Shown here: one piece after another, positions 1 to 35,214 of the stretch
How the letters are laid out: each line of letters begins with the position of its first letter
How positions within the stretch are numbered: position 1 is the first letter of the stretch
Assembly: GCA_030619925.1 (NCBI GenBank)
Contig: JAUXAL010000044.1
Coordinates: 1-35,214 of the forward strand
DNA from: Phycisphaerae bacterium
GTDB lineage: Bacteria > Planctomycetota > Phycisphaerae > Sedimentisphaerales > Anaerobacaceae
Direction of reading: 5' to 3'
DNA length: 35,214 bases
The notes under the pieces: generated by a model
What the model was told of the DNA's origin: nothing
Seen by the model: the letters and a program-made list of their open reading frames with translations, nothing else
The model's database searches: none
Translations under genes and position numbers: made by a program

Positions 1-1110
1 GCTACTGGAAGCTGTGGCGGTTACGTTCCCGACGGCATAAGCGAAGGGCTCAGTCGTGAAACTCCAGAGGCTGCCTTCGTATACCGTATAGTCTGGCGGT
101 CCATTGACCTCATCGACGCGCCAGTAGTAAGTGGTGCCGAAATCAAGGCGTTGGGGCGGAGCATAGCTGTTGGCATCCTGAGCGATGCCGTCAATGCCGT
201 CGTTGACGTCGTTGAAGTTCTCACTAAAGTAAACTTTGTGCCCATTGGTTGCCGGCGCAAATTCTCCCGGCTTCCAGGCGAGGACCACATCTCGCAGGAT
301 ATCTGTTGCCTCATTCGCCGGAATCGGATCCTTAGCCTTGGTGGGCTTGGGTCCTATTGCACCCAACGCGGCTGATGTCAGTGCATCATTGAGAATCCAG
401 AGTTCGTCAATTATTCCTTCGAAATACCAACCATCACCAGAACCACTGTCATCATGAAACACGTTGTTCTGTAATGTATACCCTATAGCGTTGTCATTAG
501 AGTGATTGTGTATTTGACCGCCGGGAGCTCTACCAATTAAGACCCCGTCCATCCACATTTCAAACTTATTGTCTTCCTGTGCTTCAGCACCATCTCTGAT
601 TACGAAAGCAACTGCATGCCATTCGTTGGAATTGATAGGAGCAGAGAGCCATGAACCTGGATCCCAGTTATATTCTGCACGGTTCCATCCTCCCACGTAG
701 ACTTCACCATCAAAGACATATATGGTGAGCCCACGTGTTCTGCCGCCTTCTTCAAAGACAGTCTGTTTTTCCTGTTTGGTAACATCTGCACAATTGAATA
801 CAGCAATAACAGTACGATTGGGCCAGGGACCATTGGTTATGTTGATAAACCCAGAATCCGGGATGTTAACTCCATCATCGACTCCATCGAACTGTAACGC
901 TTTACCGTCGAGACCATCAACCACTTGTGGGTCTCCCACTATAGTACCTGTGTTATTATTTGCTGAATCATCTAGTAGTTGACTGCCACTGACATTGTCA
1001 AAAAGGTATACATGACCTGTCGTAACAGTAGCCGGGTCGATCGCCATGGCATTACCGGCCAGGCAGAGCACCAAAACAAAAGAAGTCAAAAGAATCAATT
1101 TTCTACACAT
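1..1110 (-). CDS. Secreted LamG-domain protein (3' end outside window)
   Basis: This reading frame is open from an ATG at 1110 to the window edge, so the C-terminus is missing (370 codons seen). An AGGAGGA ribosome site lies 4-5 bases upstream. Residues 1-24 form a signal peptide (MCRKLILLTSF..., cleavage near NAMA/ID). Residues about 30-245 look like a concanavalin A-like LamG/laminin-G jelly roll: VYLFDN, LQFDGVDDGV and FEGIIDELWILNDAL are the usual beginning and end of the fold. Residues about 255-350 (PANEATDI, VVLAWKPGEF, VYFSEN, TTYYWRVDEVN) are a fibronectin-like segment that I know mainly from secreted Phycisphaerae proteins. The likely role is extracellular carbohydrate or surface binding; no catalytic residues can be named in the visible part. 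What follows the second segment (catalytic domain, more LamG copies or a sorting signal) lies off the window. Confidence 0.85.
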   Translation of the reverse strand, partial: MCRKLILLTSFVLVLCLAGNAMAIDPATVTTGHVYLFDNVSGSQLLDDSANNNTGTIVGDPQVVDGLDGKALQFDGVDDGVNIPDSGFINITNGPWPNRTVIAVFNCADVTKQEKQTVFEEGGRTRGLTIYVFDGEVYVGGWNRAEYNWDPGSWLSAPINSNEWHAVAFVIRDGAEAQEDNKFEMWMDGVLIGRAPGGQIHNHSNDNAIGYTLQNNVFHDDSGSGDGWYFEGIIDELWILNDALTSAALGAIGPKPTKAKDPIPANEATDILRDVVLAWKPGEFAPATNGHKVYFSENFNDVNDGIDGIAQDANSYAPPQRLDFGTTYYWRVDEVNGPPDYTVYEGSLWSFTTEPFAYAVGNVTATASSS

Positions 1111-1178
1111 AATAGTCCTCCTTCAAAAGCCCAATATGGGCGGTTAATTGAAATGCAAAAATCTTTACTCTGCGTCAC
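1095..1178 (-). CDS. Possible 27-aa leader ORF upstream of the LamG gene
   Basis: A GTG at 1178 is preceded by a very good TAAGGAGGAG site about 5 bases away, and reads 27 codons to a TGA at 1095-1097. It overlaps the start of the LamG gene in another frame, so its ribosomes would terminate inside the first codons of that gene. Its ribosome site and start context closely resemble those of the LamG gene (GGAGGAGCTATTGTG against GGAGGACTATTATG). That could mean translational coupling, a leader peptide or a small duplication. The peptide (VTQSKDFCISINRPYW...) matches nothing I know, so coding status is doubtful. Confidence 0.22.
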   Translation of the reverse strand: MTQSKDFCISINRPYWAFEGGLLCVEN

Positions 1179-1755
1179 AATAGCTCCTCCTTAATCGAAA
1201 AAAGGTGAGAATTTGACCAGCTGCAGGGCCATAATCCACAGTTCTCACTAACCCCATTTATACCATATTAGCCGGCCTCTCTTCAAGAAAAAAATTCCAG
1301 TAGACGCTCACTCATAACAACTGATAGGCGCAATGGGGTATGGGCCAATACGAGCAACGGACAAGAAATCGGTTGGTCCCCGCCAATAGTGTATGTTCAA
1401 AAAGCAGAAGAAGGTCAGAATTTCCGAGGTCTATGCTACCGGATTCTCTTTTTCCCTGATAACCGATCCCCGGTCTTTGTTGTAGAAAAATTAAGCGGAC
1501 GACAATTTACTGCCCGCTATCAAGGGAACTGGCAACGAAATGGCTTAAATTTTATCTTTAACGCATTATTCTCGGGGCGTAAATGACCAGCTCAGGCCGC
1601 CTGTAGTAAGTTCTTGGACAACAAAATTATCGCCCTAATAGCTCAAAAAGCGGATTTCTGGTTTCCCAGGAACGATTTTGGCCATTGTGGGGCCCCCGCC
1701 ATTGTCTAAAAACTTTGTAACAGCAGCTTAGAATAGCAAATTGGATTCTGAGTCA
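1111..1755. other. Intergenic region between the LamG gene and the MCP gene
   Basis: About 645 bases hold no convincing long gene. The part nearest the LamG gene carries its probable promoter, a stem-loop and the possible leader ORF, each listed separately. A 65-codon plus-strand frame at 1389-1586 has no ribosome site and no recognisable motif, so I do not call it. The MCP gene ends at 1756, but I found no stem-loop followed by a T-run on the minus strand below it. A GGGGCCCCC palindrome near 1689-1697 is too short to act as a terminator by itself. Confidence 0.5.
1205..1286 (-). promoter_or_regulatory. Probable promoter and 5' leader stem-loop of the LamG gene
   Basis: On the minus strand TTGAAG (1281-1286) and TATAAA (1257-1262) are separated by 18 bases, a fair sigma-70-type pair. 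Transcription would start near 1250 and enter a perfect 7-bp inverted repeat, TTCTCAC at 1242-1248 against GTGAGAA at 1205-1211, with a 30-base loop. The leader ORF and then the LamG start follow. This is read from sequence only. Confidence 0.35.
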
Positions 1756-3480
1756 TTAGCGGTTGAATTTCTGCAAATCATCCCCGCTGCTGTGGTGGTC
1801 ATGCATTGGAATAGCTTTTTCAGATGCGACCTTCACAGTTGTTTCTTCAGTCTCCTTTGCATTGGTATCATCGCCGGCTATGTCATGAAAGACATGGTCA
1901 GACTCGCTCAATTCATGGTGCTTATCCGACAATTTATGGTCCATCTTAGCAGCTTCCTGCTCAACTCCAAATGAACCTTTTTTGCCGGCTTTTTTTCCTT
2001 TAGCGACACTGCCGCCGACCAGAACCACCAGCGAGCCAACTATCTCCTTCATCGATTCAGCCTGAGTACCTAATTCCTCAGATGCACTTGCAGATTCTTC
2101 GGCATACGCAGCGTTCCGCTGAGTGATGTTATCTATCTGGGCCACCGCAACATTTGCTTGGCCGATACCCTGGGCCTGTTCCTGTGAAGCAGCAGCAATC
2201 TCGTTGACAAGATCAGTGGTCTTAGTGACGCCTTGTACTATTTCATCCAGAATCTTGCTCACCTCATCGGCAATATTAACACCGTTCGCAGCGTTCTTAA
2301 CCGACTCTTCAAGCATATTAGCCGTATTCTTTGCAGCTTCGGCAGAACGCATGGCAAGGTTGCGGACCTCTTCAGCCACAACGGCAAAGCCCTTACCTGC
2401 TTCGCCGGCTCTTGCCGCCTCGACAGCAGCATTAAGAGCAAGCAGGTTTGTCTGGAATGCTATCTCATCGATGACCTTGATAATCTTTGCTGTCTCACCG
2501 GAGCTTTTATGTATCTCCTGAATTGCCTCATTCATTCTGGCCATAGCCTCGGTACCGTTACCCGCGGCCTTACTTGCCGTGGCAGCAAGGGTATTAGTCT
2601 GCTGGGCATTATCAGCGTTTTGTCTGGTCATACAAGCCATCTCTTCGAGACTGCTGGATGCCTCTTCCAGGCCGGCAGCCTGCTCGGCAGCGCCTTCAGC
2701 AAGCGACTGCGCAGCGGCAGAAATCTGCCCGGATGCAGCAGCAACCTGCTCAGAGCCCTCTGTAAGAGCCTCGACAATCTCAGTCAGCGTCCTGTTGATA
2801 GCTCTGCTGATGAGCAGACCCAATCCAAGTGCCAGAATGACACCGACAACCAAGGAAATAAGACTAAGGATGTTCAAGAATGTGGCTTGAGTTTTAGATT
2901 GCCGTGAAAGCTCCGTACAAGCTTCGGAGTTAATCTTAACTATCTCATTCAACAGGCCTTCGACTTTGCCAAAGCTTGCTGCCTTTACCACCAGTGTTTG
3001 CGTAACCATTTTATCGTAGTACTGATTGGCTTTGGCTTCAGATTCCACATACTTGTCATATTCTTTGCTAAGCCTTATGTATTCCTCATGGTCCTTTTTC
3101 CACACATTCCAAGCAAGAACAACTTTGTTCCAGACTACAATTTCCTTATCAGTGTGTGGCAGAGACTGGTAGGTTTTCCAAGCATTTTCTATACGCTGCC
3201 AGATGGCTTCAATATCCGCGTATTCCTGGCTACGTGCAGCCAAGTCAATATTACGACACAGAAGGGTTTTCCCGGCGGCATCTATCGCGGTTTGGCCCTC
3301 GCTGATTGTCAGTATTGACTGCATACTGGGAAGCCTGATGGACCCCATCTTTCTGATGGAAACAGCTCCCTTATTGACACCGTAGTAACCAACCACGCCA
3401 AGTACTTCGGTTATAACCGCCATAGCTAAAAATGACCATATTAGTTTCTTTCTTATTGTCCACTGTGACCTCATAATCAT
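1756..3480 (-). CDS. Methyl-accepting chemotaxis protein
   Basis: This is a membrane chemoreceptor of 574 residues that would control CheA through CheW. Membrane helix 1 is at about residues 13-33, a four-helix-bundle-like sensory region follows (about 35-200), and membrane helix 2 is at about 201-225. The cytoplasmic signalling coiled coil runs from about 240 to 500, with the conserved hairpin tip at 338-372 ([32 protein letters not shown]). Only some 15-20 residues separate helix 2 from the coiled coil, so a full HAMP domain is not evident. A charged tail of about 70 residues follows, without the NWETF-type CheR-docking peptide. The GAAGGG ribosome site sits only 1-2 bases from the first ATG but about 7-8 bases from the second at 3474, so the protein may start at residue 3. 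It is the last gene of the che cluster, about 130 bases after cheW. Confidence 0.93.
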
Positions 3481-3611
3481 ATCCCTTCAATAGCTTCAGC
3501 ATCATTTAGTCAAGCAATTTCAAAAGACCTAACTGCCTGACAATCACCGACTGAGCGACACAAAGAGAAAACTCCTATCTGGTTCGTTGTCAGTTTCTTC
3601 CACGTAAATTC

Positions 3612-4151
3612 TTATTGCTCATCCATAACAGAAGCTGCGCCGCAGTTCTCTATAACAGTTGAAAAATCACCACCTTCCACCACTCTATCGATGTCCAGCA
3701 GAATCTTCACAGATTCACCGACTTTGCCCATAGCGAGGATATAATCGGTATTGACAGATACGCCGAATTGTGGAGTTTCTTCGATATTTTCTCCAGCTAT
3801 ATCAAGCACTTCCAGGACACAGTCGACTACAATCCCGGAGTTGTATTTGCACCCGTCCCGGGAAACTTCCACGACAATGATGCACGTCTGGTCGGTAACT
3901 TCGGCGGCTTCCATTCCAAATTGGGCCCGAAGGTCGATTACAGGTATAATCTGGCCACGAAGATTGATTACGCCCTTGACAAAGTGAGGCGTCTGGGGAA
4001 CAGCGGTTATATCCATATAGCCGATAATCTCACGAACCTTTAATATCTCCAGCCCATACTCCTCCTGAGCCAGAGCAAAGGTAAGGTATTTACCTCCTCT
4101 TTCTGCAGGAGCCGGCTTCATCTGATGTACCCGCGCTGTTGCATCAGACAT
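3612..4151 (-). CDS. cheW: Chemotaxis coupling protein CheW
   Basis: CheW links chemoreceptors to the kinase CheA through an SH3-like beta fold. The 179-residue protein has the standard features: LTFALAQEEYGLEILKVREIIG, then VKGVINLRGQIIPVIDLRAQFG, VVEVSRDG and a C-terminal ILAMGKVGESVKILLDIDRVV. I chose the ATG at 4151 because AGGAGT at 4158-4163 stands 6 bases upstream; an in-frame TTG at 4157 directly abuts the ribosome site and is unlikely. It is slightly longer than the roughly 160 residues usual for the family, through short extensions at both ends. It lies between cheB, 425 bases upstream, and the MCP gene, 131 bases downstream, so cheW and the MCP may form their own transcription unit. 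Confidence 0.95.
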   Translation of the reverse strand: MSDATARVHQMKPAPAERGGKYLTFALAQEEYGLEILKVREIIGYMDITAVPQTPHFVKGVINLRGQIIPVIDLRAQFGMEAAEVTDQTCIIVVEVSRDGCKYNSGIVVDCVLEVLDIAGENIEETPQFGVSVNTDYILAMGKVGESVKILLDIDRVVEGGDFSTVIENCGAASVMDEQ

Positions 4152-4282
4152 AATCAAACTCCTAAAAAAAATCCCTATTTCACTCTTTATGTTACCTACA
4201 AACTAATAAGTAAAAAAGCAGCCAATAAAAAACTCGTGTTGTTAAAAATCCGCAGAAGAATCGAAATCAGCTTTTCGTCAGG

Positions 4283-4384
4283 TATAAATAATAATTGATT
4301 TACTTTTTTCGCCATCCCATCGGACTATATTCAGTTCTACTGACTACTTTCGGCATTTTTTCCTCTATAAATAACAATTGATTT
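4283..4384. repeat. Pair of 19-bp direct repeats upstream of cheW
   Basis: The word TATAAATAAYAATTGATTT occurs at 4283-4301 and 4366-4384 with one mismatch (T or C at the Y), 83 bases start to start. That is close to eight helical turns, so both would face the same side of the DNA. It contains the palindrome CAATTG or AATT core. A binding site for a regulator is possible; chance in AT-rich DNA is the alternative. Confidence 0.5.
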
Positions 4385-4387
4385 GCT

Positions 4388-4422
4388 GATAACGCATAGT
4401 TTTATGCGCAACATTTGTTATC
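4388..4422. promoter_or_regulatory. Nested inverted repeat upstream of cheW
   Basis: GATAAC (4388-4393) pairs with GTTATC (4417-4422), and inside it CGCAT (4393-4397) pairs with ATGCG (4404-4408) around a 6-base loop. The two dyads share a centre region, directly beside the second 19-bp direct repeat. No T-run follows on either strand, so an operator is likelier than a terminator. Confidence 0.35.
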
Positions 4423-4576
4423 GGACACAAAAGAAGCTCTCTCAGTCCGGTTGATAATCTCACTTTAAGAGCCCGCTTTATTAACCAGATTGCAGGACTG
4501 AAATTGCCACTGAGAGTTCAAGTTATATATGCCTTACCGGGTCAGGTGAAAGGCCATGATTAAGTGTCGAAAATAA

Positions 4577-5626
4577 TCAATGCTGCGCAAAATCAATCAG
4601 TGTTTGAGCTATCTCGGATAGCGGCACGACTTTTTCCGCTGCTCCGCGTTCGATAGCTTCTCTCGGCATACCGAAAACAACACAAGATGCTTCATCCTGA
4701 GCTATGGTATGAGCGCCACTCTTACGCATATTTAGCAGCCCGCCGGCGCCGTCATTTCCCATACCTGTGAGGAGTGCTCCTATGGCACTAGCGCCAGCAT
4801 ATTTTGCAACCGAATTGAAGAGTACTTCGACACTGGGTTTCTGTCTGCAGACAAGAGGCCCATCTTCTACGGTAACGTAGTAATCTGCCCCTGAACGTTG
4901 TAGGATCATATGTAAGCCGCCGGGGGCTACAAGCACTTGGCCGGGAATTACGGCGTCGCCGTCGCAAGCCTTTTTGACCCTTAGTGCACAGTCCTCGTTC
5001 AATCGCTCTGTGAATGAACCGGTAAAATGAGCGGGTATATGCTGGACCACCAGTGTGCCGGGCGCGTTAGGGGGCAAAGCAGCAAGCAAAGTCAACAAAG
5101 CTTGTACCCCACCTGTTGATGCGCCGATTGCAAAGATTTTGTTCGTTATTTCAACCATATGCAGACGCTTAGGGTAAGTGCGGATTTCGTATTGTCTCAA
5201 GGATTGTTTGCCTAATCGAGCTTGTGAAGCAGCTTTTATTTTATCAACAAGGGCGGTACAAGCCTCCCCAATGCTACAGGCTGGACCCGGTTTGCAGCTA
5301 ATCTCTATGGCCCCCGCTGTAAGTGCATCCATAGCAGCTTTTTTGCCCTCTGGGGTTAGCGAGTAAAGTACAATCACAGGCATTGGATGATATCTCATGA
5401 GTTTTCGAAGAAATGTTATACTGTCGATTCGTGGCATTTCGACGTCAAGCGTAAGGACATCGGGTTTCAGTGCGATGATTTTGTCGCGTGCTATATAAGT
5501 ATCAAGTGTGGTGCCGATTACTTCTATGCCAGGATGCTGATTCAAATTCCGGGTGAGTACCTGGCGCGCCACAGCAGAATCATCAACTATTAGAACTTTA
5601 ATATTTTTTTTAAGTGTTACAGGCAA
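4577..5626 (-). CDS. cheB: Chemotaxis response regulator / protein-glutamate methylesterase CheB
   Basis: CheB removes methyl groups from (and deamidates) chemoreceptor glutamates when phosphorylated by CheA. The 349-residue protein has an N-terminal receiver domain (acidic pocket D15-D16, phospho-acceptor D61 in LTLDVEMP) and a C-terminal esterase domain from about 160. The catalytic triad is visible: S170 in GASTGG, H196 in VVQHIPAHF, D292 in GMGNDGAGG. The usual MLSSLT motif of the receiver reads LYSLT. The start is a TTG at 5626 with GGGGA 9 bases upstream; no ATG is available before the receiver domain. cheD lies 68 bases upstream. Confidence 0.96.
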   Translation of the reverse strand: MPVTLKKNIKVLIVDDSAVARQVLTRNLNQHPGIEVIGTTLDTYIARDKIIALKPDVLTLDVEMPRIDSITFLRKLMRYHPMPVIVLYSLTPEGKKAAMDALTAGAIEISCKPGPACSIGEACTALVDKIKAASQARLGKQSLRQYEIRTYPKRLHMVEITNKIFAIGASTGGVQALLTLLAALPPNAPGTLVVQHIPAHFTGSFTERLNEDCALRVKKACDGDAVIPGQVLVAPGGLHMILQRSGADYYVTVEDGPLVCRQKPSVEVLFNSVAKYAGASAIGALLTGMGNDGAGGLLNMRKSGAHTIAQDEASCVVFGMPREAIERGAAEKVVPLSEIAQTLIDFAQH

Positions 5627-5694
5627 TCCAATTTTTCCCCAAAAAGCTCTGAGTTTTTAAAAGACTATTAAAGACTATTCATAAACTGTGTTTA

Positions 5695-6180
5695 TCACAA
5701 ATTTTTCTCAAAACCATCAGTTCTGACCGTTACAGTGCCGTCAGCGATGCTCATATATATACTGCGTGGTGACGTACCACCGACATCCTCGGCATCGATG
5801 AACATGCCTTTTTTCCACAGGATTCCTCTGATAGCCAGATGATTTCGCTTGCCAATATCGAATCCTTTTGTCCCTGTATCCATTGTTGCAGCACCTGCGA
5901 TTTTTACCTGCATTCGTTTCTTGTTTGCTCCCATCGAGAGCAATTTTTCGATCAGTACCTCCATCCCGCTATCAGCGAACATAAATGGCGTTTCTTTCGC
6001 CCGCGCTGTGTCCATTTTTGAGTCCGGAAGCTGGTAGTGCAGCATGCCGCCAACGTGGATTGCAGGGTCATAGAGACAGACGCCAATACATGACCCCAGC
6101 GAACAAGTCACAAGGACATCTCTCGGATCGTTGGAGACCTTAGCATCAGCTACACCGACTAAAATTCTTCTTTTTGACAT
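5695..6180 (-). CDS. cheD: Chemoreceptor glutamine deamidase CheD
   Basis: CheD converts specific receptor glutamines to glutamates and, in other bacteria, binds CheC and stimulates its CheY-P phosphatase activity. The 161-residue protein has the family signature TCSLGSCIGVCLYDP with the catalytic Cys (C31) and the catalytic His (H48) in GGMLHYQLP, followed by the substrate-side segment KMQVKIAGAATM and the conserved NVGGxxxRxIxM-like end (DVGGTSPRSIYMSIADG). It follows cheR by 9 bases. Its presence fits the two CheC/CheX-type proteins encoded upstream in the same cluster. Confidence 0.95.
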   Translation of the reverse strand: MSKRRILVGVADAKVSNDPRDVLVTCSLGSCIGVCLYDPAIHVGGMLHYQLPDSKMDTARAKETPFMFADSGMEVLIEKLLSMGANKKRMQVKIAGAATMDTGTKGFDIGKRNHLAIRGILWKKGMFIDAEDVGGTSPRSIYMSIADGTVTVRTDGFEKNL

Positions 6181-6189
6181 GCGTAAACT

Positions 6190-7038
6190 CTAAGGTTTGA
6201 CATACATTGTTGGCCGAATGTAGCTGAATTTATGGTCTATACTAATCAGAGATTCCGAATGGCCGGTGAACAGCATGCCTCCCGAATCTAAGAAATGCCA
6301 GAAGCGATTTACCAAGCGTGCTTGGGTGGGTTTATCAAAGTATATCATCACATTACGGCAGAAAATAAAATCCAAAGGTCCCCTGAACACCCAATCTTTC
6401 ACCAAATTCATGTGTTTAAATGTTACAGTATCTCTCAAAATTTTGCTGACTTCGAATACTCTTCGGTTGCCTTTACGATGCTGTATCATGTATTTTTGTC
6501 TTAGTAGTGACGGGATAGGCTCAACTCTTTCCTTTTCGTAGATACCTTTTTCGGCAGTTTCGAGCATAGTTGTTGAAATATCATTAGCAAGAACTTTAAC
6601 GTCCCATCGGTCTGTGCCCTGTATTGCTTCAAGCAAAGTCATTGCCAACGAATATGCTTCTTCTCCCGAAGAGCAGCCGGCGCTCCAGGCACGTATTTTA
6701 AAGTCACGTCTTTTTTTCTTTCGCTCCATCAGCAGCGGCAAAAATTCGGAACGCAAAAACCCAAAATGCTGTGGTTCACGCAAAAAACCCGTCAGATTAG
6801 TACTTAGTGAATCGATAAGTATCGAAAATTCCGCTCCAGTTTTATCTTCGAGGACATACTTTATATATTCCGAAAATGTCTTGAAATTTCCCGAACGAAG
6901 TCTTTTTGCCACACGGGCACGCACTAATTCCTTTTTACCATTGTGCAAGTTGATTCCACAATGTTCGTAAACGATATCACTGATTTTACGAAAATCTTCT
7001 TCACTCAAAACCACACGTTGAACCGTTAGTGCTGCCAT
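6190..7038 (-). CDS. cheR: Chemotaxis protein methyltransferase CheR
   Basis: CheR uses S-adenosylmethionine to methylate glutamates of chemoreceptors. The 282-residue protein has the N-terminal helical CheR_N domain (about 1-75), the TNLTGFLREPQHF motif (80-92), the SAM-binding WSAGCSSGEEAYSLAM segment (118-133) and FIFCRNVMIYFDKP (224-237). The length is typical. The ATG at 7038 has only an overlapping AGGA as ribosome site. It lies 24 bases after the cheA stop, so translation may be coupled to cheA. Confidence 0.96.
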   Translation of the reverse strand: MAALTVQRVVLSEEDFRKISDIVYEHCGINLHNGKKELVRARVAKRLRSGNFKTFSEYIKYVLEDKTGAEFSILIDSLSTNLTGFLREPQHFGFLRSEFLPLLMERKKKRRDFKIRAWSAGCSSGEEAYSLAMTLLEAIQGTDRWDVKVLANDISTTMLETAEKGIYEKERVEPIPSLLRQKYMIQHRKGNRRVFEVSKILRDTVTFKHMNLVKDWVFRGPLDFIFCRNVMIYFDKPTQARLVNRFWHFLDSGGMLFTGHSESLISIDHKFSYIRPTMYVKP

Positions 7039-7062
7039 CCTAAAGACACTCTTAATTAATAG

Positions 7063-9159
7063 TTATTTTTGAGCCAATTCTATGAGGCCGGGTATGTCCA
7101 GAATCAGACTGACTTTCCCGTCCCCCATAATCGCTCCGCCTGAGATACCTTTTACTTTGCCTAAATCTCTGCCCAGATTCTTTATCACAAACTGCTGCTG
7201 GTCGAGCAACTCATCGACGAGCAAACAACATCTTTCGCTGCCTTCTTCGACTATAACCAGCAAAGATTCAGTAACATCTTCGCTCTTTGGGACAACACCA
7301 AATAACTTATACAGGCGAACCACTGGAATCAGTCGACCCCGAACCATCGCTATTTCGCCGCGGTTCTGCACAGATGAGAGTTGCTTGAGCGTTGGTTTGA
7401 AGCTGCGCAGTACCGAGTTTATCGGGATGATGTAACGTTCATCGCCCACTTTTACAATCTGGCCATCAATAATTGCCAGTGTCAACGGCATACGGACGGT
7501 GAAGGTGGTTCCTTTGCCGAGAGTAGAATTCGTATAGATCTTGCCCCGCAGTGATTCAATACCCTTTTTTACGACATCCATTCCTACGCCACGGCCTGAC
7601 ACATCTGTCACTTTCTCGACAGTTGAAAAACCTGCGTGAAAAATTAACTCGAATATTTCCTGGTCATTCAATTCCCGGCCGGCTTTTATGATACCGCTTT
7701 CGATCGCCTTTTTCAAAATACGCTCTTTGTTCAGTCCCCTGCCATCATCGTCGATTTCGATAACAACGTTCCCAGCCTGGTGGAATGCACGCAGCTCAAT
7801 CCGTCCGACAGGGTTCTTTCCCACTTTTTCCCGTTCTTCCGGCGGTTCAATACCATGGTCGACGGAATTCCGTGCCATATGTAAGAGGGGGTCAACGATT
7901 TTATCAACTATGCTGCGGTCGAGCTCTGTTTCCTCGCCCACTGTAACAAAGTCGATATTTTTACCAGCTTTGTGTGAAAGGTCACGCACCAGCCTGGCCA
8001 TTTTTTGGAACGCGCCCTGAATAGGAACCATCCGCATCGACATTGACAATTCCTGCAGTTCCCGGATGAGCTTACCTTGATGAGCAACTTTACTGCATAG
8101 GCTATGTTCAGAACCGAGACTTTTGTTTACTTTTCCGGCGACTATTGATTGGGCAATTACCAATTCGCCGCTCATATTTATCAAATTGTCAAGCCGGTCG
8201 GTACTGACCTTTATTTTTCCACCACCCGATACGGTTTCAGCTTTGGCTGTTACCTGAGAAGCCATGTCCTCGGGTTTGACCTGGTCTGCGGCTGCCAAAA
8301 TTTCGTCTATTTTTTCGTCCTTTTTCTGTCCCTCAGGGCTGTCAAGAGAAGCGGCCAGAGTTTGGCCTTCTGCAGCAGTTTTCAATTTTCCCAATAATTG
8401 TGGCAGATACTTCTGTTTTGGTACAGGTTTATGGGTTTCAACTGCCTCGGATAGACTAACACCCATTTCCTTCATCATACTAATTGATTCAAAGAGCACG
8501 TCGATGCTTTCGCCTGCCAAGTTCAGTTGGCTTTTACGGGTCTGGTCAAGCAAATTCTCGGCTGCATGAGCCAGCGAACCTATATCAGTAAGGTTCAAGA
8601 AACCAGCCAATCCCTTTATAGTGTGAAATGCACGAAGTATCCGGTTAAGAAGCTCTTTATCGCCGTCGTCCGGTTTTGTTTCGAGTTCGAGCAGCGCCGC
8701 TTCAGCAGAGTTAATGTGTTCAACGCTTTCAGCGATGAAATCCAATATCAACGACACATCTTCTTCTGAAATAACCATATCTTTCTGAACATCGATTTCA
8801 GAATTTGTGGATAAATCTTTCTGATTTGACTGCGAATCGGCTGCTGGAGCTTGTTGAGCGATTTGGTCAATCAAGCCTTGAAGGGCCGAGACCGCCTGTA
8901 GAACTGTCTTAATCGACTTGTCTGTATCGGCCACCTGCTTCTCGAGTACTTTTTGCAGCAGCTCGGCGGCATCAGATGTAGTACCCTTAATTTGTTGGAA
9001 TAGCTGATTGGTACAGCCGCCTGTCTCGACAACGGTTTGGTTGATTTGATTAAGTATTTTCTGTAAATCTTCGACCTCCGACATATTTATCGGGCTTAGC
9101 ACACTCGCCATCGAAGCCGCTTGTTCTATAAGTTTGATAAGTTCAGTGTCGTTTTGCAT
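7063..9159 (-). CDS. cheA: Chemotaxis histidine kinase CheA
   Basis: CheA autophosphorylates on its HPt domain and passes the phosphate to CheY and CheB. In the 698-residue form, residues 1-110 are an extra helical region, the HPt domain spans about 130-235 with phospho-His179 (HTIKGLAGFL), and the dimerisation domain starts near 315 (KVSTDRLDNLINMSGELV). The ATPase N-box is at about 427-437 (HMARNSVDHGIE), followed by GRGL and GRGVGMDVV, and the CheW-like domain ends the protein. No P2 (CheY-binding) domain is obvious in the roughly 80-residue linker after HPt. I chose the ATG at 9159, with AAAAGG 8 bases upstream. A TTG at 9198 in frame lacks a ribosome site. Confidence 0.95.
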   Translation of the reverse strand: MQNDTELIKLIEQAASMASVLSPINMSEVEDLQKILNQINQTVVETGGCTNQLFQQIKGTTSDAAELLQKVLEKQVADTDKSIKTVLQAVSALQGLIDQIAQQAPAADSQSNQKDLSTNSEIDVQKDMVISEEDVSLILDFIAESVEHINSAEAALLELETKPDDGDKELLNRILRAFHTIKGLAGFLNLTDIGSLAHAAENLLDQTRKSQLNLAGESIDVLFESISMMKEMGVSLSEAVETHKPVPKQKYLPQLLGKLKTAAEGQTLAASLDSPEGQKKDEKIDEILAAADQVKPEDMASQVTAKAETVSGGGKIKVSTDRLDNLINMSGELVIAQSIVAGKVNKSLGSEHSLCSKVAHQGKLIRELQELSMSMRMVPIQGAFQKMARLVRDLSHKAGKNIDFVTVGEETELDRSIVDKIVDPLLHMARNSVDHGIEPPEEREKVGKNPVGRIELRAFHQAGNVVIEIDDDGRGLNKERILKKAIESGIIKAGRELNDQEIFELIFHAGFSTVEKVTDVSGRGVGMDVVKKGIESLRGKIYTNSTLGKGTTFTVRMPLTLAIIDGQIVKVGDERYIIPINSVLRSFKPTLKQLSSVQNRGEIAMVRGRLIPVVRLYKLFGVVPKSEDVTESLLVIVEEGSERCCLLVDELLDQQQFVIKNLGRDLGKVKGISGGAIMGDGKVSLILDIPGLIELAQK

Positions 9160-9203
9160 CCTTGGAACCTTTTGAAGTTGAGTTAACGTATTTTTCAAGT
9201 ATG

Positions 9204-9362
9204 CTACATTAGAATTTCAAACACTATCTCGACACCCTCACGGCAGCAATGTATTTCGGAAATCCGCAGGATGGCCAAGTCAGTACATGATTCGGCACTA
9301 ATAAAGACGGTTTTAACCTTTAATTTAAAAACATCCAAACGCATGATCTCAAAATAGACCAT
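9204..9362 (-). CDS. Possible 52-aa small protein in the che cluster
   Basis: Between the CheC/CBS gene and cheA lies an uninterrupted 52-codon frame (ATG at 9362, or a second ATG at 9344, stop TAG at 9204-9206). It starts MVYFEIMRLDVFKLKV and contains a C-C pair and an acidic C-terminal part. Composition alternates hydrophobic and charged residues as in real proteins, and it fills most of an otherwise unexplained 243-base gap. There is no strong ribosome site. I recognise no family. It could be a decayed remnant or a chance ORF. Confidence 0.33.
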   Translation of the reverse strand: MVYFEIMRLDVFKLKVKTVFISAESCTDLAILRISEIHCCREGVEIVFEILM

Positions 9363-9402
9363 ACTTGTTATATTATGACCGACAGCCTGTCTCGCACGTC
9401 AT

Positions 9403-11127
9403 TTAATGACTGTGCGATGTGGCGGGCTTAGGTGTTCTGTCCATGGACGGAAGAGTCAAAATTGCCCTTAGTAACACACTGAGTATATCAAATGTTGTTA
9501 TCGTCCCTTGTACGTTGCCATCCTTGTCAACCACAGGCAAACAATACCTACCCCCTCGGCATATACGCTCCGTTACTACCGGAAGCGGTGTTTCGGGATT
9601 AACGGTGCGGGCGGGCCTGCTCATTATCCATTTAATCTTGATCTGAAGCGTAGCATCATCTGAAGGTCGTCGCCATTTACCAAACATGCGTCGCAAATAA
9701 GGACTCATTGCTCCTGTTAGATCGGACCTTGATACAATACCTTCGATTACTCCTGCTGTGCCTATAATCAAATAGTCGCTACGTCCCTGCTCCATTTTTG
9801 TTAGAGCCTGCTGTACACTGTCATCGCCGCTTGCCCAGACGACTTTCTTCTGCATAACATCCTTTGCACATATTGCACAGGCCGCCGGCACAAATTCACC
9901 GGGAAGATCAGCCGGTGGGTTGACCATTCTTTTTATACTTTCAGAAATTCGGCCTTCTTGTTCCTGCCATGTGCCGTTTGCAAACACCGCTTCTTCTTGT
10001 TCAAGATTGTTTGAGGGAACATCCATCCGGCCGGCATCGCTCTTAGCGTCGACAGTTGTTTCGGGCTGCACTTCCGCGATACTTTCCTCGTCGTCAGCAG
10101 CCTTTTGGGTTTCTGGTTTTCCCTCGGCAGAGGCTTCTTTAGCGGTCGACTCTTGCGATTCAGATTCTACGCTATCGCTTTTGCGACTTTCATCGGATTC
10201 TTCAGACTCGGCTTTCTCAGCGGCTGCTTGCTGGTCTTGAGCTGTTTCTTCCGTTTTTTCCTGGTCTTTTCCTTCGGCAGAAACAGTTGCTTCAGACTGC
10301 ACTTCCGCGATACTTTCTTTGTCGTCAGCAGCCTTTTGGGTTTCTGGTTTTCCCTCGGCAGAGGCTTTTTTAGCGGCCGATTCTTGCGATTCAGATTCTA
10401 CGCTATCGCTTTTGCGACTTTCATCGGATTCTTCAGACTCGGCTTTCTCAGTAGCTGCCTGCTGGTCTTGAGCTGTTTCTTCCGTTTTTTCCTCTTCTTC
10501 TCTTTCGGCAGAAACAATTGTTTGAATATCGGATTCAGATATCCCAGCAAAGATTTTCCTCGGGAAGATAACACCACAATTGAAAGGTGGATAAGAGCCG
10601 ATTGTCATCTCATGGAGGACAAACAGCACTTCTTCATCGTTGGTCAAACCTATCTTATCAATTGGTATATCCCGAGGGTTTCCAACGAAGGTATCGAACT
10701 GGGCAAAGTGGCCGTGGCCTTCAAATTCTTCACGGAAAGCTCTGTCCCAGGAACCTGCCAGCAAATTACCGGCTTCTCCCATGGTGTCGCTCATATTCTC
10801 GGCGTCCTCAGCAGAGCCGTATTTCGCGTTATCCAGAATTCTCTTCTCCGGAAGCATAATAATGACGCCGGGCAAGGTAAATAATCCCTTCGCGTCGAAA
10901 ATGAAATGGAAAGTTCCCTCTAAAAGACCTTCAGATTTGACACTAATGACTGCCACTAATTTTTCGAACCGCTTCTTGAGGTCTCTGAAAGTTTCTGTGG
11001 CAGGTTCCAATTGATTACAGCTCATATCCACGCTGAACATTTGAGAAATGTCGTCACAAAAGGTTTCAAGTGCTTTTGCCGACAACTCTATAATTTGTGA
11101 TTCAACTTTTGTTTGTGTTGTTGTCAT
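9403..11127 (-). CDS. CheC-like phosphatase domain fused to tandem CBS domains
   Basis: This is a 574-residue fusion. Residues 1-200 resemble the CheC/CheX/FliY family: EGTFHFIFDAKGLF and, at 114-121, DTMGEAGN, which fits the CheY-P phosphatase motif [DS]xxxExxN. Residues about 208-380 are a low-complexity Glu/Ser/Lys/Ala linker made of two near-identical 77-residue units (DNA repeats listed separately). Residues about 420-560 hold two CBS modules (VVWASGDDSVQQAL...GIVSRSDLTGAM; MSRPARTVNPETPLPVV...GTITTFDILSVLL), which in other proteins bind adenine nucleotides. The start codon overlaps the cheX stop by 4 bases (ATGA). The inference is a CheY-P phosphatase, or adaptor, whose activity is tuned by adenylate or SAM level. 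The CheC assignment rests on motif and context and is less certain than the CBS pair. Confidence 0.75.
   Translation of the reverse strand: MTTTQTKVESQIIELSAKALETFCDDISQMFSVDMSCNQLEPATETFRDLKKRFEKLVAVISVKSEGLLEGTFHFIFDAKGLFTLPGVIIMLPEKRILDNAKYGSAEDAENMSDTMGEAGNLLAGSWDRAFREEFEGHGHFAQFDTFVGNPRDIPIDKIGLTNDEEVLFVLHEMTIGSYPPFNCGVIFPRKIFAGISESDIQTIVSAEREEEEKTEETAQDQQAATEKAESEESDESRKSDSVESESQESAAKKASAEGKPETQKAADDKESIAEVQSEATVSAEGKDQEKTEETAQDQQAAAEKAESEESDESRKSDSVESESQESTAKEASAEGKPETQKAADDEESIAEVQPETTVDAKSDAGRMDVPSNNLEQEEAVFANGTWQEQEGRISESIKRMVNPPADLPGEFVPAACAICAKDVMQKKVVWASGDDSVQQALTKMEQGRSDYLIIGTAGVIEGIVSRSDLTGAMSPYLRRMFGKWRRPSDDATLQIKIKWIMSRPARTVNPETPLPVVTERICRGGRYCLPVVDKDGNVQGTITTFDILSVLLRAILTLPSMDRTPKPATSHSH
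10052..10513. repeat. Two tandem 231-bp direct repeats inside the CheC/CBS gene
   Basis: Copy A (about 10052-10282) and copy B (about 10283-10513) start with ACAGTTG and match at well over 90 percent by eye; the anchor TCGTCAGCAG recurs at 10091 and 10322. The unit is 77 codons, so the duplication keeps the frame and doubles the acidic linker. Differences are scattered single bases, so the event is recent but not brand new, or gene conversion keeps the copies alike. Confidence 0.93.
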
Positions 11128-11633
11128 TTATCTACACCGTGTTTATCTGAAGGTTGCTCCGGGCTATTTCTGTATAACAAAGATAGTTCGCCAACGTATT
11201 CATCTGCAATATTCACTTTGACTAAGATTTTGCTCGCCCCTTTTCCTAAATTATTTTTGAGCTCCCGCCCGTGGACAACAGAGGGTATCGAAACTTCCAG
11301 AACACCGACCGCATCTTCCAGCTTTGACTTTAAACAGCCCATAACCATGTTTGTCACTTCGCACATAGCATCACATGTTTCTTCTTCGTTGATTTTCTCG
11401 GTGGCATCAATACCAAGCATATTCACTGCAATGGCCTGTGCGCAGGGAACGCTGCAGCAAATACCTAACGAGCCTTCCAAATTTCCTTTGAAAGCAATTG
11501 ACCCTAACAGGGCACGGCCGTCTATGCTTGGATCGAACTGGGATGATTCTTCCAAACTCATAAAGACCATTGTTTCGAAAACTTCTTTTGTACCCTGCAG
11601 TAGCGCATCACCAAGAACTGCCTGTTCAACCAT
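11124..11633 (-). CDS. cheX: CheX-type CheY-P phosphatase
   Basis: CheX dephosphorylates CheY-P and so resets the chemotaxis signal. The 169-residue protein has the family motif complete: D88-xxx-E92-xx-N95 followed exactly 21 residues later by P117 (DAMCEVTN ... VSIPSV). N-terminal GTKEVFETMVFM and the core SIAFKGNLEGSLGI are also typical of the CheC/CheX fold. It has about 15 extra polar residues at the C-terminus. The gene lies 58 bases after cheY, and its stop overlaps the start of the CheC/CBS gene (ATGA). Confidence 0.85.
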   Translation of the reverse strand: MVEQAVLGDALLQGTKEVFETMVFMSLEESSQFDPSIDGRALLGSIAFKGNLEGSLGICCSVPCAQAIAVNMLGIDATEKINEEETCDAMCEVTNMVMGCLKSKLEDAVGVLEVSIPSVVHGRELKNNLGKGASKILVKVNIADEYVGELSLLYRNSPEQPSDKHGVDK

Positions 11634-11691
11634 TTTATCACCACCAACTCGAGAATATCGTCACTCTATCAGGTCGTAAGCAGGTGCAACC

Positions 11692-12066
11692 TTAATTTAG
11701 AAACGGAGATAGTTTTTCCTGAAACTTCTCAGGCGTAAATGGCTTGGTTATAAAACCGTCGGCTCCGTCGGCCATAACATCTTCAATAACCTCTTGAGAA
11801 CTTTCCGTTGATACCATTACGATTTTCGTTTTCTTACAAGCAGGCATTTCTCTGACTTTCTTTACCAGCTCGGCACCATCCATTTCGGGCATATTAATAT
11901 CAACAAGCAGAATGTCGACCGGGCCGACACTGAGTTTCTCAAGAGCTTCGACTCCGTTGCCCGCTTCTTCAGTTCTCTTAAAGCTCAATCCTGACATCCG
12001 TACGGTGCGCATTATAATCTTGCGCATCGTTGCCGAATCATCTACAATCATGAGTGATTTAGCCAT
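11692..12066 (-). CDS. cheY: Single-domain response regulator CheY
   Basis: CheY takes phosphate from CheA and acts on the output device. The 124-residue receiver has the acidic pocket D9-D10 (MIVDDSATMRK), phospho-acceptor D56 (ILLVDINMP), the switch Ser/Thr in VMVSTES and the conserved Lys in FITKPFTPEKF. I chose the ATG at 12066, with GGGGA 7 bases upstream, which gives the normal CheY length; a TTG 10 codons further out (12096) has no support. It is the first gene of the cluster, so the promoter should lie in 12067-12360. Confidence 0.95.
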   Translation of the reverse strand: MAKSLMIVDDSATMRKIIMRTVRMSGLSFKRTEEAGNGVEALEKLSVGPVDILLVDINMPEMDGAELVKKVREMPACKKTKIVMVSTESSQEVIEDVMADGADGFITKPFTPEKFQEKLSPFLN

Positions 12067-12519
12067 GAGATTTTCCCCATCTACTATTATCCTCAAATTT
12101 CGGACTTATAGCGCCCGTCTTCCCTCTATTTCGTCAGATTTCCCCAACACTTTTAGTATTACCTGACAAGTTTAACCTCCTGTCAAATAATCGGCATTTT
12201 TTTGGGACAAAGAATATTGGCCGCTATCTACCAATCCACGGCAAAAAGCAAACTTGCTGTCTGCCCCCAAGAAAGCTATATAAGCTGAGCTATTTACATT
12301 CCATAAGAACATTTTGGACGATAGCGGCCAAATTATAGGACTACCATACGTCGTTTTTTCGGTATGTGGAGGGATGCCGATAGTAAATTCTTGCGAAATT
12401 GGGCCGATGGGTTATTATTTCTATGGTTGAAAGCTCGGTTTAGAGCTTCATATGGGAAATCTTCGCTACAAAAGACTCTGGCAAGAACCCCGAGGGTTTG
12501 CCACAAGGAGATGACGAAT
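12067..12519. other. Divergent intergenic region between cheY and the lyase gene
   Basis: About 450 bases contain no gene I can support; the lyase frame stays open up to 12364 but its upstream codons lack a ribosome site and look non-coding. On the minus strand TTGACA, about 120 bases before cheY, is followed after 19 bases by TAATAC, and the same spot forms a TGACA...TGTCA dyad (12162-12184). This is a weak promoter or operator candidate for the che cluster. The 12-bp inverted repeat is listed separately. Confidence 0.45.
12217..12331. repeat. Perfect 12-bp inverted repeat in the divergent region
   Basis: TTGGCCGCTATC at 12217-12228 is exactly matched in inverse by GATAGCGGCCAA at 12320-12331, with 91 bases between the arms. 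Each arm contains the GGCC core. A pair of operator half-sites for one regulator acting on both divergent units is a possibility, as are the ends of a small decayed element. Confidence 0.6.
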
Positions 12520-14547
12520 ATGAGTAAAATCGAAGTCCACACACGTTTTCTCTCACTGGTTAGAATGCAATTTCACAGTTCAAAGATCGCTGTTGCTTTT
12601 TTCATTGCTGCCTGGGTCATAACTCCCGGTTCTATTTCGAGTGGTAAAAACATTTCTCTCAGCAAACTGTATTCAAGAAAAGAGCTCGCCAAAATCCTAA
12701 TCTCCCGCACAGAGTGGCATCCTTTCCCCAAAGCAGCAGAGCGAGCCGCATGGAATACGCTCCCCCAACAGGTGCGCCGCAGGTTTATTAATCTTGCTGA
12801 AGAATACTCGGAGCAGGACATCCCGAACCTTCCTGCTGCTCTCTACCTTGAATATAAACGCATCGGCAACCGGAGCAATTACCAAGGCGGCTGGCTTGAA
12901 CGGCGCAAAATGCTTCACTGCCTGGCCCTTGCCGAATGTATGGAAGGAAAGGGACGTTTCCTCGATGCCGTTGCGAATCTGGTCTGGGCAATTTGCGAAG
13001 AATCGTCGTGGACCTGGCCGGCGCACATCGGTGTGCAAAAAGCCGGTGTAGACCTGCCCGACACCTCCGAGCCCATCGTCGCTTTGTTTTCCGCCGAAAC
13101 CGCCAACTCGCTTGCCTGGACAGTCTATCTTCTCAAAGAGGAATTGGACACTGTCTCGGCACAAATCTGCAAACGCGCTGAAAACCAGATCGATCTGCGC
13201 ATCCTGACTCCTTATTTGAAGCGTGATGATTTCGGTTGGATGGGCTTTGCCGCCAGAGGAGACGGTCGGCGTCCCAACAATTGGAACCCCTGGATCAATT
13301 CTAATGTATTGGCAGCAACACTACTGATTGAAACCGATGAAACTCGCCGGCGGGATTTGGCACATAAAGTCCTGCGCAGTCTCGATAACTTTTTTGTCCC
13401 TTATCCTTCCGACGGCAGCTGCGACGAGGGCCCCAGTTACTGGGGGCACGCCGGGGCGAGCCTGTTCGACAATCTGGAACTGTTGTATAGTGCTACCGGA
13501 GGACACTTCAACCTCTATAAAGATTCGGCGATTCAAAATATTGGCAGATTCATCTACAGAGCTCATATTTCGGATGGTTATTTTGTCAATATCGGTGATT
13601 GCGATGCCCGCTTGGATATCGACCGCGACCTTATATTTCGATATAGCAGGCGGATCAAAGACAAGAACATGGAAAGCCTCGCCACATACGGTCTAACGCA
13701 GGCTAAGCTGTTCGAGGCAGAAAGGAGCTTTCGTTCGCTCGGACGGATGTTATACAGGTTATTCAACTTATCCAACCTCCTCGCGGCCGAGTCAATGTCT
13801 GAGCCTTTGGTGCGTGATGTCTGGCTCGGCGATGAAGACATGCAAATGATGGCCGCGAGGGACAAAGAAGGTTCATCAGAAGGTCTATACGTCGCCTGCT
13901 GGGCCGGCCACAATGGTCAAAGCCATAATCATAACGATGTCGGAAACTTTATCATTTACGCCAACGGCCGGCCATTCATAATTGATGTCGGAAAACCAAC
14001 ATATACCAGAAAAACGTTCAGCGCCGACCGATATAGAATCTGGGCTATGCAATCGGCCTATCATAACCTCCCGACAGTTAGTGGTGTCATGCAAAAAGCC
14101 GGCAGGCAATATGCTGCAAGAAGCGTCGAGTATGAATCGAATAAAAGGTTCGCGCAAATCAAGATGGATATTGCGCCGGCTTACCCCGAAGAGGCCGGCA
14201 TCAAGTCATGGTTGCGTACCGTTCGTTTCAATCGCAGCAAGGACATTCAAGTTGTAGATTCTTTCGAGCTGAAGGAAAAATCCCGAAACATTGTTCAAAA
14301 TCTCATCACGCCTTGTGAAACAATTCAAGCCGAGCCGGGAAAACTGGTCTTAAGAGATTCGCAAAGCCGGACAAGAGTAACTCTTCAGTATGATCCTGAC
14401 AAACTAACACATCAAACCGAAACAATCGACCCCGATGATGACAGGCTGGTGAGTATGTGGGGATTGCGCCTGTATCGAATCGGCCTGAAGTCGAGGTCTG
14501 CAACGAGAGGCGATACCTTGGTATTGTGCTTTTCGATAACCAAATGA
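12520..14547 (+). CDS. Secreted heparinase II/III-type polysaccharide lyase
   Basis: This 675-residue protein belongs to the heparinase II/III-like lyase superfamily, which cleaves uronic-acid polysaccharides (alginate, heparan and the like) by beta-elimination. A hydrophobic stretch IAVAFFIAAWVI (about 24-35) forms a signal peptide or anchor. The N-terminal (alpha/alpha) toroid carries the signature DGSCDEGPSYWGHAG (about 298-312). The C-terminal beta-sheet domain begins around 460 with SHNHNDVGNF and NGRPFIIDVGKPTYT, which includes the usual metal or catalytic histidines. The ATG at 12520 has AAGGAG 9 bases upstream; upstream in-frame codons to 12364 look spurious. Substrate specificity cannot be told. 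No lyase partner such as a SusCD pair or sulfatase is adjacent. Confidence 0.85.
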   Translation: MSKIEVHTRFLSLVRMQFHSSKIAVAFFIAAWVITPGSISSGKNISLSKLYSRKELAKILISRTEWHPFPKAAERAAWNTLPQQVRRRFINLAEEYSEQDIPNLPAALYLEYKRIGNRSNYQGGWLERRKMLHCLALAECMEGKGRFLDAVANLVWAICEESSWTWPAHIGVQKAGVDLPDTSEPIVALFSAETANSLAWTVYLLKEELDTVSAQICKRAENQIDLRILTPYLKRDDFGWMGFAARGDGRRPNNWNPWINSNVLAATLLIETDETRRRDLAHKVLRSLDNFFVPYPSDGSCDEGPSYWGHAGASLFDNLELLYSATGGHFNLYKDSAIQNIGRFIYRAHISDGYFVNIGDCDARLDIDRDLIFRYSRRIKDKNMESLATYGLTQAKLFEAERSFRSLGRMLYRLFNLSNLLAAESMSEPLVRDVWLGDEDMQMMAARDKEGSSEGLYVACWAGHNGQSHNHNDVGNFIIYANGRPFIIDVGKPTYTRKTFSADRYRIWAMQSAYHNLPTVSGVMQKAGRQYAARSVEYESNKRFAQIKMDIAPAYPEEAGIKSWLRTVRFNRSKDIQVVDSFELKEKSRNIVQNLITPCETIQAEPGKLVLRDSQSRTRVTLQYDPDKLTHQTETIDPDDDRLVSMWGLRLYRIGLKSRSATRGDTLVLCFSITK

Positions 14548-14834
14548 GGGAAACCTCGAGGATGGCAGCAGCTAATGTATAGCTCTGATTCTGTCCTGAA
14601 TACGTGGTTCAGGAATTCACCCGGGTCCTGACATGTGAAAAGTGGTCCCCAGTAGACCATACAGGGTCATGATTTGCGATTTGTGACTCGACACGTCGGA
14701 CGGCATCATAAGCCCTTGATCCCTGCCGCGACCTCAACTGCTAACAGGCCGCATAAGGATGTTCTTATTTGACTTTTTTCTCTCTCTCTATTATTATCGG
14801 CCTAAACTTCAAGAGTATATGATCAGGAGTATCA
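14548..14834. other. Intergenic region before the symporter gene
   Basis: This 287-base gap holds a perfect 7-bp hairpin (TCCTGAA 14594-14600, 7-base loop, TTCAGGA 14608-14614) shortly after the lyase stop. It is not followed by a T-run, so it is at best part of a 3' end or an RNA-stability element. A good promoter lies at 14769-14797. No gene was seen. Confidence 0.45.
14769..14797 (+). promoter_or_regulatory. Sigma-70-type promoter for the symporter gene
   Basis: TTGACT (14769-14774), a 17-base spacer and TATTAT (14792-14797) make one of the best promoter matches in the window. It stands about 37 bases before the symporter start and would drive the symporter, C69 and PhoD genes if they are one transcript. 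The spacer is a pyrimidine (TC) run. Confidence 0.55.
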
Positions 14835-16121
14835 ATGAAACTACCAAGACTTCCGTTATATACTAAGATCTTAATAGGACTGTTGGCGGGAGTTGTTGTT
14901 GGCATATTAGCTAATCAGTTGGGATTTTCAGATTTTGTCTCCAACTATATCAAACCCATCGGTTCGGCGTTCATTAGACTAATTAGTATGGTTGTTGTGC
15001 CCCTGGTCTTTGCTTCTTTGCTGGTCGGGACAACCAGTCTCAATGACATCAGGAAGCTCGGCCGGATTGGCGCTAAAACTGTGGCGTATTTTTTGTGTAC
15101 GACAACGATTGCGATTAGTCTCGGCTTGTTCCTGGCGAATGTTTTCAGGCCTGGGGTAGGCCTTTCAGAGGAAGCGCAGACAAGGCTAATCCAAAACAGC
15201 AGTGAACAGGCAGGTGCACCGACTGAGACAGCCGTGAAAAGGCCAACAGTGAAAGATATCCTCCTGAATATTATCCCGACAAATCCCGTTCAAGCATTTG
15301 TGGAAGGCAGGATGCTGCAAATTATCTTCTTTGCTTTATTGACCGGGATTTGTCTAAGTTTAATTGGCTCCGAACGAAGTCAACCGGTAATAAGATTCTT
15401 CGAGGCTATTAATGAGGTTATGGTTCAGATGGTACACATCATTATAAAGATTGCTCCTTACGGTGTATTCGCCCTGATTTCAGCGGTTATTGCCGATTTT
15501 GGATTAAGCATTTTGTTCCTTCTTCTTAAGTACTCCGCGGTCGTGATTGCAGGGCTTGCCCTTCACGTCACAATTGTTTACTCTTTGGCAATAAGAATAT
15601 TCAGTAAACAAAAGGTCCGGACTTTCTTCAAAGGTATTCGTCCGGCCCAGCTAATTGCCTTTAGTTCGGGGTCCAGTTCGGCTACTTTGCCTGTAACTAT
15701 GGAATGTACCGAAAAAGATTTAGGGGTCTCCAGGGAGATATGCAGCTTTGCTCTGCCGCTGGGAGCCACTATAAATATGGACGGCACCGCTCTTTATCAG
15801 GGAGTATCGGCGGTCTTCATTGCCCAGGTATACGGCATGGGTCTGACTGTGACACAACAACTGATAGTAGTTCTTACTGCCACGTTAGCTTCAATCGGTA
15901 CCGCGGGCACACCGGGGGCGGGAGTAATCACTTTGGCAATTGTATTAAAAAGTATTGGGGTGCCATTGGAGGGCATAGCCATCATTCTGGGTGTCGAACG
16001 CATACTGGATATGTGCCGCAGCATGGTAAATGTTACGGGCGATGCCTCTTGCGCCGTGGTTGTGGCTTCAACCGAAGGTGAACTGCTCGTCCCGGCGGAG
16101 GCCGAGGCCGGAGTGGGATAG
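14835..16121 (+). CDS. Dicarboxylate/amino acid:cation symporter (DAACS, SLC1-like)
   Basis: This inner-membrane transporter of the GltP/DctA family takes up glutamate, aspartate or C4-dicarboxylates with H+ or Na+. The 428-residue length is typical. Family signatures are in place: the serine-rich hairpin loop SSGSSSATLPVT (about 277-288), NMDGTALYQ in helix 7 (about 314-322), the second hairpin loop GTAGTPGAGV (about 355-364), and DMCRSMVNVTGD in helix 8, whose Asp and Arg usually bind the substrate. A CAGGAG ribosome site is 5 bases from the ATG. The C69 peptidase gene follows after 50 bases, which suggests amino acid uptake. Confidence 0.95.
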   Translation: MKLPRLPLYTKILIGLLAGVVVGILANQLGFSDFVSNYIKPIGSAFIRLISMVVVPLVFASLLVGTTSLNDIRKLGRIGAKTVAYFLCTTTIAISLGLFLANVFRPGVGLSEEAQTRLIQNSSEQAGAPTETAVKRPTVKDILLNIIPTNPVQAFVEGRMLQIIFFALLTGICLSLIGSERSQPVIRFFEAINEVMVQMVHIIIKIAPYGVFALISAVIADFGLSILFLLLKYSAVVIAGLALHVTIVYSLAIRIFSKQKVRTFFKGIRPAQLIAFSSGSSSATLPVTMECTEKDLGVSREICSFALPLGATINMDGTALYQGVSAVFIAQVYGMGLTVTQQLIVVLTATLASIGTAGTPGAGVITLAIVLKSIGVPLEGIAIILGVERILDMCRSMVNVTGDASCAVVVASTEGELLVPAEAEAGVG

Positions 16122-16171
16122 GAATATTTAGCTAATTTAATAAGGAGGGACCCCGAAAGGCGGGAACCCAA

Positions 16172-17647
16172 ATGAATATGATTGCAAAGAAATCACTCAT
16201 CAGAATATTGCCGGTCGTCGCTTTGTTTGTGTTGAGCTACATATTCCTGATACTAACAGCACCATGCAAGGGATGTTTTTCAATAGTGGTGGGCAAGGAT
16301 GCTTCAGTGGACGGATATGTTATTATGGCTCACAATGAAGATGACACTCTCCCTCAAATCGTAAATCATCACAAAATCCCACGCAGAAAACACTCACCTG
16401 GCCGAAAAGTGAAGCTCCTCAACGGCGGCCAATTAAATCAGGTCGAACAAACCTGGGCTTATATCTGGTCGCAAATGCCGGGCATGCTTTTCTCCGACAG
16501 CTACATCAATGAATGGGGCGTGGCTATCACATCGGACAATTGCCCTTCACGAGAGGATAAGCCGCGAATCACCGACGGGGGAATAGGCTACATGCTGCGA
16601 CGTCTGGTGGCTGAGCGGGCCAAAACCGCTCGCGAAGGTGTTTTATTAGCTGGAAGACTGGTGGAGCGCTTCGGCTACATCGACTCCGGCCGGACATACA
16701 TCATCTGTGACCCCGACGAAGGGTGGCTTTTCTGCGTCGTCAATGGGAAACACTGGCTGGCTCAGCGGGTCGGCGATGACCAGGTGGTAATGGTAGCCAA
16801 TACATTTACGGTGCGCCAGGTCGACCTCTCGGACAGGGACAACTTCCTCGCCTCGAAGGATATCATCAAGTACGCTGTTTCAAGAGGCTGGTACAAGCCC
16901 GAAAAAGACGGGCCTTTTGATTTTGCCAGGGTCTATGCAAATCCCAAGGAGGCTGCAAGTCCGTCCAACTTCGGCCGACAGTGGAGCGGCCTGAGCTATG
17001 TTGTCGCCGGTTTGATTCCGCTCGGCCCGAACCTGCCGTTTTCTGTCGTGCCGCGACGAAAGGTGGGTGTAGCTCGGCTCAAGCAAATTCTGCGTCATGA
17101 CTATGATGCACAGAAACTTCAATCTTCATTCCTGACCGAGAATATGGACAAAAGTGTTTGCGTGATTTGCAGAGGCAGCACACAGACCAGCTTTGCCGTC
17201 CAGTTGCGCGGGAACATGCCTCTGGATATCGGTATCGTTTACTGGACCTGCCTTGCTCCGCCGCGTACTTCATTTTATATTCCTTTTCACTTTGGCATTT
17301 CAGACTTTCCCGCAGGTTTTGCCTCAAAATCAGAAAGACCGTCACTGGCCTTCTACGATGAAAGAGTCAGCTGTAATTTCCGGGCCGATCCGCTCCAGGC
17401 TTTTTGGACGTTCTCCAACTTCTGTAACAAAGTCGATGGCGCTTCTGCTGACACAATTACACGGGTAAAAGCTCAAGCCGGCCAAATCGAGGACAATGCC
17501 CTCAGCCTGCAGCGTCCTCTCGAAGAAGCTGCCTGCAGGCTATACCCTGAGGACAAAACCACGGCAATGCGAATCTTGGCCAACTATTCCAACGGACTCT
17601 ACCTGTCCTCTATGGAGGCTATGGACAGAGTGTTATCAAAGAAGTAA
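16172..17647 (+). CDS. Secreted C69-family dipeptidase
   Basis: This is a 491-residue member of peptidase family C69 (PepD-like dipeptidases of the Ntn-hydrolase fold). A hydrophobic segment (IRILPVVALFVLSYIFLIL, about 10-28) exports the protein. The mature enzyme should start with the nucleophile Cys35 in CFSIVVGKDASVDG, followed by the conserved NED (55-57). Further family features are NEWGVAITSDNC, GRTYIICDPDEGW and VVMVANTF. Cys32 (PCKGC) precedes the nucleophile and may also be the lipidation or cleavage site. It probably clips small peptides outside the membrane, feeding the symporter encoded 50 bases upstream. An AAGGAGG ribosome-like site lies too far (about 24 bases) from the ATG; a hairpin-like CCCCGAAAGGCGGG sits between and could bring them together. 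Confidence 0.88.
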   Translation: MNMIAKKSLIRILPVVALFVLSYIFLILTAPCKGCFSIVVGKDASVDGYVIMAHNEDDTLPQIVNHHKIPRRKHSPGRKVKLLNGGQLNQVEQTWAYIWSQMPGMLFSDSYINEWGVAITSDNCPSREDKPRITDGGIGYMLRRLVAERAKTAREGVLLAGRLVERFGYIDSGRTYIICDPDEGWLFCVVNGKHWLAQRVGDDQVVMVANTFTVRQVDLSDRDNFLASKDIIKYAVSRGWYKPEKDGPFDFARVYANPKEAASPSNFGRQWSGLSYVVAGLIPLGPNLPFSVVPRRKVGVARLKQILRHDYDAQKLQSSFLTENMDKSVCVICRGSTQTSFAVQLRGNMPLDIGIVYWTCLAPPRTSFYIPFHFGISDFPAGFASKSERPSLAFYDERVSCNFRADPLQAFWTFSNFCNKVDGASADTITRVKAQAGQIEDNALSLQRPLEEAACRLYPEDKTTAMRILANYSNGLYLSSMEAMDRVLSKK

Positions 17648-17675
17648 ATATGAATACAAAAACGAAAGGGCAGAT

Positions 17676-20375
17676 ATGTCGACAATCCCAAAGATTAGAC
17701 TTGCGAGCCCCGTTAGAACCTTTGTCCTTCGGGTCTCTAACGTGGCGAGCTGTATTTCTATAGTCGTTGTTCTAATTAATCTGGCTGGCTGTGCTTCCTT
17801 AACTTCGGGAGCGGATTTTCAGAGCCGATGGCCAAAGGGCATAGAAAGGACCTGGATCGGACCGGAATACTGGGCTAACCCTCTGCAGGACTGGCAGCTC
17901 AAGGCCGGTAGAATCGAATGTGTCACAAGTGGCGGCGACCGGAACGTTTTCTGGCTCACGTGTGAACTTGGCGACGAACCCGGCACTTTGAATATGAGTG
18001 TGGTTATTGGCAGACTTGATAACGACAACCAGATGCTCGACCAGGGTTGGGTCGGTTTCAAGCTCGGCGTCAGGGGGGAATTCAATGATTATCGCGACAA
18101 CGCGGTAAGAGGCGTTGGCCTCAGAGCCGGAATGCATACAGCAGGACAACTATTCATCGGCAAACATGATGATTCGGCCGCGAATATCAAACCGCCATTT
18201 AGAGATATCAGACTGGTTCTCTCGGCAGTGCCCCGGGGCAGGAAGTATCTGGTGACACTTACTGCATATAAGGAAGGACGCAAGCTTTCTGAAATCTCCA
18301 GAAACGATATTGACACGGACTGGCTCATCGGGGGAGTCGCACTTGCGTGCAGCCATGGCAAAGTTTCAGACGCCTCCAACCGCCGCCCTAAGATAGATGA
18401 TGGCAACTGGGGATTCAGAGAGGGTACAGGCAGAGGCGGAAATGTACGATTCTGGTTCAAAGACTGGAAACTATCGGGCAGTAAAGTGGAGGTTCATAAA
18501 GAGCGGGTATTTGGCCCTATACTATTCGCTCAGCATACACTTAGCAGCGGCGTAATGAAAATGACTGCACAGATGCCTCCGGTTGGCAAGCAGGATTCAC
18601 AGTTCGTTGAGCTGCAGATCAAAAAGCAGACCCGTTGGGTCTCGATAGGCAAAGCCGAGATCGACAGCATGGCAAGGACTGCAACTTTTCGAAGTGAAAA
18701 CTGGGACAGCTCAAAAAACACGCCTTACCGACTTGTGTACGAGCTGACCGGTGCCGATGGAAAAATTGAGAAGCATTATTTCAGGGGTACGATAAGAAGC
18801 CAGCCATGGCAAAAAGAGGAGATTGTTGTTGCGGTATTCACAGGTAACAACGACCTGGGATTTCCGAACAATGATTTTGTGAAACATGTCGAATACCACA
18901 AACCGGATTTGCTGTTCTTTTCAGGTGACCAGATATATGAAGGGGTTGGAGGCTTCGACGTGCAGCGAAGTCCGGTGGAAAAAGCGTGCATTGATTACCT
19001 TCGGAAGTGGTACCTCTACGGCTGGGCGTACAGGAAGCTGCTGCGTGACATACCAGCAATAAGCATCCCGGATGACCATGACGTATATCATGGTAATCTC
19101 TGGGGAGCAGGCGGCAGGCCAACCGTCAAAGGTCTTACCGGCCATGAGGCTCAGGACACAGGAGGGTATAAGATGCCCCCGGAATGGGTGAATATGGTAC
19201 AGCGGACCCAGACAAATCACTTGCCTGACCCGTATGACCCTACGCCTATCCAGCAGGGAATCGGGGTCTACTACTGCCAGATGAATTATGGCGGGATCAG
19301 TTTCGCCATCATCGAAGACCGAAAATTCAAATCGGCGCCCAAAATGCTTTTGCCGGAGGCAAAGATATGGAACGGATGGCCGCAGAATAGAAACTTCAAT
19401 GTCAGGGAAGAAGCTGACGTGCCGGGGGCCAAACTCCTGGGTGACAGACAGCTTGAGTTTCTAAGGGACTGGGCAGCCGATTGGAGCAACGGGACCTGGA
19501 TGAAAGTTGTGCTGTCCCAGACCATATTTGCCAACGTCGCCACATTGCCTGCCAGGGAAATGAGTGATGTGAATGTCCCCAAGCTGAGAATATTAGAACA
19601 AGGCGAATATCCTGGAAATGATAAGCCGGTAACAGATTTAGATTCCAACGGTTGGCCTCAGACGGGCCGGAACAAAGCTCTTCGCGAGATGAGGCGCGGC
19701 TTCGCATTCCACCTGGCGGGCGACCAGCATCTCGGAAGTACGATTCAATACGGTGTTGAAGACTGGCGCGATGCAGGATTCGCGTTTTGCGTACCGGCAG
19801 TTTCAAACGTTTGGCCGCGCCGGTGGTGTCCGTCAGAGCCTGGTGCAAATCGCAAACCTGGTTCGCCGAAGTATACGGGAGATTTTGAAGATGGATTAGG
19901 AAACAAGATAACAGTGCATGCCGTTTCGAACCCGGTGTATACAGGATTGCAGCCCTCTCGACTGTATGACCGGGCAACAGGCTACGGCATTGTGCGGTTC
20001 AACCGGAAAAACCGGCAGATTACAATTGAATGTTGGCCACGGCTGTCTGACCCCTCAAAACCGGCCGCGCGACAATACCCCGGCTGGCCTGTGACAGCCA
20101 ATCAAATGGATAACTACGGCCGAAAGGCATCAGCTTATCTGCCAACAGTAGAAGTCACCGGGATGACCGATCCTGTAATACAGGTTATTGATGAGGACAA
20201 CGGCGAGATTGTTTATACTCTCCGCATCAAAGGCCATACGTTCAGGCCCAAGGTATTCAAGGCCGGCACTTACAGCGTCAAGGTCGGCAAACCGGAGACT
20301 GAAAGATTCAAAACGCTGCGTGGTCTAAAATCACTGCCTCCGGGTAAAACAAAAACGGTCACAGTAAAGTTCTAA
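17676..20375 (+). CDS. PhoD-like metallophosphatase lipoprotein
   Basis: This is an 899-residue lipoprotein: the signal peptide ends in the lipobox LAGC with Cys39 at the processing site. Residues about 60-290 are a beta-rich domain without a name I can give (possible lectin-like fold). From about 375 the PhoD/alkaline phosphatase D metallophosphatase domain follows: FSGDQIYE (D418), PDDHDVYHGN (about 464-473) and LAGDQHLGS (about 681-689) hold the metal ligands. PhoD enzymes hydrolyse phosphodiesters and phosphomonoesters using Ca and Fe. The start ATG at 17676 has GAAAGGG about 6 bases upstream; upstream codons in frame overlap the C69 gene and lack support. Much longer than Bacillus PhoD (about 550-580), it matches the large secreted PhoD-like proteins of planctomycetes. 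It lies 28 bases after the C69 gene. Confidence 0.88.
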   Translation: MSTIPKIRLASPVRTFVLRVSNVASCISIVVVLINLAGCASLTSGADFQSRWPKGIERTWIGPEYWANPLQDWQLKAGRIECVTSGGDRNVFWLTCELGDEPGTLNMSVVIGRLDNDNQMLDQGWVGFKLGVRGEFNDYRDNAVRGVGLRAGMHTAGQLFIGKHDDSAANIKPPFRDIRLVLSAVPRGRKYLVTLTAYKEGRKLSEISRNDIDTDWLIGGVALACSHGKVSDASNRRPKIDDGNWGFREGTGRGGNVRFWFKDWKLSGSKVEVHKERVFGPILFAQHTLSSGVMKMTAQMPPVGKQDSQFVELQIKKQTRWVSIGKAEIDSMARTATFRSENWDSSKNTPYRLVYELTGADGKIEKHYFRGTIRSQPWQKEEIVVAVFTGNNDLGFPNNDFVKHVEYHKPDLLFFSGDQIYEGVGGFDVQRSPVEKACIDYLRKWYLYGWAYRKLLRDIPAISIPDDHDVYHGNLWGAGGRPTVKGLTGHEAQDTGGYKMPPEWVNMVQRTQTNHLPDPYDPTPIQQGIGVYYCQMNYGGISFAIIEDRKFKSAPKMLLPEAKIWNGWPQNRNFNVREEADVPGAKLLGDRQLEFLRDWAADWSNGTWMKVVLSQTIFANVATLPAREMSDVNVPKLRILEQGEYPGNDKPVTDLDSNGWPQTGRNKALREMRRGFAFHLAGDQHLGSTIQYGVEDWRDAGFAFCVPAVSNVWPRRWCPSEPGANRKPGSPKYTGDFEDGLGNKITVHAVSNPVYTGLQPSRLYDRATGYGIVRFNRKNRQITIECWPRLSDPSKPAARQYPGWPVTANQMDNYGRKASAYLPTVEVTGMTDPVIQVIDEDNGEIVYTLRIKGHTFRPKVFKAGTYSVKVGKPETERFKTLRGLKSLPPGKTKTVTVKF

Positions 20376-20564
20376 GTCATGCAACCGAAAAGGCATTTTT
20401 GCGCGTGAATTTCGCGTCATTCGACCGTGTTGTGTGCCATAAGATATACAAAAATTCTGCGTTTTTTTGTTCTTTTCGGCGCTAAAGACGGTAACTTCAT
20501 ATCTACAAAGCAATTAAACGAGCGGATTTTTTGGCGGGGCTTGACCAAAATAACGTGAACTTCC

Positions 20565-20595
20565 TTGACAGATGCAGTCGATTATCTATTATAAA
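20565..20595 (+). promoter_or_regulatory. Sigma-70-type promoter of rex
   Basis: A consensus TTGACA at 20565-20570 is followed by an AT-rich -10 region: TATTAT at 20587-20592 (16-base spacer) or ATTATA at 20588-20593 (17-base spacer). Transcription would start near 20600, about 55 bases before the rex ATG. No clear ribosome site precedes that ATG. Confidence 0.6.
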
Positions 20596-20611
20596 TTGCA
20601 ATCATTGTACT

Positions 20612-20629
20612 TTGTGAATGTGAACTCAA
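20612..20629. promoter_or_regulatory. Rex-box-like imperfect palindrome
   Basis: TTGTGAA-TGTG-AACTCAA compares with the known Rex operator TTGTGAA-N4-TTCACAA: the left half is perfect and the right half agrees at 4 of 7 positions. It sits just downstream of the predicted transcription start of rex, where a bound repressor would block transcription. Autoregulation by Rex is therefore an inference. No comparable site was found before the hydrogenase operon at 21279-21398. Confidence 0.4.
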
Positions 20630-20654
20630 GTGCCAGCTGACCGTAGCATAACTT

Positions 20655-21278
20655 ATGAAGTACCACAAAATTCCAGACGAGACTATTCGGCGGTTGCCGA
20701 TTTATCTGCGAGGGCTGCTGCTTTCGTCGGAACAGGGCCGACAAAGTATATCAAGCCGAAATCTGGCCGATTTCGTTGGGGTTAATTCCTGGCAGATAAG
20801 AAAGGATTTTTCCTACTTTGGCGATTTCGGCACCCGTGGAGTGGGCTATAACGTTGAAAAGCTCACAAAGCAAATTAAAAAAATACTCAAGCTTGATGCC
20901 GCCCCGAAAGTGGCTTTGGTTGGAGTAGGTAATCTGGGCTCGGCTGTCTTGGCGTATCCGGCCTTTAGAATATGTGGTTTCGACATCGCCGCCGCTTTCG
21001 ATATTAATCCTAAGAAAATCGGCAAGAAAATAAATAACATCGTGGTCGAAGACGCTTCAAAGCTGCGGACGTTGAAAAAACGAAGAATCAACCTTGCGAT
21101 TATAACTGTTCCACGAGACGCCGCCCAGCAGACAGCGGACGCGCTGGTCAAGGCGGGAGTAAGGGGTATTTTGAATTTTTCCCCGTGCTATATAGTGGTG
21201 CCTAAAAAAGTCAAGGTAATAACCATTGATATTGCAATGGACCTTGCCCGCTTGCCTTACTATATGCCGGCAAGTTGA
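20655..21278 (+). CDS. rex: Redox-sensing transcriptional repressor Rex
   Basis: Rex binds DNA when NADH/NAD+ is low and leaves it when NADH rises, typically derepressing fermentation and hydrogenase genes. The 207-residue protein has an N-terminal winged helix (about 1-75, IPDETIRRLPIYLRGL and SSRNLADFVGVNSWQIRKDFSYFG) and a Rossmann NAD(H) domain from about 84 (VALVGVGNLGSAVL). Further family features are AAFDINPKKIG and GVRGILNFSP. Length and order are standard. It stands 120 bases upstream of, and in the same direction as, the hydrogenase operon, which makes that operon its likely target. Confidence 0.96.
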   Translation: MKYHKIPDETIRRLPIYLRGLLLSSEQGRQSISSRNLADFVGVNSWQIRKDFSYFGDFGTRGVGYNVEKLTKQIKKILKLDAAPKVALVGVGNLGSAVLAYPAFRICGFDIAAAFDINPKKIGKKINNIVVEDASKLRTLKKRRINLAIITVPRDAAQQTADALVKAGVRGILNFSPCYIVVPKKVKVITIDIAMDLARLPYYMPAS

Positions 21279-21331
21279 AATATTAATTTGGATAATGTCG
21301 CTGTTAGTCGTTAGAAAATAATAAATTATAT

Positions 21332-21358
21332 TTGACTATTTGTATCCGGCAGTATAGA
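21332..21358 (+). promoter_or_regulatory. Candidate promoter of the hydrogenase operon
   Basis: TTGACT (21332-21337) and TATAGA (21353-21358) lie 15 bases apart, shorter than the ideal 17, about 40 bases before the first gene. The surrounding sequence is AT-rich. Readthrough from rex is an alternative, since no terminator is visible between rex and this point. Confidence 0.35.
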
Positions 21359-21398
21359 AAGCATGCGACAAAGTTACAACTGAATTCAGGTGAGCAAA

Positions 21399-22454
21399 AT
21401 GCAGACTGTTTTTATAAGTGAATTAAAGCCGTTCCTGGATGCTGTTGCCGAAGATATGGACCTCTATGTCCCAAAGAATGCCGGGACGCATTATGTATAT
21501 AACAGATACGACCCCGCTGCTGAGGCCCCGGTGGAATTTAATAACATACGTACTTGTACGCCGATCAAAGAGTTTCTTTTTCCGCTGCGAGAGCTTGCTG
21601 CTGTTTTCCCCGAGCCTCTGGAACCGAAGGACATAAAACCATTTGCCGTCTTTGGACTTAAAGACTGCGATTTGCGCTCCATCGAAATCCTGGATAAGGT
21701 TTTTACAGAAGAAGAATTTGAGGACCCGTTCTATACGGCACGACGGGAGAAAATGTTTATAATCTCGTCCGATTGCTCCGAGCCGGCCGAGAGTTGTTTC
21801 TGTACCATCCTGGATGGGCGTCCTTTTGCTCAGAGCGGGTTTGATCTGAATATTTCGCAGGTAAAGGACGGCTTTATTATCGAAGTCGGCCCGCAAAAGG
21901 GCAAAGATTTTATAGAAAAACACTCCCAGCTTTTCACCGAGACCGGTGAGGCCTTATTGTCCGAGCGCGAGGAAAACAGGGCTGGGACGCAAAAGCAGCT
22001 TGAGCAAAACAATGCCGAACTCAAGTTCGATACGTCCATTAAGGAGATTGTGGAAAACAGTCAGGATTCTGAGGTCTTTGACTTTGAGGCGCAGAACTGC
22101 ATTGAGTGTCAGGCCTGTACGCGGGTCTGCCCCACCTGTCACTGCTTTTATCTTTACGACACCAAACGGGAAGATTACTTTGGCAAGATGAAGATGTGGG
22201 ACAGTTGTATGAGACTTGCCTACGCCGAAGTAGCCGGCGGTGCAAACCCGCGCAAAGTTCTCGGTGATAGAATCAAGCACCGTCTTATGCACAAGTTTTC
22301 TTATTTTCTCGATAGGTATGGCATCGATATGTGCGTCGGCTGCGGCAGATGTGTTGATGCCGAGGCCGGCGGGGTGGATATCCGCGAGATATTAAAGAAA
22401 TTAAATGAAGAGCTTAAAGGCAAAGATAAGACAAAAGCGAAAGTTGCAAAATGA
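21399..22454 (+). CDS. HydB-like iron-sulfur subunit (sulfhydrogenase beta type)
   Basis: This is a 351-residue iron-sulfur protein of the type found as the beta subunit of cytoplasmic sulfhydrogenases and related reductases, which passes electrons between a flavin subunit and the hydrogenase. The N-terminal about 200 residues follow the family pattern (VFGLKDCDLRSIEILDKVF, FIISSDCSEPAESCFCT). The first [4Fe-4S] motif is C234-x2-C237-x2-C240-x3-C244-P, with C247 and C249 after it; a second group is C312, C315, C318. I chose the ATG at 21399 because AGGTGA lies 5 bases before it; a GTG at 21390 overlaps that site. Its stop overlaps the next start (ATGA). It opens the hydrogenase operon. Confidence 0.85.
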   Translation: MQTVFISELKPFLDAVAEDMDLYVPKNAGTHYVYNRYDPAAEAPVEFNNIRTCTPIKEFLFPLRELAAVFPEPLEPKDIKPFAVFGLKDCDLRSIEILDKVFTEEEFEDPFYTARREKMFIISSDCSEPAESCFCTILDGRPFAQSGFDLNISQVKDGFIIEVGPQKGKDFIEKHSQLFTETGEALLSEREENRAGTQKQLEQNNAELKFDTSIKEIVENSQDSEVFDFEAQNCIECQACTRVCPTCHCFYLYDTKREDYFGKMKMWDSCMRLAYAEVAGGANPRKVLGDRIKHRLMHKFSYFLDRYGIDMCVGCGRCVDAEAGGVDIREILKKLNEELKGKDKTKAKVAK

Positions 22455-23272
22455 GCCAGAATCTTTACCAGCCTATAAACAGCGAGATCGTCGATATTGT
22501 AGACGAGTCTCCGACGATTAAGACTTTTGTCGTTGTGCCGGAAGAAAAAATTAAGTTCAAGACAGGCCAATTCGTGGAGCTGACTTTGCCGGGCGAAGGC
22601 GAAGCACCGTTTACCCCTTCTTCGTCGCCGGCCGATACTGAGAAGATGGACATTACCATCATGAAGGCCGGGCGGGTAACGGGTTTATTACACGAGTGCA
22701 AAAAGGGACAAAAGGTCGGTATTCGAGGGCCTTACGGCAATGGCTATCCGATTGATGATTTTGCCGGCAAAGAAGTCTACATCGTCGGCGGTGGTGTAGG
22801 TTTGGCACCAATCCGGTCTTTGTTCCTGACCCTCATCGATAGAATAAAGGACTTCAAATCCGTGGTTTGCCGATACGGGGCCAGAACACCCGACGATTTT
22901 ATCTATAAAAAAACACTTTTTGGCCCCTGGCAAAAAATCGACGGTGTGCATATGAAACTTACCGTCGATGAAGCAAACGGCGAGTGGAAAGACAATGTCG
23001 GCGTGGTAACTACCATACTCAAGCGCGACGACGTGAATATTGCAAACGCCGTGGCGGTGGTCTGCGGCCCGCCGATTATGATGAAATTCGCCACCTTAAA
23101 GCTGTTGGAATTCGGATTCGGTGCTGAGCAAATTTATATTTCAATGGAAAAGAATATGAGCTGCGGAGTAGGTAAATGCGGCCATTGCATGATTGGCAAG
23201 TATTATGTCTGCAAGGATGGGCCTGTCTTTACATATGACCAGATAAAGGACTACCCGAATATCTGGGATTAA
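22451..23272 (+). CDS. HydG-like FAD/NAD(P)-binding subunit (sulfhydrogenase gamma type)
   Basis: This is a 273-residue ferredoxin-NADP+ reductase-type protein, likely the NAD(P)H entry or exit point of the complex. The FAD-binding barrel spans about 1-105 (KTGQFVELTLPGEGEAPFTPSSSP), the nucleotide-binding domain about 106-230 (VYIVGGGVGLAPIRSL, CGPPIMMKF), and the C-terminus has a [2Fe-2S] motif C238-x4-C243-x2-C246-x7-C254. This layout fits the sulfhydrogenase gamma subunit and PyrK-like proteins; the preceding HydB-like gene decides for the former. It overlaps that gene by 4 bases. Confidence 0.87.
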   Translation: MSQNLYQPINSEIVDIVDESPTIKTFVVVPEEKIKFKTGQFVELTLPGEGEAPFTPSSSPADTEKMDITIMKAGRVTGLLHECKKGQKVGIRGPYGNGYPIDDFAGKEVYIVGGGVGLAPIRSLFLTLIDRIKDFKSVVCRYGARTPDDFIYKKTLFGPWQKIDGVHMKLTVDEANGEWKDNVGVVTTILKRDDVNIANAVAVVCGPPIMMKFATLKLLEFGFGAEQIYISMEKNMSCGVGKCGHCMIGKYYVCKDGPVFTYDQIKDYPNIWD

Positions 23273-23291
23273 GAGGAAAACGAGGTTTTGT

Positions 23292-23816
23292 ATGGGTAAG
23301 AAGTTAATAATCGATTTGGCAAAATGCAGACCTCAGAGCCAATCGAAGGTACGGTGTTCATATAAGCACCACCCTGATAACAAAGGCATCGACGCGTTGT
23401 TGGAGATGATTCGCTTCGCCCTAATCTGTCGCAGGTGCGAAACGGCACCGTGCATCACTGCTTGTCCCGTAGGAGCCCTGGAGAAGGAGCCAACGGAGAA
23501 CGATGATTATGGCGTTCTTAAACGGGCAAATATGCTGTGCACCGGCTGCGGCGGTTGTGCGATAGCCTGTCCGTTTGGAACGGTATATACCGATTTGATA
23601 CCTTTTCCAAGCAGTGTTTGCGACCGGTCCAAGGGCAGATTAAAGGAGGGCGAAAAGCCGTTGTGCGTTACTACCTCTGAAGACGGGAGTATAGATTACA
23701 AAGAGGTTAAAGTGGAGGGTGATTTGGTAGAGGTCTTTGAAGATATCGTTGTTAAAGTATCCGGCGGTGTCCTCTGGGAGCCGTTTTTGAGGGAAAAGGA
23801 AAAGGCAAATAAATGA
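23292..23816 (+). CDS. Polyferredoxin-type electron transfer subunit (HycB/CooF-like)
   Basis: This 174-residue ferredoxin resembles the HycB/CooF/HydN group that links a dehydrogenase module to a group 4 hydrogenase. Cysteines form C46-x2-C49-x4-C54-x3-C58-P and C83-x2-C86-x2-C89-x3-C93-P; further Cys at 12, 22 and about 109 could complete a third or fourth cluster, but one of these looks incomplete. It would carry electrons between the HydB/HydG-like diaphorase and the small subunit. The stop overlaps the start of the NuoH-like gene by 4 bases. Confidence 0.85.
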   Translation: MGKKLIIDLAKCRPQSQSKVRCSYKHHPDNKGIDALLEMIRFALICRRCETAPCITACPVGALEKEPTENDDYGVLKRANMLCTGCGGCAIACPFGTVYTDLIPFPSSVCDRSKGRLKEGEKPLCVTTSEDGSIDYKEVKVEGDLVEVFEDIVVKVSGGVLWEPFLREKEKANK

Positions 23817-24745
23817 GTGTCCCATTAAATATTTTGTTCTGGGTTGTTGTTATTCCGGGTACTGTTATTCTCGGTTTGGTCGCCTGCTGGATAGTCCGTA
23901 AGGTCAGCGCCCTGGTACAGTGGCGTGTTGGCCCACCGCTTTGCCAGCCGCTCTACGACATTATGAAATTGATGGGCAAGGAAATACTTGTGCCGCAGGA
24001 CGCTCAACGAACTGTTTTTATGGCGGCACCGCTTGTCGGCCTGGCGGGAGTGTTACTGCTTTCGATGATGCTCTGGCGGATAACTGTTGCTCAGACGGCC
24101 TTTATCGGTGACATCATTGTAGCGATTTATTTGATGGTGCTGCCTTCGCTGGCGTTGATTCTCGGCAGCTCAGCCAGCGGCAGTCCCCACGCAGCGATTG
24201 GCACAAGTCGGGAAATGAAACTGGTTATGGGTTATGAGCTATCGCTGGTGTTGGCATTTATCGTGGTGATTATAAAAACCGGTGGACAGCTCGATTTAGC
24301 TACAATCGCTCAGCAGGCACCGGCTCTTAGCATATCCGGAATGCTAGCGTTTTTGGTTGCGTTATTGTGTGTCCAAGCGAAACTCGGGTTTGTCCCGTTT
24401 GATATAGCCGAGGCAGAGACGGAGGTTGCCGGCGGCGTACTGATAGAATATTCCGGAGCTTTGCTTGCTGTCTGGAAAGTTATGCACGCGGTGATGCTCG
24501 TGGCTCTTCCGCTGTTCTTGGTAACGGTCTTCCTCGGCGGCTTTGGTACGACAGGATGGTCACTGGTCTGGGGCATCGGCAAATATGTATTAATAGTTGT
24601 TTTGTTGATTTTGATAAAGAATACAAACCCGCGTGTGCGGATCGACCAGGCAATGAAGTTCTTCTGGTTTTATTGTGGGATCGCTTTGGTTGCTGCAATT
24701 ATCCTGGCAACAATAGGTAGTTACTACGGTATCGGCTGGTTGTAG
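23813..24745 (+). CDS. NuoH-like membrane subunit of group 4 hydrogenase
   Basis: This is a 310-residue integral membrane protein of the complex I subunit 1 family (NuoH/HycD/EchB/MbhM), which joins the hydrophilic arm to the membrane arm and forms part of the proton path. Eight or so hydrophobic segments are visible. The conserved loop motifs RKVSALVQWRVGPPLCQPLYDIMKLMGKE, near the N-terminus, and KLGFVPFDIAEAETEVAGG with EYSGALLA, in the middle, are family hallmarks. The length agrees with HycD and EchB (about 280-310). Confidence 0.93.
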   Translation: MSVPLNILFWVVVIPGTVILGLVACWIVRKVSALVQWRVGPPLCQPLYDIMKLMGKEILVPQDAQRTVFMAAPLVGLAGVLLLSMMLWRITVAQTAFIGDIIVAIYLMVLPSLALILGSSASGSPHAAIGTSREMKLVMGYELSLVLAFIVVIIKTGGQLDLATIAQQAPALSISGMLAFLVALLCVQAKLGFVPFDIAEAETEVAGGVLIEYSGALLAVWKVMHAVMLVALPLFLVTVFLGGFGTTGWSLVWGIGKYVLIVVLLILIKNTNPRVRIDQAMKFFWFYCGIALVAAIILATIGSYYGIGWL

Positions 24746-24760
24746 ATGGTTGGACGAGGC

Positions 24761-24800
24761 CGTCGCCGTGCGACTTGAATCGTCGCCGTGCCGGCGACGG
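24761..24800. repeat. CGTCGCCGTGC repeat and hairpin in an operon spacer
   Basis: The 11-mer CGTCGCCGTGC occurs at 24761-24771 and 24781-24791. The second copy continues into its own inverse (CGGCGACG), giving an 8-bp GC-rich stem with a 3-base loop (24781-24799). It lies in the 74-base gap between the NuoH-like and small-subunit genes. It has no T-run. It may be a REP-like unit or an RNA-processing or stability element. Confidence 0.65.
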
Positions 24801-24819
24801 CTAAACAGGACACGAAATT

Positions 24820-25251
24820 ATGAGTTGGAAAATATGGTCGTTAAAAAAATCGCCTTGGGTGTTTCACGTTAACGCCGGTGCATGCAACAATTGTGATATT
24901 GAAATTGTAAATTTGCTGACTCCGAAGTTTGACGTTGAAAGGCTTGGTATCAAATTGGTCGGCTCTCCACGGCACGCTGATGCCCTGCTGGTAACCGGTG
25001 TGGGAACGCGCCAGGCGGTGCCGCGTCTGAAAGAAGTGTATCGCCAGACCGCCAAACCCTGCGTCGTCTTTCTCGTCGGTGCCTGTTCCTGTGGGACAGG
25101 TATATTCCACGAGGGGTATCACGTCGAAGGGCCTGTGGACAAAATAATCAGAGAAGAGGACCCTAACGCAATTATTGCTTATGTGCCGGGCTGCCCGCCG
25201 AAGCCGGAGGCTATGATATCCGGCATAGTGAAGGCGTTATCGGCTTTATGA
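24820..25251 (+). CDS. [NiFe] hydrogenase small subunit (NuoB-like)
   Basis: This is a 143-residue subunit of the NuoB/HycG/EchC/MbhJ family that holds the [4Fe-4S] cluster next to the NiFe site. All four ligands are visible: C22 and C25 (ACNNCDIEI), C89 (GACSCGTG) and C125 (PGCPPKPE). The short length is typical of group 4 small subunits, which lack the medial and distal clusters of uptake hydrogenases. The ribosome site is weak; a hairpin-forming repeat occupies the gap upstream and may influence its expression. Confidence 0.95.
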   Translation: MSWKIWSLKKSPWVFHVNAGACNNCDIEIVNLLTPKFDVERLGIKLVGSPRHADALLVTGVGTRQAVPRLKEVYRQTAKPCVVFLVGACSCGTGIFHEGYHVEGPVDKIIREEDPNAIIAYVPGCPPKPEAMISGIVKALSAL

Positions 25252-25285
25252 TGCGTCGTGCGTGATGCGTGATGCGTATTGCGAA
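25249..25285. repeat. GCGTGATGCGT tandem micro-repeat
   Basis: The spacer after the small-subunit stop reads as overlapping, degenerate copies of TGATGCGT and TGCGTGA, ending in TATTGCG. It separates the small and large subunit genes. Related wording (CGTATTGCG, GCGATACGCG, CACGCACGAC) reappears at 33693-33752. Confidence 0.6.
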
Positions 25286-25305
25286 AAATATACGAGAAAA
25301 GAAAT

Positions 25306-27027
25306 ATGAACCAGGAAGAGCTAAATAACAAACTGTCAGAAATAAAAGATAAGCTCATAGCAGTCGAGCAACCGGCGGACAGTAGAATATACCTTACCTG
25401 TGAGGCCGAAAATAGCTACGCCGTCAACAAGTTCTTGTTTGAAGATGTGCCTTTAAGGTTTGTGATTGCTACTGGCATTGATTCTGATGATTGTTTTGAA
25501 ATTCTTTATCACTATGCGTATGACGAAACCGGCTGTATGGTTACTTTGAAAGCTTTCATTCGTGACCGTGAAAACCCGGCGATTGAATCTATCGCACCGT
25601 TTATGCCGGCCGCGGAGTGGATAGAAAGAGAGATACACGACATATTGGGAATCGAGTTCAAAAATCATCCCGATATGAGGCGACTAATTTTGGCCGATGA
25701 TTGGCCGGAAGGTATCTATCCCTTGAGGAAAGATGCGAAAAAGCCAGTAAAACGGCCGGACGGTGAAGTATGCAGCCGTCCAATTGTCCAATCGCAATCG
25801 CCCGCCCGGCGGACCGTCGAGCTCTCGAAACCGGTTGTCGCGGTTGGCCCGTTTCATCCGCTGCAGGAAGAGATGGAGTTTTTCCAGCTCACCGTCGACG
25901 GCGAGATAGTAACGGATATTGATATGAGAATATCTTACAATCATCGCGGTATAGAAAAAATCAGCGAATCGCTGCAGTTTGACCAGGTTCCGTTTTTGGT
26001 TTCTCGTATATGCGGGATTTGCTCAGCCTCGCATCCCTTAGCTTATGTGCAAGCTGTTGAGGACATTGCCGGTGTCCAGCCGCCGGAACGGGCGCTGTAT
26101 GTGCGAACGATTATCAACGAGCTTGAACGCATCCACAGTCACGTACTCTGGGTGGGCCTGGCAGGGCACTTTATCGGCTACGATACCGTCTTTATGTGGG
26201 CCTGGAAATATCGTGAGCCGGTGCTTGATTTGCTCGAAGAGATAACGGGCAACAGAAACAATTACGGCAACGTGAAGGTTGGCGGCTGCCGTGAGGACAT
26301 CCCTGATGAGCTTACGCCCAAGATACTGAAAGAGCTGGACAAAATCGAAAAGAAGATGGAGATGCTAACCAAAGCCGTGCTTGACGACCCTATTCTCCAC
26401 GCTCGACTCAAGGGCGTAGGTATTTTGACCAGAGAAGCCGCTGTTGACTATGCCGTAACAGGCCCGACAGCGAGAGGCAGTGACGTTGGTATTGACGTAA
26501 GGCGAGACGACCCGTATGCCGCCTATGGCGCTTTGGACTGGAATGTAATTACCCAAACCGAAGGTGATGTCTTCGCCAAAGCTGTTGTCCGTCTTCTGGA
26601 GACCTTCGAATCCATTAAGATAGTCAGACAGGCCCTGAAAAACCTCCCTGACGGTCCTGTTACGACAGAAGTCAAGGAAATCCCGCCGGGCGAGGCGGTC
26701 GGGCACGCCGAAGCACCAAGAGGCGAAACATTCCATTATGTCCGCAGCGACGGCGGCAACAGGCCGGTCCGCCACAAGGTTAGAGCACCAAGTTACGTTA
26801 ATGTGCCTTCGTTCAGGGCCTCGTGCATTGGTCAGCACATTGCTGATGTTACAATTACACTCGCTGCGGTGGATCCTTGCTACAGTTGTACCGAAAGATT
26901 AGCTGTTGTTGACCAGCACAAGAACGTTATACACGATTACGATACTTTGCTGCGATTGAGTCGTGAGAAAACGGCACGGATTAAGAAAGAAATGGGCGCG
27001 CCCGAACTGAAGATGGAGGATTTATAA
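25306..27027 (+). CDS. [NiFe] hydrogenase large subunit, NuoC-NuoD fusion (HycE-like)
   Basis: This is the catalytic subunit of 573 residues. About residues 1-160 form a NuoC-like domain (EWIEREIHDILGIEF, HPDMRRLILADDWPEGIYPLR), fused to a NuoD/HycE-like domain. Both NiFe ligand pairs are present: C236 and C239 in RICGICSASH, and C525 and C528 in DPCYSCTER. That separates it from complex I NuoD, which has lost them. The length and fusion match HycE/HyfG rather than separate EchD/EchE or MbhK/MbhL subunits. The C-terminus extends about 45 residues past the last ligand, so processing by the downstream protease would occur just after DPCYSCTERL if at all. The ATG at 25306 was chosen over an upstream in-frame TTG (25279) lying in the repeat. 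Confidence 0.95.
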   Translation: MNQEELNNKLSEIKDKLIAVEQPADSRIYLTCEAENSYAVNKFLFEDVPLRFVIATGIDSDDCFEILYHYAYDETGCMVTLKAFIRDRENPAIESIAPFMPAAEWIEREIHDILGIEFKNHPDMRRLILADDWPEGIYPLRKDAKKPVKRPDGEVCSRPIVQSQSPARRTVELSKPVVAVGPFHPLQEEMEFFQLTVDGEIVTDIDMRISYNHRGIEKISESLQFDQVPFLVSRICGICSASHPLAYVQAVEDIAGVQPPERALYVRTIINELERIHSHVLWVGLAGHFIGYDTVFMWAWKYREPVLDLLEEITGNRNNYGNVKVGGCREDIPDELTPKILKELDKIEKKMEMLTKAVLDDPILHARLKGVGILTREAAVDYAVTGPTARGSDVGIDVRRDDPYAAYGALDWNVITQTEGDVFAKAVVRLLETFESIKIVRQALKNLPDGPVTTEVKEIPPGEAVGHAEAPRGETFHYVRSDGGNRPVRHKVRAPSYVNVPSFRASCIGQHIADVTITLAAVDPCYSCTERLAVVDQHKNVIHDYDTLLRLSREKTARIKKEMGAPELKMEDL

Positions 27028-27028
27028 A

Positions 27029-28894
27029 TTGGATAAAACTTTGCTTGTCCCTGTCTTTTTGCCGCTGATTGTAGGCTTTGTGCTGCTGTTTTTGCCGAAC
27101 AAAATGAAGTCTGTGTCCAGGGCATTGACGCTGATTATTTCGGTTATTACGTTTATTCTGGGAATCAAGATATTTACCGGTGGCATATCTTCGTTCGCTT
27201 GGCCCATCCTTCAATTAGATAATGTGAATTTAGAGTTGTTGCTGAATGTAACGCCTCTCGGGAAATTCGTATTGTTGTTTGCTATGGGCTTCGGCCTGTT
27301 AATAGCTTTATATTCACTGAAATCACAAGCGACGAACGACGAGCGACGAGCCCCGAATATTTATTACGGCGCGATTCTGATTACAATAGGCGGCTCAGCA
27401 GGAATACTACTTTCCAATCACTTATTGTTTCTGCTGATATTCTGGGAGATTGTTACCACTTCGCTGTATCTTCTGATAACAACGGGCGGCAGAAACTCCA
27501 ACTTTGCAGCGACAAAAAGTTTCGCAATGATAGGCGCATCCGACGCTGCTTTCATGCTCGGCGTATTTATGGTCTGGGCGCTTTCGGGTACATTTGTCAT
27601 CTCGGATATTAGCCTGACGACCACTTCCGCACTGACGATTATAGCCTTCTTGCTGCTTATGGTAGCGGCCATTACCAAAGCAGGTGCAATGCCTTTGCAT
27701 ACCTGGCTGCCTACCAGTGGTGAATATGCGCCGGCCTCAGTAATGGCTCTCTTGCCTGCTGCAATCGATAAACTTTTGGGAATTTATCTGCTGGTGATAA
27801 TCGTACGGGAAATTTTCATACTGGAGTCAGTTGCTTTAAGTATTGTCCTGGCGATTATTGGTACGGCAACGATTATTATTGCTGCGATGATAGCAATAGT
27901 ACAGCACAATATTAAGAAGCTGTTGGCCTACTCTGCGATTAGTCAGGTTGGTTATATGGTATTAGGCATAGCGACAATGACACCTGTCGGTTTTGCCGGT
28001 GCAGTATTTCATATGTTGAATAATGCAATCTATAAATGTTGTTTATTTCTTGGGGCAGGTGCAGTTGAGGAGCAAACCGGAACTGCTGAGATGGATGAAC
28101 TCGGCGGCCTGGGCAAAAAAATGCCGCTGACTTTTGTTGCGTTTCTCATTGCGGCTCTGAGCGTTTCCGGCATTCCACCATTCAACGGCTTTGTTTCCAA
28201 ATGGATGGTTTATCAAGGCGTGATTCAGATGGGGGCCGAACAAACGAGTGTGGCAGCCAATCTGTGGCCGATCTGGCTGATTGTAGCTATCTTTGGAAGT
28301 GCGATTACGTTGGCTTACTCGGTAAAGATCATACACTCAGTGTTTCTTTCACGTTTGCCTTCTGACCTCAAAGATGTAAAAGAAGTTTCGCTGCCTATGA
28401 AGATTCCGTGCATTATACTTGCTTCACTATGTGTACTTTTCGGAGTCTTTTATAAACAACTGCTTGAGTGGTTCATTTACCCTGCTTTGAATATAGAACC
28501 GGGTACTGCAATCTTCGGCACCTGGGAATCCGGACTCGCTACTATCCTGATAGCAGTTGGTATTGGTCTTGGTGTGCTCATCTGGTTTGTCGGGAAGCTG
28601 TCGAAAATGGTCAGAATCGTGCCCACCTGGACTTGCGGCGAAGTGCAGACTAATGAACAAATGACGGTACCGGGAACACATTTCTACAAAACTGTTTCTT
28701 CTATGGGCGGCTTGAAACAGCTTTACGCCGGCCAGGAAAAAGGCCATTTCGACACATATAATCAAGGTGGGAAGATAGGCCTGGCTTTAACAGATTTTCT
28801 GCGATGGCTTCATTCCGGTGTGCTGCCGATGTATTTGACCTGGGTAACTTTAGGATTACTGGTAATTATATTTATAGTTTGTGAGATTCGATAA
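27029..28894 (+). CDS. NuoL/HycC-like proton-translocating membrane subunit
   Basis: This is a 621-residue polytopic antiporter-like subunit of the PF00361 type (NuoL/MrpA-N/HycC/EchA). Conserved features are LLFLLIFWEIVTTSLYLLI, AGAMPLHTWLPTSGEYAPASVMALL, KKLLAYSAISQVGYMVLG, HMLNNAIYKCCLFLGAGAV and SGIPPFNGFVSKW, which include the lysine and glutamate positions used in proton transfer. The C-terminal part (TWTCGEVQ...FYKTV) resembles EchA/HyfB. The start is a TTG at 27029 with GGAGG 8 bases upstream, one base after the large-subunit stop. Residues about 101-109 are encoded by a micro-repeat, described separately. Confidence 0.92.
   Translation: MDKTLLVPVFLPLIVGFVLLFLPNKMKSVSRALTLIISVITFILGIKIFTGGISSFAWPILQLDNVNLELLLNVTPLGKFVLLFAMGFGLLIALYSLKSQATNDERRAPNIYYGAILITIGGSAGILLSNHLLFLLIFWEIVTTSLYLLITTGGRNSNFAATKSFAMIGASDAAFMLGVFMVWALSGTFVISDISLTTTSALTIIAFLLLMVAAITKAGAMPLHTWLPTSGEYAPASVMALLPAAIDKLLGIYLLVIIVREIFILESVALSIVLAIIGTATIIIAAMIAIVQHNIKKLLAYSAISQVGYMVLGIATMTPVGFAGAVFHMLNNAIYKCCLFLGAGAVEEQTGTAEMDELGGLGKKMPLTFVAFLIAALSVSGIPPFNGFVSKWMVYQGVIQMGAEQTSVAANLWPIWLIVAIFGSAITLAYSVKIIHSVFLSRLPSDLKDVKEVSLPMKIPCIILASLCVLFGVFYKQLLEWFIYPALNIEPGTAIFGTWESGLATILIAVGIGLGVLIWFVGKLSKMVRIVPTWTCGEVQTNEQMTVPGTHFYKTVSSMGGLKQLYAGQEKGHFDTYNQGGKIGLALTDFLRWLHSGVLPMYLTWVTLGLLVIIFIVCEIR
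27329..27351. repeat. Micro-repeat inside the NuoL-like gene
   Basis: The tract is built of ACGAACGACGAGCGACGAG-like units and reads in frame as A-T-N-D-E-R-R-A within a loop between two membrane helices. Neighbouring codons are ordinary. Its style matches the intergenic micro-repeats of this window, not coding sequence. Confidence 0.6.
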
Positions 28895-28897
28895 CGT

Positions 28898-28980
28898 TGT
28901 CATTGCGAGCGGAGCGAAGCAATCTCTAAAACTTAACGAATGAGATTGCCACGGGCTGCTTCGCAGCCCTCGCAATGACA
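28898..28980. mobile_element. 83-bp MITE/REP-like palindromic element
   Basis: The ends are perfect inverted repeats of 12 bp, TGTCATTGCGAG (28898-28909) and CTCGCAATGACA (28969-28980). Inside are a GGAGCGAAGCAATCTC arm, a GAGATTGCC arm, and GGGCTGCTTCGCAGCCC, itself a tight hairpin (7-bp stem, 3-base loop). I recognise this wording as a non-coding element widespread in environmental bacterial genomes. It separates the NuoL-like gene from the MbhD/E-like gene; the hairpins could also affect transcription through the operon. Confidence 0.85.
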
Positions 28981-28995
28981 GAAGGGACAAACACA

Positions 28996-29547
28996 ATGAC
29001 TATTATCTTCTACATTTTACTGCTGTTTATAATAATCGCGGCTATTATTGCGGTGGAAACACGGTATCTATTAAGTGCCGTGATTTGTGTCGGCGCCATC
29101 GGCTTTGGTGCTTCTTTAATGTTTCTGTTCCTGCGAGCGCCGGATATTGCAATAACTCAGATTGTAGTGGAAGTTTTAGGTTTAATCATCCTGATTCGTG
29201 CCTGCCTGTCTCGCGAGTTAACCTTTATCAGCGGCGACAGGGAATTTTTCGCAGTGGTCGTTTCGGCGGTAATTATCTTCGCAATTTTCCTGGCGGGCAT
29301 AAAGGTTCTTGACACTTTACCTGATTTTGGCACCGCTATTTTTGCTGAAGTTCCAGACACTGCTTCCCAAACATATATCGGCGAAGGGCTTGAGAAAACA
29401 GGTGCAGCAAATATCGTGGCTTCGGTCATTCTGGATTTTCGTGCCTACGATACGCTCGGCGAAGCAACTGTGCTGTTTACCTCGATTATCGGGGCAACTG
29501 TTATATTGCGAAAAAAGAGCAAGAAGCTACTGGAGGACCCCGAGTAA
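28996..29547 (+). CDS. MbhD/MbhE-like fused membrane subunit (MrpA C-terminal part)
   Basis: This 183-residue membrane protein corresponds to the C-terminal portion of MrpA, encoded as MbhD and MbhE in archaeal membrane hydrogenases. The first half has the DUF4040-type pattern (TRYLLSAVICVGAIGFGASLMFLFLRAPDIAITQIVVE), and the second half the MbhE-type end (NIVASVILDFRAYDTLGEATVLFTSIIGA). AAGGGA stands 8 bases before the ATG at 28996; an in-frame ATG at 28975 lies inside the palindromic repeat and is less likely. It is thought to help form the sodium/proton path. It overlaps the next gene by one base. Confidence 0.85.
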   Translation: MTIIFYILLLFIIIAAIIAVETRYLLSAVICVGAIGFGASLMFLFLRAPDIAITQIVVEVLGLIILIRACLSRELTFISGDREFFAVVVSAVIIFAIFLAGIKVLDTLPDFGTAIFAEVPDTASQTYIGEGLEKTGAANIVASVILDFRAYDTLGEATVLFTSIIGATVILRKKSKKLLEDPE

Positions 29548-30005
29548 TGAAAGGCATGACAATTATAGTAAAGACCATCAGCAGTTGGGTCAAGGTGCTC
29601 ATTTTTCTGTTCGGTATTTATATTATTCTTTTTGGCCATCTTACTCCGGGCGGCGGCTTCGCCGGCGGTGTGATTTTGGCCTCTTGTTATGTACTGCTTA
29701 TGCTGGCATTCGGCAGAGAATATGTAGAAAAAAACCTGCCTCTACCGGTTGCCTCAAAGCTCGATTGTCTGGGGGCATTCCTGTTTGCCCTGATAGCGGT
29801 CTTGGGGCTGGTCTTTGGTGGTACCTTTTTCCTCAATTTTCTTTACCAAAAGTATTTACCGGGAGAAGCGCTGGAGCTTGTCAGTGCCGGGACTATACCA
29901 TTGTCGAACATCGCTATTGGCCTGAAAGTCGGTGCGTCACTATTTCTGGTAATTCTCGTTCTTTCGATGTTTAGGCCCGATATGTCAGGTAAGAAAGAGG
30001 AGTAA
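29547..30005 (+). CDS. MrpB/MnhB-type antiporter subunit
   Basis: This 152-residue membrane protein of the MnhB family (also MbhF) has the family signature FGHLTPGGGFAGGVILAS at about 29-46 and four hydrophobic segments. In Mrp antiporters and Mrp-linked hydrogenases it is an essential part of the cation-translocating module. It starts in the stop codon of the previous gene (TAATG) and is followed 5 bases later by mrpC. Confidence 0.92.
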   Translation: MKGMTIIVKTISSWVKVLIFLFGIYIILFGHLTPGGGFAGGVILASCYVLLMLAFGREYVEKNLPLPVASKLDCLGAFLFALIAVLGLVFGGTFFLNFLYQKYLPGEALELVSAGTIPLSNIAIGLKVGASLFLVILVLSMFRPDMSGKKEE

Positions 30006-30010
30006 AACCA

Positions 30011-30367
30011 ATGCCTTATGCACTATGCTTTTTGCTGTTCATGATTGGGCTGTATTGTGCAGTCGTCAAAAAAAATATGGTTAAGATCGTGATCGGCATA
30101 ATGGTTATGGAATATGCCGTCAATCTTTTTCTGATTATGCTGGGGTACCGCTTCGGCGGAGTAGCGCCAATAATCGACAAGGGCCAGCTCGAAGCAGGAA
30201 TGGAGCAATTTATTAGCAGCTCTGTTGACCCGCTGCCTCAGGCCCTCGTACTTACCGCGATCGTTATTAGTTTAGGTTCTTTAGCCCTGATGATTTCAAT
30301 ATGTATTAGAACTTACGAAAAATACGGCACCTTTGACATTACTCAAATAAGGAGACTAAAAGGATGA
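30011..30367 (+). CDS. MrpC/MnhC-type antiporter subunit (NuoK-like)
   Basis: This is a 118-residue protein with three membrane helices, related to NuoK. Typical motifs are GLYCAVVKKNMVKIVIGIMVMEYAVNLFLI and DPLPQALVLTAIVISL, the latter being nearly invariant in MrpC. The stop overlaps the mrpD start (ATGA). Confidence 0.94.
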   Translation: MPYALCFLLFMIGLYCAVVKKNMVKIVIGIMVMEYAVNLFLIMLGYRFGGVAPIIDKGQLEAGMEQFISSSVDPLPQALVLTAIVISLGSLALMISICIRTYEKYGTFDITQIRRLKG

Positions 30368-31896
30368 GCATTCCGCTGCCTGTTTTCATTGCTATCCCTT
30401 TGGTGACGGCATTTGTGCTTCCGATTTTCGGTAAGAAGGGCAAAGACGCTGCAACGGTCTTGGCCAACCTTGCAACCATTTCACTGCTCGTATTGGCCGT
30501 TGCCTCCATCGGTCAATCCGGCGTTTATGAAATAGGCAAGTGGTCTATTCCACTTGGAATTAATCTTGTCCTTGACGGCTTAAGCTCACTTTTGCTTTTG
30601 GCTATTAGTGTTGTCGCTAGCGCTGCGATGCTCTTTAGTGCCAGGTATATGGAACAATACACCGCCAAGGCAAAATACCTGAGCCTGTTTCTGCTTATGG
30701 TTGCAGGTATGAACGGTGTCGTACTTTCAGGGGACATCTTCAATCTGTTTGTGTTCCTCGAAATTGCTTCGCTCGCCTCCTACGCACTTGTCGGCTTTGG
30801 CTGTGAGCACGAAGAGCTTGAGGCATCTTTTAAGTATATGGTTCTGGGCAGCATTGGTTCTATATTTATCCTTTTTGCGGTTGCCCTTGTTTACGGTAAC
30901 ACCGGCTCGCTTAATATGGCTTATATTGGAAAAGCAATCCGAGACTCGGGTCTGAACGCCGGCCTTTCCTTTGCTATGGCTTTGTTTGTTGTCGGCTTCG
31001 GCCTGAAAGCCGCCCTGATGCCGTTCCACGCCTGGCTGCCCGATGCGCACCCATCGGCCCCTGCTCCGATTTCTGCAATGCTGTCCGGCATCCTCATAAA
31101 GACCCTCGGCATTTATGCCCTTGCTCGTGTGGTTTTCAATGTTTTTGGCGTTTCAGTCTCAATCGGCTGGCTCTTGGTCGTACTCGGTCTTTTGAGTATG
31201 GTTGCCGGGGCGTTTTTGGCAATAGGACAGGGGGATTTCAAGCGGCTCTTAGCCTATTCGAGCATCAGCCAGATTGGCTATGTAGTCCTCGGTATCGGTC
31301 TTGGCGGACTTATCCTTGCCAGGGCGGGTAATAATATAAGTACCGAACAGTTAGGATGGGCTTCGCTGGCTATCCTTGGCGGCCTGTTCCACCTTGTCAA
31401 CCACGCTGTTTATAAGTCTTTGTTGTTTTTGACCAGCGGCTCAGTCCAAATGTCAACCGGCACAAGGCAGCTAAAACAGATGGGCGGGCTCGCAGAAAAA
31501 TTACCCTTCACACGCGCAACCTGCACCCTCGCATCGGCCTCTATTGTCGGTATCCCGCCTTTCAGCGGGTTCTGGAGTAAGTTAATTCTGGTGGTCGCAG
31601 CAGTACAGGCAGGTTTTTATTGGATCGCAGCAATAATTGTTTTCGTAAGTTTGTGTACTTTAATTATGTATTTGAAGGTTCAGCGGTATGTTTTCCTTGG
31701 CGAGCTGCCGGAGAATCTCCAGCAAATAAAGGAAAACAGGGGCTCTATGCTCGTTGCAATGGTATTCCTGGCCTGTTTATGTGCGCTTATGGGCTTGCTC
31801 GTGCTGGTCCCCTGCTTAAAGCAGAGCATTCTTGAGCCCGCTGTTAAGGTGTTGACTGATGGACTCGAGTACTCTGCTATTGTAATGAAAATGTGA
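30364..31896 (+). CDS. MrpD/MnhD-type antiporter subunit (NuoM/N-like)
   Basis: This 510-residue protein has about 14 membrane helices and belongs to the PF00361 family. It shows SGDIFNLFVFLEIASLASYALVGF, KAALMPFHAWLPDAHPSAPAPISAMLSG, KRLLAYSSISQIGYVVLG, HLVNHAVYKSLLFLTSGSV and GIPPFSGFWSKL, with the conserved lysines and glutamate in transmembrane positions. It is the second antiporter-like subunit of the operon, beside the NuoL-like protein. Length and order (after mrpC) are standard. Confidence 0.94.
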   Translation: MSIPLPVFIAIPLVTAFVLPIFGKKGKDAATVLANLATISLLVLAVASIGQSGVYEIGKWSIPLGINLVLDGLSSLLLLAISVVASAAMLFSARYMEQYTAKAKYLSLFLLMVAGMNGVVLSGDIFNLFVFLEIASLASYALVGFGCEHEELEASFKYMVLGSIGSIFILFAVALVYGNTGSLNMAYIGKAIRDSGLNAGLSFAMALFVVGFGLKAALMPFHAWLPDAHPSAPAPISAMLSGILIKTLGIYALARVVFNVFGVSVSIGWLLVVLGLLSMVAGAFLAIGQGDFKRLLAYSSISQIGYVVLGIGLGGLILARAGNNISTEQLGWASLAILGGLFHLVNHAVYKSLLFLTSGSVQMSTGTRQLKQMGGLAEKLPFTRATCTLASASIVGIPPFSGFWSKLILVVAAVQAGFYWIAAIIVFVSLCTLIMYLKVQRYVFLGELPENLQQIKENRGSMLVAMVFLACLCALMGLLVLVPCLKQSILEPAVKVLTDGLEYSAIVMKM

Positions 31897-31914
31897 CAGT
31901 AAGGGTGTGATCGT

Positions 31915-32424
31915 ATGAGACGACTGATTTACTTTGTTTTGGCTTTTGTTATTTGGATCCTGCTCACATGGCAGATTGATGCTCAGGTGGTAATTGCCGG
32001 TTTGATAGCCTCGGCAATCGTGGCATTTTTGTTCCATGAAATCTTGCCTAAGGAACATCGTATATTTATTTCGCCGATGCGGTTGTTTTGGCTTTTGGTT
32101 TATGTGCCGGTATTCTTCTATTATATGATGAAGGCTAATCTGGATGTTGTCTATCGCGCCCTGCATCCTAAAATGCCGATAAAGCCTGGCATTGTAAAAA
32201 TAAAAACAATTCTAAAAACAGAATCTGGAATCACTGCACTGGCTAATTCCATTACTCTAACGCCGGGCACTTTGACGGTGGATTTGACTGACGATGGGGA
32301 CCCCGCTTCGCGGGAGACCTTTTTATATATCCACTGGATTAACGTAAAATCCGATGATATCGAGCAAGCAAGCAAACTCATCGCTCAAAGGTTTGAGTGG
32401 TTCTTGAAAAAGATTTTCGAATAG
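31915..32424 (+). CDS. MrpE/MnhE-type antiporter subunit
   Basis: This is a 169-residue protein of the MnhE family: three hydrophobic segments at the N-terminal half, then a soluble part with TESGITALANSITLTPGTLTVDL, the hallmark of the family. The last 40 residues (YIHWINV...FEWFLKKIFE) are also typical. It lies 18 bases after mrpD. Confidence 0.93.
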   Translation: MRRLIYFVLAFVIWILLTWQIDAQVVIAGLIASAIVAFLFHEILPKEHRIFISPMRLFWLLVYVPVFFYYMMKANLDVVYRALHPKMPIKPGIVKIKTILKTESGITALANSITLTPGTLTVDLTDDGDPASRETFLYIHWINVKSDDIEQASKLIAQRFEWFLKKIFE

Positions 32425-32436
32425 AAAGAGGTAGCC

Positions 32437-32694
32437 ATGATAACGTTATTCTATATTGGCTTATTTATATGTTGTTTCTTGTGTTTGTATCGAATAGGTC
32501 GCGGCCCAAGCGCTCCGGACAGAACCGTGGCTATTGATATTTTGGGTATCGTTATAGTAGGTTTCTGTGCCGTCATTGGCCTGGATGCCGAAAAGGATTT
32601 TTATCTTAACGTCGCTCTTGCCTGGGCACTGCTGAGCTTTATAGGAACTATAGCACTGGCAAAGTTTTTGGAGGGCAGAAGTTTCGATGACTGA
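32437..32694 (+). CDS. MrpF/MnhF-type antiporter subunit
   Basis: This is an 85-residue membrane protein with three helices. The RIGRGPSAPDRTVAIDILGIVIVGF segment is the family signature, and DFYLNVALAWALLSFIGTIALAKFLEG is the usual end. It starts 12 bases after mrpE and overlaps mrpG by 8 bases, a sign of translational coupling. Confidence 0.93.
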   Translation: MITLFYIGLFICCFLCLYRIGRGPSAPDRTVAIDILGIVIVGFCAVIGLDAEKDFYLNVALAWALLSFIGTIALAKFLEGRSFDD

Positions 32695-33019
32695 TATCAT
32701 TGGATACATACTGATAATGATTGGAATTTTGTTCGATGTATTCGGTTGTATAGGGCTGGTCCGTTTTCCCGATGTTTACAACCGTCTGCAGGCCTCAACG
32801 AAATGCGTAACTCTCGGAACCATTTTGCTTTTAGTTGGTGTTGCCTTAGTCAGCGGTTCGGGAGCCACAGGCGCTAAAGCGATAATCTGCGCTGTTTTTA
32901 TATTGATAACTTCACCTACGGCTGCACACGCAATCGCCAAAGGCGCTTATGCTTCCGGGGTGGCACTGTGGAAAAATAGCGTCGTTGACAAATACGCAGA
33001 AGAAACTGATAAGCGATAA
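32687..33019 (+). CDS. MrpG/MnhG-type antiporter subunit
   Basis: This is a 110-residue membrane protein with three helices. The signature GCIGLVRFPDVYNRLQASTKCVTLGTILLL and the end FILITSPTAAHAIAKGAYASGV are those of MnhG. It completes the B-C-D-E-F-G order of a full Mrp module, with the MrpA part supplied by the NuoL-like and MbhD/E-like genes. Confidence 0.94.
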   Translation: MTDIIGYILIMIGILFDVFGCIGLVRFPDVYNRLQASTKCVTLGTILLLVGVALVSGSGATGAKAIICAVFILITSPTAAHAIAKGAYASGVALWKNSVVDKYAEETDKR

Positions 33020-33041
33020 AAGAAAACTAAATGCCATATCA

Positions 33042-33055
33042 ATAGTCGATAGTCA
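33042..33055. repeat. ATAGTC(G/A) micro-repeat in an operon spacer
   Basis: Two tandem copies of a 7-mer (ATAGTCG, ATAGTCA) are embedded in CAATAGTCGATAGTCAATTACTAAC-like sequence in the 57-base gap between mrpG and the ferredoxin gene. It is short; I list it because each spacer here carries a different word. Confidence 0.4.
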
Positions 33056-33076
33056 ATTACTAACGGGAGCTCAAAA

Positions 33077-33688
33077 TTGCGTTTGCCAAAATTAAGAGAA
33101 TTAAAAGAAGCTGTTACAGCGGTCTTTTCGCCGCGGTTTACCACTCGGTTTCCTGCTGTGCCTTGCGTAGTGCCGGAAAGGTACAGAGGCAAACCGGAAT
33201 TTGACCTCGATACCTGCATCGGCTGCGGTGCCTGTGTAAACGTCTGTCCGACCGAAGCGCTTACCCAAACCGATGTTTTCCAAGCCGACCCGCCGGTAAG
33301 AAAGATCACTCTTCGACATGATACGTGCATTTTTTGCGGCAATTGCAGGGATAATTGCACCACTGAAACGGGCATAAAGCTCTCAAACGAGTGGGACCTG
33401 GCTGGTTTAGATAGAGAAGCTATGGCTGAGACTCAGGAATTTGAGCTTCAGCTATGCGAAAAGTGTGGTGCGTTAATAGGTACCAAAAAGCATCTGGTCT
33501 GGCTTTATGAAAAGCTCGGCCCATTGGCCTATACAAACCCTTCCTTATTGATTGCCAAAAGCGGTGAGCTGCTTACCGAGCCGCAGGATGTTCGCAAGCA
33601 TGCGCAGAAGGATGAAGGTTCCCAAACAGGCGATTTTATGCGAATCCTGTGTCCTAAGTGCAAATGCGAGCTGAACATCCGGCTGTAA
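33077..33688 (+). CDS. NuoI/EchF-like ferredoxin subunit with C-terminal Cys pairs
   Basis: This is a 203-residue electron-transfer subunit. Two [4Fe-4S] motifs are clear: C47-x2-C50-x2-C53-x3-C57-P (TCIGCGACVNVCP) and C84-x2-C87-x2-C90-x3-C94 (TCIFCGNCRDNCTT), as in NuoI/MbhN/EchF/HycF. Beyond them are CEKCG (about 132-136) and CPKCKC near the end, which look like a metal-binding (zinc-ribbon-like) tail found in HycF-type subunits. It would pass electrons to the small subunit. The start is a TTG at 33077 with GGGAG 8 bases before it. Confidence 0.88.
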   Translation: MRLPKLRELKEAVTAVFSPRFTTRFPAVPCVVPERYRGKPEFDLDTCIGCGACVNVCPTEALTQTDVFQADPPVRKITLRHDTCIFCGNCRDNCTTETGIKLSNEWDLAGLDREAMAETQEFELQLCEKCGALIGTKKHLVWLYEKLGPLAYTNPSLLIAKSGELLTEPQDVRKHAQKDEGSQTGDFMRILCPKCKCELNIRL

Positions 33689-33692
33689 AATT

Positions 33693-33752
33693 CCGTATCG
33701 TATTGCGTCCCCGGTATTATGTGTATTGTATGCGATACGCGCCACGCACGAC
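33693..33752. repeat. GTATTGCG/GCGATACGC micro-repeats before the protease gene
   Basis: The spacer contains CGTATCGTATTGCG and, 30 bases on, GTATTGTATGCGATACGCGCCACGCACGAC-like wording, partly inverted copies of each other and related to the repeat at 25249-25285. The in-frame TTG at 33726 of the next gene lies in it. Confidence 0.45.
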
Positions 33753-33761
33753 AAGAATTCT

Positions 33762-34247
33762 ATGGGTACTGACCAACAACTCCTCCGGCAGCTAAATAAA
33801 TTGCGCAATTCCGCGACGCTTATTGTCGGAATCGGAAACTTATTAAAAGGTGACGATGGAGTTGGGCCGCTTGTTTGTGAGCAGCTCGCCGGAAAAACCA
33901 GTGCCGAGCTGATAGATGCCGGTACTGTGCCGGAGAATTATATCCAGCCGATTATAAAAAAAGCCCCGCGGAATCTGCTTGTTATTGATGCTATCGACTT
34001 CGGAGCCCCGGCTGGAACAATAAGGATATTCGAACCTGAGCAGCTAAACTCGCACGCTTTTTCGACGCATGCGCTCTCACCCCGGTTATTTGTTGATATG
34101 GTCTGCCAAAGTATTAAGGTTGATGTATATTTTGTCGGGATTCAACCTGCACAAACCCAATTAGGTGAATCGGTATCGCCACAAGTAAGCCAGGCCATCC
34201 AGCAGCTTTCACAGATACTTGCCGAAGTTTTCCCGCTCGAGGAGTAA
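33762..34247 (+). CDS. [NiFe] hydrogenase maturation protease (HycI/M52 type)
   Basis: This is a 161-residue endopeptidase that trims the C-terminus of the hydrogenase large subunit after nickel insertion. The metal-binding and active-site motifs are GIGNLLKGDDGVG (about 25-37), DAGTVPENY, VIDAIDFG and FSTHALSP, and resemble HycI more than HyaD/HybD. The ATG at 33762 gives the usual length; a TTG at 33726 in frame is part of the repeat upstream. It closes the operon, consistent with a need to process the HycE-like subunit. HypA-F accessory genes are not in the window. Confidence 0.93.
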   Translation: MGTDQQLLRQLNKLRNSATLIVGIGNLLKGDDGVGPLVCEQLAGKTSAELIDAGTVPENYIQPIIKKAPRNLLVIDAIDFGAPAGTIRIFEPEQLNSHAFSTHALSPRLFVDMVCQSIKVDVYFVGIQPAQTQLGESVSPQVSQAIQQLSQILAEVFPLEE

Positions 34248-34248
34248 T

Positions 34249-34298
34249 ACAGAGCCGCAACCGTTTCCTAAAACAGAGCCGCGACCGTAAGGGAGCGG
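34249..34298. repeat. Direct repeat ACAGAGCCGC(A/G)ACCGT
   Basis: A 16-mer occurs at 34249-34264 and 34273-34288 with one mismatch, the second continuing into AAGGGAGCGGT. I recognise AGAGCCGCGACCGTAAGGGAGCGG as a recurring planctomycete spacer word. It fills the convergent gap between the protease and the ACT gene; no hairpin with T-run was found. Confidence 0.6.
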
Positions 34299-34314
34299 TA
34301 TTGTACCTGTAGAT

Positions 34315-34731
34315 TTACTTGAGCAACCGAAAGGCTTTATTTGCATCGGCGGCCGAGTCAAAAGCCAGATGGACTATTGCACGTCTGCCAATGCTGGCAG
34401 CGGAGAGGCCCCGAAGATTGATGCCGGCATCGGCCAGTCGCCTCGTCAGTTGGGCACCGAGACCAGGCTTATCGGCGGCGGCGATGCGGAGCCCGCGCAA
34501 CGATACGGTTTTCGCAAAGCCTGCCTTCTTGGCGGCCCTTATTTGCTTGGCACCCTTGATAGGCGTAACAAATACCACACCTGTCCCAGGCTTTTTAGAC
34601 TCACGGCGGGCAATGGCAAATTCAAGGTCGGTGCCTGCCTGGGCAAGAGCGTCAAGTTTCTTAGCTAATCCACCGGGTCGGTCCTTAATACTGGCCGCCC
34701 ACACGTCAACGCGAGTAACATCCAGTTTCAT
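34315..34731 (-). CDS. Tandem ACT-domain protein
   Basis: This is a 138-residue protein composed of two ACT-like modules: about 5-65 (DVWAASIKDRPGGLAKKLDALAQAGTDLEF) and about 75-138 (LRIAAADKPGLGAQLTRRLADAGINLRGL). ACT domains usually bind amino acids and regulate metabolism; no catalytic domain is attached, so the partner is unknown. An excellent GGAGGA site stands 6 bases before the ATG at 34731; a TTG at 34752 upstream is not needed. It converges on the hydrogenase operon and is not part of it. Confidence 0.88.
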   Translation of the reverse strand: MKLDVTRVDVWAASIKDRPGGLAKKLDALAQAGTDLEFAIARRESKKPGTGVVFVTPIKGAKQIRAAKKAGFAKTVSLRGLRIAAADKPGLGAQLTRRLADAGINLRGLSAASIGRRAIVHLAFDSAADANKAFRLLK

Positions 34732-34774
34732 GATTTGTCCTCCAAAAAACAATTGTCACAAACTTCAAACGACC

Positions 34775-34824
34775 GTTCGTTGTTCTGTGTTCGTTGTTCA
34801 TCGATGAACTATGAACCATGAACT
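34775..34824. repeat. GTTCGTTGTTC and ATGAAC(T/C) micro-repeats
   Basis: GTTCGTTGTTC appears at 34775-34785 and 34789-34799, then a palindromic TTCATCGATGAA, then three tandem 7-mers ATGAACT, ATGAACC, ATGAACT (34804-34824). They lie 45-95 bases upstream of the ACT start on its leader side. Confidence 0.6.
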
Positions 34825-34973
34825 AAAGCATCATGACTTATCATACACTTTTTAAGACCAGCATATAATTTGACCATTGCCTCAGCCTTTGTCAATACTT
34901 TAAATAATTAGCCCCGCTATTTATTGAAGGGGTTTTTATCCAAGCGCGAGTTATTTAGCCGTTGCCGCTCCGG

Positions 34974-35115
34974 CGTAGCTCCGTGCTACGGCCCATCATG
35001 GCTCGGCCATGCCGAGACAGGCAGGCTTCGCCCTGACAGTCGCGCATCATTGGGATTATTTGGCCTGCCTTCCCGAACTGCGAATGTCGGTTTACCCGCC
35101 ACGCGAATGGCGGGT
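34974..35115. repeat. Cluster of three GC-rich hairpins
   Basis: Three perfect short stems occur within about 140 bases: CGTAGC/GCTACG (34974-34990, 5-base loop), CTCGGC/GCCGAG (35002-35016, 3-base loop) and ACCCGCCA/TGGCGGGT (35094-35115, 6-base loop). This looks like a composite REP-type element outside any gene. Confidence 0.6.
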
Positions 35116-35166
35116 TTACTCTCATAATACCCTGTAGCACAAAAGTTTACATTCATTCTTTCTAAA

Positions 35167-35208
35167 ATTGGCTTTGATTGGCTTTGAATTGGGTTTGAAT
35201 TGGGTTTG
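35167..35208. repeat. Tandem ATTGG(C/G)TTTGA repeat with T-run
   Basis: There are four units of 10-11 bases: ATTGGCTTTG, ATTGGCTTTGA, ATTGGGTTTGA and ATTGGGTTTG, followed by six T at the window end. The C-to-G change splits it in two halves. The array may continue beyond the window. Confidence 0.75.
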
Positions 35209-35214
35209 TTTTTT

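Follow-up and report, generated by a model that had tools for sequence, protein, structure and literature searches.

The 35,214 nucleotides analyzed here (the window), from a Phycisphaerae bacterium (Planctomycetota; assembly GCA_030619925.1, contig JAUXAL010000044.1), contain a single operon at 20655-34247 that encodes Rex, a HydB/HydG-like diaphorase pair, a CooF-like ferredoxin subunit, NuoH-, NuoB- and fused NuoC/NuoD-type subunits, two antiporter-like subunits, MbhDE, MrpB-G, NuoI and a HycI-type protease. Its product is probably a membrane-bound energy-converting [NiFe] hydrogenase of the MBH/Mrp type, with a soluble arm ending in an NAD(P)H diaphorase, that interconverts NADH and H2 with ion coupling.

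One operon carries hydrogenase, Mrp and HydB/HydG-like genes

The genes are co-directional and are separated by short gaps or overlap; the HydB and HydG genes share 4 bases, as do the CooF and NuoH genes. The initial annotation had described three modules (hydrogenase, Mrp and HydB/HydG-like subunits) in one operon, and gene order together with profile matches bears this out. The complete MrpB-G set with MrpA-like parts that it listed was also recovered (MbhD, MbhE, MnhB, MrpC, MrpD, MnhE, MrpF and MrpG matches), and, as it had stated, no formate dehydrogenase, CO dehydrogenase or other recognizable input enzyme was found among the proteins scanned at 20655-34247. To this gene list we add rex, located directly upstream of the HydB-like gene on the same strand. 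The HydB-like gene may begin at ATG 21399, as initially listed, or at GTG 21390.

Table 1. Features of the operon and of the region upstream of it (positions in the window)
Feature	Position	Strand	Match
Sigma-70-like promoter, TTGACA-16-TATTAT	20565..20592	+	consensus match 11/12, pattern match alone
Rex operator-like site TTGTGAATGTGAACTCAA	20612..20629	+	11/14 against the consensus TTGTGAAnnnnTTCACAA
Rex redox (NADH/NAD+) repressor	20655..21278	+	Pfam Put_DNA-bind_N 4e-17, CoA_binding 5.3e-23
AsrA/HydB/ShyB-like Fe-S subunit	21390..22454	+	ShyB 1.4e-50, HydB 3.9e-47, AsrA 4.7e-40
AsrB/HydG-like FAD, NAD(P), [2Fe-2S] diaphorase subunit	22451..23272	+	AsrB 2.4e-67, HydG 7.7e-54
CooF/HycB-like ferredoxin subunit, reduced cluster ligands	23292..23816	+	Fer4_11 3.1e-9
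NuoH/MbhM-like membrane subunit	23813..24745	+	NADHdh 5e-59
NuoB/MbhJ-like small subunit, one [4Fe-4S]	24820..25251	+	Oxidored_q6 1.6e-20
Fused NuoC/NuoD-type [NiFe] large subunit	25306..27027	+	Complex1_49kDa 6.3e-71, Complex1_30kDa 1.8e-26
MrpA/NuoL-type antiporter-like subunit	27029..28894	+	Proton_antipo_M 8.2e-60
MbhD-MbhE-like subunit (MrpA C-terminal part)	28975..29547	+	MbhD 6.8e-16, MbhE 9.2e-9
MrpB	29547..30005	+	MnhB 1.3e-26
MrpC	30011..30367	+	Oxidored_q2 3.4e-26
MrpD-type antiporter-like subunit	30364..31896	+	Proton_antipo_M 4.4e-64
MrpE	31915..32424	+	MNHE 2.9e-40
MrpF	32437..32694	+	MrpF_PhaF 3.1e-18
MrpG	32687..33019	+	PhaG_MnhG_YufB 5.1e-26
NuoI/MbhN/HycF-like 2x[4Fe-4S] subunit, C-terminal four-Cys motif	33077..33688	+	profile matches
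HycI-type hydrogenase maturation protease	33726..34247	+	TIGR00072 9.7e-32, above cut-off

The gene content is that of a group 4 [NiFe] hydrogenase: CxxC motifs, NuoB-, NuoH- and antiporter-like subunits and a maturation protease are all encoded, and hydrogenase activity is predicted. The L1 and L2 motifs of the large subunit read RICGIC and DPCYSC. Cysteines 22, 25, 89 and 125 of the NuoB-like subunit are kept in 69/69 aligned rows, and twelve cysteines of the NuoI-like subunit, eight of them cluster ligands, in 49/49. The protease scores slightly under the cut-off of the TIGR00142 hycI model.

The MrpA-type subunit has its best solved match in an MBS chain (6u8y_X), and the matches include both antiporter-like chains of MBS (H and X); a cousin (L068) lacks the CxxC motifs. 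These observations would suit a non-hydrogenase relative of the MBS/Ehr kind, which reduces sulfur, as is described for MBS (PMC7684303), or another acceptor. We consider this hardly credible: the window protein, unlike MBS, keeps the NiFe ligands in both motifs, and the operon includes a HycI-type protease. In a check set in advance, the large subunit grouped with proteins keeping both NiFe motifs and not with non-hydrogenase homologues. Assignment as such a homologue was rejected on the intact motifs.

The HydB- and HydG-like subunits reported initially are indeed present by family matches; because their scores fall under the curated equivalog cut-offs, they are homologues rather than equivalog members. 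Their closest solved relatives are the beta and gamma chains of Pyrococcus furiosus sulfhydrogenase 1 (group 3b; 9nez, 9nf0), 9nez_B/9nf0 being the sole solved relative found for the HydB-like subunit (1.1e-44) and 9nez_C the closest chain for the HydG-like one (2.6e-53). Sulfhydrogenase 1 is a soluble enzyme with its own alpha and delta subunits; in contrast, no alpha/delta counterparts occur among the window's scanned proteins, and the window large subunit is NuoD-type. The four [2Fe-2S] cysteines of HydG are invariant in 57 aligned copies, in which flavin- and nucleotide-site residues are retained in at least 95%. Among relatives, the loop that follows the GGG motif, RYGARTPDD in the window, is variable, and it is uncalibrated as a guide to nucleotide preference. 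Two cysteines are missing from the first cluster motif of the window CooF-like subunit and two from the last, and residue 325 of the HydB-like subunit is Glu where 48/55 rows have Cys; the electron wire may hence be altered in this lineage.

Conservation of the cluster and placement of the large subunit

Among 70 related loci, 60 carry HydG inside the cluster; eight others end too soon, one is masked and one is ambiguous. All genes from HydB through NuoI are present in 43/70, and the order HydB-HydG-CooF-NuoH-NuoB-NuoCD-Mrp is kept in Planctomycetota, Omnitrophota and Hydrogenedentota. Adjacency of the pair to the hydrogenase, the other check fixed beforehand, is thus conserved across three phyla. 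In one relative without masked bases (L098), the 10.3 kb downstream gave no match to MbhDE or to MrpB, C, E, F or G. Pairwise distances of HydG, HydB and CooF correlate with large-subunit distances (r 0.84-0.89, with 0/999 permutations as high), as do those of NuoH (0.86). For MrpD the correlation was poor (r 0.47; 0.05 in Omnitrophota alone), perhaps because the best match in some loci is the MrpA paralogue. Among 145 genomes of the phylum of one relative (L021), 28 encode both HydG and the large subunit, 3 the large subunit alone, none HydG alone and 114 neither; [FeFe] hydrogenases occur in 3/31 genomes with the complex versus 53/114 without it (raw counts, kinship ignored).

HydB and HydG family members also serve in soluble sulfhydrogenases and in AsrABC, and the pair could function by itself in solution, as an AsrAB-like enzyme or as an NAD(P)H:ferredoxin/polysulfide reductase, and share no more than a transcript with the hydrogenase. 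We find this improbable, since neither siroheme AsrC nor a group 3 large subunit was found among the proteins scanned at 20655-34247 (against the AsrC model, NuoI gave a ferredoxin-domain match alone, 33 bits versus a cut-off of 324), since the HydB/HydG and CooF/NuoH genes overlap, and since all 37 of the 37 close homologues retrieved from HydG outward lie between HydB and CooF. Searches of the genome recovered neither an [FeFe] hydrogenase nor another close HydG; they recovered a single further NiFe large subunit, which passes NF033181 and is far below the ShyA and HydA cut-offs. That the pair moonlights as subunits of a soluble 3b hydrogenase was rejected, as neither a second close HydG nor a 3b large subunit was found in the genome.

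In the large-subunit tree, the 52 cluster rows form a single clade (100/99) that includes neither HycE/HyfG nor MBH. The protein had been called HycE-like, a fused NuoC/NuoD with both CxxC pairs; fusion and motifs hold, but the affinity does not, and the term is valid for the C/D fusion only because the tree sets the protein outside the HycE/HyfG branch (group 4a). Its best solved match is nevertheless E. coli formate hydrogenlyase-1 (7z0s; 2.5e-100), with which it shares the fusion and from which it differs in clade and in having no FdhF-type partner in the window. As for group 4d, P. furiosus MBH (6cfw) provides the best match of the window MrpD (6cfw_H, 3e-85) and also matches the large subunit (6cfw_L, 2.9e-82), but in the tree it is a long branch of its own, the sole 4d row, and joins L114-L116 (97/85) rather than the 52-row clade.

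A HycE-type formate hydrogenlyase is rejected by this tree. A link to formate could still be ancestral, the window form borrowing a formate dehydrogenase encoded elsewhere. Indeed, FdhA-like matches occur in 11/70 relatives, 10 of them HydG-bearing, with the protein placed between HydG and CooF in basal relatives, and contig C100 of the same genome encodes a formate dehydrogenase alpha subunit (893 bits versus a cut-off of 666). However, the catalytic Cys-His (judged against the genome's own FdhA) is kept in 0/11 of the FdhA-like proteins, for which a formate dehydrogenase function was rejected, and the C100 enzyme adjoins a NuoF-type gene. We regard the formate-linked explanation as very doubtful.

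The modules had been called usually separate. They are joined here, although not for the first time in print: the group 4 hydrogenase region of Saganbacteria RX5A is described with hydrogenase and Mrp-like subunits, cooF, asrA, asrB and a molybdopterin oxidoreductase (PMC6349859). By that description, asrA, asrB, cooF, hydrogenase and Mrp genes stand together as in the window, from which the molybdopterin oxidoreductase is missing; its counterparts in relatives are the FdhA-like proteins described above. The passages on this enzyme term it enigmatic, suppose an Mbh-like function without proposing NAD(P)H, and name Omnitrophica among its relatives. Main texts of the open-licence literature gave no further account of such a cluster among the matches listed, nor did the matches listed on Sedimentisphaerales energetics.

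Electron donor, direction and ion coupling

Recurrence of the gene set in several bacterial phyla suggests a hydrogen enzyme with an NAD(P)H electron partner. NAD(P)H is the likely electron input, and NADH is more likely than NADPH. We infer a single complex, in which electrons would pass from NAD(P)H to FAD and [2Fe-2S] in the HydG-like subunit, to [4Fe-4S] clusters in the HydB-like subunit, to the CooF-like subunit and, through two [4Fe-4S] clusters in NuoI and one in NuoB, to the NiFe site. Their flow would move Na+ or H+ via NuoH, the two antiporter-like subunits and MrpB-G.

Rex and the Rex-like site hint at NADH as the nucleotide; the clue is partial because, in the 48 related clusters whose upstream sequence is long enough to show it, rex adjoins 23 and was not found beside the other 25. 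In 20/24 rex-bearing loci, the top-scoring site close to where rex begins was equalled by at most 5% of 200 base shuffles. Two further 11/14 sites lie in the window, at 776 and 14313. The promoter match is the best of 23 in 20300-34900, where shuffles yield 19.6.

Alternatively, ferredoxin could be the true donor at NuoI, as in P. furiosus MBH, which uses ferredoxin and has no diaphorase; the HydB/HydG-like pair would then be a side exit or entry to NAD(P)+ in a three-way ferredoxin/NAD(P)/H2 complex. The eight conserved cluster cysteines of NuoI would allow direct acceptance from ferredoxin. By calculation, at 10-100 Pa H2, ferredoxin at -450 to -500 mV would pay for 1.4-2.3 ions for each H2. 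NADH would not: with it, outward pumping during H2 release yields <1 ion per H2 even when the H2 pressure is as low as 1 Pa. Against this reading, which we think rather unlikely, Rex heads the operon, and Rnf, which converts ferredoxin electrons to NADH and whose RnfC is encoded in the genome, could take that route. For the respiratory H2-evolving subgroups 4a-4g, HydDB gives formate, CO or ferredoxin as the coupling partner (PMC5037454), with 4g putatively ferredoxin-coupled and its role undetermined; Ace Lake Omnitrophota 4g hydrogenases are described as Mrp-linked, like the window operon, a diaphorase going unmentioned in these descriptions (PMC5037454, PMC8542988). According to a 2021 paper, no 4g enzyme had been biochemically characterized by then (PMC7886697).

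For an NAD(P)H-linked hydrogenase, the reading we prefer, the same calculation bears on direction. NAD(P)H-to-H2 electron flow with pumping, or its reverse, had been proposed; the NAD(P)H link is supported, but outward-pumping H2 evolution is disfavored because NADH pays for less than one ion; more probably, ions drive the release of H2, or H2 drives the reduction of NAD+. At ordinary H2 levels, NADH-dependent H2 release would be powered by the ion gradient; with plentiful H2, NAD+ would be reduced and ions exported. The genome also encodes CdhC/AcsB, and the complex would operate alongside Rnf and the Wood-Ljungdahl pathway. If so, fermenters and acetogens could exchange NADH and H2 against an ion gradient without electron bifurcation, and the hydrogenase, through its integral NAD(P)H arm, would resemble complex I with its NADH module.

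Tentatively, and short of thinking it probable, we suggest that an NADH-input module could have been assembled a second time, independently, on a complex I-type machine: the FNR-type flavoprotein HydG, HydB, CooF and, in basal relatives, an FdhA-like protein that would be catalytically dead and serve as NuoG counterpart, all joined to an Mrp hydrogenase. The enzyme would then act as a reversible, ion-gradient-driven NADH:H+ oxidoreductase and, across several candidate phyla, take the place of [FeFe] hydrogenases that bifurcate electrons.

Gene content and distribution of the cluster

The initial annotation proposed that a group 4 [NiFe] hydrogenase, an Mrp module and a sulfhydrogenase-type diaphorase pair share one operon. 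Gene content, relatives and phylogeny bear this out and mark the cluster as conserved. The 17 genes of the run lie no more than 111 bases apart and overlap by 1-8 bases at five joints; Pfam searches with all 17 proteins and NCBIfam searches with ten of them agree with the gene names. The diaphorase pair gave good scores against AsrA/B, HydB/G and Shy models, yet below the curated cut-offs. The large subunit keeps both NiFe motifs, RICGIC and DPCYSC. In Omnitrophota/Hydrogenedentota large subunits (e.g., those of loci L079 and L117), the second motif reads DPCYCC, with an extra Cys beside the ligand.

Coordinates of the features discussed
Feature	Location	Strand	Content
Hydrogenase operon (window)	20655-34247	+	rex, HydB/AsrA-like, HydG/AsrB-like, CooF-like, NuoH, NuoB, NuoCD, MrpA-type, MbhDE, MrpB, C, D, E, F, G, NuoI, HycI (Pfam/NCBIfam)
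Apparent chemotaxis cluster (window)	1756-11633	-	receptor, CheW, CheB, CheD, CheR, CheA, CheX-like
PhoD-like phosphatase (window)	17496-20375		listed ORF overlaps upstream ORF 16172-17647
Second [NiFe] hydrogenase (own contig C100, L073)	7642-11717	-	small and large subunit genes

The large subunit was found at 490 bits or more in 15 of 392 sampled genomes of the window's phylum and in 4 of 68 from the phylum to which the Hydrogenedentes record L020 belongs. The phylum of the Omnitrophota record L021 contributed 67 in 237 genomes (66 at 502 bits or more and one contig-end fragment; another fragment, G582, of 51% identity, was left out). Besides the window, we examined 70 clade loci from separate homologue searches (19 + 14 + 37), the third batch consisting of 35 of these 67, hand-picked down the list, and 2 from the phylum of L020. 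Of the 70, 60 have HydG in place, 56 have HydB, and 43 have every gene from HydB to NuoI. Among the ten loci without HydG, eight contigs end before its place and one is masked; the tenth, L067, gave none, though its contig extends 3.3 kb beyond the matched FdhA-like stretch. Neither HydB nor HydG was found in seven loci taken for comparison from other group 4 branches (L069-L072, L114-L116), in L068, a cousin that lacks the NiFe motifs, or on the short contig of L022.

On the Mrp side, exceptions were judged in loci with at least 7.5 kb of downstream sequence. L098, a diaphorase-hydrogenase cluster still carrying antiporter-like and NuoI genes, gave no match to MbhDE or to MrpB, C, E, F or G over the 10.3 kb that follow its large subunit. 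L108 lacks any Mrp gene, but a 100-base scaffold gap comes right after its large subunit; the third exception is partly masked. In four other loci (L081, L083, L104, L111), an extra MrpD-like match separates the large subunit from the MrpA-type gene and may mark a third antiporter-like subunit.

Phylogeny and the search from HydG

Trees of the D domain were built from 94 rows (quick) and 61 rows (careful), after dropping five rows and 38 of 99, respectively (near copies, fragments and long branches). Cluster-linked rows, truncated ones included, form one clade in both: 66 rows with 95 SH-aLRT in the quick tree, and 52 rows with 100/99 in the careful one. HycE/HyfG, MBH and L114-L116 fall outside it. 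The large subunit groups with proteins in which both NiFe motifs are kept, not with non-hydrogenase homologues. The window shares 79-81% identity with two loci that carry the label Bipolaricaulota, and L010 is nested among Phycisphaerae in the careful tree, a pattern that would reflect either transfer or mis-binning.

When HydG was used as the query in 145 genomes of the phylum of L021, 28 had a close copy (54-62% identity, at least 342 bits), the remaining matches scoring 249 bits or less. Both proteins occur in 28 genomes, the large subunit alone in 3 (one with a masked stretch), HydG alone in none and neither in 114. In the window's order, 10 of 60 genomes, its own included, have a copy of at least 433 bits, and two further copies score 309 and 316 bits. 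Each of the 37 close copies fetched outside the window (28 + 9; many come from genomes already covered, and one is the same place as L054) lies between HydB and CooF. The pair is conserved beside the hydrogenase in loci of three phyla. Two distant copies (L154, L155) have HydB but not CooF.

Electron-transfer residues and the FdhA-like subunit

GGG.G.AP and CGP are conserved in no fewer than 95% of the 57 HydG rows, and the four [2Fe-2S] Cys in every one. Fourteen Cys of HydB are invariant in 55 rows; at a fifteenth place, 325, 48 rows have Cys, and the window and six relatives carry E or D. The eight cluster Cys of NuoI, and four more, are present in 49 of 49 rows. All 16 Cys of CooF are kept in the 11 rows from FdhA-type loci (one column, 10 of 11). 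In the 55 rows from elsewhere, the two middle motifs are intact (54-55) and the last is kept in 49-55, while three of the four first-motif Cys fall to 31-42; window CooF has Q15, S18, S113 and S129 at four ligand places (numbered from ATG 23292). Some loci that lack an FdhA-like partner therefore have a trimmed CooF; by comparison with FDH structures, the lost cluster may be the one that faced that partner.

HydG, FdhA-like and CooF genes occur in that order in ten fetched loci, and L067 also has the FdhA-like gene. Two scanned FdhA-like proteins scored 152 and 145 bits on TIGR01591 (cut-off 666), compared with 893 bits for the FdhA of the window's genome. The Cys-His that the latter has at the catalytic site is missing in all 11 FdhA-like rows of an alignment of divergent sequences (L055, L056, L058, L060-L066 and L068; L067 was left out). 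This fits a remark, in the relevant part of a 2019 report, that the Saganbacteria protein could not be named formate dehydrogenase (PMC6349859); the gene set of the ten loci resembles the Saganbacteria RX5A cluster outlined there. The FdhA-like subunit may have a NuoG-like structural or wiring role. FdhA-type loci are basal and scattered in the tree, with a fewest-changes count of 3. The simplest reading has FdhA lost twice, once in the lineage of the window and once in that of Omnitrophota/Hydrogenedentota, though the counts fit either direction of change. L068 (the same place as L053) encodes a NuoD-like protein without either CxxC pair, together with CooF, FdhA-like and Mrp genes, and is a non-hydrogenase cousin.

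Regulation, energetics and genomic setting

Rex senses NADH/NAD+. Its gene adjoins the window's cluster and those of 23 of 48 relatives able to show it (HydB present, with Rex itself or 1.5 kb or more of upstream sequence), and was not found there in the other 25, a partial hint towards NADH. In 20 of 24 Rex loci, the best Rex box-like site near the rex start was reached by at most 5% of 200 base shuffles; L016, L054, L084 and L100 fail. The window's site follows an 11-of-12 promoter match, but two equally good Rex box-like sites lie elsewhere in the window.

Gene clusters of this kind were foreshadowed by one 2019 report (PMC6349859). Judged from its genes, the most likely product of the conserved cluster is an NAD(P)H-linked Mrp hydrogenase. 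We estimated ion yields at 180 mV per ion with assumed potentials. For NADH at -280 to -320 mV, forming H2 is computed to require inward ion flow once H2 reaches 100 Pa; at 10 Pa the reaction roughly breaks even (-0.2 to 0.3 ion), and at 1 Pa each H2 formed brings 0.15-0.6 ion. The figure for NADPH, taken at -370 mV, is 0.8 ion at 10 Pa. In the opposite direction, NAD+ reduction with H2 at one bar could drive the export of 1.0-1.5 ions. Two antiporter-like subunits make a high ion ratio plausible, so that an ion-driven or H2-oxidising mode is favoured.

Among the 145 genomes from L021's phylum, those with the complex tend to lack [FeFe] hydrogenases and vice versa: [FeFe] enzymes occur in 3 of 31 genomes with the complex versus 53 of 114 without, a count that ignores kinship. 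Excerpts of a report on Ace Lake Omnitrophota MAGs describe only one identifiable hydrogenase per MAG (PMC8542988).

The genome, of which the window is contig C28, is a draft of 4.0 Mb (92.8% complete); its nearest named kin are mostly Phycisphaerae, Sedimentisphaerales or Planctomycetota MAGs. RnfC and an FDH alpha subunit are above cut-off and CdhC/AcsB is present; no [FeFe] hydrogenase and no second close HydG homologue (best other match, 28 bits) was found in this genome. Its one other [NiFe] large subunit, on C100, is encoded with a small subunit (TIGR00391 and NF033181 above cut-offs; by eye, there is no Tat signal). A MetV-like gene, recognized by eye and without NCBIfam match, and a MetF-like gene come directly downstream of this hydrogenase pair, which is possibly an H2-linked methylene-THF reductase. 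By eye, further Wood-Ljungdahl genes surround them.

Elsewhere in the window, the chemotaxis genes were recognized by eye from translations, and the true start of the PhoD-like phosphatase is probably further in than listed.
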